The position numbers were made by a program, and so were the translations under genes. From the NCBI GenBank assembly GCA_913776045.1, contig CAJYOI010000017.1:27128-91127 (forward strand): a stretch of 64,000 nt of DNA. Reading direction: 5' to 3'. Positions 1 to 64,000 of the stretch are shown here, in pieces. The first letter of the stretch is position 1; each line of letters starts with the position of its first letter. The DNA comes from an uncultured Sphingomonas sp. Lineage in GTDB: Bacteria; Pseudomonadota; Alphaproteobacteria; Sphingomonadales; Sphingomonadaceae. Under the pieces are notes generated by a model, which worked only from the letters and a program-made list of their open reading frames with translations, was not told the origin of the DNA and searched no databases.

Positions 1-1
1 G

Positions 2-1096
2 GTAGCCAAGAAGCGCCTGAGCGGTCGCGCGAAGCTGATCCTGCTGGCGATGGCTCTGGTCTTGCTGGTCGCGGGCGGCATCTGGTTCGTGAATTACGAA
101 ACGCGCGGCAAGTATCTGGAGGAGACCAACGACGCGACGATCCAGGCCGACATGGTCACCGTCGCGCCGAAGATCGCGGGCTATGTCTCGGCCGTGCTGG
201 TGAACGAGAATCAAGACGTGCGTGCCGGGCAGCCGCTGGTGCGGATCGACGGGCGCAATGCTCAGGCGCAGGCCGCCCAGGCGGAGGCGCAGATCGCGCT
301 CGCCGGGGCACAGGTCGAAGCCACCCGCGCGCAGGTGCGCGAACAATATGCCGCGATCGAACAGGCGCGTGCGCAGCTGGCCGCAGCACGAGTGAAGGCG
401 GCGTTCGATGCGCAGGAAGTCGCACGTTATCGCCCGCTCGCCGCATCGGGCGCCGAGACTCGCGAGCAGCTTGCCCGGCTGGAGGCGACCGCGCGCCAGT
501 CGGCGGAAAATGTCCGGTCGTCGGCCGCGACGCTCGCCGCGCAGGAACGCCGCGTCGGTACGATCCAGAGCCAGATCCGCCAAGGCGAGGCGCAGGGCCA
601 GGCGGCGCGCGCGCAGCTGGCCTCGGCCAATGTCGACGTCGGCGCGGCGACGCTGACCGCCGCAGTCGGAGGGCGCGTCGGCGACAAGACGGTGACGCTG
701 GGCCAGTTCGTCCAGGCCGGCACGCGGCTGATGTCGATCGTGCCGCTCGACAAGATATACGTCACCGCAAATTTCAAGGAAACGCAGCTGGCGTTGATGC
801 GGCCGGGGCAGCCGGTCGACATCAAGGTCGATGCGCTGGAAGGCATGGTGCTGAAAGGCCACGTCGAAAGTCTGGCGCCGGGGACGGGCGCGCAATTCTC
901 GTTGCTGCCGCCGCAGAACGCGACGGGCAATTTCACCAAGATTACACAGCGCGTGCCCGTGCGCGTGTCGATCGAGGCGACGCCTGCCGCGCGGCGCCTG
1001 CTGGTGCCGGGCCTGTCGGTGACGGTCACAGTCGACACCATCTCCGGTAAGGACGACATCAAGCGGGTCCGCGAGCAGCAGGAAAAGGCGAACTAA
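2..1096 (+). CDS. EmrA-type membrane fusion protein (HlyD family), 5' end outside window
   Basis: Periplasmic adaptor of a tripartite drug exporter, linking an inner-membrane MFS pump to an outer-membrane channel. The frame is open from base 2 (reading VAKKRLSGRAK), so the start lies at or before the window edge. A single N-terminal membrane segment (LVLLVAGGIWFV) is followed by the biotinyl-lipoyl half (DMVTVAPKIAGYV), a long Ala/Gln/Arg-rich alpha-helical hairpin, the second lipoyl half (AAVGGRVGDKTV) and a beta-barrel domain. The order matches EmrA. The stop is one base before the EmrB start, so the genes form an operon. Family assignment is secure; the exported substrate is unknown. Confidence 0.9.
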   Translation, partial: VAKKRLSGRAKLILLAMALVLLVAGGIWFVNYETRGKYLEETNDATIQADMVTVAPKIAGYVSAVLVNENQDVRAGQPLVRIDGRNAQAQAAQAEAQIALAGAQVEATRAQVREQYAAIEQARAQLAAARVKAAFDAQEVARYRPLAASGAETREQLARLEATARQSAENVRSSAATLAAQERRVGTIQSQIRQGEAQGQAARAQLASANVDVGAATLTAAVGGRVGDKTVTLGQFVQAGTRLMSIVPLDKIYVTANFKETQLALMRPGQPVDIKVDALEGMVLKGHVESLAPGTGAQFSLLPPQNATGNFTKITQRVPVRVSIEATPAARRLLVPGLSVTVTVDTISGKDDIKRVREQQEKAN

Positions 1097-1097
1097 G

Positions 1098-2660
1098 GTG
1101 GCATCGGCCGCCCTGTCGATGCGTGGCGCCGCCAAGCCCGAACGCGCTGACCTGACCGCGTGGCTTGCCGTCGCGGCGGGGACGCTGGGCGCGTTGATGG
1201 CGACGCTCGACATCTCGATCGTCAATTCTGCGCTGCCGACGATCCAAGGCGAGATCGGCGCGAGCGGGACCGAGGGAACCTGGATCGCCACCGCCTATCT
1301 GGTCGCTGAGATCGTCATCATTCCGATGGCGGCGTGGCTCCAGCGGCTGCTCGGCTTGCGGACCTTCCTGCTGATCGCCGCGGGGCTGTTCACCGCCTTT
1401 TCGGTGCTCTGCGGCATCTCGACCAATTTGACGATGATGATCATCGGCCGCATCGGGCAGGGCTTCACCGGCGGGGCGATGATTCCGACCGCGCAAACGA
1501 TCATCGCTCAGCGCCTGCCACCCGCGCAACAGCCGGTCGGTATCGCCGCGTTCGGGGTGACCGCGATCATGGGGCCGGTGCTGGGGCCGCTGGTCGGCGG
1601 GTGGCTGACGGAGAATATCAGCTGGCATTACGCTTTCTTCATCAACGTGCCGATCTGCGCAGTGCTCATCACCCTGCTGCTCTTCGGCCTGCCGCACGAG
1701 AAGGCGAAGCCTGAGTTACTGGGCGAGGCGGACTGGATTGGTATCGCCGGCCTTGCGCTCGGGCTGGGTGGTCTGACCGTATTTCTGGAGGACGGTCAGC
1801 GCGAACAATGGTTCTCGTCCGACCTGATCCTCTGGATGTTCGCGATCACCATCATCGGCTTCGCCATGATCGCCTGGGGGCAGTTCTTCGCCAAAAGCCC
1901 GATCGTGAAGCTGCGACTGCTGCGCGATCGCCAGTTCGGTGCGGTCATCCTGATGGGGATCGTGCTGGGCGTCGTGCTCTATGGCACCAGCTACGCCATT
2001 CCGCAGTTCTTGGCGGCGATCGCTGGGTACAATGCGTTGCAGGCGGGCAAGGTGGTGCTGCTCTCGGGCATCCCAAGCCTCTTCATGATGGCGATCGTGC
2101 CGATCCTGCTGAAACGCATCGACATTCGCATCGCGGTGGCGACGGGCCTGTTCATCATGGGCTTCAGCGCGCTGCTCGATGCCGAACTGACCGCGGCCTC
2201 GGCGGGGGCGGACTTCACCGTGTCGCAATTGCTGCGTGGCGTGGGTCAGATCCTGGGCATGTTGTTTCTCAGCCAGGCGGTCGTGCGGTCGGTCCCGCCG
2301 GAGGAAGCCGGCGACGCCTCCGGCCTGTTCAACGCCGCGCGCAACCTGGGCGGCAGCTTTGCGCTGGCCGGTATCTCGGTCCTGCAGGACCAGCGGATGT
2401 GGTTTCATTCGCGCCGGCTGGAGGAGACGCTGAGCGCGAACAGCGTCGACGTGCAGGGCTATGTCGGCGCGCTGGGCGCGGCGGTCGGCGACCAGACTGC
2501 CGGACTGCGGCTGCTGAGCGGGCAGATCCAGCTGCAGGCGCTGACGATGACCTACAACGATATCTTCTGGATCATGGGTGTCGGCACGCTGGCCGTGCTG
2601 CCGCTCGTCCTGTTCCTCCGGCCGCTGCCCAAGGGCGCCGGCCCGGCGATGGTGCACTGA
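1098..2660 (+). CDS. EmrB-type MFS drug transporter (DHA2 family)
   Basis: Inner-membrane proton-driven exporter of the 14-helix DHA2 family. The start is GTG one base after the EmrA stop. The motif near LDISIVNSALPTIQ and the loop motif GRIGQGFTGGAMIPTAQ are classical EmrB/QacA signatures, and GPVLGPLVGGWLTENISW is the family motif C (antiporter motif). At 520 aa the length is normal. It overlaps the downstream outer-membrane factor gene by one base, so the three components are translated together. Substrate cannot be deduced. Confidence 0.93.
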   Translation: MASAALSMRGAAKPERADLTAWLAVAAGTLGALMATLDISIVNSALPTIQGEIGASGTEGTWIATAYLVAEIVIIPMAAWLQRLLGLRTFLLIAAGLFTAFSVLCGISTNLTMMIIGRIGQGFTGGAMIPTAQTIIAQRLPPAQQPVGIAAFGVTAIMGPVLGPLVGGWLTENISWHYAFFINVPICAVLITLLLFGLPHEKAKPELLGEADWIGIAGLALGLGGLTVFLEDGQREQWFSSDLILWMFAITIIGFAMIAWGQFFAKSPIVKLRLLRDRQFGAVILMGIVLGVVLYGTSYAIPQFLAAIAGYNALQAGKVVLLSGIPSLFMMAIVPILLKRIDIRIAVATGLFIMGFSALLDAELTAASAGADFTVSQLLRGVGQILGMLFLSQAVVRSVPPEEAGDASGLFNAARNLGGSFALAGISVLQDQRMWFHSRRLEETLSANSVDVQGYVGALGAAVGDQTAGLRLLSGQIQLQALTMTYNDIFWIMGVGTLAVLPLVLFLRPLPKGAGPAMVH

Positions 2661-4123
2661 TGCGAAAGCCCCTTCTTTTCCTCGTCCCCGTGATGCTGAC
2701 CGGTTGCACGGTCGGTCCCAATTACGCCGGCCCGCCGACGACGGCGTCGCATGCGGTCGCGCGCGGCAGTTTCGTGCGGGCAGGCGTCCAGACGACCGCC
2801 GATACGCCCGCGCTGTCGACCTGGTGGGAGGGGTTCAACGACCCGCTCCTCAATGCTCTCGTTGCCGACGCGCTGGCGCACAGTCCGACGATCGATCAGG
2901 TGACTGCGCGCGTGCGCGAGGCGCAGGCCCAGGCGCGGCAGCAGAAGACCAGCCGGTTGCCGAGCGTCAGTGCGAACGGCACCGTCATCCGCGCCGACCT
3001 GCCGCCGATCGGCGGGCAGGGAGAAGGCACCGACCTGACCTTCTACAACCTTGGCCTCAACGCCGCGTGGGAACTCGATCTGTTCGGCGGCGGGCGGCGG
3101 GCGAACGAGCAGGCCAATGCGAACGTCGGCGCGCGGATCGCCGATCTGGCCGATGCGCAGGTGTCGCTGACCGCCGGCGTCGCGCAGGCGTATGTGGCGT
3201 TGCGTGATGTGCAGGAGCGGATACGCCTGAACGCCCATTCGACCGATCTCCAGAAGCGCCAGATCGCGCTGACCCGCCAGCGGTTCGACCTTGGAACGGC
3301 GTCAAAGCTCGACCTCGAACGCTTGCAGGAGCAGCTCGAACAGACGCAGGCGCAGGCGATCCCGCTGGCGGCGCAGCGCGACGAGTATCTCAACCAGCTC
3401 GCGGTGCTGACCGGGCGGACGCCCGGCGCGCTCGACGCGACGCTCAGCACGGCGATGCCGGTGCCGCTACCGCCTGCGCAGGTTGCGGTCGGCGATCCGG
3501 CGCAGCTCATCGCCCGGCGCCCCGACGTGCGCGCGGCCGAGCGGCAGCTGGCGGCGGCGACTGCGGGTGTCGGGGTCAGCAAGGCGAAGGAATTGCCGAC
3601 GGTGCGCTTCCTCGGGCTGCTGGGCTTGGGCGGGACGACACCGGGGGCGGTGTTCGATCTCGGCAATCTGACGACGCTGGCCGCCCCGTCGCTCAGCTGG
3701 TCGGTCCTCGACTTCGGCCGCGCGAAAGCCGCGACGCGCGCGTCGGAGGCGCAGCGCGACGCCGCCGATGCGACCTATCGCCGCACGGTGCTGGAGGCGC
3801 TGGAGGATGCCGAGACGCAGCTATCGCGCTTCGCCAACACCCGCCTGCAACTCGGCCAGCTGGCGCAGGCGGAGGCGACGTCGGCACGGGCAGCGACGCT
3901 GAATCGCCAGCGCGTCGCGGCGGGGACCAGCCGGCTGATCGACCAGCTCGACATCGAGCGCCAGCAGATCGCCGCGCGGATCGCGGTTGCGCAGGCGAAG
4001 GCGGGATTGAGCACCAGCTATATCGGCGTGAACAAGGCGCTGGGACTCGGCTGGAGCGCGCCAGACACGGCGGCGATCAGCGCGGGCGCAGGCCCGAAAA
4101 CAGCAGGTCCAACGCCTCGCTGA
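2660..4123 (+). CDS. NodT-family outer-membrane efflux lipoprotein
   Basis: Trimeric TolC-like outer-membrane channel completing the EmrAB exporter. The ATG overlaps the EmrB TGA (TGATG). The frame is open far upstream, but this start gives a lipoprotein signal peptide ending LTGCTVGPNY with the lipobox Cys at residue 15. The family motifs follow: WWEGFNDPLLNALV, the alpha-barrel repeat segment AAWELDLFGGGRRANEQ, and the second repeat LSWSVLDFGRAKAATRAS. Length 487 aa is typical. The 3' end overlaps the convergent TetR gene by about 47 bases. Confidence 0.92.
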   Translation: MRKPLLFLVPVMLTGCTVGPNYAGPPTTASHAVARGSFVRAGVQTTADTPALSTWWEGFNDPLLNALVADALAHSPTIDQVTARVREAQAQARQQKTSRLPSVSANGTVIRADLPPIGGQGEGTDLTFYNLGLNAAWELDLFGGGRRANEQANANVGARIADLADAQVSLTAGVAQAYVALRDVQERIRLNAHSTDLQKRQIALTRQRFDLGTASKLDLERLQEQLEQTQAQAIPLAAQRDEYLNQLAVLTGRTPGALDATLSTAMPVPLPPAQVAVGDPAQLIARRPDVRAAERQLAAATAGVGVSKAKELPTVRFLGLLGLGGTTPGAVFDLGNLTTLAAPSLSWSVLDFGRAKAATRASEAQRDAADATYRRTVLEALEDAETQLSRFANTRLQLGQLAQAEATSARAATLNRQRVAAGTSRLIDQLDIERQQIAARIAVAQAKAGLSTSYIGVNKALGLGWSAPDTAAISAGAGPKTAGPTPR

Positions 4124-4706
4124 GGCAATCGACCTGCTCGTCGCGCGTCATGTGCGGGAGGAGCAGGCCGCCGGCCATGCGCACGGTCAGCACGATGTGA
4201 TGCGCCGTCGTGTCGGCGCCCAGCTCGCCGCGCGCGCGGGCAGCATCGACGGCGGGTGTCAGCAACGCGTCCAGCCGGTCGCCCAGCGCGCGAAAGGCGA
4301 TGATGTTCGCTTCGTCCTCGCCCAGATCGGCGGCGATGCGGGCGAACAGCGTCAGCGCGGACGCACCCTGGCGGATCATCGCGGCGACCGTCTCGCGGAT
4401 CGGCGCGGCCGGATCGATCATGCCGACCAGCGCTTCCACTTCGGCCGCGAAGATCGCAATGGCCAGCGCCCCGCGGTCCTTGAAGTTGCGATACAATGTC
4501 GCGCGCCCGACCCCGGCCTTTTCGGCGATCGATTCCAGGCGCACGCCGTAGCCTTCCGCGCGAAACGCGTCGGCCGCCGCGGCCAGCAGCGCCTGGCGCC
4601 GGCGCTGTGCGTCCTGTCGAGGCGCGCGGGGCGCGCGGGGGGCGGCGGGGTCGGTCATGCCGGGCGACGCATGCCTGAAGCGGCCCGCGTCTGGCAAGCG
4701 AGTCAC
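4077..4706 (-). CDS. TetR-family transcriptional regulator
   Basis: Probable local repressor of the efflux operon. The N-terminal helix-turn-helix reads AFRAEGYGVRLESIAEKAGVGRATLYRNFKDR, a textbook TetR DNA-binding domain. The C-terminal half is the usual all-helical ligand domain. The first in-frame ATG gives 209 aa; an internal ATG at 4658 (MTDPAAP) would give 193 aa and also fits the family, because the first 16 residues look unstructured. It converges on and overlaps the end of the NodT gene. Ligand and operators are not visible. Confidence 0.88.
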   Translation of the reverse strand: MTRLPDAGRFRHASPGMTDPAAPRAPRAPRQDAQRRRQALLAAAADAFRAEGYGVRLESIAEKAGVGRATLYRNFKDRGALAIAIFAAEVEALVGMIDPAAPIRETVAAMIRQGASALTLFARIAADLGEDEANIIAFRALGDRLDALLTPAVDAARARGELGADTTAHHIVLTVRMAGGLLLPHMTRDEQVDCLSEALDLLFSGLRPR

Positions 4707-4731
4707 TGACGGGAGCGGCCTTTCCTAATGC

Positions 4732-4960
4732 TCAGCGCATCCAGTCGAGCTGGATCCACAGCTTGCGCGTGTCTACCGCGGCGGTGTCGGCGCGATAGTC
4801 GGCGAAGCGGATGCCGGCGGTCGTTCGACCGAGCAGACCTTGGGCGGGCAGGTCGAGTGCGTTGCCGTAATGCCAGACCAGACGGTCGCTTTCGAACCGG
4901 TGCCAGATTGCGGTCACACTGACCGCCTTGACGCGGCCGAGATGCTTCCAGCCCCGTTGT
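4732..4960 (-). pseudogene. C-terminal remnant of an outer-membrane porin-like beta-barrel
   Basis: The minus-strand reading from about 4955 to 4732 alternates polar and aromatic residues in beta-hairpin fashion (AVSVTAIWHRFESDRLVW, then TTAGIRFADYRAD and KLWIQLDWMR before the stop). It resembles the last strands of alginate-export or porin-like barrels of sphingomonads. Upstream on the same strand the resemblance stops abruptly and no start or signal peptide is present, so only the 3' tail survives. The exact family is a guess. Confidence 0.4.
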
Positions 4961-5010
4961 TGCATCGAAACCGTATGCGGCCGCCTCAAGGACTGGCGCC
5001 GCGTCACGAC

Positions 5011-5553
5011 CCGCTACGATCGCTGCCCATACGCCTGATCGGTCGCAGTGCGCCTTGACAGTGTGATTGGGTTGATACGTCGAGAATGTCGATCGACTGA
5101 ATGACGCTCGACGCGTGCTTGCCGAACCAACGCACGAACAATGCGAAAACAGGCGCACACCGAAGCGAGCATGTCGATGGGAAGCGCCGGTTCCTGCCGG
5201 TCGGGCAGGATGGTGATCCCTGCGGGGAAAATCACCATGGCATAAGAAACTAAGAATTTCAGGTGGTAAGATCGTGCTTCCCCAAGGCCTTTATATCAGT
5301 GGGCTCGACCTATTCTTATACCTTCTCACCGTCCGCACCCCGACCTTGCCGTGATACCTTTCATCATAGGCCCTCGTCGCGTGTCAGTCATTCAGTATTG
5401 CGGTTTATCTCCAAAGGACCTGGAGATTACGGGGTTTGTGGTAGGGGGCGGCCTGTCCGGTTTTTAGGCGACGATCGCGAGCGAAAGCGGTCGCCCGAGG
5501 ACCGCAACCGGGTCTTTGCTGCCCCACCACAATCGGATCATAGCATCCCGAAT
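5011..5553. other. Intergenic region without a recognisable gene
   Basis: About 540 bases between the porin-like remnant and the catalase terminator. Base composition is lower in GC around 5240-5400 than in the flanks. No reading frame in it resembles a known family, and no tRNA or clear repeat was found. It may hold the decayed 5' part of the porin gene. Confidence 0.5.
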
Positions 5554-5580
5554 GGGCGAACCGACGCCGCCGGTTCGCCC
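5554..5580 (-). terminator. Hairpin downstream of catalase
   Basis: A perfect 10-bp inverted repeat, GGGCGAACCG / CGGTTCGCCC, with a 7-base loop, sits 8 bases past the catalase stop on the minus strand. No strong T-run follows, so it is either a weak intrinsic terminator or an mRNA-stabilising 3' stem. Confidence 0.6.
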
Positions 5581-5587
5581 TGTGCAG

Positions 5588-7657
5588 TTACACCAGCGTT
5601 CGCACGCGGGGTTCGCGGTCGTAGAAGCGTCGGGCCGCGGCGGCGACGAAGCCGTCGCCTAGGGCTGTCACGCCCGCGTCCCGCTCAACACCAGCTTTGT
5701 CGAGCAAGGGTTTTGCCGCATCGCTCGCGCCGATTGCCTTCAGATGGCCGAAGGCATCCATCACGAATTGAACGGCGGCGGCTTCCTTCACCAGTGCCGC
5801 ACACCCCTCGGCCGATACGACGACGGCGACTGCGTCGAAGATCTGGCTCGGCGTGCCCGCCAGCTGCCCGTCGGCCTTACGCCTAGACCCGTCGGCCAGC
5901 GTCGCGCCGCCGACCTTAGGCGCGACGAGAACGACCTTGCCCTTTGCCGCCTCGACAGCGGCGACCACCGCGTCGATCGCGGCACCGTCGCTGCCGTCTG
6001 CGAAGAGGATGCCAACGCTGCGACCTTCTAACGTGGCCCGCATGTTCTTGTGGATCGACAACGCGTCGGACGGCGCCATGTCAACAGGCTCGCGCTCGGC
6101 CGGTGCCTTTTCCGGCAGGTTGATGCCCAGGCCATCGGCGACGCGGGCGGCCAGATCCTCATCGACATTGCGCAGGTTCGCCACCATCCGCGGCGGAACC
6201 TGATCGAGTACCCCGACCTTCGACAACTCGAACACAAAGGACGATGCGATATGCGCCTGCTCGTTCTCAGTCTGCGAGCGATAGAACAGCCGTGCTTGAC
6301 TATAATGGTCGGCGAACAGTTCGGCACGAACGCGCAGCTTGTGGCCCTGTTCGTCGGGCCCGGTCGCGGCGTTCACCGTGGCGAAGCCGCGCTCGACGCT
6401 CTCGCGTGGGCCGCCATCCTCACCGTGCGCGGCCAGACTGTTGGGTTCGTAGTTGGCGCGCCCCTTGAGCACGTGCGTCTGCATCTTGCCGTCGCGCTGG
6501 AAGTTGCCGAACGGACAGCGCGGGGCGTTGATCGGGATTTGGTGAAAGTTGGTAGTGCCGAGGCGCGAATTCTGCGTGTCGAGGTAGCTGAACAGCCGCC
6601 CCTGAAGCAGCGGGTCGTTCGAGAAATCGATCCCCGGCACGATGTTGGTCGGCAAAAACGCGACCTGTTCGGTTTCGGCAAAGAAATTGTCCGGATTGCG
6701 GTTCAGTGTCAGCGTACCGATGATCCGGACGGGGACGTCGTCCTCGGGAATAAGCTTGGTCGCATCGAGTACGTCGTACGGCTGCGCCTCGGCGAACGCT
6801 TGGTCGAATACCTGGATGCCCAGGTCCCATTGCGGAAACGCGCCGGTGTCAATCGCCTCCCAAAGGTCTCGGCGCTGATAGTCGTTGTCGGCGGCCTGCA
6901 ACTTTAGTGCCTCGTCCCAGATCGTCGATTGCAACCCCAGGCGCGGCTTCCAGTGGAATTTTACGAAGCTTGTCCTGCCCTCGGCATTGACCAGCTTGAA
7001 GGTGTGGACGCCGAAGCCCTCCATCGTGCGGAACGAGCGAGGCAGGGTGCGGTCCGACATCGCCCACATCAGCATGTGCGTCGTTTCGGGCATCAACGAC
7101 GCCCAGTCCCAGAAGGTGTCGTGCGCGCTGCCCGCCTGCGGATAGGCGCGATCGGCCTCCATCTTCACCGAATGAACGAGATCGGGGAACTTGATCGCGT
7201 CCTGAATGAAGAACACCGGAATGTTATTGCCGACCAGATCCCAATTGCCCTCGCGAGTATAGAACTTCACGGCAAAGCCACGCACGTCGCGCGGCGTGTC
7301 GACCGAGCCCGCACCGCCCGCGACCGTCGAGAAACGGACGAAAACCTCGGTCCGTTCGCCTTTCGTGAAGACCGCCGCCTTCGACAGATCAGAGATATCA
7401 TCGGTGGCCTCGAACACGCCATGCGCGCCGGAGCCGCGAGCGTGGACGATCCGCTCTGGAATCCGCTCGTGGTCGAAGTGAAAGATCTTCTCGCGAAGGA
7501 CGAAATCTTCGAGCAGCGTTGGGCCGCGGGCGCCGGATTTCAGGCTGTTCTGATTGTCGCTGACGGGCACGCCGTGGTTCGTGGTCAACACCCCATTGCC
7601 GGATGCGCGCTGGTGCGTTTCGCCACCGTTGCCGGTGACAGTTTTCATATCGTTCAT
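5588..7657 (-). CDS. katE: Large-subunit (clade II) catalase HPII
   Basis: Cytoplasmic haem catalase that dismutates hydrogen peroxide. The catalytic His region reads RIVHARGSGAHG, and the haem-proximal Tyr region reads RLFSYLDTQNSRLG. The C-terminal ~150 residues form the class I glutamine-amidotransferase/DJ-1-like flavodoxin domain (RSVGILFADGSDGAAID onward) found only in large catalases. The ATG at 7657 (MNDMKTVTG) is preferred to an in-frame codon at 7693, because GAAGGA lies at Shine-Dalgarno distance before it. The protein is 689 aa. It appears monocistronic, with a hairpin past its stop. Confidence 0.95.
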   Translation of the reverse strand: MNDMKTVTGNGGETHQRASGNGVLTTNHGVPVSDNQNSLKSGARGPTLLEDFVLREKIFHFDHERIPERIVHARGSGAHGVFEATDDISDLSKAAVFTKGERTEVFVRFSTVAGGAGSVDTPRDVRGFAVKFYTREGNWDLVGNNIPVFFIQDAIKFPDLVHSVKMEADRAYPQAGSAHDTFWDWASLMPETTHMLMWAMSDRTLPRSFRTMEGFGVHTFKLVNAEGRTSFVKFHWKPRLGLQSTIWDEALKLQAADNDYQRRDLWEAIDTGAFPQWDLGIQVFDQAFAEAQPYDVLDATKLIPEDDVPVRIIGTLTLNRNPDNFFAETEQVAFLPTNIVPGIDFSNDPLLQGRLFSYLDTQNSRLGTTNFHQIPINAPRCPFGNFQRDGKMQTHVLKGRANYEPNSLAAHGEDGGPRESVERGFATVNAATGPDEQGHKLRVRAELFADHYSQARLFYRSQTENEQAHIASSFVFELSKVGVLDQVPPRMVANLRNVDEDLAARVADGLGINLPEKAPAEREPVDMAPSDALSIHKNMRATLEGRSVGILFADGSDGAAIDAVVAAVEAAKGKVVLVAPKVGGATLADGSRRKADGQLAGTPSQIFDAVAVVVSAEGCAALVKEAAAVQFVMDAFGHLKAIGASDAAKPLLDKAGVERDAGVTALGDGFVAAAARRFYDREPRVRTLV

Positions 7658-7985
7658 GGGGGTCCTTCGCTCGCAATTGGGGGGCTTAGGCATGTCAACG
7701 AACGAGCGCGCGGAAGGTCCCGGGCGAGCGCATCTATCGTCTTGCCGCGCACCGAAGGACCGAGCTTTCTTTCGATGGCCAGACCACGGCGGTGATGAAC
7801 GAGTCTCAGATCTCGGGAAACGCCAAATTTGCCACAGATCACGAAGTGCGGATTTCTCGTTCGCCGAACCGCAACCGCGCGGCGTGACTGCAAGGTGATA
7901 GACATCCAGACTATGTTGCGAGCATCGAGACGCGCGTTCTGCGGACAGAATAGAATATTACTCGTCTGTCCGTGCGAACCCCGCT

Positions 7986-8105
7986 TTAGGCGGTACCGGC
8001 TGTTCGTGGACGCGATCCTGTGGATCGCTGGCAATGCGGCGCGCTGGCGTGACCTGCCGGAGGTCTTGGGCAAGTGGACAGGGGTGCATGCCCGGTTCCG
8101 ACGCT
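7986..8105 (+). pseudogene. IS5-family transposase fragment
   Basis: The plus-strand reading RLFVDAILWIAGNAARWRDLP followed by GKWTGVHARFRR matches the conserved N-terminal block of IS5-group transposases (consensus LWI-RTGAPWRDLP ... GKW-SVYRRF-RW). A stop (TAA) falls exactly where the conserved Trp would be, and nothing of the DDE catalytic domain follows. It is a short remnant. Confidence 0.7.
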
Positions 8106-8196
8106 AATCGTCCACTCGCCGCGCGCTGAGCTGGTTCGTGGGCAGACGCGGCTCGATCGCCGCCCACGCTTCATCCGAAAACCAGAGCAGCGCCAT
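8106..8196 (-). pseudogene. N-terminal stub of a second IS5-family transposase
   Basis: Minus strand, starting ATG at 8196 after a GGAGGAGAG ribosome site. It encodes 30 residues (MALLWFSDEAWAAIEPRLP then NQLSARRVDD) matching the first residues of a common alphaproteobacterial IS5-type transposase, which normally continues RRVISGI. Here TAG follows the Asp-Asp and the sequence passes straight into the oppositely oriented IS5 fragment. A 7-bp inverted repeat (TCCTGAT at 8207-8213, ATCAGGA at 8228-8234) lies just upstream and may belong to the element's end. Confidence 0.65.
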
Positions 8197-8427
8197 GCCT
8201 CTCTCCTCCTGATCCACCCACTGGTGAATCAGGAAAAGTGTCACCCCTCAAGATGCTGATTGGGTTTGGACCATAAAAGGGACCTGTGACCACGTTCCTG
8301 ATGCGAAGCCTTTAGAAAAAATGTTCGATGACGACCTAGCCTCGAGGGCGGCCTCGAGCGTCTGCGAGGGTGCAATGACCGTCCGGGCGTCACAATTAAC
8401 GTTGGGACTCGCGCCATGGCTAGGCGG

Positions 8428-10740
8428 TCAGGCGCGCAGGCGGGTGAAGTCGTCCTGTGACGTATGCAACATACGGTGGACTTCGGTGTTCGAGATCGGC
8501 TTGCTGAAATAATAGCCCTGAATGTGGCTGCAGCCTTGTTCGCGCAGGATGTCGAGCTGGTCGGAATTTTCGACTCCTTCCGCGGTCGTCTCCATGCCCA
8601 GCGCTTCAGCCAGTGTCGTGATCGATTTGATGATCGCGGTCGCGCTGCCGCCGCCGTTCAGCAGGTCGATGATGAAGCTGCGGTCGATCTTGATCTTGTC
8701 GAACGGGAACGCCCTTAGGTAGCTGAGCGAGGAATAGCCGGTCCCGAAATCGTCGAGCGCCACGCGCACGCCCAGCGCCCGCAGGCTGTGCAGCGAGGCG
8801 AGCGTCGCTTCGGGATTGTCGATGAACAGGCTCTCGGTAATCTCCAGCTCCAGCCGCTGCGGCGGAAGACCACTTTCCGACAACGCTTGCAGGATGACCG
8901 TGGACAGACCGGGATTGCGGAACTGGACGGGCGAGACGTTCACCGCGATGCGGACGTCGTCGGGCCAGTTGCGCGCGGTGCGGCACGCCTCGCGGATTAC
9001 CCATTCGCCGATCGGCACGATCAGGCCGGTATCCTCGGCGAGCGGAATGAAGTCGACCGGAGACACCAGCCCGCGGGTTGGGTGATTCCAGCGCAGCAGC
9101 GCCTCGAACGCCGACACCCGGGTTTCTGCCAGGTCGAACAGCGGCTGGAACATCAGCGACAGCTGCCCCTCGGCGATGGCGTCGTGCAGGTCGAGTTCCA
9201 TCTGTCGGCGCTTGCGCGCTTCGGCATCCATCGCGGCTTCGAAGAAGCGATAGCCGCCGCGCCCGTCGTGCTTGGCGCGGTAGAGTGCGAGGTCCGCGTT
9301 CCTGGCCAGCATCACCGGGTCGCTGCCGTCGTCGCCCAGGATAGCGATGCCGACGCTTGTACCCGGCACGATCCGGTGGCCGTTGACGATGCAGGGTTCG
9401 GCGACGACGCGGATTAGTTCGTGCGCCATCCGGTCGAACGTGCGATGGTCCTCGAACAGGACGAGCGCGAATTCGTCACCACCCAGTCGCGCGACGAAGC
9501 CGTCGCCGGCGAAATCGGTCAAGCGGCGCGCGGTGTCGCACAACAGGGCGTCGCCGGTCGGGTGACCCAGCGTATCGTTGACGACCTTGAATTGATCGAG
9601 GTCGAGATAGAACAGCGCCTGGCGCCGGTTGGTACCGTCGCGGGCGAGAGCATTGCCGAGATATTCCCGCAGCAGCACGCGATTGGCGAGGCCGGTCAGG
9701 CCATCGTGCAACGCCATGTGGGTAATCTGCCGCTCGCGCGCGCCGATATCATCGACCATGCGATTGAAGCTGGCGGCAAGCGCGCCGATCTCGTCCCGGG
9801 TCGTCACGTCGACCTGCGTATAGTCCCCCTTCGCCGCCAGTTTGGCCGCCGCCTTCAGCGCGATGATCGGCCGGGTGATCCGCCGCGCCAGCAGAAAGCT
9901 GCCGGCGCCGGCCAGGCCGACACCGACGATGCCGCAGCCGAGCAGCAGCCAGAGCATCGGGCGATAGTCGGCCAGCGCCCGGGTCACGCTGTGCTGTAAC
10001 AGCAGCATTTGCGGTTCGCCCGCGCGGAAGGACGCGATCGGCGAGGCTTGGACCAGCATCCGCGTGCCGCCGACATCCTGTTCGATGGCGTTTCCGCTGC
10101 GCTGGGCAGCGGTCAGCGTCGCGGCCGGGACGATGCGCGGAGCAAGGTCGATCGACGACAGCTTCGCCAGCCGCGCCATCTCTCCGGCGTCGAGCTCGTT
10201 GCCGAACACGACCCAGCCAATCGTCACCGGCGCCTTGACCGCGGAGGCAGCGGCGTTGAACTGCCGCGCGCCGATGCGCAGGACACCACGCGTGCGGCCA
10301 TTCTCCAGCGCCGCCAGCAACTCGTCGGCCTCGTTGGTCGACAGCGCCCCGCGATAGCCGACGACCGCGCCGTCCACACCCACGAAAAACGCCTGATCGA
10401 GGTTCAGGCGACTGCGCAGCGATTCGAGCGCCGATCCGATCGTCGGGGCATCGTCGGTCGCGACGGCGCTGCGGAAGCCGAAGTCGGCCGCCAGCACGGT
10501 GCTCGCGTCGCCCAGTTGTGCGTAGCGCATCGCCGCCACGCGGTCGAACACCTTGGCGCTGGCGGTCATCTCGCTGCGGATCATGTGCTCGGCGTAGCGG
10601 CTGATCCCCGCGTTGGCTCCCATGAGGATCAGTCCCATGGCGACCGCGAAGAGCGCGCTGTAGAACAGCGTGAGCTTGGCCGACAGCGAGGCACGGACCA
10701 GCGCGAGCAGGCGCGGCAGGAGCGGGCGGGGCAGGCGCAC
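8428..10740 (-). CDS. Membrane GGDEF-EAL cyclic-di-GMP sensor protein
   Basis: Inner-membrane protein that should make or degrade c-di-GMP in response to a periplasmic signal. Order: N-terminal membrane helix (residues ~20-40), a periplasmic sensor domain of about 220 residues of Cache-like character, a second helix (LWLLLGCGIVGVGLAGAGSF), HAMP (RRITRPIIALKAAAKLA), GGDEF with intact RLGGDEF, and EAL with FEALLRW, NVSP, EITES, DDFGTGYSS, KIKIDRSF and ETTAEGVEN. The phosphodiesterase residues look complete, and the RxxD inhibitory site before GGDEF is absent. Length 770 aa. It starts 8 bases after the cupredoxin gene, so the two are probably one transcript. Confidence 0.92.
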   Translation of the reverse strand: MRLPRPLLPRLLALVRASLSAKLTLFYSALFAVAMGLILMGANAGISRYAEHMIRSEMTASAKVFDRVAAMRYAQLGDASTVLAADFGFRSAVATDDAPTIGSALESLRSRLNLDQAFFVGVDGAVVGYRGALSTNEADELLAALENGRTRGVLRIGARQFNAAASAVKAPVTIGWVVFGNELDAGEMARLAKLSSIDLAPRIVPAATLTAAQRSGNAIEQDVGGTRMLVQASPIASFRAGEPQMLLLQHSVTRALADYRPMLWLLLGCGIVGVGLAGAGSFLLARRITRPIIALKAAAKLAAKGDYTQVDVTTRDEIGALAASFNRMVDDIGARERQITHMALHDGLTGLANRVLLREYLGNALARDGTNRRQALFYLDLDQFKVVNDTLGHPTGDALLCDTARRLTDFAGDGFVARLGGDEFALVLFEDHRTFDRMAHELIRVVAEPCIVNGHRIVPGTSVGIAILGDDGSDPVMLARNADLALYRAKHDGRGGYRFFEAAMDAEARKRRQMELDLHDAIAEGQLSLMFQPLFDLAETRVSAFEALLRWNHPTRGLVSPVDFIPLAEDTGLIVPIGEWVIREACRTARNWPDDVRIAVNVSPVQFRNPGLSTVILQALSESGLPPQRLELEITESLFIDNPEATLASLHSLRALGVRVALDDFGTGYSSLSYLRAFPFDKIKIDRSFIIDLLNGGGSATAIIKSITTLAEALGMETTAEGVENSDQLDILREQGCSHIQGYYFSKPISNTEVHRMLHTSQDDFTRLRA

Positions 10741-10748
10741 TGGGGAGC

Positions 10749-11357
10749 TTAACGCAGCGCCACGGTGATGCGCTTGGCGATGTCGCCGGTCGCGGGCACG
10801 TCGAGGGGGAAGGTCGCCTCGTTCAATCGCGATTTCAGTCGCGGATGCCAGATCGTCAACGCCGCTCGACCGCCGGTAACGCCGGCGATGCGCGTATCGC
10901 CAGCCGCCGCGGTCTTGCCAGCGAACGGCGTATCGACGACGCGGATGAAGCCCGACATCGTATCATGGATGTTGCAACCAAGAGCCACGGTGCCGACCGA
11001 TGTGAATGTATGGGTGCGGCTCTGGTCCTGGCCGAACAGCTTCAGCTCGAACTTCGCTGGCTTCGAAAAACTGTAGACGTGGTGACGCACCTTGTCCTGG
11101 TTGGGAAAGGCGACGGTCGCGCCCACCGGCACGATCAGCGTGCCCGGATTGAAGGCAATATTCTTCTGGACCATCGTGTTGGCCCATGGAAAGCGGATCG
11201 GGCCGGCGGGTACGCCTGCGGCCGGATGGATGGTGACGACCGCATCGGGGACCGGCTGGCCGGCGGCATCAACGATACGCACGGCGACCGTTCCGGCTTC
11301 GGCCGACATCGGTGCCACGACCGCGCTTGCCGCGATCAGGAGAGGGAGGTGCTTCAT
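10749..11357 (-). CDS. Exported cupredoxin-like protein (methylamine utilisation type)
   Basis: Periplasmic, probably copper-binding, electron-transfer or sensor protein of 202 aa. A signal peptide (MKHLPLLIAASAVVAPMSAEA) precedes a short carboxypeptidase-regulatory-like strand region and a cupredoxin fold. Candidate type 1 copper ligands are His92/His93 in RHHVYSF and Cys128, His131 and Met134 in LGCNIHDTMSGF. It is the first gene of a pair with the GGDEF-EAL sensor and is divergent from the DUF3034 gene. A partnership in which the cupredoxin informs the sensor is an inference from position only. Confidence 0.82.
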   Translation of the reverse strand: MKHLPLLIAASAVVAPMSAEAGTVAVRIVDAAGQPVPDAVVTIHPAAGVPAGPIRFPWANTMVQKNIAFNPGTLIVPVGATVAFPNQDKVRHHVYSFSKPAKFELKLFGQDQSRTHTFTSVGTVALGCNIHDTMSGFIRVVDTPFAGKTAAAGDTRIAGVTGGRAALTIWHPRLKSRLNEATFPLDVPATGDIAKRITVALR

Positions 11358-11460
11358 ACCGGCCGCTCTACCCAGAGATGCGTCAATTACGGGTTAAAGC
11401 CGAGATGAAGGCATTCCGGTTTTTAGGGTGATATTTACCATCCGGGTGGATAGGCGGGAT

Positions 11461-12336
11461 ATGCGTTGCTCGAACCCCACCTCACTTTACGTAATTTGCG
11501 CGACCTTGGTTGCGACGCCCGCCGCTGCTCAGGATGTCGGGGCGCCCGGTAAACTGTTGCTGACCAACGGGATCGGCACGATCGAGGGGGCTGCCGGCGG
11601 CGGACTGACACCCTGGGCGGTGATCGCCGGCAACGCGACCAAGGATGGCGTCGGCGGCCAGGCGAGCGCGACGGTCGTCGCTCTGCCCGACTACGACGTC
11701 AGCGCCCTGTCGGGCGCGATCGGCGGTTGGAACCGGATCGAGCTGAGCTTCGGGCGGCAGATCTTCGACACCAACCGCGTCGGCGGGGCGCTGGGCCTGG
11801 GCAACGATTTCAAGTTCGACCAGAATGTCTTCGGTGCCAAGGTTCGCGTGGCCGGCGATGTCGTCTATGGTGCGGCGTGGATGCCCGCGATCGCTCTCGG
11901 CGTGGAGCACAAGGACAGCCTGGACGATGCCGTCGTCCGCGCCGTGGGCGCGAAGCACGGCGCCGGTACCGACTATTATGCCAGCGCGACCAAGCTGTTC
12001 CTGAACTGGTCGCTGCTCGCCAATGTCACCGTCCGCGCGACCAAGGCCAATCAGAACGGTCTGCTGGGGCATGGCGGAACGCTCGGTGATGCGCACCGGG
12101 TGCAGATGGAAGGGTCGCTGGCGTACCAGCTGTCACGCCGGCTGGTGGTGGGGGCCGAATATCGCAGCAAGCCCAGCAACCTGGTCATTGCGCGCGAGGA
12201 CGACTGGGCCGACGCCTTCGTCGCCTGGGGCGTCAACCGCCATGTGACCGCGACCGTCGCCTATACCGACCTCGGGTCGATCGCGACGTTCGACAAGCAG
12301 CGCGGCGTCCTGTTCCAGTTGCAGGGCGCGTTCTAG
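11461..12336 (+). CDS. DUF3034 family outer-membrane-like protein
   Basis: Predicted exported beta-barrel protein of unknown function. The signal peptide is MRCSNPTSLYVICATLVATPAAAQ. The body repeats amphipathic strands (NRIELSFGRQIFD, VRVAGDVVYGAAWMP, HVTATVAYTDLGS) and ends in aromatic LQGAF, typical of outer-membrane insertion. The family is recognisable from GKLLLTNGIGTIEGAAGGGL and the AIALGVEHK segment. An upstream in-frame codon at 11428 would add 11 residues, but the signal peptide fits the ATG at 11461 better. It is divergent from the cupredoxin gene and 27 bases before the truncated haemoglobin gene. Confidence 0.8.
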   Translation: MRCSNPTSLYVICATLVATPAAAQDVGAPGKLLLTNGIGTIEGAAGGGLTPWAVIAGNATKDGVGGQASATVVALPDYDVSALSGAIGGWNRIELSFGRQIFDTNRVGGALGLGNDFKFDQNVFGAKVRVAGDVVYGAAWMPAIALGVEHKDSLDDAVVRAVGAKHGAGTDYYASATKLFLNWSLLANVTVRATKANQNGLLGHGGTLGDAHRVQMEGSLAYQLSRRLVVGAEYRSKPSNLVIAREDDWADAFVAWGVNRHVTATVAYTDLGSIATFDKQRGVLFQLQGAF

Positions 12337-12363
12337 ATCCATCGCTTTCGGAGCCGACTTTCC

Positions 12364-12852
12364 ATGTTTTTCGCTATCGTCCTGGCTCTTGCCGCCGCAC
12401 CGCAGGACCTGCCCGCGCCGCACCGCATGCCGGGGGAGGAGGCGGTCGATCCGTACACGCCGTCGCCTGCCAATGCCGGTGCGACACCGTTTGCCGGTGA
12501 TGGCATGGCACGCGCGTTTCATGGCCAGGACGGCATCCGGCGCATCGTTGACCGCTTCGTCGCGAGCAATTTCGCCGACCCGCGGATCGGCGAAATCTTC
12601 ATGAACCAGGACAAGGTTCGGCTGAAGCGGACGTTGTTCGAGCAATTCTGCTACATCCTGAACGCCGGCTGTTCCTACACCGGCCGCGACATGAAATCGG
12701 CGCACAAGGACATGGGCGTGCAGCAGGCCGACATGAACCGCTTAGTCGAAAACCTGCAGGCGGCGATGCGCGCCGAGAACGTCGGCTTCGCCGCGCAGAA
12801 CCGCTTTCTGGCGAAGCTGGCGCCGATGAGCCGAGACGTGGTCGGGCGATAA
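12364..12852 (+). CDS. Exported group 1 truncated haemoglobin
   Basis: Small haem protein that binds O2, NO or related ligands. The 2-on-2 globin core runs from about residue 55: GIRRIVDRFVASNFADPRIG, then FEQFCYILNAGC, the proximal F8 His at residue 114 in SAHKDMGVQQADMNRL, and LAPMSRDVV at the end. Unusually, a hydrophobic N-terminus (MFFAIVLALAAAPQ) looks like a signal peptide, placing the globin in the periplasm next to the cupredoxin and DUF3034 products. It probably shares a transcript with DUF3034. Confidence 0.85.
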   Translation: MFFAIVLALAAAPQDLPAPHRMPGEEAVDPYTPSPANAGATPFAGDGMARAFHGQDGIRRIVDRFVASNFADPRIGEIFMNQDKVRLKRTLFEQFCYILNAGCSYTGRDMKSAHKDMGVQQADMNRLVENLQAAMRAENVGFAAQNRFLAKLAPMSRDVVGR

Positions 12853-13211
12853 GCCAGATCGGGCGAATTACCGGGCATCGCCGGAGTCAGTAACGTCGGT
12901 CGGCAACCATTGTCCTGCCGCACACGCGACACGCCGTCGGGTTTCACCGAATTGCGGATCGGCGGGGCAGCGTTGAAGATCGTTCGTCGCCCGATAGATC
13001 GGGCACAATCTTAACCGCGAGCTTAACCGCGAGACCATATTCGCCCGCTTCAGGCACGAGCTTCAAATGGTTGCTTTGGGTGGTAGCACGAACCCGCTCC
13101 GCGGGATGGTTGTGTTGAGCGAGGTTGAGGCGACGTCGCGGGTGTAGCGCGTCGGTTGAGCGCTGCTCGTCAGAGGCAGAGCATCGGGGCTCCACGAGTA
13201 GGAGCCCTACC
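12853..13211. other. Intergenic region with a 12-bp tandem repeat
   Basis: Lies between the globin and the IS91-type debris. The unit CTTAACCGCGAG occurs twice in tandem at 13010-13021 and 13022-13033. No gene is recognisable; the last ~80 bases (from about 13130) probably belong to the mobile element. Confidence 0.55.
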
Positions 13212-13698
13212 TTGCGCGGGTCGGAGGTGACGGCGCTGAAGGTGCGCGACATCGACAGCGAGCGGATGCTGTTCCGGGTCGAGCATGGCAAGGGCGGGCA
13301 GGCCCGCAACGCCATGCTCCCAGAAGGCCTGCTCGCCTTGCTGCGCGTGGTGGAAGGCCGGGCGGCAGCTGGGCGTCATGCACCCGGACGGCTGGCTGTT
13401 CCCCGGCCAGCACTACCTCAAGCCGCTGAGCGCCCGGCAACTGCATGGCGTCGTCGTCGAGGCGGGGCAGGCCGCGGGGCTGGACAAGCGCATCGAACCG
13501 CACACGCTGCGGCACTGCTTCGCCACGCACCTGCTCGAAGACGGCGTCGACGTGCGCGTCATTCAGGCGCTGTTGGGCCATGTCCGGCTCGGCACCACCG
13601 CCTTCTATACCAAGGTCGCGACCCGCACGATGCGCGCCGTGACCAGCCCGCTCTACCGGCTGAGGGCAAGCACCCCCAGGGAGAGTCCGCCCGGCTGA
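13212..13698 (+). pseudogene. Tyrosine recombinase of an IS91-type unit, truncated and frameshifted
   Basis: Remnant of the XerC/D-like integrase often carried upstream of IS91-family transposases. Frame one (from 13212) reads [20 protein letters not shown] and on to [11 protein letters not shown]. Near 13350 the match jumps one frame to [20 protein letters not shown] and continues to 13698. The catalytic C-terminal motifs [13 protein letters not shown] and [16 protein letters not shown] (nucleophile Tyr) survive. The N-terminal SAM-like domain is missing. It ends 7 bases before the transposase start, the usual arrangement. Confidence 0.85.
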
Positions 13699-13705
13699 CC
13701 GGGCG

Positions 13706-14899
13706 TTGCGCGCCTCGCTCGAGGTCGCCGATATATTCCGCGCTGCCGGTCCCGCATACCGGGCGGCGCGTGCCGGACACCTGGGCCTCGACCAGCTCGA
13801 GGTCATGTCGGCGATAGAGACCTGCCGCACCGCGGTCATGGGCGGGCACGTCAAGGTCTGCACCTACTGCGGGCACTGGCGGGTCGCTTACAACAGCTGC
13901 CGGAACCGGCACTGCCCGCGGTGCCAGGGCGCGGCCGCGCGCACTTGGCTCGCCGAGCGCGAGGCCGACCTGCTGCCGGTCGGCTACTTCCACGTCGTGT
14001 TCACGCTGCCGGCCGAGGTCGCTCAGGTCGCGCTCCAGAACAAGGCGGCGCTCTACGGCCTGCTTTTCCAGGCGGCGTCGGAGACGATGACGACCATCGC
14101 TGCGGACCCGAAGCACCTCGGTGCCCGCATCGGCATCACGGCTGTGCTTCACACGTGGGGGTCGGCGATGATCCACCACCCGCACATCCACTTGATTGTC
14201 CCAGGCGGCGGGTTGTCGGCGGACGGCAGCCGCTGGGTGTCGTCGCGCCCGGCCTACCTGTTACCGGTGCGCGTGCTCGGTAGGTTGTTCCACCGCCTTT
14301 TCCTGACCCGGCTGGCGGCGCTGCACGATGCCGGGCGGATCGCCTTCTTCGGCAGCCTTGCGCACCTCACCGACCGGCGCGCCTTCATGCGTCACCTGTC
14401 ACCGGTCCGGAAGAAGCGTTGAGTCGTCTACGCCAAGCCGCCATTTGCCGGACCCGAGACGGTGCTCGCCTACCTTTCGCGCTACACCCACCGCGTCGCC
14501 ATCTCGAACAGCCGGCTCCTGCGCTTCGACCAGACCGGCGTCACCTTCCGCTTTAAGGACTATCGTCGTGCCGGTGCCGAACGGCAGCAGGTTATGACCC
14601 TAGCCGCCGACGAGTTCATCCGCCGCTTCCTGCTCCATGTCCTGCCCAAGGGGTTCCACCGCATCCGCCACTACGGCCTGCTCGCCGGCGCCACCCGCAA
14701 GACCACGCTCGATCACGTCCGCCGGCTGCTTGGGGTCGCCCCGGCGCCCGCAGACGTTGCCGAGATTGAACCGCCGGATCTGCGTCCGCCATGCCCATGC
14801 TGCGGCGGGCATATGGTCATCGTCGAGACCTTCGAGCGTCGGCGTCAGCCTCGCGCGCCACCCGCCTCGGGACCTCTATCCGGGACGCAGATACCATGA
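13706..14899 (+). pseudogene. IS91-family HUH transposase interrupted by one stop codon
   Basis: Rolling-circle transposase. The TTG start gives MRASLEVADIF, then a zinc ribbon (CTYCGHWRVAYNSCRNRHCPRC), the HUH motif (HPHIHLIVPGGG) and the Tyr motif (LAYLSRYTHRVAISN). A TGA at 14420-14422 sits where the family has the Trp of KKRWVVYAK; the reading continues in the same frame to 14899. A single G-to-A change therefore explains the break. It ends in a second Cys cluster (CPCCGGHM). Without readthrough the Tyr motif is lost, so the copy is predicted inactive. Confidence 0.9.
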
Positions 14900-15573
14900 C
14901 CCGGCATGGCTTGCTCGCCATCTACCCCGCAGCGCCAACGATTGCGGAAACGGACGGGCATGTGCCGGTCTCCGCCGCAGGTGCCGTCGGGTCCAACGAA
15001 AGCCGGTCATCTGCCGGTGAAAAGCTACTTCGCCGCTTGGATTCGGACGGTCTGCATCCACGACATCGCGCGCGCCCACCGTGGCACCCCGACGCTTAGT
15101 CCGGCTGAAGCCGAAAACCCGATAGCGCACCGGTTGAGGCCCGCGGGTTCGGGCTTCCAGGACTTTCGTACGCCTGTCGGCTCCCGAAACTCTTCAGGAA
15201 AGCAGCCCGTCCGCTTTCCGGCAGGCAGATGGCGTAACTGTACGTGTGTTCATGAAGCTCGTATTGGCAGCTACGCGCCTCGTTCCAGCTGTTCCGAAAG
15301 GTGACTGCGCGTACCGAAGAGCTGCCGTTCATATTCTTGTGGGAGCGGCGGCTCGAATAAGCGCCTCTGAGAAAAATTGTGCTGTTCTGGAGTGATATGT
15401 GATCGACATTGCATAGTGACAGAACTTGGGTCGGTTTCTGATTACGCTCTGGATCCCCGCCATCGTGTCCGTTCCGATAAAAATGTATGCTGCTTCGCCG
15501 AAGAGGACCGTCCTGTTCATGGGACGCCAATAACTGATTACAGAGAAGGCGATGGACGGAACCGAGCAGGCCG
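14900..15573. other. IS91 downstream tail and unassigned DNA
   Basis: The first ~220 bases resemble the non-coding 3' part of IS91-type elements, with no inverted terminal repeat, as expected for rolling-circle elements. From about 15300 to 15570 there is no recognisable gene. The right boundary of the element could not be placed. Confidence 0.45.
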
Positions 15574-15768
15574 GTGATCACGACTGGGCGCGGGATTACA
15601 ATCGCGCGCGGGTTGAGCGACCCCAATCGGTATGTCGGATCGGTGCGTCTGAATGGCCGGCCGCTTCGGCGCGGCTATATTCGGCACGATGAGCTGCTGG
15701 CCGGCGGGACGCTGGAATTTCCGCATGTCGCGGACGCCAATTCGGAAATGGGCCACCGCTACGAATGA
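15574..15768 (+). pseudogene. C-terminal fragment of a GH92 alpha-mannosidase
   Basis: The reading GLSDPNRYVGSVRLNGRPL followed by RGYIRHDELLAGGTLEF matches the last beta-sandwich strands of GH92 exo-alpha-mannosidases (consensus N-YVQSVTLNGKPL ... ISH-DI--GGTL-F-MG--PN). Nothing of the catalytic domain is present upstream, where IS91-type debris lies. It looks like the surviving tail of a gene cut by that element. Confidence 0.7.
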
Positions 15769-15842
15769 GCGACCCTATTCGATGACCCGTTGATCTGCCG
15801 AGCAGGCTGCCCGGCGGAACCGTCGTACGCCGCCGAGCCGGG

Positions 15843-17219
15843 TTACCACACCAGAAAATCTGCGCCGTCATCGACAGCCAGGATCGTGTCCGCGAGGCGC
15901 GTGGCCTGTGGCCGCGTCATCGGCATCGCCGCCCGCATCGCGCAATCGACGAACTTGGCGCGCAGATCCTCGTCCGACGTCGGGTAATCGGGATGGCCGG
16001 CGGCTTGTGGTATGGCGAGGTGCAGCCGCTGGCCGTCTTGCATTACGATCGTGACGCTCCCGCTCGCAGCCTGCACGCGTCCCCAGGTTCGATTTCGGAC
16101 CGGGACGACCTTATCGGCGATGGCGCGCACCTGAGGATTGGTCAGTGCTGCCGGAGCGAATGTGTCGAGCGTCACGGCGCCGTGGACCAGTGCCGCGGCG
16201 ACGGTGAAGGGGATCGAGAATTTGGCGTCGATCGCACTCGACGGCGCGACCTTGATGGCACGGGGTTCGACAAGCATCTCCTGGACCGGGCCGATCTCCA
16301 CCTCGATCAGCGTAATCTCGGCGAGCGCGATCCGGGACCGGAGGGCAAGCGCGGCCTCAATATAGGCATGCGTCCCGCGACAGGCCGGCCAGGGCTTGAA
16401 GCTGACTTCGTCCCCCAGGAAGCGGGCGCCCATGTCGGCCAGCAGCACGTCGGCACGCAGTCCGCCGCCGTGGAGCGCGAAGAACCCACCACGCCCCTCC
16501 AGCGGGGCCGCGAAGGCGCGGACGCCGCGCCGGGCGAGCAGCGCGCCACTGACGGCCGCGCGGGCCGCAAACCCCTCCCGCACGCCACGCAGGCGCGTAT
16601 CCGCATCGAACTTGATCTCGGCCGGAAAGCTGGCCTGGCACAGGGCAAGGCCGATCGCCTGGACGATGCCGTCGGCGTCGAGGCCGAGCAGCTTGGCGCA
16701 TCCCGCCGCGGCGCCGATCGTTCCGGCGAAAGGCGGCGGATACCAGCCCCCGTCCTCGAAGGGGCGCGCCGGGGCGAGACTGATGCGACACGCCAGGTCG
16801 CTGCCGAGCGCCATTGCGGTCAGAAACGCCTGGCGATCGATCGCGGAATGCGCGTCGGCGATCGCCAGCAGCGCAGGCACCAGTGCGGCATTGGGGTGCG
16901 CGGGGCCGGCGTCGAACGTGTCGCCGAAATCGAGCGCGTGGCCCAGCGCTCCGTTCGCGAACGCCGCGGCCGCCATCGGCACGCGCGCGTCGCAGCCGAG
17001 CAGCCGCGCGTCCGGCACGCCGCCATCGGCGATGGCCTGATCCCGGAACGGCCGCGCATCGGGCGCGAGCGTTGTGGCGGCGAGCATGACGCCCATGGCA
17101 TCGAGCAGCGCACGAGAGGTCGCGTGCCGGGTGGAGGGGGGCAGATCGTCGAAACCGGCCGCGGCGAAATGCTCGGCGATGCGACGTGTGACGGGCTGGA
17201 CGGTTGAGTCTGTCTGCAT
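15843..17219 (-). CDS. MmgE/PrpD family protein
   Basis: Member of the 2-methylcitrate dehydratase/iminodisuccinate epimerase/cis-aconitate decarboxylase fold family, acting on branched or substituted polycarboxylic acids in the cytoplasm. The ATG at 17219 (MQTDSTVQPV) gives 458 aa. Family features are SRALLDAMGVMLAA near the N-terminus, FANGALGHALDFGDTFD, and the segment SFKPWPACRGTHAYIEAAL. The true substrate is unknown; no prpB or prpC is nearby, so propionate metabolism is unlikely. A LacI-like operator (17224-17237) overlaps its translation start region, and a hydrolase gene diverges from it. Confidence 0.85.
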   Translation of the reverse strand: MQTDSTVQPVTRRIAEHFAAAGFDDLPPSTRHATSRALLDAMGVMLAATTLAPDARPFRDQAIADGGVPDARLLGCDARVPMAAAAFANGALGHALDFGDTFDAGPAHPNAALVPALLAIADAHSAIDRQAFLTAMALGSDLACRISLAPARPFEDGGWYPPPFAGTIGAAAGCAKLLGLDADGIVQAIGLALCQASFPAEIKFDADTRLRGVREGFAARAAVSGALLARRGVRAFAAPLEGRGGFFALHGGGLRADVLLADMGARFLGDEVSFKPWPACRGTHAYIEAALALRSRIALAEITLIEVEIGPVQEMLVEPRAIKVAPSSAIDAKFSIPFTVAAALVHGAVTLDTFAPAALTNPQVRAIADKVVPVRNRTWGRVQAASGSVTIVMQDGQRLHLAIPQAAGHPDYPTSDEDLRAKFVDCAMRAAMPMTRPQATRLADTILAVDDGADFLVW

Positions 17220-17223
17220 ATTA

Positions 17224-17237
17224 TGCAAACGCTTTCA
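17224..17237. promoter_or_regulatory. LacI-type operator, site 1
   Basis: TGCAAACGCTTTCA matches 12 of 14 bases of the perfect palindrome at 20600. It lies between the divergent MmgE/PrpD and hydrolase genes. It abuts the MmgE/PrpD start codon, so bound repressor would block transcription or the ribosome-site region. Confidence 0.65.
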
Positions 17238-17278
17238 TTTCTACAGCCCGGAAAGCAAGCGGAAAGCGACTGGTGGCT

Positions 17279-18535
17279 ATGAAGCGATATATAGTGCCCA
17301 TGACCGCGATCGCGGCGATCGCACCGGTCGGGGCGCAACAGGCGCCGTCCCCGGTGCCGATCCGGTCCGCCGGAATGCAGTGGGAGGGCGAACGCCCCGC
17401 CAATTGGAACGGGACGCTGCTGCTGTGGAGCCGTGGCTACTCGCCTGTCGCCGGCCGACCGGAGAGCGCCCCCGCCTCCCTGAAGGCTGCATTGCTGGCC
17501 GAGGGCTATGCCATCGCGGGATCGGATTACGGCAGCGGCGGCTGGGCGCTGGCGGAGGCCGTGCCGGCGCAGCGCGCGATGATCGCGGCCTTCGCCGCAC
17601 GCTATGGCAAGCCGCGGCGGGTAATCGCGTGGGGCTATTCGATGGGCGGGCTGGTAACGACGGCGCTCGCCGAGCAACGCCCCGCGGCGATCGACGGCGG
17701 TGTCGCGCTATGCGCGTCGATCGGTGGCGCGCTCGGCATGATGAACATGGCGCTGGATGGAGCGAGCGCGTTTCGGACGCTGGTCGCACCCGATGCCGGC
17801 ATCCGCGTCGTCGGCGTCGATGACGACATGGCGAACGGCAAGCGCGTCGCGACCGCGCTGGCCACAGTCTCGGGAACACCGGCTGGGCGAGCGCGGATCG
17901 CGCTAGCCGGCGTGCTTGCGGGCATCCCGGGGTGGACGAGCCCGGACCGAGACGAGCCCACGGCGACCGACTATGCCGCGCAGGCCGACGAGATCGCGCG
18001 CAGCTTCGTCCGCGGCGTGTTCCTGCCTCGGGTGGATCAGGAGGCGCGGGCAGGGGGCGCCTTCTCCTGGAACGTCGGCGTCGACTATCGCCGGCAACTC
18101 GCGCTGTCGGGGCGTCGTGAGATGGTAGCGGCCCTCTATCGCGCCGCGGGGCTCGATCTCGATGCCGATCTGGCGCGGTTGGAGGCAGCACCGCGCATCG
18201 CTGCGACGCCCAAGGCGGTCCGCTACATGATGGCCCATTACACGCCGAACGCGCGGCCCACTGTGCCGCTGCTCGCGGTGCAGGCGATCGGCGATGGCCT
18301 CACATCGCCATCGCTGCAACGGGGCTATGTCGAGGCGGCGCGAGGCGACGTCCGCAACTTGTGGGTGCGAGGCGCCGGGCATTGTAGGTTCACGCCGCAG
18401 ACCGTGCTCGCCAGCCTGCGCTATCTCGACACGCGGTTGGCGCGAGGCCGCTGGCCCGCGCGACCGGCGGGTTTCGTCGACCACACGCCACCACCGATGC
18501 TGCGGCCGTGCGTCCGTGGTGGGCGGTGTCGCTAG
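17279..18535 (+). CDS. Secreted alpha/beta hydrolase
   Basis: Exported serine hydrolase of 418 aa and unknown substrate. The ATG at 17279 gives a signal peptide (MKRYIVPMTAIAAIAPVGAQ). The nucleophile elbow GYSMGG puts Ser121 at the active site; AIGDGLT and GAGHCRF near the C-terminus are the likely acid and His. It is a paralogue of the hydrolase at 44703: both share the SWN-DVDY-R-L-LSGRR-MVAALY block and an APRIAA segment. It is divergent from MmgE/PrpD across a LacI-like operator. Confidence 0.8.
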   Translation: MKRYIVPMTAIAAIAPVGAQQAPSPVPIRSAGMQWEGERPANWNGTLLLWSRGYSPVAGRPESAPASLKAALLAEGYAIAGSDYGSGGWALAEAVPAQRAMIAAFAARYGKPRRVIAWGYSMGGLVTTALAEQRPAAIDGGVALCASIGGALGMMNMALDGASAFRTLVAPDAGIRVVGVDDDMANGKRVATALATVSGTPAGRARIALAGVLAGIPGWTSPDRDEPTATDYAAQADEIARSFVRGVFLPRVDQEARAGGAFSWNVGVDYRRQLALSGRREMVAALYRAAGLDLDADLARLEAAPRIAATPKAVRYMMAHYTPNARPTVPLLAVQAIGDGLTSPSLQRGYVEAARGDVRNLWVRGAGHCRFTPQTVLASLRYLDTRLARGRWPARPAGFVDHTPPPMLRPCVRGGRCR

Positions 18536-18544
18536 AGACTGGCG

Positions 18545-19495
18545 TCAGCCGATCCGCTTGCGCTCGACCGTCCAGGTCGAATCGGTGCAGACGCTGCAGT
18601 CCGGGCCGACGAAGGTCTTCGCCGCTGCTCGGTCGCCGCGGAGTTGCCAGTCGAACCACCGCGCCGACACCTGCGCCACCGCCCCGCCGTTCGGCTCGCG
18701 GAACGTGCCGCCATGACCGACGTCGCGGTTCAGTAGCATGGCCGGGACGTGGGCGATGCGGCGGAAATCGTCGGTGCCGTTGGGATAGGCGACGTCGCTC
18801 GGCCCGCCGAGGATATACAGCACCGGCGTGTGAAATTTCGCCAGCATCGCCTTGTCGACGGTCAGCCCGCGGATCGGATTGCTGCCGTCGGCGAAGACGC
18901 CGCTGTTGTGGACGATCACCGCCTTCACCCGCGGATCGGCCGCAGCCTCAATCGCCTGCAGCCCGCCGCAGCTATGCCCTGCAACCCCGATGAGCGCACG
19001 GTCGATCCGTCCGAAATAGCGGCTGCCGCGGCGGGCGTTCTCCGCCAGGGCCCAGTCGAGACCAGCCATCACATCGGCGGTGGTGGTGCGGATGTAGAGG
19101 CCCGGTGGCTCGGGCACCGGGGGCGGGGCGCCGGGGCCGCTCAGGATCGCGCCGGGGGCGATGACGAGATAGCCGTGGCTGGCCAGCTCGCCCAGATGCT
19201 GGCGCGCGCTCGCCCCGTCCTCGCGGCAGCCACCGTTGCCCCACAGGATGACGCCCAGCTTGCGGTCGCGGGGCAGTACGGCGGGCCGATAGACGACGTG
19301 GTTCCGCAGCGTCGGATCGACCTCCTTGATCGCCTTGTACGGTCCGGTCCCGGCGGCGTCGGGAAGTTTGTCGGCTGCCGCGCGCTGGGCCGCGTCGCGG
19401 GCGGCATCGGCGGGTGAGGGGGGGCGGGGCGGCTGTTGCTTGGCCGTGGCGACGCTTGCCGCACAGGCCAGCAGGGCAAAGATCAGCGGTCGCAT
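18545..19495 (-). CDS. Secreted alpha/beta hydrolase (dienelactone hydrolase/chlorophyllase-like)
   Basis: Exported hydrolase of 316 aa. The signal peptide MRPLIFALLACAASVATA is followed by GVILWGNGGC (oxyanion region), GVAGHSCGGLQA with nucleophile Ser175, LYILGGPSDVAY (acid) and RDVGHGGTF (His). A GGGAGAG ribosome site precedes the ATG. It ends only 9 bases from the convergent hydrolase stop at 18535. A weaker LacI-like palindrome lies upstream at 19547. The substrate is unknown; an ester is likely. Confidence 0.78.
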   Translation of the reverse strand: MRPLIFALLACAASVATAKQQPPRPPSPADAARDAAQRAAADKLPDAAGTGPYKAIKEVDPTLRNHVVYRPAVLPRDRKLGVILWGNGGCREDGASARQHLGELASHGYLVIAPGAILSGPGAPPPVPEPPGLYIRTTTADVMAGLDWALAENARRGSRYFGRIDRALIGVAGHSCGGLQAIEAAADPRVKAVIVHNSGVFADGSNPIRGLTVDKAMLAKFHTPVLYILGGPSDVAYPNGTDDFRRIAHVPAMLLNRDVGHGGTFREPNGGAVAQVSARWFDWQLRGDRAAAKTFVGPDCSVCTDSTWTVERKRIG

Positions 19496-19546
19496 GTTCG
19501 CTCTCCCAATTTGTTATAGGATAAAGCTACGCGATCGGCTCCGCTA

Positions 19547-19560
19547 TGCAAGGCCTTTCA
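19547..19560. promoter_or_regulatory. Possible LacI-type operator, site 3 (weak)
   Basis: TGCAAGGCCTTTCA agrees with 11 of 14 bases of the 20600 palindrome and has the same TGCAA/TTTCA arms as site 1, but its centre is GGCC-like rather than the CG typical of LacI sites. It overlaps the 3' end of the LacI gene and lies about 50 bases upstream of the hydrolase start at 19495. Confidence 0.4.
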
Positions 19561-20553
19561 TGCGCTCTCCCGCGCGATGATGCGGAAGCCCACGTCGATC
19601 CGGGTGTCAAAGGTTTCGCCTGCGGTACGCGCGCGCAGGACGCGGATGACCTCGCGCGCGATCCGGCTGCCATCGACGTCGACCGAGGTGATCGTCGGCC
19701 GCATGTCGCCGGCAAGGCGCAGGTTGCCGAAGCCGGTGACCGCGATCTGGTCGGGCACGCGGATCCCCGCCGCTTGCGCCTCGACGATCAACCCTTGCGC
19801 GATCCAGTCGGACCCGCAGACGACGACATCGGGCTGTACCGGCAGGTCGGCGAGTGCGCGATAGCTCAGCCGGCCCTGCCCGAAGTGACTGGGAACATTG
19901 ACGTCCAGGCGGGTCGGCTCGGGCCCGCCCTCCCGCATCCAGCGATCGATGAAGCCGCTCGCCCGGCGTTCCGATCGCGTCGATCGCGGAACGACCAGAT
20001 GCGGCCGGCGGTAGCCGCGCCCCCGCAGAAACCGCGCGAGTTCCTCGCCGGCCTGGCGGTGCGAGAAGCCGACCGACACGTCGATAGGATCGTCGGGCAG
20101 GCCCCAGGTCTCGATGACCGTGACCGACTGCGCGCGCAATCGCGCCCGGACATCGGGATCGCTGACGATGCCCGTCAGGATGATCGCGTCGACGCGGCGG
20201 GCCAGCGCGACGTTGATCTCGCGGTCGAGGCGGCGGTTGTCGGCGCCGGTCAGCGCCAGCACGACGCTGTTCCCGTCGGCGGACAGCTCGTCGATCATCG
20301 CCTCGACCGTGTCGTTGAAGATCGATTGCGCGATATCGGGGACCAGCGCTGCGATGAGGCGCGAGCGGTTGGTCGCCAGCGCCCCCGCGGTCATGTTCGG
20401 GACATAGCCGGTCGCTTCGATGGCCGCCCGGATGCGTTCGGCGGTCGCGATCTTGACCATGTGCGGATTGTTCAGAAAGCGCGAAACCGTCGCCGGGGAC
20501 ACGCCGGCTAGGGTCGCGACATCGTCCAGGCGGGGCACACGCGGCAGGGTCAT
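19558..20553 (-). CDS. LacI/GalR-family transcriptional regulator
   Basis: Dimeric repressor with periplasmic-binding-protein-like effector domain, 331 aa from the ATG at 20553 (MTLPRVPRLDDVA); an in-frame TTG at 20589 would add 12 residues. The helix-turn-helix and hinge read LDDVATLAGVSPATVSRFLN and YVPNMTAGALATNRS. The effector domain runs from LIAALVPDIAQSIFND to the C-terminus. It is divergent from the P450 operon, with a perfect palindrome in the gap. It probably represses itself, the P450 operon and the MmgE/hydrolase pair. The effector is unknown; a pathway metabolite rather than a sugar is plausible here. Confidence 0.88.
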   Translation of the reverse strand: MTLPRVPRLDDVATLAGVSPATVSRFLNNPHMVKIATAERIRAAIEATGYVPNMTAGALATNRSRLIAALVPDIAQSIFNDTVEAMIDELSADGNSVVLALTGADNRRLDREINVALARRVDAIILTGIVSDPDVRARLRAQSVTVIETWGLPDDPIDVSVGFSHRQAGEELARFLRGRGYRRPHLVVPRSTRSERRASGFIDRWMREGGPEPTRLDVNVPSHFGQGRLSYRALADLPVQPDVVVCGSDWIAQGLIVEAQAAGIRVPDQIAVTGFGNLRLAGDMRPTITSVDVDGSRIAREVIRVLRARTAGETFDTRIDVGFRIIARESA

Positions 20554-20599
20554 TAATCGATGATAGGCCGAAGATCGCCACTCTTGCAAAGATCATCGT

Positions 20600-20613
20600 T
20601 GAAAGCGCTTTCA
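20600..20613. promoter_or_regulatory. LacI-type operator, site 2 (perfect palindrome)
   Basis: TGAAAGCGCTTTCA, a perfect 14-bp palindrome with the central CG expected of LacI-family sites. It lies in the 81-bp gap between the divergent LacI gene and the P450 operon and ends 21 bases before the P450 ATG. Confidence 0.8.
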
Positions 20614-20634
20614 TAAGTCGATAAACCGATTGTT

Positions 20635-21813
20635 ATGAGTCATGACTTCGATCCGCTCGTTCCGGAAACCTTCGATAGTCCGCACGACGATTATGCGCGG
20701 CTGCGGGCGACCTGCCCGGTCGCGCATAGCGACGCATGGGGCGGGATCTGGGCGCTGATGAAGCATGACGACGTGGCGAATGCGGCCGCCGATTGGCGAA
20801 CCTTCATCACATCACAGCAGAACGTCATACCGAAGGTCGCGTTCACCGGCCGCCGCCCGCCGCTACACCTCGACCCACCCGAGCATACGCCCTACCGCCG
20901 CGCCCTGGCCCCGCTGCTGAGCGAGCGCCGCGTCGAACGGCTGCGGCCGGTGATCCGCATGATCTGCCGCGATCTGCTCGCCGACATGGCGGCGGCCGGC
21001 GGCGGCGACGTGGTCGCGGATTTCTCCGCGCACATGCCGATCGCGACCTTCGCGCACTGGATGAACCTGACCGCCGATCAGGTCCGCGAGCTGACCGCGG
21101 TCGGCAAGCGCTACAACATCGCCGTCCAGTCGAACGACATCGCGGCCACCAAGGAATCGAGCCTCTGGCTCTACGATATGGCGCGCGCGATCGTCGCGGA
21201 TCGCAAGGCGAACCCGATGTCGGTCGACGAGGATGCGACGAGCGCCCTGCTCGCGACCCGTGTCGACGGCGAGCCCCTCCCTGAGGACATGATCGTCGGC
21301 ACGATCCGGCAGGTGCTGGTCGTCGGGATCATCGCGCCCAGTGTGATGATCGGCTCGATCGCGGTCCATCTGGGGCGCGATCGGGCGCTCCAGTCGCAGT
21401 TGCGCGGCGACCCGGAACTGGTGCCGGCGGCGGTGGACGAATTCCTTCGCCTCTACACACCGTACCGCGGCTTTGCGCGCACGGCGGCCGAGGACGTGAC
21501 GATCCGCGGGCGCACCATCCCCGCCGGTGAACCGATCGCGCTGGTCTATGCCAGCGCCAACCGCGACGAGGACGTGTTCACGGACGCCGACCGGTTCCGG
21601 ATCGATCGGCCCAACATGAAGGATTCGGTCGCCTTCGGTCGCGGCCCGCACATGTGCGTGGGCGCAGCGCTCGCGCGGCTCGAACTGATCGTCGCGCTGG
21701 AGGAACTGCTGGCGGCCGCCCCCGGCTTCGCGCTGGCCGGCGAGCCCCAGCCGACCCGATTTCCGGAAATCGGCGCGCTGTCGGTTCCGATCCGCTTCGA
21801 GACTGCGGCATGA
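20635..21813 (+). CDS. Cytochrome P450 with atypical I-helix
   Basis: Soluble bacterial P450 of 392 aa. The haem motif FGRGPHMCVG carries the thiolate Cys341; the K-helix ExxR is EFLR. The I-helix, where most P450s have (A/G)Gx(D/E)TT, reads VVGIIAPSVMIG at residues 229-240, so the proton-relay acid and Thr are replaced by Ile/Ala and Pro. The P450 at 51488 shares this change. No ferredoxin or reductase gene lies in the window. It is first in an operon with CapA-like, membrane, TonB receptor and tannase genes, behind the LacI operator. Confidence 0.92.
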   Translation: MSHDFDPLVPETFDSPHDDYARLRATCPVAHSDAWGGIWALMKHDDVANAAADWRTFITSQQNVIPKVAFTGRRPPLHLDPPEHTPYRRALAPLLSERRVERLRPVIRMICRDLLADMAAAGGGDVVADFSAHMPIATFAHWMNLTADQVRELTAVGKRYNIAVQSNDIAATKESSLWLYDMARAIVADRKANPMSVDEDATSALLATRVDGEPLPEDMIVGTIRQVLVVGIIAPSVMIGSIAVHLGRDRALQSQLRGDPELVPAAVDEFLRLYTPYRGFARTAAEDVTIRGRTIPAGEPIALVYASANRDEDVFTDADRFRIDRPNMKDSVAFGRGPHMCVGAALARLELIVALEELLAAAPGFALAGEPQPTRFPEIGALSVPIRFETAA

Positions 21814-22934
21814 CGCAGGTCCTTCTCGGAACCGGCGATCTGGCGATGGATCGTGACGATTACGCCGAAAGCTTCGTCGAGACACGCGACGTGCTGCGGG
21901 CGGCCGACATCGTCTTCGGCCAGCTGGAGACGAGCTTCGCGACGTCCGGCGTCCGCGCACCCCAGGCGCGCCACGCGGTGCTCGCCCGGCCCGACGGGGC
22001 CGATGCGCTGGCGGGGGCGGGCTTCGACGTGATCTCGATGGCGGGCAACCATGTGCTCGACTGGGGCAACGAAGCCTTCTTCGAAACGCGGGCGAACATC
22101 ACGCGGACGGGCATGCAGGTCGTTGGCGCCGGTGCGACGATCGCGGAGGCGCGTGCGCCCGTCAGCATCACGCTCGACGACGGCACCCACGTCGCGATCC
22201 TCGCCTATTCCTCGATCCTGCCGCAGGACTATTGGGCAACCGAGCGGCGTCCAGGCTGCGCCCCAATGCGTGCCTTCACGCATTACGAGCAGATCGAGCA
22301 CGACCAGCCGGGCACACCCGCACGCATCCACAGCTGGCCGCATGGCGAGGATCTGGCGGCGATGGAGGCGGATGTCCGGGCCGCCAAGTCGACCCACGAC
22401 GTCGTCGTCGTATCGCACCATTGGGGCATCCATTTCGTCCGCGCGACGCTCGCCGACTATCAGCGCTGCGTCGCGCGCGCGACGATCGCGGCGGGGGCGG
22501 ATGCGATCCTCGGCGGACACGCGCATATCCTTAAGGGCTGCGAGCTGATCGACGGCAGGCCCGTGTTCCATTCGCTCTGCAACTTTGCGACCGACCTGCG
22601 GATGGACGCGGCGCATGCGGCGTCGAGGAGCTTCAACGAAATCAGGGTCCTGGCGGAGCATTGGGAGCCGGATTTCGACAGCCTGTACAATTTCCCGCCC
22701 GCATCGCGTCTGTCGATGGTCGCGCGGCTGGAGATCGCCGACGGTCGGATCTGCCGCGCAGGCTTCTTGCCGCTCTACATCGATCGCGACGCGGTGCCCC
22801 GCTTCTGCGCACCCGGCACCCAGCGCTACGGCGAGGTCGTCGACTATGTGGCCGCGGTCACGCGCGAGGCGGGGCTCGACACCCGCTATGTGATCACGGA
22901 CGATATGGTCGAACTGGCGGGGGCGGCGGCGTGA
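21810..22934 (+). CDS. CapA-like metallophosphatase-fold protein
   Basis: Member of the CapA/PgsA calcineurin-like family, 374 aa. The ATG overlaps the P450 stop (ATGA). Metal-site motifs are visible: MAGNHVLDWG, VVSHHWGIHF and LGGHAHILKG. It has no membrane anchor, unlike capsule-type CapA, so it is probably a cytoplasmic enzyme. Its place directly behind a P450 argues for a catabolic hydrolase or lyase, not polyglutamate synthesis. The reaction is unknown. It overlaps the next gene by one base. Confidence 0.75.
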   Translation: MTQVLLGTGDLAMDRDDYAESFVETRDVLRAADIVFGQLETSFATSGVRAPQARHAVLARPDGADALAGAGFDVISMAGNHVLDWGNEAFFETRANITRTGMQVVGAGATIAEARAPVSITLDDGTHVAILAYSSILPQDYWATERRPGCAPMRAFTHYEQIEHDQPGTPARIHSWPHGEDLAAMEADVRAAKSTHDVVVVSHHWGIHFVRATLADYQRCVARATIAAGADAILGGHAHILKGCELIDGRPVFHSLCNFATDLRMDAAHAASRSFNEIRVLAEHWEPDFDSLYNFPPASRLSMVARLEIADGRICRAGFLPLYIDRDAVPRFCAPGTQRYGEVVDYVAAVTREAGLDTRYVITDDMVELAGAAA

Positions 22935-23962
22935 TGCGCGCGCGCGACTTCCCGCTGGAGGGCTATGTCCTCCTGTATTTCCTCGCCTATCTGCCCAATG
23001 CGATCCTGCTGAAGCTGCTGTCGTCGACCCCGCATCCGGGGCTCGGCCGCCCGCTGACCGGGCTAGAGACGCTGCCGGCGTCGCTGATCATCAGCACCGT
23101 GCTCACCTACATCTTCATTTGGTGGTCGGGCTGGCACCGCGATGCGCATGGCGTGACGATCGCCGGCACGCGCGTGCCGATCCCGACGCGCTATACGTTA
23201 CTGTCCGGTCTGGGCACCGCGCTAGTGCTGTTCACTGTGCCCTTGTCGTTCACCATCCCGAACGTCAGCATCCCGTTCATCCAGCTGCTGATGCGCGGCG
23301 ATATTCTGATTATCGCCCCGCTGGTCGACCTCGCCTTCGGGCGGCGCGTGCGCTGGTGGAGCTGGACCGCGCTCGCGATGGTGGCAGGCGCGTTGATGCT
23401 GACGCTGGGCGATCGCGGCGGGTTGAAGCTGCCGCCGATAGCGATCCTGACGGTCGTGCTCTACACCGCGGGTTATTTCCTGCGCCTGGTCGTGATGACC
23501 AAGGTGTCGAAGAGCGGCGATCCCGCGTCGGTGCGGCGATATTTCGTCGAGGAAAAGGTGCTGGCGCTGCCGCTGTCGGTGCTGTTCCTGGCGATCGTCT
23601 CGGCAAGCGGCATCGGCGGCCAGTCGAGCGAACTCAGCTGGGGCTTCCTGTCGGTCTGGACCGATCCGGTGATCTGGCCACTGTTCGTGATCGGCCTGAC
23701 GCTGACGGTCGTCTCGGTCTTTGCGATCATCATTCTGCTCGACCCGCGCGAGAACGCCTATTGCGTGCCCCTCGAACGCGCGGCCAGCCTGGTCGCCGGC
23801 GTCGGCGCCGCGCTGATCCTCGCCTGGGGGTGGGGCCTCAAATATCCGCGCCCGGCCGAGCTGATCGGCGCCGGCATCCTGATCGCCGCGATCGTGCTGC
23901 TGTCGGTGGCGCCGCGGCTAGCAATCCGGCCGGCGCGGGCGGCGCGCGCCGAAGCCAACTGA
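22934..23962 (+). CDS. Multi-pass membrane protein, EamA/DMT-like
   Basis: Inner-membrane protein of 342 aa with about ten hydrophobic segments (for example YVLLYFLAYLPNAILLKLL, LALPLSVLFLAIVSASGIG, LFVIGLTLTVVSVFAIIILL). The start overlaps the CapA-like stop by one base. Two halves of five helices and short loops resemble drug/metabolite transporters, but no diagnostic motif was recognised. By position it may move the P450/CapA substrate or product across the inner membrane. Confidence 0.6.
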   Translation: MRARDFPLEGYVLLYFLAYLPNAILLKLLSSTPHPGLGRPLTGLETLPASLIISTVLTYIFIWWSGWHRDAHGVTIAGTRVPIPTRYTLLSGLGTALVLFTVPLSFTIPNVSIPFIQLLMRGDILIIAPLVDLAFGRRVRWWSWTALAMVAGALMLTLGDRGGLKLPPIAILTVVLYTAGYFLRLVVMTKVSKSGDPASVRRYFVEEKVLALPLSVLFLAIVSASGIGGQSSELSWGFLSVWTDPVIWPLFVIGLTLTVVSVFAIIILLDPRENAYCVPLERAASLVAGVGAALILAWGWGLKYPRPAELIGAGILIAAIVLLSVAPRLAIRPARAARAEAN

Positions 23963-24024
23963 ACACCAACTTACCCTCAGGATCCGCGGACACAAGCGGG
24001 ACGGGGCACGGAGAGGATTTGAGC

Positions 24025-26733
24025 ATGACCACGACGCCCACCCGACTGCTGCTGAGCTGCGCCACCGGCGTGCTCGCACTCGCCACGGCAACGGCGGGCA
24101 ATGCGCAAACCGCGCAGCCCGTGGTCGACGCGCAACCGGCGGTGCCGGCGACCGCGCAGGACGTGCCGCAGGAGCAGGCCAGCGCTGAAGACATCATCAT
24201 CACCGGCTCGCGGATCCGTGGCATCGCACCGGTCGGGTCCAGCGTCATTGCGATCGACCAGTCCAAGATCGCCGAGACGCCAGTCACCTCCACCAACGAC
24301 CTGCTGCGCCGCGTGCCGCAAGTGGTGTCGCTGGGCGCCAACCGCGCGGGCGGATCGGCCCAGAACGGCGCGGCCAACGCGACGCGTGGCGCCGGCATCA
24401 ACCTGCGCGGGCTTTCGACCAATGCGACTTTGCTGCTTTACGACGGTCGCCGGTTCCCGCCGCAGGGCACGCAGGGCCAGTTCACCGATCCGTCGGTGCT
24501 GCCCTCGATAGCGCTCAGCCGGGTCGAGGTCATCGCCGACGGCGCGTCCGCCATCTACGGCTCGGACGCGGTGGCAGGCGTCGTCAACCTGATCCTGCGC
24601 CGCGACTTCGATGGGGTCGAAGTGCGCGGACGCTATGGATTCACCGACGGCAATTACGACGAACGCCAGGCGTCCGCGATCGCGGGTAAGCGCTGGAAGG
24701 GCGGCTACGCCATGCTGGCGGGCGAATGGACCTATAATTCCGCGCTGCTCGGCACCGACCTCGATTTCTACCAGAACGACAACCGCCCGCGCGGCGGTCG
24801 CGACCTGCGTGTGCTGACCTGCAACCCGGGGACAATCACCGCGAACGGCGTGACCTATGCCATCCCCGCCGGCGGCTTGACCGCAGGCACCGCCGGCAGC
24901 CTCGTCGCCGGAACCGCCAACCGCTGCTTCTACGACAAGGATGTGGAGGTCATTCCGGACCAGCAGCGCTTCAGCGTGACGGGCGCGGTCAGCCAGCAGA
25001 TCGGCGACCGCGTGCGTCTGTTCGCCGACGGATTCTGGTCGCGGCGCGAAGGCACGTTGCCGCTGATCGCGAACATCAATACGTCGGTGCCCAGCACCAA
25101 TCCCTTCTACGTCGCGCCGCCGGGCGTGACACCTGGCCTGTGCCCGGCCAGTGCCGGCGTGCCTGCAGGCACGCGCTGCGTCACCGTCGCCTATTCGCTG
25201 TATCCCGAATTCGGCCAGATCCAGCGGCGCTTCTGGAACGAGACATGGAATGCGGTGGGCGGGGTCGAGGTCGACCTGTTCGGCGATTTTCGCGCCACCG
25301 CCTATTATTCGCACGGCGAAAGCGAGGAGGTCGACAACCGCCGGCAGAATGGTGCCAACGCGGCCGCGCTCGCCGCAGCGCTGCGCGACACCAATCCCGC
25401 GACGGCGCTGAACGTCTTCGGGGGCGCGAACAATCCGGCGACCTATGCGAGGCTGATCGACAATCTGTTCGTCATCACCGGGCGAACGCAGCTCGACGTC
25501 TTCAACGCGCAGGCCGACGGTACGCTCTTCGCAATACCGGGCGGCAACGTCCGCCTGGCGGTCGGTGGCGAACACCGTGTCGAATATACCTTTACCGACC
25601 TGCAGACGGGCACGTCGGCCGCACCAATCGCGGTCGGAAGCGCTGGCGAGCGCAACGTCGATGCGGTCTTCGGCGAGCTGTTCGTACCGATCGTCGGTGC
25701 CGCCAACGCGTCGCCCGGACTGGAGCAACTCTCGCTCAGCGCAGCACTGCGCTACGAAAAGTACAGCGACTTCGGCAGCACGACCAATCCCAAGATCGGC
25801 ATCACCTACAAACCGTTTCGCGGCCTGTCGCTGAAGGGCACGTACGGCACATCGTTTCGCGCGCCGACCTTTACCGAAGTGTCGACCGTTGGCGGCGGCG
25901 CCGGGCTGTATTTCGACACACTGCCCGGGCCGACCGGCAACCAGATCGGCATCGGCATCGCCGGCGGCAACCCGAACCTGCAGCCCGAAAAGGCGAAGAC
26001 CTGGTCGTTCACCGTCGAGGCGGCGCCGCCGCCGGTGCCCGGCCTGGTCGCCTCGGTCAGCTATTTTCGCATCGACTATACCGACCAGATCCAGGCGCTG
26101 CGCGGTACGCCCGGCCTGCTCACCAACCCGATCTATCGCCAGTTTGTCCAGTTCAACCCCAGCGCGGCGACGATCGCCAGCCTGGTGGGCTCGGGCCTGC
26201 CGCTGAATGCGGTGATCGACCAGAGCCAGGTGACCTTCATCGCCGACGGGCGCCGCCAGAACCTCGGCACCTCGCTGCTGCGCGGGCTCGACTTCGCGCT
26301 CAACTACAATTGGTCGATGGGCGACGTGCGGATGGATGCGGGCATCCAGGGCAGCTACATTCTCGACTATCTGTTCGAAGCCGTGCCCGGCTCCGGCCTG
26401 ATCAGCGTCGTCGACACTTTCGGCTTCACCCAGAAGTTCCGCAGCCAGGCCGATGTCGGCCTGCAATGGGGTGGACTGCGCAGCCGACTGACGTGGAATC
26501 ATCTGGCTGGCTATTTCAACACCACCGTGACGCCGCGGCAGCGCATCTCGAACTACGATACCTTCGACCTGTCGGTCGGGTTCGAACTGACGCGCAACGT
26601 CACGCTCGGTGCCGACGTCCGCAACCTGTTCAACGAAGACCCGCCCTTCGTCGACACGAACTTCGGCTATGATCCGCAGGCCGCCAACCCGATCCCGCGG
26701 GTCTTCGCGATCACGGCACAGGTAAAGTTCTGA
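24025..26733 (+). CDS. TonB-dependent outer-membrane receptor 1
   Basis: Active outer-membrane importer, 902 aa. The start follows GAGAGG; the signal peptide ends TATAGNAQ. A TonB-box-like DIIITGSRI near residue 55 is followed by the plug (INLRGLSTNATLLLYDGRR, VEVIADGASAIYGSDAVAGVVN) and the barrel, with LSLKGTYGTSFRAPTFTEVS and terminal AITAQVKF. There is no STN domain, so no FecR-type signalling. The stop overlaps the start of the tannase-family gene, tying uptake to ester cleavage. The substrate is unknown. The two other receptors in the window are close relatives. Confidence 0.93.
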   Translation: MTTTPTRLLLSCATGVLALATATAGNAQTAQPVVDAQPAVPATAQDVPQEQASAEDIIITGSRIRGIAPVGSSVIAIDQSKIAETPVTSTNDLLRRVPQVVSLGANRAGGSAQNGAANATRGAGINLRGLSTNATLLLYDGRRFPPQGTQGQFTDPSVLPSIALSRVEVIADGASAIYGSDAVAGVVNLILRRDFDGVEVRGRYGFTDGNYDERQASAIAGKRWKGGYAMLAGEWTYNSALLGTDLDFYQNDNRPRGGRDLRVLTCNPGTITANGVTYAIPAGGLTAGTAGSLVAGTANRCFYDKDVEVIPDQQRFSVTGAVSQQIGDRVRLFADGFWSRREGTLPLIANINTSVPSTNPFYVAPPGVTPGLCPASAGVPAGTRCVTVAYSLYPEFGQIQRRFWNETWNAVGGVEVDLFGDFRATAYYSHGESEEVDNRRQNGANAAALAAALRDTNPATALNVFGGANNPATYARLIDNLFVITGRTQLDVFNAQADGTLFAIPGGNVRLAVGGEHRVEYTFTDLQTGTSAAPIAVGSAGERNVDAVFGELFVPIVGAANASPGLEQLSLSAALRYEKYSDFGSTTNPKIGITYKPFRGLSLKGTYGTSFRAPTFTEVSTVGGGAGLYFDTLPGPTGNQIGIGIAGGNPNLQPEKAKTWSFTVEAAPPPVPGLVASVSYFRIDYTDQIQALRGTPGLLTNPIYRQFVQFNPSAATIASLVGSGLPLNAVIDQSQVTFIADGRRQNLGTSLLRGLDFALNYNWSMGDVRMDAGIQGSYILDYLFEAVPGSGLISVVDTFGFTQKFRSQADVGLQWGGLRSRLTWNHLAGYFNTTVTPRQRISNYDTFDLSVGFELTRNVTLGADVRNLFNEDPPFVDTNFGYDPQAANPIPRVFAITAQVKF

Positions 26734-28229
26734 TGCTGCTGGCGGCGGTCGCTGCATGCGCGACTCTCGCCGGCGCCCAGTTGGGCGGTGCGACGATCGT
26801 GCGCGCGACGCCCGTCGCCGACGCCGCCGGCTGGATGCCGAAGGTCGACCAGCGCGCCTACGCCCCGCTGCCGGTGTCGCGGCCGCTGTGCCGAGTGGAG
26901 GCCGTGATCGACGGGCGCATCGGGTTCGAACTCTGGTTGCCGACGGCCTGGAACGGACGGCTGCTCGGCGCCGGGGTCGGGGGCGATGCCGGGATCTACA
27001 ATTATATCGACATGAGCCGCCGCGTGGCCGAGGGCTTCGCCACGGTCACGACCGACACCGGGCACAAGGCGACGCAGGCACGCTGGATGGCCGACCCGCG
27101 CGCCCGGGTCGACTATGAGCATCGCGCCGTCCACCTGACCGCGCAGGCCGCCAAGGCCATCGTCGCCCGCTTCTACGGCCGGCCGGCGAAGCGGAGCTAT
27201 TTCACCGGCTGTTCGGGCGGCGGTCGCCAGGCGCTGAAGGAGATGCAGACCTATCCCGGCGATTATGACGGCGTGATCGCCGGGGCGCCCGGACCATATA
27301 TGCCGCTCGTCTCGGTCCGGATGATGTGGAGTGCGCTGCTGCAGAAACGCGATCCCGCAGGCGCGCTCGGCGATGCCGACTGGGCGCTGTACGAGCGCCG
27401 CGCCACGGCGGCCTGCGACCGGGCCGATGGCGTCGTCGACGGGATCGTCGAGAATCCGCTGGCCTGCCACTTCAAACCCGCGGATCTCGCCTGCAAGCCC
27501 GGACAGACGACGGACTGCCTCACCGCGCCCAAGCTTGCGATGCTCCAGCGGATCGTCGCTCCGATGCCCGACGAGCGGGGGCGGGCAATGGACCGCGGGC
27601 TGCTGCCCGGTGTCCGCACGCGACCGGGGCCGCCGTCGCCGCTGCTGCGCGCGATGTGGGCCGATGCGGTGTACGACGATCCGCAGTGGAACGAGGACGG
27701 GTTCAGGCGAACCCCCGACCTTGCCGCGATCAACCGCGTCATGCCCGGGCTGCGCGCCGACAGCACCCGGATCGCGCCGTTCCTCGCGCGTGGTGGCAAG
27801 GCGATCATCTACCAGGGGTGGGCCGACCCCTCGGTCATCGCCCGACCGACGCTCGATTATTACGCCGACCTCGCACGCGCCAACGGCGGCGTGGAGCGGC
27901 TGGCGGCGGCGGTGCGCCTGTTCATGGTGCCCGGCATGTATCATTGCAGCGGCGGTCCCGGCGTCGACAGCTTCGGCGCGTCGGGTCAGCCGAGCTACCC
28001 CGGCGACCCGACACGCGACATGCTCTGGGCGCTCGTCCGCTGGGTCGAACAGGGACAGGCGCCCGATCGGATCGTCGGCGCCCGCAACCGAGACGGCCAG
28101 CCAGCCCTGACGCGGACACTGTGCGCCGCGCCGAAGTCGGCAGCCTATCGCGCCGGCGACCGGACGTCCGCTGCATCCTATGTCTGCCGTCCGGACCCGC
28201 TGCTCGGGCAAGCGCTCAAGTCCAAGTGA
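26733..28229 (+). CDS. Tannase/feruloyl esterase family hydrolase 1
   Basis: Secreted serine esterase, 498 aa. The start overlaps the receptor stop (TGATG). The nucleophile motif YFTGCSGGGRQA places Ser161 in the active site; YQGWADPSV holds the acid and VPGMYHCSGGPG the His. The Cys residues flanking the Ser and His match the CS-D-HC disulfide arrangement of the family. The lid-domain segment DRADGVVDGIVENPLAC resembles the family's calcium loop. Likely substrates are esters of phenolic or other organic acids delivered by receptor 1. Confidence 0.88.
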   Translation: MLLAAVAACATLAGAQLGGATIVRATPVADAAGWMPKVDQRAYAPLPVSRPLCRVEAVIDGRIGFELWLPTAWNGRLLGAGVGGDAGIYNYIDMSRRVAEGFATVTTDTGHKATQARWMADPRARVDYEHRAVHLTAQAAKAIVARFYGRPAKRSYFTGCSGGGRQALKEMQTYPGDYDGVIAGAPGPYMPLVSVRMMWSALLQKRDPAGALGDADWALYERRATAACDRADGVVDGIVENPLACHFKPADLACKPGQTTDCLTAPKLAMLQRIVAPMPDERGRAMDRGLLPGVRTRPGPPSPLLRAMWADAVYDDPQWNEDGFRRTPDLAAINRVMPGLRADSTRIAPFLARGGKAIIYQGWADPSVIARPTLDYYADLARANGGVERLAAAVRLFMVPGMYHCSGGPGVDSFGASGQPSYPGDPTRDMLWALVRWVEQGQAPDRIVGARNRDGQPALTRTLCAAPKSAAYRAGDRTSAASYVCRPDPLLGQALKSK

Positions 28230-28390
28230 CGCGATGGCCCGGGGCGCCCGCGTTTCACAAGCGGCACGGTGGTTTCGCGGGCTCAATTCCGCTGATAAGC
28301 AGTATCATCTATATAAAAATAGTTGAAATACAGATGTAAATGCCGCACTCTCTTTTCGAGATGACCGACAGGTCACCGGAAGGAGGATCC

Positions 28391-30100
28391 GTGAGGAGAG
28401 GAATCGCAGTCGCGATCGCGGGCGTCGTGGCAGCCGCCGGCGGCGCATCGGACGCGCAGTCGCCGGTGCCGGCCGCGCGCACGATCGAGCGTCACTCCCT
28501 CTACGTTTCGGTTCGCGACGGGACCCGCCTGGCGGTCAACGTCTATCGCCGGGCCGGCGACCCCGGCCCCGTCCCGACCATCTTCGCCTTCACTCCCTAT
28601 CGCGCGCGCTACCTCAAGGACGGCGCCGTCGCGCAGACCTTCGATCAGGCCATCTTCGGATTTCCCGCGCTGGTCCAGCAGGGCTATGCCGTCGTCATTG
28701 CCGACGTGCGAGGCAAGGGCGCCTCGTTCGGAGCGCGCCGCGGCTTTCTCGACCGGACGGAGGCCAACGACGGCTACGACCTGGTCGGCTGGATCGCACG
28801 CCAGCCCTGGTCGAACGGCAAGGTCGGGCTGACCGGCTGTTCCTACCTCGGCGGCACGACCATGCTGATCGCGGGCACGCGGCCGCCCGCGGTTCGCGCA
28901 GTCTTCACCGCCGCCACCGACCTCGACAAATACAGCTTCGTCCGCAACGGCGGGGTGACCGCGCAATTCAACACGCGCCCCGACGAGCCGCTGGAGGTAG
29001 ACGCGGCAAGCGTTCCGGTCGATGCCGATCGCGACGGGTCGCTGCTGAAGCAGGCGGTCGCGCAGCACGCGCGCAACACGCCGATGGCCGCGCTGTGGGC
29101 CGGCATGCCCTATCGCGACAGCGTATCGCCGCTGACCGGCACGCGCTTCTGGGAAGAGGTCGGTCCCTACACCCATCTGAAGGCGCTGCGCGACCCGCGG
29201 ATCGCCTGGTATTTCTGGAGCAATTGGGAGGACGAGCCGACCGAGCAGATGATCCTTGCGGCGCGCAATATCCCGGGCAAGCTGATCCTCGGGCCGGGCA
29301 GCCACTGCGAAGGTCCGGCCCAGTTCGACATCGCTGCCGAGCAGCGACGCTTCTTCGACCGGCATCTGAAGGGGATCGACAACGGCATCGACCGCGAGCC
29401 GCGCTACGCTTGGTGGCGGGAGGACGGCGCGGGCGGGGCGATGGTGCGCGCGAACCGGTTGCCGGGCGTCGGCATCCGGCGTACCCCGCTGTTCCTCGCC
29501 GCCGACACCGGCGCGTCTTTGCAGGCACCGCGAGTGGCGGCGACGCGGCGCTTCCAGGTTCGCTACGACCTTGGAGCCGGTGAGTATTTTCCGTTCTGGC
29601 CGCGCCCGCTGACCGGCTTCGGGCCGAGCTGGACGACGCCGCCGCTCGCTGCCCCGGCACGGTTGCAGGGCTATCCGATCGCGCGGATCCGCTTGGCGAT
29701 CGATCGGCGCGACGCGATTCTGTTCGCCTATGTCGAGGACGTGGCACCCGACGGGAAGGTGCGGGTGATCGCGCACGGCCGGCTGGCCGCGTCGCACCGC
29801 ATGATCTCGACACCGCCGTACGACAAGCTCGATCTGCCCTATCATTCGGGCCTGCGCGCCGATGTGGCGCCGATGACGCCCGGCATGCCGGCGGAGCTCG
29901 CCTTCAGCCTGTCGCCGCGCGCTTACACCTTCGCCGCCGGGCACCGCATCCGCGTGACGCTGACCGGGGCCGACCCGCGTCAGCGCGACCTGAAAGTGCT
30001 CGCGACCGATCCCGCGCCCGAATTCACGGTCCTGACCGGCGGCGCCGCCGGCTCCCGGATCGACCTGCCGTTCGAGGCGACACCGACATTCCAACGATAA
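28391..30100 (+). CDS. CocE/NonD family hydrolase
   Basis: X-Pro dipeptidyl-peptidase (S15)-type alpha/beta hydrolase, 569 aa, probably an esterase or amidase. GTG at 28391 is chosen over the upstream ATG at 28340, because AGGAGG lies 4 bases before it and it begins a clean signal peptide (RRGIAVAIAGVVAAAGGASDAQ). The nucleophile is Ser151 in GLTGCSYLGG; the acid is probably in WSNWEDEPTEQ and the His is in GPGSHCEG. The C-terminal beta jelly-roll domain (PARLQGYPIARIRLAID onward) is present. It is followed after 19 bases by TonB receptor 2. Confidence 0.88.
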   Translation: MRRGIAVAIAGVVAAAGGASDAQSPVPAARTIERHSLYVSVRDGTRLAVNVYRRAGDPGPVPTIFAFTPYRARYLKDGAVAQTFDQAIFGFPALVQQGYAVVIADVRGKGASFGARRGFLDRTEANDGYDLVGWIARQPWSNGKVGLTGCSYLGGTTMLIAGTRPPAVRAVFTAATDLDKYSFVRNGGVTAQFNTRPDEPLEVDAASVPVDADRDGSLLKQAVAQHARNTPMAALWAGMPYRDSVSPLTGTRFWEEVGPYTHLKALRDPRIAWYFWSNWEDEPTEQMILAARNIPGKLILGPGSHCEGPAQFDIAAEQRRFFDRHLKGIDNGIDREPRYAWWREDGAGGAMVRANRLPGVGIRRTPLFLAADTGASLQAPRVAATRRFQVRYDLGAGEYFPFWPRPLTGFGPSWTTPPLAAPARLQGYPIARIRLAIDRRDAILFAYVEDVAPDGKVRVIAHGRLAASHRMISTPPYDKLDLPYHSGLRADVAPMTPGMPAELAFSLSPRAYTFAAGHRIRVTLTGADPRQRDLKVLATDPAPEFTVLTGGAAGSRIDLPFEATPTFQR

Positions 30101-30119
30101 GAACAGGGGAGGACGACCT

Positions 30120-32816
30120 ATGAAGAGCATCCGCACCGCCGCACTGGCCACGACCGGCTTGGTCCTGCTTGGCCTGTCCTCGCCGTCCTTCGCGCAGCAG
30201 ACGACGCCGGCCAGTGAACCCGACGTGCAGGCGCCCGAGGCCGGTCCTTCGACGATCACGCAGGATCAGGTCGAACGCGACATCATCGTGACGGGCAGCC
30301 GCGTCCGGGGGGCGGCACCGGTCGGGTCGACCGTCATCGCGCTCGGCCGCGAAGACGTCATCGCTTCGGGTGCGGTGACGACGGACCGCCTCATCAAGCA
30401 GATCCCGCAGGTGTTCGACCTGGGCGTCAGCGAGAATTCGCGTGGCCAGTCGGGCGGCAACGGCAACATCACCTATGGCAACAGCGTCAACCTGCGCGGC
30501 ATCGGCCCCTATGCGACGCTGATCCTGATCGACGGCCACCGCGCGGTGAACAACAGCCGCGCGCTCGACCCGTCAGTCATCCCGACGCTTGGCCTGGAAC
30601 GGGTCGAGGTCGTCGCCGACGGCGCCTCCGCCATCTATGGCTCGGATGCGGTCGCAGGTGTCGTCAACCTTATTCCTCGCCGCTCGCTGGACGGGGTCGA
30701 AGCCTCGGGCCGCTACGGCTTCGGCGACGACTTTCACGAATGGCAGGTGGGCGTCGCGGTCGGGCACAAGTGGAGCCAGGGCCAGATCATGCTGGCGTTC
30801 GAACATGTCCAGCGATCGAACCTCAGCGGCGACGACCGGTCGTTCTTCACCTCCGACCAGCGCGCGTCCGGCGGCAACGACTATCGTGTCAACCGCTGCG
30901 CGCCGGGCACCATCATCGCCGGTGGCACCACCTATGCCATTCCCACCGGCGGGCTGACCCAGGCGAATGCGGGCAGCCTGGTCGCCGGCACCGCCAATCT
31001 GTGCAACGACCTGATCGGGCAGGACCTGTTTCCGAAACAGGCGTACGATTCGGCGAACATGACGGTCACGCAGGAACTGGGTGACCGGGTGACGCTGTTC
31101 GCGGACGGCTTCTTCTCGCGCCGCACTTTCTTCCGCAACCCGGCCTCGCAGAGCGCGACGCTGACCGTGCCGCAGACTAACGCCTTCTTCGTGCGGCCGG
31201 CGGGCTTCACCGGCACGAGCTACACGATCGCCTATAATTTCATCAACGACCTGCCGCTCAACGGCAATCCGGGCAGCGCCGAGAACTGGCAGATTTCGCC
31301 GGGCGTGCGCGTCAAGCTGTTCGGCGATTGGGAGGCCGAGGGCATCTACAGCTACGGCCAGGGCGAGGATCAGTCCTATACCTATCGCGGCCTGACCACG
31401 GCCAATCTCAACGCCGCGCTCGCCAGCAGCAATCCGGCGACGGCATTCGATCCCTATGGTCTGGGCCGTACGACGGAGGCGACGCGCCAGCTGATCAGCA
31501 ACAGCATCTTCTTCGCTCCCACGCTCAACCATTTCACCGGCTACGAGGCGCGGCTGAACGGCACGCTGTTCGCGTTGCCCGGCGGCGACGTGAAGCTGGC
31601 CGCGGGATACGAGGGGCAGGAGATCCTGACCATCCTCGGCTCCGCGCGCGGCGTCGTGGGGACGCCGGTCGCTTATCGCTATTTCACGCGGCGGGTCGAC
31701 TCGGGCTATGCTGAGGTTCTGCTGCCGATCTTCGGTGCCGAGAATGCGATCCCCGGCTTCCGCAAGCTCGTGCTGAATGCGGCCGTCCGCTATGACAAGT
31801 ACAGCGACGTCGGCAAGACGACGAACCCGAAGTTCGGCGTCAATTGGACGCCGGTCGACGGACTGACGTTGCGCGGCAGCTACGGCACGTCGTTCCGCGC
31901 GCCGCTCATCTCGCAGATCTACGGGAATTCGAACAATCTGTTCGTCCAGACCTATCAGAACCCCGGCGGGTCGCCGATCGTCGGCGTCGCGCTGTCGGGG
32001 CAGAATCTGGGGCTGCGGCCGGAGGAGGCGACGACGTGGTCGGTGGGCGGCGACCTCGACATCGGCAGCCGGCTGCGCTTCAGCCTGACCTATTTCAACG
32101 TCGAATACACCAACCAGGTCGAGGCCTATCTGTCCGATCTCGCCATCCTGTCGCGAGAACAGTCGTTCGCCGGGCTCGGCATTATCACCCGCGGGGCGGA
32201 GGCCGCGACGCGCGTGCAGCAGCTGATCGCGTCGGGCATCGGCGTCGTCGGCGCGCTGCCGACCAATGTCACGCTGTTCGTCGACGGGCGCAACAACAAC
32301 CTGGGCAAATCTCTTACGGAAGGGATCGACTTCGTCGCCAACTACACGCTGCCGACCGACAATTTCGGCCGGTTTCAGGTCAACCTGAGCGGCACCTTCC
32401 TGACCCGCTACGAAGTCGCGATCACCGAGAATGCGGCGCTGATCGATCGCCGCAACACGATCTTCTTCCCGCTGAAGTTCAAGGCGCGCGGGGCAATTGC
32501 CTGGGATCTCGATCCGGTGCGCCTGCAGGTCCAGGCGACGCATGTCGGCGGCTATACCAACAACGCCGTCACCGTGCCCCAGCAGGTGAAGAGCTATACG
32601 CCCGTGGACCTGAGCGTGGCCTGGGATCTGGGCGGCAGCGACAAGCGCGGTATCCTGGGCGGGCTGACGCTGGGGGCAGAGGTCCGCAATGTGTTCGACC
32701 TCCAGCCGCCGTTCGTCAATCTGGCGCCGTCGGGCAACGGCAGCGGCGGCTATGATGCGACCGCGGCCAATCCGATCGGCCGGCAGTTCGCCGTGTCGCT
32801 GCGGGCGAAGTTCTGA
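30120..32816 (+). CDS. TonB-dependent outer-membrane receptor 2
   Basis: 898-aa importer closely related to receptors 1 and 3. The ATG follows GGGGAGGA. The signal peptide ends SSPSFAQQ; the TonB-box-like DIIVTGSRV is near residue 56; plug motifs are VNLRGIGPYATLILIDGHR and VEVVADGASAIYGSDAVAG. The barrel ends VSLRAKF. It lies directly behind the CocE/NonD hydrolase and converges with the CoA operon. Substrate unknown. Confidence 0.93.
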   Translation: MKSIRTAALATTGLVLLGLSSPSFAQQTTPASEPDVQAPEAGPSTITQDQVERDIIVTGSRVRGAAPVGSTVIALGREDVIASGAVTTDRLIKQIPQVFDLGVSENSRGQSGGNGNITYGNSVNLRGIGPYATLILIDGHRAVNNSRALDPSVIPTLGLERVEVVADGASAIYGSDAVAGVVNLIPRRSLDGVEASGRYGFGDDFHEWQVGVAVGHKWSQGQIMLAFEHVQRSNLSGDDRSFFTSDQRASGGNDYRVNRCAPGTIIAGGTTYAIPTGGLTQANAGSLVAGTANLCNDLIGQDLFPKQAYDSANMTVTQELGDRVTLFADGFFSRRTFFRNPASQSATLTVPQTNAFFVRPAGFTGTSYTIAYNFINDLPLNGNPGSAENWQISPGVRVKLFGDWEAEGIYSYGQGEDQSYTYRGLTTANLNAALASSNPATAFDPYGLGRTTEATRQLISNSIFFAPTLNHFTGYEARLNGTLFALPGGDVKLAAGYEGQEILTILGSARGVVGTPVAYRYFTRRVDSGYAEVLLPIFGAENAIPGFRKLVLNAAVRYDKYSDVGKTTNPKFGVNWTPVDGLTLRGSYGTSFRAPLISQIYGNSNNLFVQTYQNPGGSPIVGVALSGQNLGLRPEEATTWSVGGDLDIGSRLRFSLTYFNVEYTNQVEAYLSDLAILSREQSFAGLGIITRGAEAATRVQQLIASGIGVVGALPTNVTLFVDGRNNNLGKSLTEGIDFVANYTLPTDNFGRFQVNLSGTFLTRYEVAITENAALIDRRNTIFFPLKFKARGAIAWDLDPVRLQVQATHVGGYTNNAVTVPQQVKSYTPVDLSVAWDLGGSDKRGILGGLTLGAEVRNVFDLQPPFVNLAPSGNGSGGYDATAANPIGRQFAVSLRAKF

Positions 32817-32874
32817 CGCGTCGTCCGGGGGAGCGGCCGGGCGGTCGCTACCCCGCGCGCGGGCTTGCAAATAA

Positions 32875-35202
32875 TCAGCGTCGCGCGCGGTAGCGGGTGA
32901 CGTCGTCGTCCAGGAAATTCTCGATCCGGCGATCGATCGCGGCGGCATCGCTGGCTTCGCGATTATAGTTGTCGAGGTCGAGCGCGAGCACTGGCACCCC
33001 GGCCCGGCGCAGCGCTCGCAGGACGAACGGGTCGGCATCCGACAGCGCGATCGCACCGTCGATCGCGTGGCTCTCCGCCTCGCGGACATGCCAGGCGCCC
33101 GCCCAGGTCGGCATGCGCAATTCGTCGCCCATGGTCACGAAGCGGGCGGCCAGCGCGCGCATCGGGTCCTGTCCCGGCGCGGCCCGGCGGATATAGCCGT
33201 CGGCGGCGAGCGCGAGGTACATCGACCAGACGAAGACCGCGCCGTGGCTCTCCTCCCAGCGCTGGTAGAAGCCCATGTCGCTCCACATGCCGCGACCGAC
33301 CCACATCAGCCGCAGGCGCTCGTTCGGGCACGCCGCCTCACCGGCCGCGTGCCGCGCCGCCACCTCGTCGTGGAATGCCTTTGCCGCATCCCGTGCCCAT
33401 ACCGTCCCGCGGTGCCACTGCGGCACCATCGTTGCCGGCATGGTGTCGCTGATCGACACCGGCGCCGGGTGCGTGCGGGCGATCAGGTCGCGCGTGCGGC
33501 GGTAATAGTGCTCCTGCTCGTTGACCAGGTTCAGGATCTCCACGAACCGCGCCTGGTCGAAACGCCGGTCGCTGACCGCCTCGATCCGCTCGATCAGCGC
33601 GCGCAGCTCGGCGACCATCAGGTCGAGCCGTTCGGGCTCCAGCACCGTATCCCAGCGGTCTTGCAGGCTGTCCCACCAGTCGATGGGGAAGTCCGTGCGC
33701 GACTCGATGCTGCGTTCGAACAAGAACAGGTCGGCGCCCGTCTCTCGCGCCCAATGGTCAAAGATGCGCGGTGTCGCGTCGGTGCCGAGCACGGCCTGGA
33801 CGAAGCTCGGCCGCGGCAGGCCGCCCCATGGCGCCTGGCCTGCATCGGTGTCGAACGCGGCGGCGATGCCTTGCGCGCTGTAGGCCTCGGTATCGCTCGG
33901 ATAGCCATGCTCGGCCAGCAGCGCGAAGTAGCGGCCCGACTGCTGCTTGGCCGCGGCGATCGACGCCCACCATTGGTTGACGACGAACGGCACGCCCATC
34001 GCGCGCAGTACCTCCTGCGGGGAGTTGGCGTTGACGACCGCAAGCGGTGCCCCGGCGTCGACCTCGGCGCGGACCTGCTGGAACCATTCGCGCTGATAGG
34101 TGCCGAAACTGGCGAGCGAGGCGAGTGACTTGCGGCTGCGGCGGCCCGATGGCGGCGGGGCGGGGCGGGGCGCGGCGGGCGGCGCGACCGCCTGTGACGC
34201 CGTACCGACACGCTCGACCGCGAATCCCTGCGCGGCAAGCTCCCGCGCGAAATAGCCGGCGTCCCATGCCGCCGCCTCGTCACCCGCGGACTCGACGATG
34301 ATGGCCTGCCGGACGCCGAGCGCGCGCATCCGCGCAGCAGCATCCGCCAGGCGATCGGGCGCACGCAGCAGCATCCGCGGGCTCAGCCGCGTCGGGTCGG
34401 CGAGGGCATCGAGCGAGGCGGGGCTGTCGACCCAGCCGGCGACCAGCGGATCGCCCCAATCCTGGTCGTCGCCGATCGCGATCAGGCCGCGTGCGGTCAG
34501 GTCGCGCTGGCGCGCGGTCGAGTAGTGCGGTGATCCGATCACGAAGACTGGCGTTCCCACCGCTATGTCGCCCCGACGCACCGCATCGACCAGCGTGCCC
34601 CACGCCTTGGACTCCAGCGCATAGGCGGCACCGATGGCAGCGATCCGCGCAACGCCGGTCAGACCCTCCAGCAGGGCGGGGCGGACGCGCTCCATCGCCG
34701 CGTGATCGGCCAGCCCGTCGACATCGCGCCGTCCGCCGATGCGCTCCAGCCAAGCGTCCAGCTGATCGAGCCGCGCGCGGTTGTACGTCTGGCTCGACGC
34801 GCGCGGCAGATGCGCCAGATCGAGCATATGGATCGGCCTCGCCGCCACGTCCCCGTTGCGGATCAGATCGCGGATCGTCGCGAACAGCTGCGGCAGGTCG
34901 CTGTCGGCATGGGTAAAGATCAGTGGATCGCCGCTCGTGTCCGCCGCGATCTGTTGCAGCAGCGACCGGCCGCGCTGGCTGAGCACGCCGCCGCCGACCA
35001 GCGCATCGGCCTGCGGCGTCGCGCCCGGCTGCGGCACCATCCGCACCGGCGTCAGCCCGCTCGCCCGGATCAGCGCATATGGTGCGTCCTGCCCGAGCAC
35101 GCGGACCACGCACCGGCCCTCCGCACGCAGGGTCTGGGCGACGGCGCCGGGATCGTCGCATGCGGCGATGAGGCGGGCGAGGGCCGCGGCCGCATCCTCC
35201 AT
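32875..35202 (-). CDS. Fused 2-hydroxyacyl-CoA dehydratase/benzoyl-CoA reductase-like protein
   Basis: 775-aa protein with two repeats of the HgdB/BcrB fold. The first half is recognisable from YALIRASGLTPVRMVPQPG, the second from NANSPQEVLRAMGVPFVVNQWW and a C-terminal VPVLALDLDNYNREAS. Known family members are O2-sensitive two-subunit [4Fe-4S] enzymes with conserved Cys ligands and an ATP-driven activator. Here only three Cys are seen (in AACDD, GRCVV and AACPN), none in the expected motif, and no activator gene is present. It overlaps the upstream CaiB gene by 1 base (ATGA). The reaction is unknown. Confidence 0.75.
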   Translation of the reverse strand: MEDAAAALARLIAACDDPGAVAQTLRAEGRCVVRVLGQDAPYALIRASGLTPVRMVPQPGATPQADALVGGGVLSQRGRSLLQQIAADTSGDPLIFTHADSDLPQLFATIRDLIRNGDVAARPIHMLDLAHLPRASSQTYNRARLDQLDAWLERIGGRRDVDGLADHAAMERVRPALLEGLTGVARIAAIGAAYALESKAWGTLVDAVRRGDIAVGTPVFVIGSPHYSTARQRDLTARGLIAIGDDQDWGDPLVAGWVDSPASLDALADPTRLSPRMLLRAPDRLADAAARMRALGVRQAIIVESAGDEAAAWDAGYFARELAAQGFAVERVGTASQAVAPPAAPRPAPPPSGRRSRKSLASLASFGTYQREWFQQVRAEVDAGAPLAVVNANSPQEVLRAMGVPFVVNQWWASIAAAKQQSGRYFALLAEHGYPSDTEAYSAQGIAAAFDTDAGQAPWGGLPRPSFVQAVLGTDATPRIFDHWARETGADLFLFERSIESRTDFPIDWWDSLQDRWDTVLEPERLDLMVAELRALIERIEAVSDRRFDQARFVEILNLVNEQEHYYRRTRDLIARTHPAPVSISDTMPATMVPQWHRGTVWARDAAKAFHDEVAARHAAGEAACPNERLRLMWVGRGMWSDMGFYQRWEESHGAVFVWSMYLALAADGYIRRAAPGQDPMRALAARFVTMGDELRMPTWAGAWHVREAESHAIDGAIALSDADPFVLRALRRAGVPVLALDLDNYNREASDAAAIDRRIENFLDDDVTRYRARR

Positions 35203-36449
35203 CAGATCACGCCCCGTGCGCGCAGGTCGTCGATCCGGTCTGGCGAATAGCCGAGCGTCCCGACCAGCACACGATCGTTATGGTCGCCGATGCGGATCGG
35301 CAGCACATCGTCGAATCCGGTATCCGCATCGGAGAAGACGATCGGGACGCCCGCCGTCCGCAGGTCGATATCGGCTTCGTAGTACGGGTGCGCCACCGGA
35401 ACCGCCTCGTGCCGCTCGATCACGCGGCGGTCGAGCAGGGCTTCGTCGGGATGCCGCACCGGCGCGACCGGAACGCCCTCTGCCTCCAGCGCGGCGACCG
35501 CATCGGCGACCGACAGGCCGCACGACCATGCGGTGATGTTCGCCTCCAGCAGCGCGGCATTGGCAACCCGCGCGTCGCGGGTGGCGAAGCGCGGGTCCTC
35601 GGCGAAGTCGGGGCGCTTCATCGCGCGGAACAGACCCTGCGCCAGCTTCTCGTGCACGGCGACCAGCGCGATGAAGCCGTCGCGGCATTCGAAGACGCCG
35701 AACGGCGACAGGCGCTGCACCGTCAGTCCCGTCCGAGCCTGCATCCCCGCCGCCGCCATCGCCGACCAATTCTCGATCGCGACGAAGCTGGTCAGCGCGC
35801 CGAGCATCGACACGTCGATATGCTGGCCGACCCCGGTGCGGTGCCGCTGTTCCAGCGCCGACAGGATGCCGATGACCGAGAACACGGGCGCCAGCATGTC
35901 GGCGATCGGGATGCCGATGCGCACCGGCGGCGCATCGGCCTCGCCGCTCGCATACATCGCGCCCGACAGGGCCTGGATGATGATGTCCATCGCCTTGCCG
36001 CCTTCGGGCGCGGTCGCGCCGAAGCCGGACAGCGAACAATAGATGATCCGCGGATTGGCGGCCTTCGCGGCCGCATAGCCAATGCCCAGGCGGTCGGCGG
36101 TGCCGGCGGTGAAATTCTCGACGACGATATCGGCGCTGCGCACCAGGTCCAGGAAGACCTCGGTCGCCCCGGGCGCCTTCAGGTTCAGCGACACACCCAG
36201 CTTGCCGCGCGCTCGCGTCAGGTGCGACACCGACAGGTCGTCGTCATGCACCTTTTCGACCGTGATCCCGTCGCGACCGACATAGGGGCTGTTGTCGCGC
36301 GCCAGGTCGCCGCCGCGCGGATCCTCGACCTTGATCACCTCGGCGCCCAGGCCCGCCAGCAGCAGCGTCGCATAGGGACCGGCCAGCGCCCGCGTCAGGT
36401 CGATCACGCGCAGGCCCTCGAGCGGCCGTTGACGGTGCAATTCGGTCAC
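35202..36449 (-). CDS. CaiB/BaiF CoA-transferase family protein 1
   Basis: Class III CoA-transferase fold, 415 aa, expected to move CoA between organic acids in the cytoplasm. The GTG start overlaps the stop of the preceding CaiB gene (GTGA); readings further upstream are out of homology. Motifs are DLTRALAGPYATLLLAGLGAEVIKVE, DIVVENFTAG, and the catalytic-Asp segment GGKAMDIIIQALSGAM, which is intact. It is followed with overlap by the dehydratase-like gene, suggesting that it activates or recycles that enzyme's CoA substrate. Confidence 0.92.
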   Translation of the reverse strand: MTELHRQRPLEGLRVIDLTRALAGPYATLLLAGLGAEVIKVEDPRGGDLARDNSPYVGRDGITVEKVHDDDLSVSHLTRARGKLGVSLNLKAPGATEVFLDLVRSADIVVENFTAGTADRLGIGYAAAKAANPRIIYCSLSGFGATAPEGGKAMDIIIQALSGAMYASGEADAPPVRIGIPIADMLAPVFSVIGILSALEQRHRTGVGQHIDVSMLGALTSFVAIENWSAMAAAGMQARTGLTVQRLSPFGVFECRDGFIALVAVHEKLAQGLFRAMKRPDFAEDPRFATRDARVANAALLEANITAWSCGLSVADAVAALEAEGVPVAPVRHPDEALLDRRVIERHEAVPVAHPYYEADIDLRTAGVPIVFSDADTGFDDVLPIRIGDHNDRVLVGTLGYSPDRIDDLRARGVI

Positions 36450-37609
36450 GAGAGTCTTCCTTCGAGGGCGGTGATCTGGGATTCGGAATAGCCGAGCGCG
36501 GCAAGAACGGTGCGGGTGTCGGCGCCGGGCGCGGAGGCGGCGTGGGCGGGGGCGGTGTCCCCCAGCCGCACGGGGCTGCCGATCTGGCGGGCGGTGCCTC
36601 CGCCGGGCAAGGCGACGTCGATCGCCATGCCGCGTGCGACGTTGTGCGGATCGTCGAGCGCCTCGGCGATCGTCAGGACCGGCGCATATTGCGTGCCGGC
36701 GCGCTCGAAGATGCCGAGCCATTCGTCGCGTGGCCGGGTCGCGATCCGCTCGGCGATGCGCGCCTTCATCTCGGCCCAACCGGCGCGGTCCATCTGGCGG
36801 TCGGCCAGCTCGGGCAGGCTGATCGCCTCGACAAACAGCCGCCAATAGCGCGGCTCCATGTCGGTGGTCACGACGTACAGGCCATCGGCGGTCCGCCAGA
36901 TGCCGCTGTCGGCGCGGTGCATGCCCTTGGGCGGAGCCTCCGACAGATCGACATTGCGTGAGACGACGTTGGCGATCAGCGGCAGCGAGGCGTCGGACAT
37001 CGCGATATCGACGTGCTGACCCTGCCCGGATGTCGTGCGGGCGAGCAGCGCGGCGAGGATGCCGATGACGGCATTCGACCCGCTCAGCAGATCGGCGACG
37101 GGAACGCCGGGGAAGGCGGGACGCTCGGGGTCCTCGCCCATCCGCGACAGCGCGCCCGCGATCGCCAGCGCCACGGGGTCATGCCCGGGGCGGCGCGCAT
37201 AGGGCCCGGTCTGGCCGCACAGCGTGACCGAACAATAGACCAGCCGCGGGTTGAGCGCCGCCATCTCGGGCCAGCCATAGCCCATGTCGGCCATCACGCC
37301 GGGGCGGTAATCCTCGACCAGCATGTCGGCATCGGCGATCAGCCGGTGGATCGCCCCGCGGCCGTCCGCGCTGCCTGGGTCGATCAGCACGCTCTTCTTG
37401 CCGCGTGCGAAGACGTCGCGGGCGCGCAGCCGGGCGTTCTCATCCTCCGACAATTTGTCCCAGCCGAAGACCTTGCGCTGCTTGGCCAGTTCGCGCGGGT
37501 TCTCGATGCGGATCACCTCGGCGCCCAGTTCGGCTAGCAGCCAGGTGCAATAGGGGCCGGGCAGGAATTTGCTGAAATCGACCACGGTCAGCCCGTGAAG
37601 TGCGTTCAT
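36446..37609 (-). CDS. CaiB/BaiF CoA-transferase family protein 2
   Basis: 387-aa class III CoA-transferase. The ATG at 37609 overlaps the preceding stop (ATGA), and the open frame beyond it has no homology. Motifs are DFSKFLPGPYCTWLLAELGAEVIRIE, DMLVEDYRPGVMADMG and RRPGHDPVALAIAGAL with the catalytic Asp retained. It is overlapped by the next CaiB gene by 4 bases. Substrate unknown; alpha-methylacyl-CoA racemase activity is an alternative for this superfamily. Confidence 0.92.
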   Translation of the reverse strand: MNALHGLTVVDFSKFLPGPYCTWLLAELGAEVIRIENPRELAKQRKVFGWDKLSEDENARLRARDVFARGKKSVLIDPGSADGRGAIHRLIADADMLVEDYRPGVMADMGYGWPEMAALNPRLVYCSVTLCGQTGPYARRPGHDPVALAIAGALSRMGEDPERPAFPGVPVADLLSGSNAVIGILAALLARTTSGQGQHVDIAMSDASLPLIANVVSRNVDLSEAPPKGMHRADSGIWRTADGLYVVTTDMEPRYWRLFVEAISLPELADRQMDRAGWAEMKARIAERIATRPRDEWLGIFERAGTQYAPVLTIAEALDDPHNVARGMAIDVALPGGGTARQIGSPVRLGDTAPAHAASAPGADTRTVLAALGYSESQITALEGRLS

Positions 37610-38583
37610 GCCGCATCCCCCAGCGACGACACCCACAAGGGCCCCGGCAGCGTCACGCCGTCGACATCGCGCCACAACCCGCGCGCGTGCAGATGTTCGC
37701 TGGCCAGCGCATCCTCCGGCGTGTCGATCCACGACAGGCCCAGGCCGTTTTCGGTCGACAGGCGGCCGAGCTCGGCGCGGGTGTGGCGCAGGAAGAACGC
37801 CTCGACGATCGCTTCCCAGTCCAGCAGCGTCTCGCGTGGCAGGTCGGCGACGAGCATCGCGTCCCAATCGACCGCGCCCAGCTGCCCCGCGCCGTCGCCC
37901 AGCACCGACACCATCCCGCGCATCATCGGCGGGTTGTCGACCAATGCCCAGGTCACCCAACCATCCGCACAGGGCCAGATCTGGCGGACACCCGATTTGC
38001 CCCGGACCAGCAGATTGCCGGTCCGCCCGCCGACCCGCCCCGTCCAGCCATAGGTCAGCGGCTCGCGGTAGTTGGCGAGCACCGCCGCCTGATAGGCCGA
38101 GACCTCGACCAGCTGTCCGCGTAGCGTCGCTGCACGGGCATGCAGCGCAGTCAGCGCGCCGATCACCGCCTGGATGCCGGCCAGCGCATAGGCCTGCCGC
38201 CCCGGCAGGGTCAGCGGTGCGCGGTCGGGGTCGCCGACGATGGTCATCAGCCCCGATCGCGCCATCAGCGTCAGGTCGGTCTCGGGCCGATCGTCGTTCG
38301 GCCCACCGGGCAGAAAGGGGGCGACGACCACGTCGATCAGCGCCGGATTTGCCGCGGCGAGTGCGGCATGGTCGCGGCCGGGGTTGCGGAACAGGATGTC
38401 AGCGCGGGCGAGCAAGGCGTCGGCCTCGTCCGCCGAGACCTGTCGGCTGCCGTGGGTCCAGGCGCGCGCGCCCGGCGTCGGGCGGACTACATCGGCACCG
38501 AGTTCGGCGAGCATTCGCCCAGCCATCTCGCCAAGACCCGTCGTCAGGTCGACGACGATCAGGTGCGACAACATGCCGGTCAT
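37606..38583 (-). CDS. Short divergent CaiB/BaiF family protein 3
   Basis: 325 aa against roughly 390-410 for normal members. The N-terminal Rossmann part is compressed (DLTTGLGEMAGRMLAELGADVV, then ADILFRNPG) and the segment that normally carries the NRNK-type CoA-binding region is missing. The ETDLTLMARSGLM region retains an Asp and the rest aligns (QAYALAGIQAVIGALTALHARAA). It may be a non-catalytic or heteromeric partner of a neighbouring paralogue. It overlaps both neighbours by 4 bases. Confidence 0.82.
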   Translation of the reverse strand: MTGMLSHLIVVDLTTGLGEMAGRMLAELGADVVRPTPGARAWTHGSRQVSADEADALLARADILFRNPGRDHAALAAANPALIDVVVAPFLPGGPNDDRPETDLTLMARSGLMTIVGDPDRAPLTLPGRQAYALAGIQAVIGALTALHARAATLRGQLVEVSAYQAAVLANYREPLTYGWTGRVGGRTGNLLVRGKSGVRQIWPCADGWVTWALVDNPPMMRGMVSVLGDGAGQLGAVDWDAMLVADLPRETLLDWEAIVEAFFLRHTRAELGRLSTENGLGLSWIDTPEDALASEHLHARGLWRDVDGVTLPGPLWVSSLGDAA

Positions 38584-39770
38584 GCCAGCGCTCCCGTCTC
38601 GACAAGCTCGCGAACGCGGTCGGCGTCCATGCCGAGCAGGTCGACGAACACGGCATGATTATGCTCGCCCAGATTGGGCGGCGGGCCGACCGCGATCATG
38701 CTTTCGGAAAACCGCAGCGGCGGTGCCGGCATGTCGCAGGCGCCAAGCTTCGAATGAACGATCGGCTGGAAGTGGCCGCGCTCGATCAGTTCGGGGTCGG
38801 TGAAGACATCGCGTCCGTCCGCGACCGGCTCGGCCGGGATGCCGGCGGCGGACAGGCGGTCGGCCAGCACATGCTTGTCCTGCCCGCGCGTCCATGCCGA
38901 CAGCGCGGCATCCAGCGCGTCCTCCGCGCCCTTGCGTCCGGCGAGCGTCGAGAAGCGGGGATCGTCGATCGCCGCCAGTTCGGCCAGCCGCGCCCAGTCG
39001 GCATCGTCGCGCACCGCGATCGCCACCCATTGTTCATGCCCGCGTGCCGGAAAGGCCCCGTGCGGCGCCATCCCTGCGTCGCGGTTGCCGGGCTTCTCCG
39101 ACCGGCCGGCCTGACGCTCGGCGAAGACATCGGCCATGACATGGACCAGCGGCTCGACCTGGCTGATGTCGATATGCTGACCCTCACCTGTCCGGCGGCG
39201 ATGCTCGAGCGCCGCGAGCATCGCGACGGTCGCGAACATCGGCGCGACGACGTCGCCGTACGCGAACGGCGGCATGTGCGGCCCTCGATCCTCCCAGCCC
39301 GACAGCGCTGCCATTCCCGACAGCGCGCCCGCCGAATTGCCATAGCCGCGCATCGTCCCCAGCGGGCCGCTGCGTCCCGCGACGCTGACGCTTACCTGGA
39401 TGATATCGAGGTTGATCGCCCGCAGCGTGTCGAACGACAGGCCGATGCGATCCATATAGCCGTGGCTGAAATTCTCGACGACGATGTCGGCCCAGCCGAC
39501 TAGCCGCTTGGCGACCTCCACCCCGCGCGGATCACTCAGGTTGATCGTCACCGCCTGCTTGCTGGTGTTGGTGATCGCGAAGAAAGTCGACGCATCGGGA
39601 TCGCGCTTGCCGCCGGCGAACGGCGGGCTCAGCCGGCCGAGGTCCAGCCGCTTGCGCGATTCGATCTTGATGACGGTCGCGCCCAGATCGGCAAGGTCCT
39701 TCGTCGCGCGCGGACCCGCACCGACCCAGGAGAAATCGGCGACCGTCACGCCGGCGAGCGGAGCGCTCAT
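38580..39770 (-). CDS. CaiB/BaiF CoA-transferase family protein 4, lacking the usual Asp
   Basis: 396 aa from the ATG at 39770, chosen because GAAGGAGGA precedes it. Motifs are DFSWVGAGPRATKDLADLGATVIKIE and DIVVENFSHGYMDRIG. The catalytic-Asp position reads MRGYGNSAGALSGM, so the Asp is replaced. Some natural subfamilies have G-Y-G in place of the Asp segment, so a different chemistry or a structural role is possible. It overlaps the DctP and third CaiB genes by 4 bases. Confidence 0.9.
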   Translation of the reverse strand: MSAPLAGVTVADFSWVGAGPRATKDLADLGATVIKIESRKRLDLGRLSPPFAGGKRDPDASTFFAITNTSKQAVTINLSDPRGVEVAKRLVGWADIVVENFSHGYMDRIGLSFDTLRAINLDIIQVSVSVAGRSGPLGTMRGYGNSAGALSGMAALSGWEDRGPHMPPFAYGDVVAPMFATVAMLAALEHRRRTGEGQHIDISQVEPLVHVMADVFAERQAGRSEKPGNRDAGMAPHGAFPARGHEQWVAIAVRDDADWARLAELAAIDDPRFSTLAGRKGAEDALDAALSAWTRGQDKHVLADRLSAAGIPAEPVADGRDVFTDPELIERGHFQPIVHSKLGACDMPAPPLRFSESMIAVGPPPNLGEHNHAVFVDLLGMDADRVRELVETGALA

Positions 39771-40804
39771 CGCGCGTCCTCCTTCGAACATTGGATGGGA
39801 CCGGCCGCGATCAGGCGCTGCGCGGCGTCGTAGATCGGCAGCGCATCGATGCCGACGGATCGCAGACGCACGGCCTGCGCGCGTGCATCCGTGTTGTAGA
39901 GCGCATCAAACGCGCGCTGTTCGCGTGCGGGCAGAGCGTAGAAGCGGATGCCCTCGCGCCGGCCATAGTCGATGCCGGCCGCCTCCGCCTTCAGCAGCTG
40001 CGTGTTGAGCGCACCCTCCCACACCGGCTTGCCCGCGGTCAGCACGGCCTGCAGGTCGGCGGGCAGGCGACGCCAGGCGCGGTCGGACATCGCGCGAGCC
40101 GGATAGGCGCCGCGGCTGAAGCGCAGCGCAGTGAAGTGCCGCGCGACTTCGGCGAAATGCAGGCTGCGGATGGTGTCCGCGGGTGCGACGACGCCGTCGA
40201 TCACGCCCTTGGCCAGCGCGGAATAGACTTCGCCCATCGGCATGTTCACCGGATCGGCGCCCAGCTGCTTTAGCATGTCGATCGCATCGCTCTGCGCACG
40301 CAGCCGCAGTCCCCGCAGGTCGGCGAGCGTGCGCACCGGGCGGGTGCGCGTCAGAATGCCGGGAAAATTGCCGCCTTGGACCGCGAGCACGTGCAGCCCT
40401 TCGGTCTCGTGATCGAACTGCGGGAAGCGCGCGGCCAGGCAGTCATAAACCGCGACCTGATCGGGAATGTCGCGCACCCCGCCATAGAAGGCCGCCTGAC
40501 CGCGCAGCAGATGCGCGCCGCCGCGCGAATAGATGGGGGTGATCAGCCCGATGTCGGCGATGCCGTGGCGGATCTCCTCCATGCTCATGTCCGACGACAG
40601 CAGCGCGCCCGACCAATAGGGCTTGAACGCGATCCGCCCGCCGCTCTTCGCGGTGACCCACCGCATCCATTCCTGGTCCGCCAGCCCGAACGGATGGCTC
40701 GGCGGATAGGGGCTGGCATAGGTCAGCACATAGTCGGCGGTCGGCGTCGGCGCGGCGGAGCAGCTTGCCACCAGCAAGGCGGCCAGGATCGGTAGGATGC
40801 GCAT
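39767..40804 (-). CDS. TRAP transporter solute-binding lipoprotein (DctP type)
   Basis: Periplasmic receptor of a TRAP transporter, 345 aa. The start at 40804 gives a lipoprotein signal (MRILPILAALLVASCSAAP). Family motifs are GGRIAFKPYWSGALLSSDMSMEEI, LADLRGLRLRAQS and LGADPVNMPMGEVYSALAKGVIDG. The Arg in RGLRLRAQ that pairs with carboxylates in most TRAP receptors is present, so the ligand is probably an organic acid. Overlaps the permease gene by 1 base. Confidence 0.92.
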   Translation of the reverse strand: MRILPILAALLVASCSAAPTPTADYVLTYASPYPPSHPFGLADQEWMRWVTAKSGGRIAFKPYWSGALLSSDMSMEEIRHGIADIGLITPIYSRGGAHLLRGQAAFYGGVRDIPDQVAVYDCLAARFPQFDHETEGLHVLAVQGGNFPGILTRTRPVRTLADLRGLRLRAQSDAIDMLKQLGADPVNMPMGEVYSALAKGVIDGVVAPADTIRSLHFAEVARHFTALRFSRGAYPARAMSDRAWRRLPADLQAVLTAGKPVWEGALNTQLLKAEAAGIDYGRREGIRFYALPAREQRAFDALYNTDARAQAVRLRSVGIDALPIYDAAQRLIAAGPIQCSKEDAR

Positions 40805-42108
40805 CAGCCGGCCGTCACGCTGGGAAGCCACAGCGTGACCAACGGAAAGGCGATCAGCATGGCGAGGTGGACGAAATCGGCGACCAGGAACGGCACGATA
40901 CCGCGGAAGATGGCGCCGAGCGGAATATCCTTCCCGATCGCCTGGATGACATAGACGTTCAGCCCGAGCGGCGGATGGACGAAGCCGATCTCCATCGTGC
41001 GGACCAGGAAGATGCCGAACCAGATCGGACTGTAGCCGAGCTCGATCGCGATCGGCAGGAAGATGGGCGTCGTCAGCAGCATCAGCGCAAGCCCGTCGAG
41101 GAAAGAGCCGAGCACGAGCAGCAGCACGGCCATCGCGATGATCGCGACCGTGGGGCTCGCGTGCAGGTTGCGCACCGTCTGCGACATCAGGTCGGCGATG
41201 CCGGTCACGCTGATGAAGGTCGCGAACAGAATCGCACCGAAGATGATCAGGTAGATCATGCCCGTGGTAGACAGCGTCTTGGCAAAGGCCTCGCCGATCG
41301 CCGCGCGATTGAAAGCGCCGCGGACCGCGCACAGCAGAAAGGCTGCGACGACCCCGACCGAAGCGGCTTCGGTCGGGGTGAACCAGCCGATCATCAGCCC
41401 GCCGATGACGAAGGTGACCAGTAGGATGATGTCGGCGATCCCCAGGAGGCCCCGCATGCGGTACGCCCAGGGCACACGCGCCGACGGCGGGCCGAGATCC
41501 GGGCGCAGCGCGCACAGCACGGCAATGGCGATCATGTAGAACAGCGCCTGGCTGAAACCCGGCACGACCGCCGCGACGAACAGCTTGCCGATCGACTGTT
41601 CGGCGATGATGCCGAAAACGATCAGCGCCCCCGACGGCGGGATCAGCGCCCCCAGCGTCCCGCCGGCCGCCAGCGCGCCCGCGGCAAAGCCGGGATTGTA
41701 GCCGGCACGCCGCATCTCCGGCAGCGCGGCCGAACCGACCGTCGCCACCGTCGCCAGGCTGGACCCGCTGATCGCGCCGAACCCGGCACAGCCCGCGATC
41801 GACGCCAGCCCCAGCCCGCCGCGGCGATGCCCGACGAAGCGCGCCGCCACATCGAAGAAATCCCGGCTTGCACCCGCCGCGAAACACAGATGCGCCATCA
41901 GCAGAAACAGCGGCAGTACACCCAGTTCGTACTTCGTCGCGACCTCGAACACGACGACGCCCGCCTTCGCCAGCGCCGCTTCTGGCGAGATCATGACCGC
42001 GATGCCGACGATACCGGTCAGCGCCAGGCTGACGCCGATCGGCACGCCCAGCGTCAGCAGGACGAGCAGCCCGAGGATGCCGATCAGGCCGACCAGCTCA
42101 GGCGTCAT
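40804..42108 (-). CDS. TRAP transporter large permease (DctM type)
   Basis: Sodium-coupled inner-membrane permease, 434 aa with about twelve membrane segments. The ATG at 42108 (MTPELVGLIG) is preferred to an upstream TTG. Typical motifs are LTLGVPIGVSLALTG, SGSSLATVATVGSAALPEM, GGTLGALIPPSGALIVFG and HPPLGLNVYVIQAI. It overlaps DctQ by 11 bases and DctP by 1. Confidence 0.93.
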   Translation of the reverse strand: MTPELVGLIGILGLLVLLTLGVPIGVSLALTGIVGIAVMISPEAALAKAGVVVFEVATKYELGVLPLFLLMAHLCFAAGASRDFFDVAARFVGHRRGGLGLASIAGCAGFGAISGSSLATVATVGSAALPEMRRAGYNPGFAAGALAAGGTLGALIPPSGALIVFGIIAEQSIGKLFVAAVVPGFSQALFYMIAIAVLCALRPDLGPPSARVPWAYRMRGLLGIADIILLVTFVIGGLMIGWFTPTEAASVGVVAAFLLCAVRGAFNRAAIGEAFAKTLSTTGMIYLIIFGAILFATFISVTGIADLMSQTVRNLHASPTVAIIAMAVLLLVLGSFLDGLALMLLTTPIFLPIAIELGYSPIWFGIFLVRTMEIGFVHPPLGLNVYVIQAIGKDIPLGAIFRGIVPFLVADFVHLAMLIAFPLVTLWLPSVTAG

Positions 42109-42619
42109 GCGACGCCCCAATCACGGCGTGCCGAACGAAGATGCCGGCCACCAGCAGCAATCCGACGACCATCAGCAATCGCAGCCAGCGTAAGGGAACG
42201 TGCAGCAGTTCCGACCGCTCAAAGCCGCCCCACAGGTCGACCAGCAGCAAGATCGACCCCGCCGCCAGCAATCCAACGGTGATCGCCGCCAGCACATCGG
42301 CCAGGGTGGCAAGTCTTAGGCGCCAGGTCGGGCGCAGGCGTTCGGTTAGAATGTGGACCGCTGCATGGCCGCGCGCCAGCGTCACACTGACCATCGCCGA
42401 TGTCGCGATCAGGACGATGGCGGTCTGCACGATCTCGATCGCGCCCAACAGCGGAAACCCTGTGTGGCGCCCGAGAACGGCAATGCCGTCCGCCGCCATG
42501 GCCAGCAGCAGGCCGGTCGCGCCGATCGCAAAAGCGACCTTGCCCGCGGGTCCTGTCGGGCGGGCCGCAGGCGCTTCGTCACCCTGCGCCGGCGCGGCAT
42601 CGACGATTGCGTCGGACAC
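42098..42619 (-). CDS. TRAP transporter small permease (DctQ type)
   Basis: Four-helix inner-membrane subunit, 173 aa from a GTG at 42619 that follows GGGAGGGG; the open frame further upstream crosses the promoter region. Helices include VAFAIGATGLLLAMAADGIAVL and the family segment SVTLARGHAAVHILTERL. It is first in the CoA operon, so transport and CoA activation are co-expressed. Confidence 0.88.
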   Translation of the reverse strand: MSDAIVDAAPAQGDEAPAARPTGPAGKVAFAIGATGLLLAMAADGIAVLGRHTGFPLLGAIEIVQTAIVLIATSAMVSVTLARGHAAVHILTERLRPTWRLRLATLADVLAAITVGLLAAGSILLLVDLWGGFERSELLHVPLRWLRLLMVVGLLLVAGIFVRHAVIGASHDA

Positions 42620-42680
42620 GACCCCTCCCTTTTGATTGACAGCCTGCGAACCGGCCCGTCTATTACTCTTGTTAGGCAAA

Positions 42681-42708
42681 ACAGTAGATAAATTCAACAA
42701 TCTGTCAA
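42681..42708 (-). promoter_or_regulatory. Predicted promoter of the TRAP-CoA operon
   Basis: On the minus strand TTGACA (42708-42703) and TACTGT (42686-42681) are separated by 16 bases, about 60 bases before the DctQ start. TCAACAA occurs twice at 11-bp spacing (42694 and 42705) over the -35 region, so it could be where a MarR or GntR regulator binds. Confidence 0.55.
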
Positions 42709-42736
42709 CAACTTCATTTTGGTGGAAGCGGGGCGA

Positions 42737-43222
42737 GTGACGGGGCAACGGGATCACAGCAAAGCGAGCAATAGCGACGCGCCTGGACGGCTTCGGCTTG
42801 GTCGGCTGGGTGATTATGTCGGCTTTCGCATGCGTCGCGTGCAGAACCAGCTATCGGCGGGCTTCGCGGCCGCGACGACCGGCTATGGCATCCGGGCCGG
42901 CTTGTTTTCATCGCTCGCGCTGATCGAGGCCAATCCCGGCATTTCACAGCAAGAGCTGTCCAGTACGGTCGGCCTGGACAAGTCGATCACGGTCCAGATC
43001 GTCGACGACCTCGAACGCCGGGGCTGGGCGCGACGGACGCGCTCCACCGTCGACCGCCGCCGCCACTCGCTGACGATCGAGCCTTCGGGCGAGAAGGTGC
43101 TCGACGAGCTATTTACGATTATGCTCGATGTCGAGGCTGAGGTGCTTGCGCAGTTAAATGCAGAAGAGCGGCCGCTATTTGATGCCGCGCTGGATCGCAT
43201 GTACGGCGTCTTCCACCGCTAA
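42737..43222 (+). CDS. MarR-family regulator 1
   Basis: Winged-helix regulator of about 161 aa, divergent from the TRAP-CoA operon and probably its controller. Recognition core: NPGISQQELSSTVGLDKSITVQIVDDLERRGWARR, then the wing STVDRRRHSLTIEPSG. The start is uncertain: GTG at 42737 has a purine-rich AAGCGGGG upstream, but GTG at 42722 is also possible. Confidence 0.85.
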   Translation: MTGQRDHSKASNSDAPGRLRLGRLGDYVGFRMRRVQNQLSAGFAAATTGYGIRAGLFSSLALIEANPGISQQELSSTVGLDKSITVQIVDDLERRGWARRTRSTVDRRRHSLTIEPSGEKVLDELFTIMLDVEAEVLAQLNAEERPLFDAALDRMYGVFHR

Positions 43223-43316
43223 CCGGCGAACCTCGATCACATCGGACCGATAGACATGGCGTAAAATCAACTATATACTATCGTCTCTATTCAGAAGCGC
43301 CGGGCCGATAGGGTGT

Positions 43317-43811
43317 ATGGTGATGGCAGGACCGAGCCACGACGTTGGCGTCGTGAGCCAACGCATCGGCTACAATCTGCGCCGCGCCGCTGCGATCTTT
43401 TCCGCCGATTTTACGCACGCGGTCGAGGGGACCGGGATGCGGCAGATCCTCATCGGTATCCTGTCCGTTGTCGCGGCGAACCCAGGGGTCAATCAAGGTA
43501 CCGCCGGCCGCCTGCTCGGTATTAAGCCCGCGAACATGGTCGCATTCATCACCGAATTGATCAACGCCGGACTAATCGTCCGCGACATCGATCCGATTGA
43601 TCGCCGCGCCCTCACTTTGACCGTCACGCCGAGCGGCGCTGGCCTTCTCGACGAATGCACGCAGCGGCTGGATTCGCATGAGGACGAATTGCTCACCGGC
43701 TTCACGGATGTGGAGAAGGCGACCTTCCTAGACTTCCTCAACCGCGTAACCCGATGCTCGGGCGCTGTAAGACCAAATGCACCATCCGTTGGGGGAGGGG
43801 GTATAGGTTGA
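43317..43811 (+). CDS. MarR-family regulator 2, C-terminus possibly altered by an IS
   Basis: 164 aa related to MarR regulator 1. Recognition helix region: NPGVNQGTAGRLLGIKPANMVAFITEL; wing DIDPIDRRALTLTVTPSG. The last ~16 residues (from GAVRPN) are low-complexity and coincide with GGCGCTGTAAGACC at 43761, which resembles an IS6-type terminal repeat. The original C-terminus was therefore probably replaced. ATG at 43317 or 43323 may be used. Confidence 0.8.
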   Translation: MVMAGPSHDVGVVSQRIGYNLRRAAAIFSADFTHAVEGTGMRQILIGILSVVAANPGVNQGTAGRLLGIKPANMVAFITELINAGLIVRDIDPIDRRALTLTVTPSGAGLLDECTQRLDSHEDELLTGFTDVEKATFLDFLNRVTRCSGAVRPNAPSVGGGGIG

Positions 43812-43815
43812 TGCG

Positions 43816-44213
43816 GTGCCTCGCCTGCGCAAGCCAAATAGCCCGTTTCGCTACTTTAACTCGTCGCCTGAAGTGATCCGGCTTGTAGTGATGATGTAAG
43901 TTCGCTTCCGGCTGTCGCTGCGCAACGTCTAGGACCTGCTGTTCGAACGCGGCATCGACATCTGCCATGAGACGGTGCGGATGTGGCGGAACAGGTTTGG
44001 GTCGCTCTGTGCCGTCGATATCTGGCGACAGCGGGTCAGCCGGATGCGTGGCTCTCGTCATGGCAATGGCATCTCGACGAGATGTACGTGAAGCTGAACG
44101 GCGAGATGGTCTACCTTTGGCGGACGGTCGATCACAAGGGCGAAATTTTCGAGAGCTATATCTCAAAAACCCGAGACAAAGCCGCATCGAGAGAGCGGTT
44201 CGCGTTAGACTGA
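43816..44213 (+). pseudogene. IS6-family transposase, decayed
   Basis: From a GTG at 43816 the reading MPRLRKPNSPFRYFNSSPEV matches IS6-type transposases. In-frame TAA and TAG replace sense codons in VVMMYVRF and SLRNVEDLLF. The match ERGIDICHETVRMWRNRFG continues, then shifts frame near 44065 to WHLDEMYVKLNGEMVYLWR (first catalytic Asp). Homology stops at KTRDKAA, before the remaining DDE residues. Clearly dead. Confidence 0.88.
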
Positions 44214-44702
44214 CAGCACCTTCCACTTCCAAGCGCGTGCGCTCTCCGCGACGGAGCGCTATGATCCCTTCACGAATGGTCGCCGTCAGATCGCGAATTG
44301 CCGATTTACGGACGCGTGACGACACGCAGCGACGTCTCCACCCGTCGTCGAAAGGGCGGTGATCCGTGGCTTGCGACAGCAGCGTAGAGGCGTTTGCCGC
44401 GAGTCTCGATCCCGGCGGAGGCGCCAGTCGATCCCTATCTTACGAGCGAGCCAACCGCCCAAGGTCGTCGCGCAGCCGGCTTTTTCGAGTGGACGTCGCG
44501 GCTGAACGAACGTCCGTTATCGGATGGCGGTGCAGCGGGGATGAATGACCGGTTGTGAGTCAAGTTCGCCTTATGCCTCAACGTCAGTCGACCGCATGTT
44601 CGCCTTTGAGAGGCGACCATGTAATCCTGACAGGGTTAGATGACCATTGACCGAGAAAGTGCTGCGCAATAGCCATGTAGTATAACAATCGAGGGGGAGG
44701 GC
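44214..44702. other. Gene-free stretch after IS6 debris
   Basis: About 490 bases with no protein resembling a known family in any frame. It must contain the promoter of the hydrolase at 44703, whose ribosome site GGGGGAGGG ends it. No terminal repeat matching 43761 was found, so the right end of the IS6 element seems lost. Confidence 0.5.
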
Positions 44703-46094
44703 ATGCGACGCATTTTCTGGTTCGCAGTGTTGGCGACGACCACGACCGCGCCAGCGAGCACCGCCCAGTCAGTTCAGACTGCCGCAGCCAATCGCACGAT
44801 CTCCGGCCAGCTCGAAGATGGTACTCGCTGGCAGGCAATTGCACCGGCGCAGTGGAACGGGTCATTGCTGCTCGACCTGGACGGCGCGGGAAAACCGGCT
44901 CGGCCGGGCGTGCCGACGTCGACGGAGATCCCCGGCGGGGTGCTGACCGAATGGTTGCTGAGTCAAGGCTATGCCTATGGCGGGATCGTACGCGAGCCGG
45001 TCGGCTATGATTTTCCGGAGGCGGTGCAGCGGCTCGTCGACTTGCGCGCGCAAGTGGCCGCGACCTGGGGCGTGCCGAAGCGCACGCTTGCGGTTGGGGG
45101 CTCCCGCGGCGCTTTCGTCGTACGCAAGGCTCTGGAACTTCGGCCCGATATCTTTGCCGGCGGATTGATGTGGTCGGGCGGCGGCGCGGGCGAAGTCGCG
45201 GTGCTGCGCAATAAGCTCAATGCGGTGTTCGTGTTGAAAACGCTGGTCGATCCGGCAGCGCCACTCCATCTCGTCAATGTCGAGGTCACACGCGACACGC
45301 CGGCACTGACTGCGCTGGTGGCGAAGGCGCGATCATCGCCAGCCGGACGTGCGCGCTTGGCGCTGGCCGGCGCAGTCGAGCAATTTGCGCTGTGGTCGGT
45401 GCCCGGTACGGCAGCGCCTGCCGCGACCGATTACGAAGCGCAGGTCGATCAGATGGCCGAAAGCTTCGTCTTCGCCACCGCCTTGCCGGTTCGGGCGGGT
45501 GTTGAAAAGGTCGCCTACGGCAATGTGTCCTGGAACACCGACGTCGATTATGGCCGCCTGCTGCGCCTTTCGGGCCGGAGGCCTATGGTTGCCGCGCTAT
45601 ACGAGAAAGCGGGCCTGCGTCTGGCCGACGATCTTGCGACGCTGGCGCGTGCGCCGCGCATTGCCGCCGATCCGAACGCGGTCGCACGAACCGAAACAAT
45701 GATGACCTATACCGGGCGCATCCGTGCGCCCGTCGTCAATGTCGACAATGACGATCCGGTCGACCCGGCGTCCGACAAATTGGTATATCGCGACACGCTG
45801 CGCGCCGCGGGCACCGATCATTTGTTTCGGATGATCTGGGCGAACGGGCCGGGGCATGGGGGCCAGACGGCGCTTGACCGGGCGGTGGGCTTTCGTCTGC
45901 TGATCGACCGGCTGGATAGCGGCATCTGGGGCAATACGTCGGTTCCGGCACTGCGCGCCGTGGCTGCCGATATCGCAACGCAGAGCCCGGTCAATCTCGG
46001 CGCCTCGACTCTGTTCGAACCCGGCAATTTGCCCACCGCGCCCAACCATTGGGATGTTCGGCATTGGGGCCGATACCGCGGCGAGCGGCGGTGA
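44703..46094 (+). CDS. Secreted alpha/beta hydrolase, paralogue of the 17279 gene
   Basis: Exported hydrolase of 463 aa. The signal peptide is MRRIFWFAVLATTTTAPASTAQ. The nucleophile elbow reads GGSRGAF and the His region NGPGHGGQT; VDNDDPVDPASD may hold the acid. The middle block NVSWNTDVDYGRLLRLSGRR is shared with the hydrolase at 17279. The GntR gene starts 40 bases after its stop, so the two are probably co-transcribed. Confidence 0.78.
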   Translation: MRRIFWFAVLATTTTAPASTAQSVQTAAANRTISGQLEDGTRWQAIAPAQWNGSLLLDLDGAGKPARPGVPTSTEIPGGVLTEWLLSQGYAYGGIVREPVGYDFPEAVQRLVDLRAQVAATWGVPKRTLAVGGSRGAFVVRKALELRPDIFAGGLMWSGGGAGEVAVLRNKLNAVFVLKTLVDPAAPLHLVNVEVTRDTPALTALVAKARSSPAGRARLALAGAVEQFALWSVPGTAAPAATDYEAQVDQMAESFVFATALPVRAGVEKVAYGNVSWNTDVDYGRLLRLSGRRPMVAALYEKAGLRLADDLATLARAPRIAADPNAVARTETMMTYTGRIRAPVVNVDNDDPVDPASDKLVYRDTLRAAGTDHLFRMIWANGPGHGGQTALDRAVGFRLLIDRLDSGIWGNTSVPALRAVAADIATQSPVNLGASTLFEPGNLPTAPNHWDVRHWGRYRGERR

Positions 46095-46134
46095 GGCGTT
46101 GACAGCGTCGCGGGCAAGGGTCGAAACCGGCACG

Positions 46135-46806
46135 ATGACAAACAATATCGAAGGTCGCGGGGGCGCGGTAACGGCGGCGTCGGTCCGGTCTTGGCTGCGC
46201 GAGCGAATCCGGCGGGGGCGCCTGGTACCGGGCCAGCGTTTGGTCGAGGCGGACATCATTGCGGAAACCGGCGCGTCGCGGGCGCGGGTCCGCGAAGCGC
46301 TGCAACGGTTGGAAGCCGAAGGCCTGGTCGCCATCGAGGAATTTCGCGGCGCGTCCGTCCGACGGCTGTCCGCCGACGAGATCCGGCAGATCTACCGTGC
46401 CCGTCTGGCTCTGGAGGGGATCGCCGCCCATGATTTCGCTATGGCCGACGACCCGGCGCGCAAGACCGAACTGGTCCGGTTGCAGGACGAGATGAACACG
46501 CTGGAGGACACCGGCGATCATAGGCGATTCGCGGCGCTGAACGACGAATGGCACGACCTGATCCTGGACGGCGCCGGCAACGATTACATTCGTACCTTCG
46601 TCGATCGCCTGCGCCTGCCGCTCTACCGTCTGCTGTTTTCCGCGTTTTACCAACCTTCCCGCATTGATGAAGCGAACCGCGGGCATCGGAAGGTTACCGC
46701 AGCCATCCTGTCCGGCGATGCCGCGGCGGCCGAGATGGAGATGCGCCAGCACATCGCAGATGCGCTCAATGCGGTCAGCCAATTGGAGGACGATCTACCT
46801 TCTTGA
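46135..46806 (+). CDS. GntR-family regulator (FadR subfamily, FCD domain)
   Basis: 223 aa from the ATG at 46135; the frame is open further upstream but runs into the hydrolase gene. N-terminal winged helix: RERIRRGRLVPGQRLVEADI then TGASRARVREALQRLEAEGL. The C-terminal FCD ligand domain contains LALEGIAAHDFA, FHDLILDGAGN-like NDEWHDLILDG and GHRKVTAAILSGD, with conserved metal-type His residues. Likely controls the downstream receptor/tannase pair and the P450/MFS divergent region through ATTGTTGACAAT-like sites. Confidence 0.88.
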   Translation: MTNNIEGRGGAVTAASVRSWLRERIRRGRLVPGQRLVEADIIAETGASRARVREALQRLEAEGLVAIEEFRGASVRRLSADEIRQIYRARLALEGIAAHDFAMADDPARKTELVRLQDEMNTLEDTGDHRRFAALNDEWHDLILDGAGNDYIRTFVDRLRLPLYRLLFSAFYQPSRIDEANRGHRKVTAAILSGDAAAAEMEMRQHIADALNAVSQLEDDLPS

Positions 46807-46855
46807 TATGACGTATAGCAGTTTCACCTTGTAGCCGTCGAACTTGGTTGATAGG

Positions 46856-46867
46856 ATTGTTGACGAT
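46856..46867. promoter_or_regulatory. Possible GntR operator upstream of TonB receptor 3
   Basis: ATTGTTGACGAT, 11 of 12 bases identical to the palindrome ATTGTTGACAAT at 52693. The shared block extends to AGGATTGTTGAC in both places. It lies 55 bases before the receptor start and 50 bases after the GntR stop. Confidence 0.5.
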
Positions 46868-46921
46868 TTCGTTGGAAAAGACCGCGAACCGCGGCTCCGG
46901 CGATCGATCAGGGGAGGTCCT

Positions 46922-49870
46922 ATGGCAATTCGGTCCGGTTTGTTGTCCAAGGTTTCGGCGGTCGCACTGGCCGTTACCGCGACGGCGCCAGCAATCGCGC
47001 AGTCAAACCTTCCCCTCGCGCAGACCGACACGCCGACGGCGACGGACGGAACCGCGCCTCAGGATCGCCCGGCGCAGGCGGCGGTGCTGCCGACGACCGA
47101 CGCGGCCACGGCGCAGGAAGTGGAACCCAACGACGCTGCGGCGTCCCAAGACATCATTGTCACTGGTACCAGCATCCGCGGCATCAGCGCGGTCGGGTCG
47201 GCCACCACTGCCATTTCTCGCGACCAGCTCGCGATTAGCGGTCGCTCGACTGCCGTCGACCTGCTTCGTGAGCTGCCGCAGGTGCAGGGGCTTGGCTTCG
47301 ACGATACGCCGCGGGTCGCGCAGAATGCGGGCGGTAACATTCAACGCGGTTCGACCGTCAACTTGCGCGGGCTGGGTAGCAACGCCACGCTGCTGCTGAT
47401 CGACGGCCGCCGCATCGCGCCGACCGGCAACGTCTTTTCCTTCACCGAAGCCAACCAGATTCCGGTTTCGGCGATTGAGCGGATCGAAGTGATCGCCGAC
47501 GGCGCGTCGGCAATTTACGGGTCCGACGCGGTTGCCGGTGTCGTCAACTACATTACCCGCAAACGCTACGACGGGGTCGAGGCATCCGCGCGCGGGACGT
47601 CCGCGGGCGGGTACGAGCAATGGGGCGCCAGCCTGCTCGTCGGCACGACCTGGAAGGGCGGCGGCATCATCGTCGCCTACGATCATGACGAACGCGGCGA
47701 AATGCTGGCGGGCGAGAGCATTTACCTACGCCAGGACCTGTCGCGGTTCGGCGGTCTCGACAATCGCATCCGCACCAACCAGGCGACGTCGGGCTTGTAC
47801 GGCAATATCATCGTGCCGCGGACGACCAACAACCCGCTGTTCCCGACGGCCGGGCGGTTCGATTATTACGGAGTGCCCGCGACCGCGAACGGTACCGGGA
47901 TCACCGCGGCCAACTTGCTGCTCAACCAGCCGAACCTGCTCGACGTCGCCGACTATACCACTTTCCTGCCGCGGGCGGTGCGCAATCAGGTGTATGCGCA
48001 CCTCGAACAGGATCTGACCGACTGGCTGACGTTCACCGCCTTCGGCTTCTACAATCGCCGCGATAGTCAGCTTCACAGCCTTGCCCAATCGGCGCTTCGC
48101 ACGATCCCGTCGACCAGTCCGCTGTACATTCCCGGTATCCCCGGCGTCACGCCGGGCACGCCGCTGACTGTGTCCTTCTCGCTGGCGCGCGACATTGGCG
48201 GGGCCGGGCTGACAAAGATCTACGACGTGCAATATCAGGGGTCTGCCGCGCTGAAGGCGTCGCTGGGCGGCTGGTCGGCTGAGGCGATGGTCAATCTGTC
48301 GCGCAACCGCAACTGCGCGAACTGCATTCCGGCATTCAACAACAACGTCGACCCAGTAGCCTTGCAGGCGGCGTTGAACAACGGAACCTATAATCCCTTC
48401 AGCCCGAACCCGGCGTCGCAGTCGGTGCTGGCGTCCATCCTGCCCAGCGCTTTCGACCGCAACCGCTCGACCCTCGACCAATATGCGTTGCGCATGGACG
48501 GCCCGCTCTTCGCCCTTCCCGGTGGAGACGTGAAGGCCGCGGTCGGTGCCGAATATCTTCGCTATTCGCAGTGGCGTAGTGCCATCGGCGTGCGCGCAAC
48601 CAGCGACGTTCCGCTGGCGCAGGCGAACCGTAACATCAAGGCCGCCTATGCCGAGCTGTTCGTGCCGCTGGTCGGCGGCGACATGGACGTGCCACTGGTC
48701 CGCCGCCTGCTACTCGACGCGGCGGTGCGCGCGGAGGACTATTCGGACGCCGGCTCGACCGTCAATCCCAAGATCGGCATCACATGGGACGTGGTCGAGG
48801 GACTGTCGCTACGCGGTGCCTGGGGCACGTCGTTCCGGGCACCGAACCTGATCGAAAACAATCCCGCCTTCTTCAGTCGCGTCGCCCTTGCGACGATCAC
48901 CAACTTGTCGGGCGATGCCGCGATCGGCCTGACTAACAACGCGACCAATCAGACGAACGTGGTCAGCGTTACCGGATCGAACGCCGATCTGATCCCCGAA
49001 ACGGCCACGAACTATTCGTTCGGTGCGGATTTCCGCCCGACGTTCCTGCCCGGGCTTCGCGCGTCGGTTACCTACTACAATATCGACTACAAAGACCAGA
49101 TCATTGGCCTGCAGGGCTTCCAAGCCTCGTTCCTGGCCAATGCAACCAATCGCGCGCTTTATTCGGCGTATATCGTTCCCGCGATCCAGCCGTCGACCTG
49201 CGTCAACGGCAACCGCGCGACATACAATCCGGCCTATCTGGCTGCGCTCGCCCGGCCAACGGTTGCGTCGGTCGACGAAAGCAATTTCTGTTCGGCGCGG
49301 GCGGTTACCTATGTCCAGAACGTCAATGCCTCGAGTGTGCGGCAAGACGGCATCGACATCTCCGCGAGCTATCAGTTCGCGACCGGTGCGCACAACTTCA
49401 CGATCGGCGGGACCTTCACCAAGATCCTGTCAAACAAGACCCAGATCGTTTCGACCGGTCCCGTGATCGATGGGCGCGACCTGATCAACTATCCCGTCAG
49501 TGCCCGCGGGCGCGGCAATATCACCTGGAATACCGGGCCGCTGACGGTGTCTCCGGCGGTTAATTATGTCGGGCCGTATTCGAACAACCTGCCGATCGCA
49601 GTGAACGGTCTCGTCCAGCCGATAAGCCGCGTGCGAAGCTGGACGACCTTCGACCTGACCGTGGCGGTCGATTTCGACAAGCTCGATTCTGCCGCCTGGG
49701 CAAAGGGGCTGAATCTGGCGCTCAACATCCGCAATATCACCGATAAGGACCCGCCGGTGGTGCTGTCGTCGAACGGCAACGCGAACGCAGGTACGCTCTA
49801 TGCGATCGATACCCAGAACGCGAACCCCTATGGCGCCGTCGCGACGCTACAGATTACGAAGTCGTTCTGA
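46922..49870 (+). CDS. TonB-dependent outer-membrane receptor 3
   Basis: 982-aa importer. The ATG at 46922 follows GGGGAGG; an upstream in-frame start would disrupt the signal peptide (MAIRSGLLSKVSAVALAVTA, then TAPAIAQ). TonB-box-like DIIVTGTSI near residue 80; plug motifs VNLRGLGSNATLLLIDGRR and IEVIADGASAIYGSDAVAGV; barrel with LSLRGAWGTSFRAPNLIEN and terminal LQITKSF. The stop overlaps the start of tannase-family hydrolase 2, repeating the arrangement at receptor 1. Confidence 0.93.
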   Translation: MAIRSGLLSKVSAVALAVTATAPAIAQSNLPLAQTDTPTATDGTAPQDRPAQAAVLPTTDAATAQEVEPNDAAASQDIIVTGTSIRGISAVGSATTAISRDQLAISGRSTAVDLLRELPQVQGLGFDDTPRVAQNAGGNIQRGSTVNLRGLGSNATLLLIDGRRIAPTGNVFSFTEANQIPVSAIERIEVIADGASAIYGSDAVAGVVNYITRKRYDGVEASARGTSAGGYEQWGASLLVGTTWKGGGIIVAYDHDERGEMLAGESIYLRQDLSRFGGLDNRIRTNQATSGLYGNIIVPRTTNNPLFPTAGRFDYYGVPATANGTGITAANLLLNQPNLLDVADYTTFLPRAVRNQVYAHLEQDLTDWLTFTAFGFYNRRDSQLHSLAQSALRTIPSTSPLYIPGIPGVTPGTPLTVSFSLARDIGGAGLTKIYDVQYQGSAALKASLGGWSAEAMVNLSRNRNCANCIPAFNNNVDPVALQAALNNGTYNPFSPNPASQSVLASILPSAFDRNRSTLDQYALRMDGPLFALPGGDVKAAVGAEYLRYSQWRSAIGVRATSDVPLAQANRNIKAAYAELFVPLVGGDMDVPLVRRLLLDAAVRAEDYSDAGSTVNPKIGITWDVVEGLSLRGAWGTSFRAPNLIENNPAFFSRVALATITNLSGDAAIGLTNNATNQTNVVSVTGSNADLIPETATNYSFGADFRPTFLPGLRASVTYYNIDYKDQIIGLQGFQASFLANATNRALYSAYIVPAIQPSTCVNGNRATYNPAYLAALARPTVASVDESNFCSARAVTYVQNVNASSVRQDGIDISASYQFATGAHNFTIGGTFTKILSNKTQIVSTGPVIDGRDLINYPVSARGRGNITWNTGPLTVSPAVNYVGPYSNNLPIAVNGLVQPISRVRSWTTFDLTVAVDFDKLDSAAWAKGLNLALNIRNITDKDPPVVLSSNGNANAGTLYAIDTQNANPYGAVATLQITKSF

Positions 49871-51477
49871 TGCGGTTCGCTGCGGCGCTGGCATCCATCC
49901 TGGTCGCCGCGGCGACTTGGCCGGCCGGGTCGCGGCAATCGGCGGCGCCGGTCCGCCCGCCGATGCTTTCCCTGCCGCAGCGAGCGACGATCGCGCCGGT
50001 CGCGGACTGTAACACCCTGCTACGCCGCGACTTTACGCAAGTGACGGACGCGCCGGCCGAGTTGCTGACTGCGGAGGTGGTGCCCGGGGAGGGCGGGCGG
50101 CCCGCGGTCTGTCGCGTAACGGGCTATGTCGTGCCGCACGTGCAATTTGAACTGCGGCTGCCGATGCAGGGTTATACCGGGCGCTATCTGCAGATCGGGT
50201 GCGGCGGAAATTGTGGCTATGTCCGCACGACCGCGACCCCGGCGTGCGATAACGATATGGCGCACAGCGGTGCGTTCGCCGTCGCCGCCACCGATACCGG
50301 GCATGTCGGCAATGCGCTGTGGGCGCGTGACAATCCTGCGTTGCAACGCGACTTCGCGGAACGTGGCGTTCATGTCGTCGCGCTTGCATCAAAGGCGATC
50401 ATCGCCGCCTTCTATGGCGCCACACCGGCGCGATCCTATTTCCAAGGCTGTTCGAACGGCGGGCGCGAGGCGATGGTCGAGGCGCAGCGCCATCCGGACG
50501 ATTTCGATGGCCTGGTCGCGGGGGCACCCGCAAATTACATCACGAGCGGTTTTCTTCGCTTCGCATGGCAGGACGTGAAGAACCGTGCGGCGGATGGATC
50601 GGCAATCTTCACGGCGACGGCCGGCCAGACGCTTCATGCCGCGGTCATGCGCAGCTGTGACGCGCTCGACGGCGTCAACGACGGTCAGATCGACGAGCCG
50701 CGGGCGTGCACATTCGATCCCGTTCGACTGGCGTGCCCCAACGACAAGGAACGTCCCGGCGTGTGTCTCAGCCCGGCGCAGGTGGCCACCGCGCGTGCCT
50801 TCTACGCCGGGCCGACCGATGATGCGGGTCGCCATTTGTCGGTCGGCGGTCTTGCCTACGGATCGGAGCTGACGTGGGCGTCGAGCGGCCGTCGGGCAAT
50901 CGTCGAAGGCTATTTTCGGCACCTGATATACGGTTCGCGCAGGCCCGCCGACCTGTCCACCGACGACCTGCAGTTCACCGCCGCATCGGTGCGAGAAGTC
51001 ATGGCGCTAGGTGCCCATTATGATGCCGCCGACACGGATCTGACACGCTTCCGCGACCGGGGTGGCAAGATGATCGTGTGGGAAGGCGCAGCCGACCCAT
51101 CCGCCGGTCCGAACGCAACGCTCAACTATTATCAGGGCGTCCGCGACAGGCTGGGAGGTCTCGAGCGAACGCGGCAGACGATGCGCGTATTTCGTCTGCC
51201 CGGCGTCTATCATTGCCGCGGTGGGACGATGCCGTACGAGGCGAACTTCTTGGGTGCTATCGTCAACTGGGTTGAACGCGGCGATGCGCCCGATGTCGTG
51301 CTGGCTACCGCGTCAAAGCCCGATGGTGGGGTGCGGACGCGGCCGATCTTCGCCTACCCGGTCGCCAGCCGTTACCGCGGCCGTGGCAGCTTGGACGAGC
51401 CGGCGAGTTTCACGGGCGTAGCGCCAAGGCGGGTTCCCGACGATCGCTACGATTGGGTCGGCGCAAGTATCGGATGA
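49870..51477 (+). CDS. Tannase/feruloyl esterase family hydrolase 2
   Basis: Secreted esterase, 535 aa, TGATG-coupled to receptor 3. The N-terminal hydrophobic stretch MRFAAALASILVAAATWPAG serves as signal. Nucleophile Ser195 in YFQGCSNGGREAM, acid in VWEGAADPSAG and His in PGVYHCRGGT, with flanking Cys as in the family's CS-D-HC triad. The lid segment CDALDGVNDGQIDEPRACTF is a typical tannase calcium loop. It is distinctly diverged from the copy at 26733, so the two probably cut different esters. Confidence 0.9.
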   Translation: MRFAAALASILVAAATWPAGSRQSAAPVRPPMLSLPQRATIAPVADCNTLLRRDFTQVTDAPAELLTAEVVPGEGGRPAVCRVTGYVVPHVQFELRLPMQGYTGRYLQIGCGGNCGYVRTTATPACDNDMAHSGAFAVAATDTGHVGNALWARDNPALQRDFAERGVHVVALASKAIIAAFYGATPARSYFQGCSNGGREAMVEAQRHPDDFDGLVAGAPANYITSGFLRFAWQDVKNRAADGSAIFTATAGQTLHAAVMRSCDALDGVNDGQIDEPRACTFDPVRLACPNDKERPGVCLSPAQVATARAFYAGPTDDAGRHLSVGGLAYGSELTWASSGRRAIVEGYFRHLIYGSRRPADLSTDDLQFTAASVREVMALGAHYDAADTDLTRFRDRGGKMIVWEGAADPSAGPNATLNYYQGVRDRLGGLERTRQTMRVFRLPGVYHCRGGTMPYEANFLGAIVNWVERGDAPDVVLATASKPDGGVRTRPIFAYPVASRYRGRGSLDEPASFTGVAPRRVPDDRYDWVGASIG

Positions 51478-51487
51478 CGGCGGCGCC

Positions 51488-52675
51488 TTACCGCCCCGTC
51501 ACCTTGAGCGGGACGTAGACCGGACCCACCTCCGGCATTCCGCTCATCCGCACCTCACCGTCGAGCGCGATCGTGCGTGTGCGATCGAGCAGCCCGCGCA
51601 ACGCAATACGGAATTCGGTGCGTGCCATGCTCATTCCCGCGCAGCGGTGCGGACCGCGCCCGAAGGCGAGATGGTCGCGCACATTTGGCCGATCGAGGAT
51701 GAAAGTATCGGGGTCCGGAAACACCGCCTCATCCCGGTTGGCCGAGGCATAGGCCAAGGCGATCGGTTCGCCGGGGCGGATGTCGCGCCCGCCGAGCATC
51801 GTCCCGCTGCGGCTGGTCCGGGCGAATCCGCGGTAGGGGGTGTAGAGACGCAGAAATTCCTCGACCGCGGCTACGTCGTGCTGCGGATTGGCGCGCAGAT
51901 AGTCTTGAAGCTCTGGGTTGCGCGACAGATGCACCGCCAAGCTGCCCAGAAACACCGGCGGTGCGACGAGGCCGACGACCAGGATCTGGCGCACGCACCC
52001 GACCAGCATCGCGTCCGGCAACGGCACTCCGTCGGCATCGCGCGCCTCCAGCAGCGACGATACCGGATCGCGTGTCGGGTCGAGTGGAGCCTTGCGTCGC
52101 TGCGCTATCAACCGGCGAGCGAGATCGTATAGCACCTCGCTCGTCTTGCTCACCGTTTCGACGTCGAACGCTTCCCAGGCTTTGACGAATGCCGCGGCGG
52201 TGCGCCACAGCAAGTCTGTCTGGCGCGCGTCGAGCTGAAACCATTCGGCAAAAAGCAGCGCGGGCAGGGGGCTGCCGAAGTCCGCGACGAAATCGCCGCC
52301 CCCCTTGGCCACGAAGGTGTCGAGCAGGCGGCTGACATGCTCCGCGATGATCGGTTCGATCGCGGCAATACGCGCTGGCCCCAGCGCGCGGTCGATGGCG
52401 CGGCGGTACGGGGTATGCTCGGGCGGGTCTAGGTGCAGCGGCGGGCGTCGACCGGTCGCCGATGCTCCGGGTACGACGTTGCGGACGGTTGTGGTGAATT
52501 CGATCGGATCGTCCAGGATCGCGCGGATGTCGGCGTGGCGTGTAGCGATCCAAAATCCGCCGAAAGCATCCGAATGTGCGACCGGGCAGCGCGCGCGCAG
52601 GTCGGCGAAGACGGCGTGCGCTGTGTCGAACTCTTCATCGACGAGCGGGTCATACTCCTGCCCCTGCCACCGCAT
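51488..52675 (-). CDS. Cytochrome P450 with atypical I-helix, second copy
   Basis: 395 aa from the ATG at 52675 (MRWQGQEYDP), which has GGGGAG at good spacing; a start at 52717 would add 14 poor residues. The haem motif FGRGPHRCAG carries Cys345 and the K-helix has EEFLR. The I-helix reads VVGLVAPPVFLGSLAVHL at residues 233-250, the same loss of the acid/Thr pair as in the P450 at 20635. The two proteins also share GRRPPLHLDPPEHTPYRRA. No redox partner is nearby. Divergent from the MFS-peroxidase-OmpA operon. Confidence 0.92.
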   Translation of the reverse strand: MRWQGQEYDPLVDEEFDTAHAVFADLRARCPVAHSDAFGGFWIATRHADIRAILDDPIEFTTTVRNVVPGASATGRRPPLHLDPPEHTPYRRAIDRALGPARIAAIEPIIAEHVSRLLDTFVAKGGGDFVADFGSPLPALLFAEWFQLDARQTDLLWRTAAAFVKAWEAFDVETVSKTSEVLYDLARRLIAQRRKAPLDPTRDPVSSLLEARDADGVPLPDAMLVGCVRQILVVGLVAPPVFLGSLAVHLSRNPELQDYLRANPQHDVAAVEEFLRLYTPYRGFARTSRSGTMLGGRDIRPGEPIALAYASANRDEAVFPDPDTFILDRPNVRDHLAFGRGPHRCAGMSMARTEFRIALRGLLDRTRTIALDGEVRMSGMPEVGPVYVPLKVTGR

Positions 52676-52692
52676 CAACGCATCTCCCCAGG

Positions 52693-52704
52693 ATTGTTGA
52701 CAAT
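52693..52704. promoter_or_regulatory. Possible GntR operator in the P450/MFS divergent promoter
   Basis: ATTGTTGACAAT, a palindrome of the ATTGT-NN-ACAAT form often bound by FadR-subfamily GntR proteins. It lies between divergent genes. TTGACA occurs twice, 12 bases apart (52697 and 52709), and may supply a -35 element. Confidence 0.5.
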
Positions 52705-52757
52705 ATGATTGACACATAATTGTCGTGGCGCATAGCTTTTACGTGAAGGAGAGGCGG

Positions 52758-54026
52758 ATGGATCTCGCAACTTACTGGCGCGTGACGTTGCGTGTCGTGC
52801 TTCCGCTGGCCGGACTGATCGTACTGAGTTCGATCGACCGGGTGAACGTCAGCTTTGCGGCGATCCATATGAACGCCGATATCGGTCTCGATCCAAAGAC
52901 CTATGGCTTCGGCGTCGGGCTGTTCTTCTGGACCTACCTGTTGATGCAGTTGCCGAGTGCGGCGGTGTTGCGGCGTGTGGGCGCGCGGGTCTGGATCGCC
53001 GGCAGCGTCATCGGCTGGGGCGCGACGGCGGGCGCGATGGCATTCATTCAGGCGCCGATCCATTTCTATGCGCTGCGCCTGGTGCTCGGCGTTTTTGAAA
53101 GCGGATTTGCGCCGGGCGTTGTCTGGTACGTCAGCCAATGGCTGCCGCAGGCGTATCGGGCGCGAGCGATCGGACTGACCCTGCTCGCCATACCCACCTC
53201 GGTTGTGATCGGCGGCCCGCTATGCGGCGCACTTCTGGCAGTCGATTGGGGTACGACCGCATCATGGCGGTGGATGTTCGGAGTTGAGGGGCTGGCGACC
53301 GTGGTAGCCGGCGTCGCTGCGCTTTTCTGGTTCACCGATCGCCCGACCGCTGCACGCTGGCTGCCGGCGGAGACGGCGGCCGCGATCGAGGCTGAGATCG
53401 CGTCGGAACAGGAATCCGCTGGCGCCCCGGCCGAACTGCCTCTGTTTGTGGCATTGAAAGATCGCCTGCTCTGGCTCTCGGGCGCGGTTTGGTTCGCTCT
53501 GATTACCGGAGCCAACGCCATCATCTTCTGGATGCCGATCGCCCTCAAATCCTTGGGACAGACCGATCCGCTGATGATCGGTGTGCTAAGCGCCGCGCCA
53601 TGGCTGGCGATCGGCGTGGGCATGTTCCTCAACGCCCGCCATTCGGACCGCAGCGGAGAGCGATTTGACCATCTCGGCTATCCGATGCTGCTCGCCTCGA
53701 TAGCATTGGTCGCTGCCGCCATCGCCATCCCCAGCGGACCGCTTGCATTGGGCCTGCTGATGATCGGCGGACTGGGTCTAGGCGGCGCGCAGTCGGTATT
53801 CTGGACCGTCCCGACCCGTTTCTTCGGTGGACGCAATCCCAGCGCTATCGCGGTCATCAACCTGATGGGCAACGTCAGCAGCGCCATATCGCCGATCGTC
53901 ATAGGCTGGGTCGTCGCACACACCGGCAGCGTCACGACGCCAGTCTACGGGCTGGCCGTGCTGCTGCTGATCGGCGCGTTGCTGGTGCCGGTGATCCGTC
54001 GGCAAGCACTGGCGCGAGGGGCATGA
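52758..54026 (+). CDS. MFS transporter, anion:cation symporter type
   Basis: Inner-membrane carrier of 422 aa with 12 helices. The ATG at 52758 follows GAAGGAGAGG. N-terminal motifs SSIDRVNVSFAAIHMNADIG and LMQLPSAAVLRRVGARVWI, and LGVFESGFAPGVVWYVSQW, are those of the ACS family, which imports organic acid anions such as phthalate, glucarate or hydroxyphenylacetate. Its likely cargo is the acid released by the esterases. Overlaps the peroxidase gene by 4 bases. Confidence 0.88.
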   Translation: MDLATYWRVTLRVVLPLAGLIVLSSIDRVNVSFAAIHMNADIGLDPKTYGFGVGLFFWTYLLMQLPSAAVLRRVGARVWIAGSVIGWGATAGAMAFIQAPIHFYALRLVLGVFESGFAPGVVWYVSQWLPQAYRARAIGLTLLAIPTSVVIGGPLCGALLAVDWGTTASWRWMFGVEGLATVVAGVAALFWFTDRPTAARWLPAETAAAIEAEIASEQESAGAPAELPLFVALKDRLLWLSGAVWFALITGANAIIFWMPIALKSLGQTDPLMIGVLSAAPWLAIGVGMFLNARHSDRSGERFDHLGYPMLLASIALVAAAIAIPSGPLALGLLMIGGLGLGGAQSVFWTVPTRFFGGRNPSAIAVINLMGNVSSAISPIVIGWVVAHTGSVTTPVYGLAVLLLIGALLVPVIRRQALARGA

Positions 54027-55507
54027 TGCGGCACGCCATTTTCGTCGCGGCGACCGGACTGTTCTTCGGCGCCGTCGCGATCGGTCAGGTCGCCACGCCG
54101 CCGGATCGCTGGTGGTCCCCGGGCGAGGGGCGGGTGTTTCCCGCTTCGCTCGACTATGCCGACCAGACTGGCACGCTGCGCTTGCTGCTCGACAATGGGC
54201 CGATGGACACCAAGGGGCATCCGTTCTTCACCGCGATGGGCCCCAACGGACGTGCCTGTGTCACGTGTCACCAGCCGGCCGATGCAATGAGCCTGTCTGC
54301 CGCCTCCGCTGCGCGGCAATGGGTGCAGAACGGCGCGAAGGACCCGCTCTTTGCGGCAAGCGACGGATCGAATTGTCCCAGCCTGCCGCAGGGCAAGCGC
54401 GAGTCGCATTCGCTGCTGATCGACCACGGCCTGATCCGCATAGCGCGATCCTGGCCACCCAAGGGAATTACGCCTGATTTCCGCATCGATGTCGTGCGTG
54501 ATCCGACGACCTGCAACGTCGATGCGCGATATGGCCTGACGTCGCCAAGCCCCCAGATATCGGTTTTCCGTCGCCCGCGACCGGTCGCGAACTTCAAATA
54601 TATAGAGGCGATGGGCTTCGCCTATGATCCCAAGGCCGGGTTGCCGTTGCCGATCGATCCGGACACGGGAAAGCCGGTCAGCGGCAATCTGATGGCCGAC
54701 GCGCGCGTGCCCAGCCTGACTGCGCAGATGCGTGACGCGGCCGGAACGCACCTGGCGTTTGCCAAGAAAATGAACGCCGGCGACGTCGCCCGCATCCTGG
54801 ATTTCGAGCGTCGCCTCTACGTCGCTCAAGCTGTCGACCGTACCGGCGGTGCCCTGGACGCGGCGGGTGCAGCGGGTGGGCCACGCACGCTGCAGGTTTC
54901 TCCGCCCGGCCGACTGGGTAGCCAAGGCAAGCCGGTATGGAGCGAGTTCGAGGCGTGGGAAAAGGCACCGCCGGCCGAGAAGGCGAGCTGGCCGCCCGCG
55001 GTCCGCGCCTATCGGGAGTCGGTCGCCCGCGGTGCGCGCGTGTTTCGGGACAAGACGTTTCTGATTTCCGACACCGCCGGCATCAATTCGCCGATCGGTT
55101 TCGGCAATCCGGTGCGAAACAGCTGCGTTTTCTGCCACAATATGTCCTACATGGGCATGGATGTCGCACCCGGTCAGGTCGACCTTGGAACGACCAATGC
55201 GCCGTTCGCCGATCCGCAGCCGCATCTGCCGCTGTTCCGCGTGACGTGTACCGGCAAGCCGCATCCGCATTACGGGCGAACGATCCTCACCCACGATCCG
55301 GGCTATGCCCTGACGACCGGGCGATGCGCCGACGTCGGGCGCATCACGCTGCAGACGTTGCGGGGGTTATCGGCGCGCGCGCCGTATTTCTCCAACGGGT
55401 CGGCGAAGACGTTGCGTGACGTGATCGACTATTATGAGCGGCGCTACACGATCGGCTATTCGGAGCAGGAGAAACAGGATTTGGTCAATCTGATGAGCGC
55501 TCTGTGA
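54023..55507 (+). CDS. Dihaem cytochrome c peroxidase-like protein
   Basis: Exported c-type cytochrome, 494 aa. A signal segment (RHAIFVAATGLFFGAVAIG) precedes two haem-binding sites, ACVTCHQ near residue 75 and CVFCHN near residue 372, spaced as in the MauG/CcpA superfamily; the C-terminal LRGLSARAPYFSNGSAKTLRDVIDYYE is the family's last motif. The wide haem spacing and ~490 aa length set it apart from ordinary ~350-aa peroxidases. It may oxidise a pathway intermediate in the periplasm rather than remove peroxide. Translationally coupled on both sides. Confidence 0.85.
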   Translation: MMRHAIFVAATGLFFGAVAIGQVATPPDRWWSPGEGRVFPASLDYADQTGTLRLLLDNGPMDTKGHPFFTAMGPNGRACVTCHQPADAMSLSAASAARQWVQNGAKDPLFAASDGSNCPSLPQGKRESHSLLIDHGLIRIARSWPPKGITPDFRIDVVRDPTTCNVDARYGLTSPSPQISVFRRPRPVANFKYIEAMGFAYDPKAGLPLPIDPDTGKPVSGNLMADARVPSLTAQMRDAAGTHLAFAKKMNAGDVARILDFERRLYVAQAVDRTGGALDAAGAAGGPRTLQVSPPGRLGSQGKPVWSEFEAWEKAPPAEKASWPPAVRAYRESVARGARVFRDKTFLISDTAGINSPIGFGNPVRNSCVFCHNMSYMGMDVAPGQVDLGTTNAPFADPQPHLPLFRVTCTGKPHPHYGRTILTHDPGYALTTGRCADVGRITLQTLRGLSARAPYFSNGSAKTLRDVIDYYERRYTIGYSEQEKQDLVNLMSAL

Positions 55508-56262
55508 TCCGCGCGGCCCTGCTTCTCGCGATGGCGACGACGAATGGCGCGATCGAAGTTCGCTATGTCGCATGTCCCATCTATCGCGATACGGACAATG
55601 GTCGAAAGTCCGGGTGCTGGTTGGTCGACAATCCTGCCGACGGCATCCGCTACGACGTCACTGGCGCGCCGACGAAGCCGGACTGGAATCACGCGGTGCT
55701 GGTGGAGGGCGTTTCCCGGTCGGACGCCGGTAACCCCTGCGGCGGCACGGTACTGGATCCGGTGCGCGTGTCGGTGCTGGAGGCGCCGTGCACCCGCCAC
55801 ATGCTCGCGGCCGAGGGATTTAGCGGACGTCGCTTCGCCCTTCCCGAACGCAACGTCCGGCCGCTGTACGAAGAGCGGACGAAACCGGGCAAACCCTTTT
55901 CCGAGGGACGCTTCACGATCCCCTTCGACTATAACAGCAGCTTCATAACCTATCAGCTGGCCGACTATTATATCGATGCGATGGTCAACTATGCACTGGA
56001 CGTGCAGCCAGCACGAATAGCCGTCGTCGGCCATGCTGATACGATGTCGACGATCGTGTCGGGAGAGACGTTGGCCGAGCCGGCCAGCCTTGCGAGCACA
56101 CGTGCAGATCTGGTCCGAAAAGCGTTGATCATGCGAGGCGTTCCGGCCGATCGGATCACCGTGGCTACGGCATCGGGTGGTGCGCCTCTGGTACCGGCGG
56201 CGTTCGATGGTCTGTCGGGGCCAGTCGAGCGGCGCGTCGATATCCGCATCGTCCCGGACTGA
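55504..56262 (+). CDS. Exported protein with OmpA-like C-terminal domain
   Basis: 252 aa from a GTG overlapping the peroxidase stop (GTGA). A short hydrophobic N-terminus suggests export. Residues ~165-250 resemble the OmpA/MotB fold (ARIAVVGHADTMSTIVSGE, ASTRADLVRKALIMRGVPADRI, VERRVDIRIV). Residues 20-130 contain four Cys (CPIY, GCWLV, PCGGT, PCTRH) and match nothing I recognise. Position suggests that it anchors or partners the dihaem protein at the cell wall. Confidence 0.65.
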   Translation: MIRAALLLAMATTNGAIEVRYVACPIYRDTDNGRKSGCWLVDNPADGIRYDVTGAPTKPDWNHAVLVEGVSRSDAGNPCGGTVLDPVRVSVLEAPCTRHMLAAEGFSGRRFALPERNVRPLYEERTKPGKPFSEGRFTIPFDYNSSFITYQLADYYIDAMVNYALDVQPARIAVVGHADTMSTIVSGETLAEPASLASTRADLVRKALIMRGVPADRITVATASGGAPLVPAAFDGLSGPVERRVDIRIVPD

Positions 56263-56378
56263 TCCCAACATCTGCCTCACCGTTTTTCCATCATACGCCC
56301 CACCTGAATGATGCGGCAGTGACGCCCTTAATGCATGGGGCGAGGCTGACGCTGTTCTTCACGATCGGTCAGCCCGCT

Positions 56379-56582
56379 CGATCTTCACCCGCTGGGTCGA
56401 CGACAACAACACTGAGCGATCGCACTCGTCGCCCGGCTGCGTTACCCCGGCCGCATTCGCTGCCGGGCTCGAACAGCAACCCGCTCACGCGCGTCAACAC
56501 CGATCGGTTTTTGGTTGCCGCTGGATGAAAGACCGGGGTCACGTCAAACCACGCACGAAACTGTGGGACCATTCGCGCGGAA
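56379..56582 (+). pseudogene. C-terminal remnant of an IS3-family transposase
   Basis: The reading IFTRWVDDNNTERSHSSPG followed by VTPAAFAAGL matches the end of IS3-family OrfB proteins (consensus DYN-ERPHSSLGY-TPAAFAAGL). The non-coding end TGGATGAAAGACCGGGG resembles the tail of such an element. It is cut immediately before the terminal repeat of the IS3 copy that begins at about 56583. Confidence 0.65.
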
Positions 56583-56644
56583 TGAGCTGCCCCTTCTGAG
56601 TGGTCCATCGACTATGACAGTCTGGATTGAGGAAGGGACGACGA

Positions 56645-56923
56645 ATGCCTGCCAAGAAGCACAAGCCCGAGGAGATCATCGGCAAGCTGCGTGAGGTTGA
56701 GATCGTGCCGGGCCAGGGCGGCACGACCGCCGAGGCATGCCGGCGCATCGCGGTCAGCGAGCAGACGTGCTATCGCTGGAGGAAGGAATATGGCGGTCTG
56801 AAGACGGACCAGGCGCGGCGTATGAAGGATCTGGAGAAGGAGAACCTTCGACTGCGGCGTGCGATCTCCGACCTGACACTGGACAAGCTGATCTTGCAGG
56901 AGGCGGCCCGGGAAAACTTCTGA
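56645..56923 (+). CDS. IS3-family transposase OrfA
   Basis: 92-aa DNA-binding half of the transposase, complete. The N-terminus MPAKKHKPEEIIGKLREVE begins the helix-turn-helix (TTAEACRRIAVSEQTCYRWR), and a C-terminal leucine-zipper-like region follows (LEKENLRLRRAISDLTLDKL). The ATG at 56645 follows GAGGAAGGGA. OrfB lies in the -1 frame, consistent with programmed frameshifting in this family. Confidence 0.9.
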   Translation: MPAKKHKPEEIIGKLREVEIVPGQGGTTAEACRRIAVSEQTCYRWRKEYGGLKTDQARRMKDLEKENLRLRRAISDLTLDKLILQEAARENF

Positions 56924-57771
56924 GCCCCGCACGGCGCCGGCGCTGCATCGACCAGGTAAAAGAAGTTCTGGATGTGTCCGAGCGACGGGTGTGCCGCGTC
57001 CTCGGGCAGCATCGGTCGACGCAGCGCAAGATGCCGTGTGGGGCAGATGACGAGGAGGCGCTGACCGACTACATCGTCGCGCTGGCCAAGCAGTACGGCC
57101 GTTATGGCTATCGCCGGGTGACGGCGCTGCTGCACGCGGCCGGCTGGTCGGTGAATTACAAACGGGTGGCGCGGATCTGGCGACGCGAGGGCCTGAAGGT
57201 ACCGCAGAAGCAACCCAAACGTGGGCGGCTGTGGTTGAACGACGGCTCGTGCATCCGGTTGCGGCCCGAGTATCCCGGGCATGTCTGGGCCTAAGACTTC
57301 GTCGAAGCGCGAACGCACGACGGGCGCAAGTTCCGGATCCTCACGATCATCGACGAGGCCAGCAGGCAATGCCTGGCGCTGGTGGTCGCCGGCCAGCTTC
57401 GCCACGAAGACGTGTTGGCGGCCTTGGCCGAGCTGTTCATCGACCGCGGGCCGCCCGCGCATATCAGGTCGGACAATGGCAGCGAGTTCATCGCTACCAC
57501 GGTTCAGAAATGGCTCGGGCGAGTCGGCGTGAAGACGTTCTACATCGCGCCGGGCTCGCCATGGGAGAACGGCTACAACGAGAGCTTCAACGGGTCGCTC
57601 CGCGACGAACTGCTCTACGGCGAAATCTTCTACAGCCTCGCCGAGGTAAGGGTGCTGATCGAGGCCTGGCGGCGTCACTACAACACCGTCCGACTGCACA
57701 GCAGCCTCGGCTATCGCCCGACCGCACCAGAAGCGGCGACGCCGCCATTGCCGGCCTCCGGCTCCGCTTAA
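56920..57771 (+). pseudogene. IS3-family transposase OrfB, broken by one ochre codon
   Basis: Integrase-type catalytic half. It reads RRCIDQVKEVLDVSERRVCR, then YGRYGYRRVTALLH, then YPGHVWA before TAA at 57292-57294. The family has Tyr there (HVWAYDFV), and the same frame continues [28 protein letters not shown] and [20 protein letters not shown], so all three DDE residues are intact. One C/T-to-A change at the third base of the Tyr codon accounts for the break. Confidence 0.88.
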
Positions 57772-57928
57772 CTCCACCTCCGACCGGCCATGGCTGCGGA
57801 GACGACAATGCACTAACTGACAACCCGGACCACACGGTGGGGGCTGCTCGGTCTGCCCACGATTCGCAGGGCGATCTGCCAGCAAGCGACCGGCATAATA
57901 GACGCTTATTCGACGACGCTAGTGCCTC

Positions 57929-57955
57929 ACCAGCTAAATCATTGAGATAGCTGGT
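57929..57955 (-). terminator. Inverted repeat at the 3' end of tRNA-Glu
   Basis: ACCAGCTA (57929-57936) and TAGCTGGT (57948-57955) form a perfect 8-bp stem with an 11-base loop. One arm includes the encoded CCA end of the tRNA. It could be a terminator or 3'-processing stem; it could also be a footprint of integration at the tRNA end. Confidence 0.5.
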
Positions 57956-58026
57956 GACCCCTGCGGGAATCGAACCCGCGTTTCAGCCGTGAGAGGGCCG
58001 CGTCCTAACCGCTAGACGAAGGGGCC
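57952..58026 (-). tRNA. tRNA-Glu (anticodon CTC)
   Basis: Read on the minus strand, GGCCCCTTCGTCTAGCGGTT begins a cloverleaf. The 7-bp acceptor stem GGCCCCT/AGGGGTC has one G-T pair, the D-loop is AGCGGTTAGG, and the anticodon loop CCTCTCACG contains CTC. The T arm GCGGGTTCGATTCCCGC is perfect. Discriminator A and CCA are encoded (to 57952). Confidence 0.97.
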
Positions 58027-58311
58027 GTGAAGCGAGAGGCGGTCGTCTACGGGGAGTTTGCGCGCCCGTCAAGCATTTGTGGCTAGTCCAAATATGAGGC
58101 TGATTCCGTAAAAATATTCTCCAAAATAAGAATGAACTGGAATGGTATTTTTTATAAAAACGGACTTTGCTTCAAGCAAAATCGGGCTATACCTTATCTA
58201 ATAAGCTTAAATCAAGGACTTAATGTCGTAGCTCGATAAGTTTGGCTATCTAGAATTGCTATGCGTTGTCGTAAAATATTGCATATTACGGACTTTCGAC
58301 TGGAGTGGAGC
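58027..58311. other. AT-rich gene-free stretch
   Basis: Between the tRNA gene and the autotransporter remnant. Roughly 58090-58260 is markedly AT-rich for this genome, with runs such as TATTTTTTATAAAAA and a small stem TTTGCT/AGCAAA at 58166-58180. It may be upstream regulatory DNA of the dead autotransporter or foreign sequence. No gene is seen. Confidence 0.55.
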
Positions 58312-60328
58312 ATGATCTGTAAGAGCCGGAAATCGTTCGGTGGCCGTTTGCTCGCTGGCGGCGCGGTGACAGCATTGACGTTGTCGTTGGTGCCGGGGCT
58401 CGCTTTGCCGGGCGAAATGGCCTCAGCCGCAATGGCCGCCCGCATCGAGAAGCTCGACGGACTTGCCGCCCGCATCGTCGCGCCGCCCCGCCAGGTACGT
58501 ACGCTGTTGATCGAGGCGCGGCAGTATCTGACGCAAGCGACGCAGGCCACCGGGCCGGCGTTTGAAGTTCTGGTGTCGGCGGCGCTCGCCGGCGACCGCG
58601 ATCTGCGTGTCGCGCTGATCAGCGGCGCCGTTACGGCTGCCACCGCAGCGAAGCCCCAGTAACAGGGCGCGATGGTCGCGACCGGCGCGAGCACGGTACC
58701 GATCATCGTCGGCGCGGTCGCCGGTGCCGGCTTGGGCGAAGTGCTGGTGAAGGAGATAGTTGGCGACGAGTCCGCGCCTGCCGACTTCGGCTCCGACGCC
58801 TGCGCCGACCTCGTTGCCTCCTGGTTCAACGCTGACCCTCAGCACGACGCTCACGAGTCCTTCCGCACGAATGCCGGATAGAGCCCGACGCGGAAGGCGC
58901 TTATCACCGACACGAGCGACGCGACCGGGCATAAGAATCCGTTCGGGCGTGCCAAGGTCCACATCGCCTATGGCCTGACCGGCGCCGGCGTGAACATCGG
59001 CGTGGTCGATACCGGCTACAATCTGATCGACGGCAAGCCGGCACATGCGGAAGAGGCCGAAGCCGGCAAAATGGTGGTCCTGGCGTCGGCGAACGCGTTC
59101 GTTTTCGACGCGCACGGCCAGCACGTCGCATCTCGTGCGGCTGGCGAGCGGAACGGCATCGTCATGCACGGCCTCGCGTTCAATTCTACGCTGTATTTCG
59201 GCATGACGCAGACCCGGCCGTCGGAAATCAAGAAGGGAAGGCGATCGCGAACGTCCTGGGCAGTACCGCCGCGCAAATGACCGAGGCGGTCGCCAGCGGA
59301 AAGGCTTTCCAGGACAAGGGCAGCGTCATCCTGTTCACGAGTTCCGACTACGGCGCCAATGAGATCGCCGACGGCGGCCCCGGGCTGGACACGGTCGACT
59401 ATGCGGCGGCATTCCCGCTCGCCTTCACGGAACTGTCGCGGGCAAGATCGGCCAGGCGTTCGGTTTCGCGGCTGGCTTCGGTGAGCGCGGCGTCGATCGG
59501 GCGCTGGGCTTCCGGAATGCGCCGGTCCCGGCGGGCGTCTCGCTGACCGATCGTGCGGCGCGCAATCCGCTGTTGGCGAGGAACGACACCCGCCAGCGCT
59601 ATGTGATGGGTAACGTCACGACCGGCGCGCTGCTGCTGAGCGGTGGTGCGTTCAGCTCGGACGGCCGAGCGGTGCGTCGCACCGATCGGATGCAGAACGG
59701 GTTCGCACGCATCGGCGGCTATCTGATCGACGCCGGCCTGGATCGTGTCGCCGGCGTGTCCGACTTCGGCGTGACCATTAGCAGGCTGAGGGAGGACGGC
59801 AGCTTCCTGGGTTCGGTCAGCCCGCTGCGCACGGGCAATGCCAATGCCGATAGCGGCTTCCTGCGGGTCGCTGGTCGCGCCGCACTGTCGCCGAAGGTCG
59901 GCGTCAACGCCAACTCGACCGGAGCACGCACGGACGTCAGTATGAACGGCGACGCCGTGCTGGGCGAGATGTCGACGCTGGCGTCGAACGCGATGGCGGC
60001 CGACGTCCGCTTCCAGGACGCGGTGGCGAAGACCAGCCGCCTGATGCTGGGCGTCGCGCAGCCGCTGCGCGTCGGTGGCGGCACGGCCAGCGTCACGCCG
60101 CCGTCGCAGGTGCTAACGGGCCCGGGGCGCTACAGCTACCTGTTCAGCAGGCAGCGGTATTCGCTGACGCCGTCGGGCCGCGAACGCGATATGACGGTCG
60201 ACTATGCGCAGAAGGTCAGCGGTCGGCTGCGATTCAACCTGTCGGCGATGGCGGTTCGCCAGCCCGGCCATGATGCGGCGGCCGCGATGGGCTTCGCAGG
60301 GCTGGGCGGCCTGAACTTCGCCTTCTAA
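58312..60328 (+). pseudogene. S8 (subtilisin-like) autotransporter protease, heavily decayed
   Basis: One ancestral gene in pieces. A signal-like N-terminus (MICKSRKSFGGRLLAGG) and a linker run in one frame, broken by TAA at 58660 and TAG at 58879. The subtilase domain then shows the Asp motif (IGVVDTGYN) and the His motif (HGQHVASRAAG ... GIVMHGLAFN). Frame shifts occur near 59235 (to GKAIANVLGSTAAQMTEAV) and near 59440. The Ser motif is missing, so a deletion is likely. From 59441 to 60328 an intact frame encodes the C-terminal autotransporter barrel region (YVMGNVTTGALLLSGGAFSS to LGGLNFAF). Confidence 0.82.
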
Positions 60329-60337
60329 GATGGCGCG

Positions 60338-60365
60338 CCCCGGCCCGACGCGAGTCGGGTCGGGG
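60338..60365. terminator. GC-rich hairpin with GCGA tetraloop
   Basis: CCCCGGCCCGAC / GTCGGGTCGGGG forms a 12-bp stem with one G-U pair and a GCGA (GNRA-type) loop, 10 bases past the autotransporter remnant. No T-run follows. It probably terminates or stabilises the upstream transcript and separates it from the peptidase gene. Confidence 0.55.
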
Positions 60366-60420
60366 CGTCCACCTTACCCGGTGCCGCTTCCCGAAGCGGC
60401 ATCGCTCATTCGGATCGACC

Positions 60421-63333
60421 GTGACCGCGACAAAGCGCTTTCGTACGGTAGCCTGGCTGCCGCTTCTCGCCCTCACCGCCACGTCGCTGACCGCGCAGAC
60501 GGTCCCGCCGCCACCGGCCCGATCCGCCCCCGTTCCACTGACAAGCTGGCTGCACCAGGGCAGCGACATTCCCGCCGATCCGGCGTGGACCACTGGCACG
60601 CTGCCCAACGGCCTTCGCTATGCCGTGCGCAGGAACGGCACGCCGCCGGGCACTGTGGCGATCCGCATCCGCATCGATGCCGGCGGGCTGATGGAGGCCG
60701 AGGATGAGCAGGGCTGGGCGCACCTGCTGGAGCATATGGCGTTCCGTGGAACGCCGACGCGTCCCGATGGCGAAGCGGTCAAGCTGTGGCAGCGGCTAGG
60801 CGCCAGCTTCGGGTCGGACAGCAATGCGTCGACCACCTATCGCGCGACGACGTATATGCTCGACCTGCCGCGCAACGACGCCAGGTCGCTCGACGAAGCG
60901 ATCGGCACGCTGGCCGACATGATGCAGAATGCCGCGATCGACCCCAAGCTGCTCGATATCGAGCGCAAGGTCGTGCTGGCCGAGCGTGCGGCCCGACTGA
61001 CCCCGATCGCGGTCAAGGTGCGCGACGCGACGCGCGACGTGATGCAGGCGGGCCTGCTGATGTCGAAGCGCGAACTTGCGGGCACCGAAGCGACGCTGGC
61101 CGGCGCGACCGCCGAGCGCCTGCGCGCCTTTCACCGCCGCTGGTATCGCCCTAAACGCGCGGTCGTCGTCATCGCCGGCGACATCGATCCCGCGGCGATG
61201 GTCGACCGGATAACGGCGCAATTCGGCGACTGGAAGGGCGCGGGCAAGACGCCGAGCGAACCTGCCTACGGCAATCCGATCGAGCCGAAGTCGCGCATCG
61301 CACTGGTCGACGATCGCAATGCATCGGCCGGGATGCAACTCGCCTGGGTCACGCCCCATGTCCCCGGAAAGATGACCGCGGAGCGCCAGCGAGCGGCGAA
61401 CCTCGACACGATCGCCCTGGCGGTACTGAATCAGCGACTGAGCAACCAGGCGCGCAGCGGCGGCGCGATGCTGTCGGCAGGCGCGTCGGTATCCCGGCAA
61501 CGCAGCATGGCCGACACCGTCTCGATGGGCGTCAACGTGCGCGGCACTCAGTGGAAGGAAGCTCTGATCGAGGCTTATGGTGTGCTCAACCGCACGCTGG
61601 CAGGCCCGATCGATCAGGCCGAAATCGATCAGCAGACGTCGACCGCTCTCGACAGCCTGCGCCGCAGCATTGAGACGAGCAAGACGGCGCCGTCGGCCGC
61701 CTGGGCGAACAGCATCGTCGGGGATGTCGACTCCGAGGATGTCGGCGCCACCCGCCAATATTATTTCGACCTGTTCGCTGCGCAGAAGCCGACGATCACT
61801 CCGGCCGCGATCGGTGCGGCGCTGAAGGCGATGTTCGCCCCGGAGCCGCGCATCCTGCGCGTGTCGGTGCTGCCGACCGAGGGCGGTGAGGCGGCCGTGG
61901 TCGAGGCGCTGACCGCTGCCCGCAAGGCGGCGGGCGGTGCGGTCGCCGCGGTACGGACGGTGACGCTTGATATGGTCAGCCCGCCGCTGACGCCGGGCAA
62001 GGTCGTCGGCGAACGGCCGATCGCCGAGTTCGGCATCGACCGCGTCGAATTCGCGAACGGCGTCGAACTGGTCATGAAGAAGACCGACTTCGCGCGCGAA
62101 TCGATCGGCGTCGAAGTCCGCATCGGTAACGGCCAGGCGGGGCGGGCGGTCAACACGCGAGCGCTCGATTGGAGCAGCGGCGTCCTGACGGGAAGCGGGA
62201 TCGGTGATGTCACGCCGCCCGAACTCGCACGTCTCGCCGCCGGACGACAGATCGGCTTCTCGCTTGCCACGCGGAGCGACGCGACGGTGCTGACGGGCGG
62301 AACCAACCCGCGGGATGTCGGCGATCTGTTGCGGATGATGCTGGCCGGGGCGACCCGCCCGACGGTCGATACGGTGGCGGTGCAACGCTTTCGCGCGTCC
62401 TATGCCGCATCGGTGCGTTCGATCTTCGGCCAGCCACAGTCGGTGCTGGCGGTGTTCGGCACGCCCGTCATGTACGGCAACGACAAGCGGTTTCAGGTGC
62501 TGCCGCCGGCAGCCGAGGTCAACGGCAGCGATGCCGCCGCGATCAAAGCTTATTGGACACGCGTGTTGGGCGAGGGGCCGGTGCGGGTGTCGGTGGTCGG
62601 CGACTTCGATCGCGACGCGGTAATCCGCGCCGTCGCGGCGACGTTTGGCGCGCTTCCCGCACGCGCCGCGCCGCCGGTGACGGTCCAGCCGATCCCGCCG
62701 CTGCCCAACGCCAAGCCGTGGACGCTGACGCATCGCGGCGACCCGACCCAAGCGATCGTCGCGGTTAACTGGCGGACGTTCGGCGGGCTGAGCGACCTGA
62801 AGGCCAGCCGCGCGCTCACCATGGCCACTGCGATCATCCGCGACCGGCTGACCGACGATTTTCGCGAGAAGCAGGGCGGCACCTATTCGCCGTTCGTCAG
62901 CCAGGACGAGATCCGCGGGTTCGACGCTTTCGGAATGGTGATGGCCGGTGCGCAGTTGACGCCGGATCGGATCGCGGGCTTCCGAGAAACGCTGGACAAG
63001 ATCGTCGCAGATCTCGCGGCTAATGGGCCGAGTGCCGACGATCTGCTGCGCGCGAAGGAAACCGCGGTTGGCGCGGCGCAGCGGAACCTGGCGAGCAACG
63101 GCTATTGGGCGGCCAATATCTCCGGCGATCTGGACGATCCGCGGCGTATCGAGTCGATGCGGACGTACATCAGCGGTCGCAAGGCCGTCACCGCAGCCGA
63201 TGTGCGTGACGTGGTGCGCAAATATCTGGCGGACGGCAAGCCGCTGGTGATCGAGGTGAGACCGGCGCCGGCGGGCACGGTCCCAGTGATCTCTGTGCCG
63301 GCCCCCACCGGGCCGACCGCTGCCAACCCGTAA
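60421..63333 (+). CDS. M16-family zinc metallopeptidase (tandem pitrilysin-like)
   Basis: Exported protease of 970 aa. The GTG start gives a signal peptide (ATKRFRTVAWLPLLALTATS) cleaved near AQ. The inverted zinc motif HLLEH lies at residues 101-105 in GWAHLLEHMAFRG, with the third ligand Glu in RKVVLAERAA. The second, catalytically inactive M16 repeat starts near residue 540 (EFANGVELVMKKTDFA) and includes FREKQGGTYSPFV. The length fits two fused M16 units, as in periplasmic PqqL-like proteases. Substrate unknown. Confidence 0.93.
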   Translation: MTATKRFRTVAWLPLLALTATSLTAQTVPPPPARSAPVPLTSWLHQGSDIPADPAWTTGTLPNGLRYAVRRNGTPPGTVAIRIRIDAGGLMEAEDEQGWAHLLEHMAFRGTPTRPDGEAVKLWQRLGASFGSDSNASTTYRATTYMLDLPRNDARSLDEAIGTLADMMQNAAIDPKLLDIERKVVLAERAARLTPIAVKVRDATRDVMQAGLLMSKRELAGTEATLAGATAERLRAFHRRWYRPKRAVVVIAGDIDPAAMVDRITAQFGDWKGAGKTPSEPAYGNPIEPKSRIALVDDRNASAGMQLAWVTPHVPGKMTAERQRAANLDTIALAVLNQRLSNQARSGGAMLSAGASVSRQRSMADTVSMGVNVRGTQWKEALIEAYGVLNRTLAGPIDQAEIDQQTSTALDSLRRSIETSKTAPSAAWANSIVGDVDSEDVGATRQYYFDLFAAQKPTITPAAIGAALKAMFAPEPRILRVSVLPTEGGEAAVVEALTAARKAAGGAVAAVRTVTLDMVSPPLTPGKVVGERPIAEFGIDRVEFANGVELVMKKTDFARESIGVEVRIGNGQAGRAVNTRALDWSSGVLTGSGIGDVTPPELARLAAGRQIGFSLATRSDATVLTGGTNPRDVGDLLRMMLAGATRPTVDTVAVQRFRASYAASVRSIFGQPQSVLAVFGTPVMYGNDKRFQVLPPAAEVNGSDAAAIKAYWTRVLGEGPVRVSVVGDFDRDAVIRAVAATFGALPARAAPPVTVQPIPPLPNAKPWTLTHRGDPTQAIVAVNWRTFGGLSDLKASRALTMATAIIRDRLTDDFREKQGGTYSPFVSQDEIRGFDAFGMVMAGAQLTPDRIAGFRETLDKIVADLAANGPSADDLLRAKETAVGAAQRNLASNGYWAANISGDLDDPRRIESMRTYISGRKAVTAADVRDVVRKYLADGKPLVIEVRPAPAGTVPVISVPAPTGPTAANP

Positions 63334-63340
63334 GGCCGAA

Positions 63341-63368
63341 CCGTGCTCCCGCCCGCGCGGGAGCACGG
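63341..63368. terminator. Bidirectional terminator between convergent genes
   Basis: A perfect 12-bp stem, CCGTGCTCCCGC / GCGGGAGCACGG, with a CCGC loop. It fills the gap between the M16 peptidase stop and the DAHP synthase stop. Confidence 0.8.
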
Positions 63369-63374
63369 CGGATA

Positions 63375-64000
63375 TCAGGCCGCCTGCGCCGTCTCGATCG
63401 GCCGGCGATGCTTCATTTCGTTATTGAGCATCTCGGCCAGCAGGAACGCGAGCTCCAGGCTCTGGCTGGCGTTCAGTCGTGGGTCGCAGTGCGTGTGGTA
63501 GCGATCGGCGAGCGACTGTTCGGTCACATCGACCGCGCCGCCGGTGCATTCGGTGACGTTCTGCCCGGTCATTTCGCAGTGGATGCCGCCGGCGAAAGAC
63601 CCTTCCGCGCGGTGGACGGCGAAGAACCCCCGGACTTCGGCCAAAATGCGCTCGAACGGGCGCGTCTTGTAGCCGTTGGCCGCCTTCACGACGTTGCCGT
63701 GCATCGGATCGCAGCTCCACGCCACCGGATGGCCTTCGCGCTGGACCGCACGGACCAGCTTGGGCAGCCCGGCCTCAATCTTGTCGTGGCCGTAGCGAGT
63801 GATGAGCGTCATGCGGCCGGGCACGCGGCCAGGATTCAGCGTATCGAGCAGGCGCAGCAGCGCATCGGGCTCAAGGCTCGGCCCGCATTTCATGCCGATC
63901 GGGTTGCCGATGCCGCGCAGATATTCGACATGCGCCGAATTCTCGAACCGAGTGCGGTCGCCGATCCACAGGAAGTGGGCGGAGGTGTCGTACCAGTCGC
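63375..64000 (-). CDS. Class II DAHP synthase, C-terminal part (5' end outside window)
   Basis: 3-deoxy-D-arabino-heptulosonate-7-phosphate synthase, first step of the shikimate pathway in the cytoplasm. The frame runs to the window edge and starts [20 protein letters not shown]. Class II motifs include [64 protein letters not shown] and the C-terminal [20 protein letters not shown]. The metal-binding His and Glu are present. About 210 of some 450 residues are visible. Confidence 0.95.

Follow-up and report, generated by a model that had tools for sequence, protein, structure and literature searches.

Enzymes of the 2-hydroxyacyl-CoA dehydratase/benzoyl-CoA reductase (HAD/BCR) family are textbook cases of difficult radical chemistry, which depends on an ATP-driven activator and is sensitive to oxygen. 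In the pathway class to which HadBC belongs the CoA-transferase partner is HadA, and in the phenyllactate system a CaiB-family CoA-transferase, FldA, feeds the HGD-family pair FldBC, which requires both iron-sulfur clusters and the activator. A review describes alpha-elimination as requiring removal of a beta-proton beyond the reach of protein bases, and gives this as the reason for an activase and for radical chemistry at a cluster (PMC11574389).

The operon and its products

The window analyzed here is a 64,000-nucleotide stretch of DNA from an uncultured Sphingomonas sp., and an operon at positions 32875-42619 of its minus strand contains eight genes, which encode a full TRAP transporter by Pfam assignment (DctP with DctQ and DctM), four CaiB proteins (C1-C4) and a 775-aa protein, HGD. 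From its Sphingomonas relatives, we take the organism to be aerobic. The genes are as follows:

42098..42619, minus strand: DctQ, TRAP small permease (PF04290, 1.9e-12); likely start GTG 42619
40804..42108, minus strand: DctM, TRAP large permease (PF06808, 3.6e-92); likely start ATG 42108
39767..40804, minus strand: DctP, TRAP solute-binding protein (PF03480, 9.2e-33); likely start ATG 40804
38580..39770, minus strand: CaiB C1, class III CoA-transferase (PF02515, 7.9e-96); likely start ATG 39770
37606..38583, minus strand: CaiB C2, short putative pseudo-CoA-transferase (PF02515, 7.4e-40); likely start ATG 38583
36446..37609, minus strand: CaiB C3, class III CoA-transferase (PF02515, 5.4e-90); likely start ATG 37609
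35202..36449, minus strand: CaiB C4, class III CoA-transferase (PF02515, 4.3e-101); likely start GTG 36449
32875..35202, minus strand: HGD, fused 2-hydroxyacyl-CoA dehydratase/aryl-CoA reductase-like protein (PF06050, 1.1e-40); likely start ATG 35202

Adjacent genes overlap by 11 nt (DctQ/DctM), 1 nt (DctM/DctP and C4/HGD) or 4 nt (DctP/C1, C1/C2, C2/C3 and C3/C4), and all eight are located at the place and on the strand given in the initial annotation, which had described a gapless series with overlaps of 1-11 bases. Its naming of DctQ, DctM, DctP and four CaiB/BaiF proteins agrees with the Pfam profiles (CoA_transf_3, 7.4e-40 to 4.3e-101), and the DctP/C1 overlap bears out the coupling of transporter and CoA-transferase genes. 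C1 probably starts at 39770 and not at 39791, because AGGAGG sits upstream of ATG 39770. DctP matches PDB entries 4n6d, 4nap and 4pgn, and its N terminus carries the motif VASC, which we take to be lipobox-like.

Fold, cluster ligands and activator of the fused protein

Both its profile and its fold place HGD in the HGD-D/HAD-BCR superfamily (PF06050). The PF06050 match falls in the C half, and the N half by itself reaches an E-value of 0.011 only. The AF2 model of HGD (pLDDT 90.2, pTM 0.92) is HadBC-like rather than of an unrelated fold, and Foldseek matches include HadB (2.0e-15), BzdO (2.6e-14) and MbdO (2.0e-13), in a range extending to 5.5e-13. A 12-row profile of the N half matches BzdN (2.9e-51) and HadC (5.2e-40), and a profile of the C half matches MbdO (5.8e-33), HadB (3.7e-27) and BzdO (5.4e-25). 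Because the N-half profile matches BzdN and HadC, the double HgdB/BcrB fold first suggested from the open reading frame is correct, and the two halves can be delimited as follows:

34201..35202, minus strand: HGD N half, residues 1-334, BzdN/HadC-like (relay-cluster subunit)
32875..34131, minus strand: HGD C half, residues 358-775, HadB/BzdO/MbdO-like (active-site subunit)

The two structurally related subunits of the heterodimeric 2-hydroxyacyl-CoA dehydratases and aryl-CoA reductases are both present in a single chain, as had been proposed, and their fusion is a derived state.

HGD contains three Cys in 775 aa (15, 31 and 625), none of which lies in a cluster-ligand column, so that 0/6 of the usual ligands are found when these columns are defined by canonical controls, in agreement with the initial annotation. 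The N-half control columns 75, 101 and 308 are occupied by Ser, Ser and Asp. In the C half the first ligand column is Glu439, the second is Thr474-Asp475, with the alignment uncertain by one, and the third ligand segment is deleted. The same pattern extends to homologues: all three N-half Cys occur together in 0/99 rows compared with 14/14 canonical controls, a single one is kept in 30/99, Cys near two sites, allowing a tolerance of a few residues, is seen in 3/99, and column 308 is Asp in 87/99. For each of the three C-half ligand sites, 0/90 core-clade rows have a Cys up to three residues away, compared with Cys at all three in 13/13 canonical controls, and the third segment is deleted in 90/90. 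In six members outside the core clade, the C half has Cys at position 439 and close to it, and the relay Cys are lacking; loss of ligands is therefore not uniform across the wider clade. The three C-half Cys are all retained in ten further Cys-type homologues, which come from other genomes.

An ATPase activator, or archerase, is likewise absent, and from the entire genome (3.15 Mb, 99.86% complete; 0 matches to PF01869 or TIGR00241) rather than from the window alone, as initially described. TIGR00241 scored over cut-off in 0/37 and 0/10 of the family genomes searched, or 0/46 distinct genomes, compared with 5/5 canonical genomes, in which it adjoins the dehydratase. Three genomes searched that encode non-core members with C-half Cys also lack the activator. 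The combination of a complete set of canonical Cys and an activator gene just outside the window, raised earlier as the contrary outcome, was found in neither part, and HGD has neither the cluster Cys nor, in its genome, the TIGR00241/PF01869 ATPase of the four-subunit class I benzoyl-CoA reductases. Because relay cluster, active-site cluster and activator are all lacking, the known mechanism through a one-electron ketyl radical would not be open to HGD. The protein could conceivably still be a radical 2-hydroxyacyl-CoA dehydratase or aryl-CoA reductase with a cluster on other ligands and another electron donor, as its fold and CoA-transferase partnership are those of known dehydratases, some wider-clade members retain C-half Cys, and non-Cys cluster ligands exist in rare cases according to the review cited above (PMC11574389). 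However, the Cys counts, the third-segment deletion and the activator survey all argue against this, and we consider it very unlikely.

A different possibility is that HGD binds a mononuclear divalent metal through Glu439, Asp475 and their neighbors, and works as a hydratase/dehydratase or lyase of the Lewis-acid type. Residue 439 is acidic in 88/90 core rows and residue 475 in 87/90. In the members with C-half Cys, an aconitase-like, non-reduced cluster might be present instead; the known route of reduction would not serve such a cluster, because the relay Cys are lacking and the three genomes searched have no activator. However, the predicted site is placed from sequence, and its position at former cluster sites depends on the alignment. 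For the second column, the control Cys falls on Asp475 in the MAFFT alignment, whereas in the HMMER alignment, read by eye, it falls on the preceding residue (Ser in 38, Gly in 31 and Thr in 20 of the 90 core rows), so Asp475 may be a neighbor of the lost ligand rather than its replacement. Furthermore, Geodermatophilaceae have Pro or Ala at 475, and deep sphingomonad paralogues vary at 439. We regard a metal-dependent enzyme of this type as unlikely.

The CaiB partners and the recurring gene neighborhood

C1, C3 and C4 each combine the CoA_transf_3 profile with the catalytic Asp of class III CoA-transferases, which is conserved in 20/20 rows for C1 and, as Asp184 of C4, in 61/61 rows of at least 55% identity to C4. 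In C2 the catalytic Asp is absent, the window protein having Tyr, and Tyr or Trp is found in 21/21 rows. The best PDB match of C2 is 9fn0_A, a benzylsuccinate CoA-transferase subunit with the same QAY at the catalytic place. Judged from these residues, C2 is a conserved, predicted non-catalytic CaiB protein, a pseudo-subunit. C1 is a possible partner, and in plasmid relatives C2-like and C1-like parts are joined in one chain.

Fused HGD is encoded in 10 other genomes of the same genus (50-76% identity), with the order DctQMP-C1-C2-C3-C4-HGD in 7/10 and a variant in 3/10 in which C4 precedes HGD and other CaiB genes follow it. Because the fused protein recurs in these genomes and in many other taxa, the operon is not a chance arrangement. 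The clade spans Pseudomonadota, Actinomycetota and one Chloroflexota metagenome-assembled genome; HGD is therefore a member of a three-phylum clade and not a single-strain oddity. C1-C3 are absent from many relatives, and the constant partner is a CaiB gene, directly beside HGD in 74/77 loci compared (41 Pseudomonadota-side and 36 Actinomycetota/Chloroflexota). Importers also recur, of either TRAP or ABC type.

This constant pairing, together with loss of the only known cofactor and the presence in the same operon of C2, itself a CaiB protein without the catalytic Asp, would fit a non-catalytic HGD that serves the CaiB enzymes as a CoA-ester-binding scaffold or chaperone. We consider this quite unlikely, as both halves are retained, as a pair or a fusion, and 107 C-half positions, among them polar and Trp residues specific to the family, are at least 90% conserved in 100 homologues. 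Many of these positions differ from the canonical residue, which argues for HGD as an active enzyme; C-half signatures are NQWW (409-412), WW (509-510) and QWHRG (595-599).

Other genes of the window recur beside HGD to differing extents:

42830..43222, plus strand: divergent MarR regulator (PF01047, 1.3e-11); true start perhaps upstream, to 42719
43317..43811, plus strand: second MarR-family regulator (MarR_2, 3e-6)
30120..32816, plus strand: TonB-dependent receptor, convergent with the operon (PF00593, 1.1e-29)
28427..30100, plus strand: CocE/NonD-type (S15/PepX_C) hydrolase (PF02129, 4.5e-43); start may be 28340
26733..28229, plus strand: tannase/feruloyl-esterase family hydrolase (PF07519, 4.7e-90)
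21810..22934, plus strand: CapA (PGA_cap) family protein (PF09587, 1e-58)
20635..21813, plus strand: cytochrome P450 (PF00067, 6.3e-23)
15843..17219, minus strand: MmgE/PrpD family protein (PF03972, 1.6e-51)

On the Pseudomonadota side, MarR-cluster genes are found in 31/41 loci and the TonB receptor in 30/41. For the remaining families, counts are given for Pseudomonadota-side and Actinomycetota/Chloroflexota loci, respectively: CocE/NonD-type hydrolase, 25/41 and 8/36; CapA, often within the HGD operon of relatives, 24/41 and 29/36; tannase/feruloyl-esterase, 5/41 and 1/36; and the occasional neighbors P450, 5/41 and 8/36, and MmgE/PrpD, 4/41 and 3/36.

That this is an ordinary operon for CoA-dependent catabolism which has been described before, with its dehydratase wrongly annotated, appears most improbable. 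In NCBI plasmid records, unfused relatives that bear Cys do have their C half labeled "2-hydroxyacyl-CoA dehydratase family protein"; however, the N half is a "hypothetical protein" in the same records, and no paper on the HGD clade was among those listed by literature searches.

Proposed function and relation to known systems

The operon looks built for import of an organic acid, its attachment to CoA and transfer to a ligand-free dehydratase relative, and a pathway of this kind ending in a redox-neutral CoA-ester lyase or hydro-lyase is, on balance, the reading we hold to be somewhat probable. The TRAP transporter would bring in a carboxylic acid, which class III CoA-transferases would convert to its CoA thioester, C4 doing so in most relatives and C1 (perhaps with the catalytically dead C2) and C3 in the window version. 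The CoA ester would then be handed to the single-chain HadBC/BzdNO relative, where it most likely undergoes a lyase or hydro-lyase reaction without redox change, in a Trp-rich pocket that has been remodelled. The acid-base groups or divalent-metal ligands may be Glu439, where a cluster ligand formerly lay, Asp475, in or beside a second such position, His597, Arg598, Arg672 and Arg687. The acid would probably come from plant-type esters taken up by the TonB-dependent route and then cleaved by the neighboring CocE- and tannase-type hydrolases, an origin suggested by gene neighbors of which each hydrolase type occurs in part of the loci.

More tentatively, a radical Fe-S fold may have become a redox-free CoA-ester enzyme in steps, a history that we regard as possible. 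Every member examined has lost the activator and the full relay ligand set. The C-half Cys set of a few members would be a remnant, possibly an aconitase-like Lewis-acid site, which in the core clade would have given way to a pocket rich in Trp and bearing carboxylates, perhaps holding one metal ion. Subunit fusion and spread across phyla would have followed the change of pocket.

The three-phylum clade, the derived fusion, the apparently non-catalytic C2 and the C-half Cys of some non-core members go beyond the initial annotation. From the missing cofactor machinery, we infer that the clade may carry out unstudied chemistry on the HAD/BCR fold; the conservation of a clade that has neither cluster ligands nor activator implies other uses of this fold, and the automatic name "2-hydroxyacyl-CoA dehydratase" may be incorrect for its proteins. 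Canonical, partly Cys-bearing and Cys-free paralogues form a defined series for studying a change of mechanism, and the module is an uncharacterized, probably catabolic one in Sphingomonas, Novosphingobium, Caulobacter, Amycolatopsis and Streptomyces.

Similar to HadBC (PDB 3o3m), HGD has the fold of both a beta-like and an alpha-like subunit; however, it is fused in one chain, lacks the cluster Cys, the activator and the third-ligand segment, and has family-specific Trp at 509, 510, 517, 700 and 704, partly in inserts. The best sequence-profile matches are BzdNO and MbdON (8s02, 9g87), class I benzoyl-CoA and 3-methylbenzoyl-CoA reductases, from which HGD differs in that it lacks cluster ligands and its genome encodes no ATPase of the activator family. 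FldA/FldBC offers a working analogy for a CaiB protein paired with an HGD protein, although neither the ligands of its clusters nor its activator is found here. In the benzylsuccinate CoA-transferase BbsEF (9fn0, the chains of which we take to be BbsE and BbsF), chain A resembles C2, with QAY in place of the catalytic Asp, although C2 is shorter (325 aa), and chain B is matched by C4 at 1.6e-44. Finally, in IpdAB-type enzymes the ancestral chemistry of a CoA-enzyme fold was lost and a hydrolase or lyase role in aerobic catabolism was acquired, and HGD would represent the same idea of a repurposed CoA enzyme on an unrelated fold.

The operon and its last product

The eight-gene operon described in the initial annotation is present on the minus strand, running from 42619 to 32875 in the order DctQ, DctM, DctP, C1, C2, C3, C4 and the 775-aa protein, with successive overlaps, from DctQ through the 775-aa gene, of 11, 1, 4, 4, 4, 4 and 1 bases. 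C1 to C4 are four CoA_transf_3 proteins, numbered by transcription order. Chance or artefactual reading frames are ruled out, because the same operon was found again in relatives, and a pattern scan of contigs places the nearest named relatives of the fused protein in Sphingomonas. The N terminus of DctP (39767-40804) begins with a lipobox-like sequence; this binding protein of the TRAP system is thus possibly a lipoprotein, something unusual in Gram-negative bacteria. Pieces of tyrosine recombinase and an IS91-type transposase lie on the left flank (13378-14422), and transposase and integrase-core pieces lie on the right (56645-57771), adjoining a tRNA-Glu gene (57952-58026). The catabolic region that they bracket may be a mobile island.

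A fused double-subunit HgdB/BcrB fold had also been proposed for the 775-aa protein, and here the profiles of both halves and Foldseek agree; an unrelated fold did not emerge. The C half (residues 358-775) matches PF06050 with an E value of 1.1e-40 and the N half (residues 1-334) alone with 0.011; in an N-half alignment that includes unfused relatives, 12 of 12 members match at E <= 0.1. The N-half profile finds BzdN (2.9e-51) and HadC (5.2e-40), and the C-half profile finds MbdO (5.8e-33), HadB (3.7e-27) and BzdO (5.4e-25). An AlphaFold model, built on an alignment that took in 40 of the 55 fused proteins, has a mean pLDDT of 90.2 and a pTM of 0.92, with low confidence in the linker at about 337-356. 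Foldseek ranks HadB, BzdO and MbdO chains at the top (E 2.0e-15 to 5.5e-13), followed by double-cubane proteins and partner chains, and other folds appear only from E 6.2e-3. By these profile, model and Foldseek matches, one chain contains both subunits of a HadBC/BzdNO-like heterodimer in full.

Cluster ligands and activator across the family

The window protein contains three Cys in total, at 15, 31 and 625. Homologues of the 775-aa protein, fused or unfused (the family), were aligned with Cys-type HGD homologues as controls, giving 100 family and 13 control C halves and 99 family and 14 control N halves. Controls were chosen from weak matches in the class genome sample with Cys content ignored; 13 of 15 were used for the C half, L065 and L066 being dropped. 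All 13 controls have Cys at C-half position 439, where 82 of the 100 family members have Glu. The second control Cys (13/13) falls at 475 by MAFFT, where Asp is found in 86 of 100 family rows, and the third (13/13) faces a gap in 93 of 100. In an HMMER alignment these columns correspond to Cys84, Cys117 and Cys346 of HadB (chain numbering), which we take to be the published cluster ligands. HMMER alignment to HadB and MbdO, judged by eye, puts the second Cys at 474, one residue earlier than MAFFT, a placing by which Asp475 may flank the ligand site instead of occupying it. Residue 474 is Ser in 38, Gly in 31, Thr in 20 and Asp in 1 of the 90 C halves in the large core clade of the family, and family members of the L049 type have Cys-Asp-Cys around 474-475.

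No core C half has a Cys within three residues of site 1 or 2, or in the third region (0/90), a result that holds regardless of the 474/475 shift, and by the same count every one of the 13 controls has Cys at each site. The three C-half columns are also occupied by Cys in ten additional homologues with intermediate scores. The N-half control columns 75, 101 and 308 hold Cys in 14 of 14 controls each and in 0, 30 and 0 of 99 family rows, respectively, with Asp at column 308 in 87 of 99. Strictly by column, two or more ligand Cys occur in none of the 99 N halves; when a few residues of leeway are allowed, Cys lies near two or more sites in 3/99 and near all three in 0/99. Concealment of canonical ligands by misalignment is ruled out by the co-aligned controls and the three-residue recount, and the aligned controls bear out the absence of Cys ligands claimed for the window protein.

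The activator ATPase, said to be missing, was indeed not found. TIGR00241 gave no match over cut-off in 37 family genomes, 36 of them traced from named loci and one the window's own, and a match over cut-off, on the same contig and beside the control gene, in 5 of 5 genomes holding Cys-type controls. In two family genomes (G538 and G560) the matches are weak, cover part of the profile and score far under the cut-off. No match came from another ten family genomes, which brings those searched to 46 distinct genomes (37 + 10, with an apparent overlap at G057/L100), none with an activator over cut-off. Genome incompleteness as the cause was set aside in view of these 46 negatives and of the window's own genome (3.15 Mb, 68 contigs, a single PF06050 match), which is 99.86% complete, a figure for that genome only.

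Cys at 439 and near 474-475 is found in six distinct C halves, all outside the core clade:

C half at relative locus L049
C half at relative locus L041, 14228-15556
C halves on plasmids of Novosphingobium EMRT-2, ES2-1 and Croceicoccus marinus (unfused)
C half in relative genome G473

The L049 and L041 (14228-15556) C halves also have a third-region Cys. At L148 and L150 a third-region Cys falls inside the tolerance zone and off the control column, and in three other deep paralogues and a Rhizobium SSA_523 paralogue the third region is the sole ligand site with a Cys. None of the six N partners carries a Cys at column 75, 101 or 308; in five of them column 75 falls in a gap, and the L171 N gene was called short. 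No activator was found in G162, G072 or G473, the genomes of three of the six. In the second tree, whose long branches leave details uncertain, the six fall at two places within the family; five of them have a Cys-less row in their midst, and the deepest branch lacks Cys. The idea that the Cys-bearing members branched off first was dropped on this basis. Judged from sequence, the full relay Cys set is missing from all members examined, and the activator from all family genomes searched. These exceptions and the 474/475 shift therefore lessen the weight of a stepwise conversion of the sites, which we hold to be possible yet somewhat doubtful, and of a mononuclear metal bound through Glu439 and Asp475, which we consider unlikely. 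Separately, the plasmid-type C halves of L147, L148 and L150 (about 14900-16230) carry CxxC plus CDC near the former ligand places and no relay Cys, a pattern that is possibly a different metal site.

Distribution, fusion and gene neighbourhoods

Among 150 near genomes, 14 from the window's genus, its own genome being one of them, have the protein or its unfused form; a fifteenth match, in another taxonomic family, is weak. The contig scan, which used two short peptide patterns and is biased to the core clade, found 173 relatives, and the best 80 of 173 include Sphingomonas, Novosphingobium, Caulobacter, Niveispirillum, Alteromonas, gammaproteobacterial MAGs, a Rubrivivax MAG, many Actinomycetota and one Chloroflexota MAG. 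Strong family-type matches are rare in even samples, at 4/385 for the class and 4/398 for the phylum (own genome in each) and 3/296 for Actinomycetota (centre genome included). Of the weaker Actinomycetota matches, the nine loci inspected are all Cys-bearing. Several Actinomycetota genomes of about 2-4 Mb (G1046, G1068, G1100, G1111, G1133, G1186 and others) show up to six HGD-family matches each, some of which may be fragments of a single gene.

On both trees a branch with full support sets nine Cys-type rows apart from the rest; the first tree omits fused rows from same-genus genomes, and the second (85 rows) further leaves out near-copies, contig-end fragments and three added rows. Rows with the fusion, Klenkia and Modestobacter among them, make up a nested group that is broken by L109 and L092, both cut by contig ends. 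With a nested group interrupted by contig-end fragments, unfused pairs look ancestral and fusion would most simply have happened once. Many independent fusions were set aside, the label "fused" needing three changes on the first tree with both interrupting rows being such fragments. Five same-genus genomes (L040-L046) have one to three unfused HGD-like pairs each, an expansion in the window's lineage, and several adjoin TonB receptors, CaiB, RPE65-type oxygenases or enoyl-CoA hydratases.

Neighbours were tallied at 77 of the 80 loci, L073, L096 and L111 being dropped (fewer than 8 genes called; L111 poorly called); genes were called with our own script and clustered by single linkage at 30% identity, one representative naming each cluster. 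A CaiB gene directly adjoins the HGD-like gene on the same strand at 39/41 Pseudomonadota-side and 35/36 Actinomycetota/Chloroflexota loci. DctM/DctP genes are found at 36/41 of the former, and a family-3 binding-protein gene (31/36) and a PaaX-cluster gene (32/36) at the latter. The importer type changes while the CaiB-HGD pair stays, which speaks for CoA transfer and the HGD-like step as the core of the module. Also present are CapA-family (24/41 and 29/36, respectively) and CocE-type hydrolase genes (25/41 and 8/36), and, on the Pseudomonadota side, TonB receptor genes (30/41). Three plasmid records carry a related block of CocE, CapA, TonB-receptor and TRAP genes, with MmgE/PrpD in two and tannase in one; the Croceicoccus block continues with acetate-CoA ligase family, p-hydroxycinnamoyl-CoA hydratase/lyase, DUF3237 and aldehyde dehydrogenase genes. 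In Sphingomonas guangdongensis (L108), seven right-hand genes of the window (GntR, TonB, P450, MFS and others) adjoin C4-HGD at 73-87% identity. Two further proteins of the window lack a Pfam match. One, of 342 aa (22934-23962), adjoins CapA; on the Novosphingobium ES2-1 plasmid its 79% identical copy is likewise accompanied by CapA, and by TonB receptor, tannase and MmgE/PrpD genes. The other, of 494 aa (54023-55507), has a copy of 85% identity close to the S. guangdongensis HGD gene and others at 66-75%.

A proposed route and the known dehydratases

Across the CoA-TRANSFERASES set, the catalytic Asp is kept in C1, C3 and C4, and C2 has Tyr or Trp in its place in all 21 rows, the window's own among them. 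Of the solved structures, C2 best matches 9fn0 chain A, a subunit of benzylsuccinate CoA-transferase in which the QAY is identical; C4 also matches chain B. Two plasmid relatives join C2-like and C1-like parts in single chains of 694 or 700 aa, in which the catalytic site of the C2-like half is placed ambiguously, and this joining suggests a mixed C1-C2 complex. Succinyl-CoA is the CoA donor of BbsEF (PMC10818641).

The operon's gene composition, the fold, the loss of the cofactor machinery and the conserved alternative residues are observations, on which we favour a redox-free CoA-ester lyase or hydro-lyase. The TRAP transporter would import an acid, probably released from plant-type esters by nearby hydrolases, and C4 would transfer CoA to it; C1/C2 and C3 would act on further acids or on the product. 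The 775-aa protein would then act on the thioester by a redox-neutral step, in a remodelled pocket rich in Trp and putatively formed by the conserved motifs NQWW (409-412), WW (509-510), QWHRG (595-599) and W704. Neighbouring genes point to no single substrate: hydroxycinnamate-type genes flank the Croceicoccus cluster, and oxygenases of RPE65 or VanA type adjoin some of the paralogues or relatives, but MmgE/PrpD, MatC/CitMHS and CapA genes point elsewhere.

Among the matches listed from full-text literature outside subscription papers and preprints, no treatment of an Fe-S-free family member or of the present operon was found. According to a review, dehydratase clusters each have three Cys and an open fourth iron, the beta cluster acts as a relay and an activase is required; it also explains why removal of the beta-proton is beyond protein bases (PMC11574389). 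Having no relay, cluster or activator, the 775-aa protein stands apart from these enzymes in that their known radical mechanism is closed to it.
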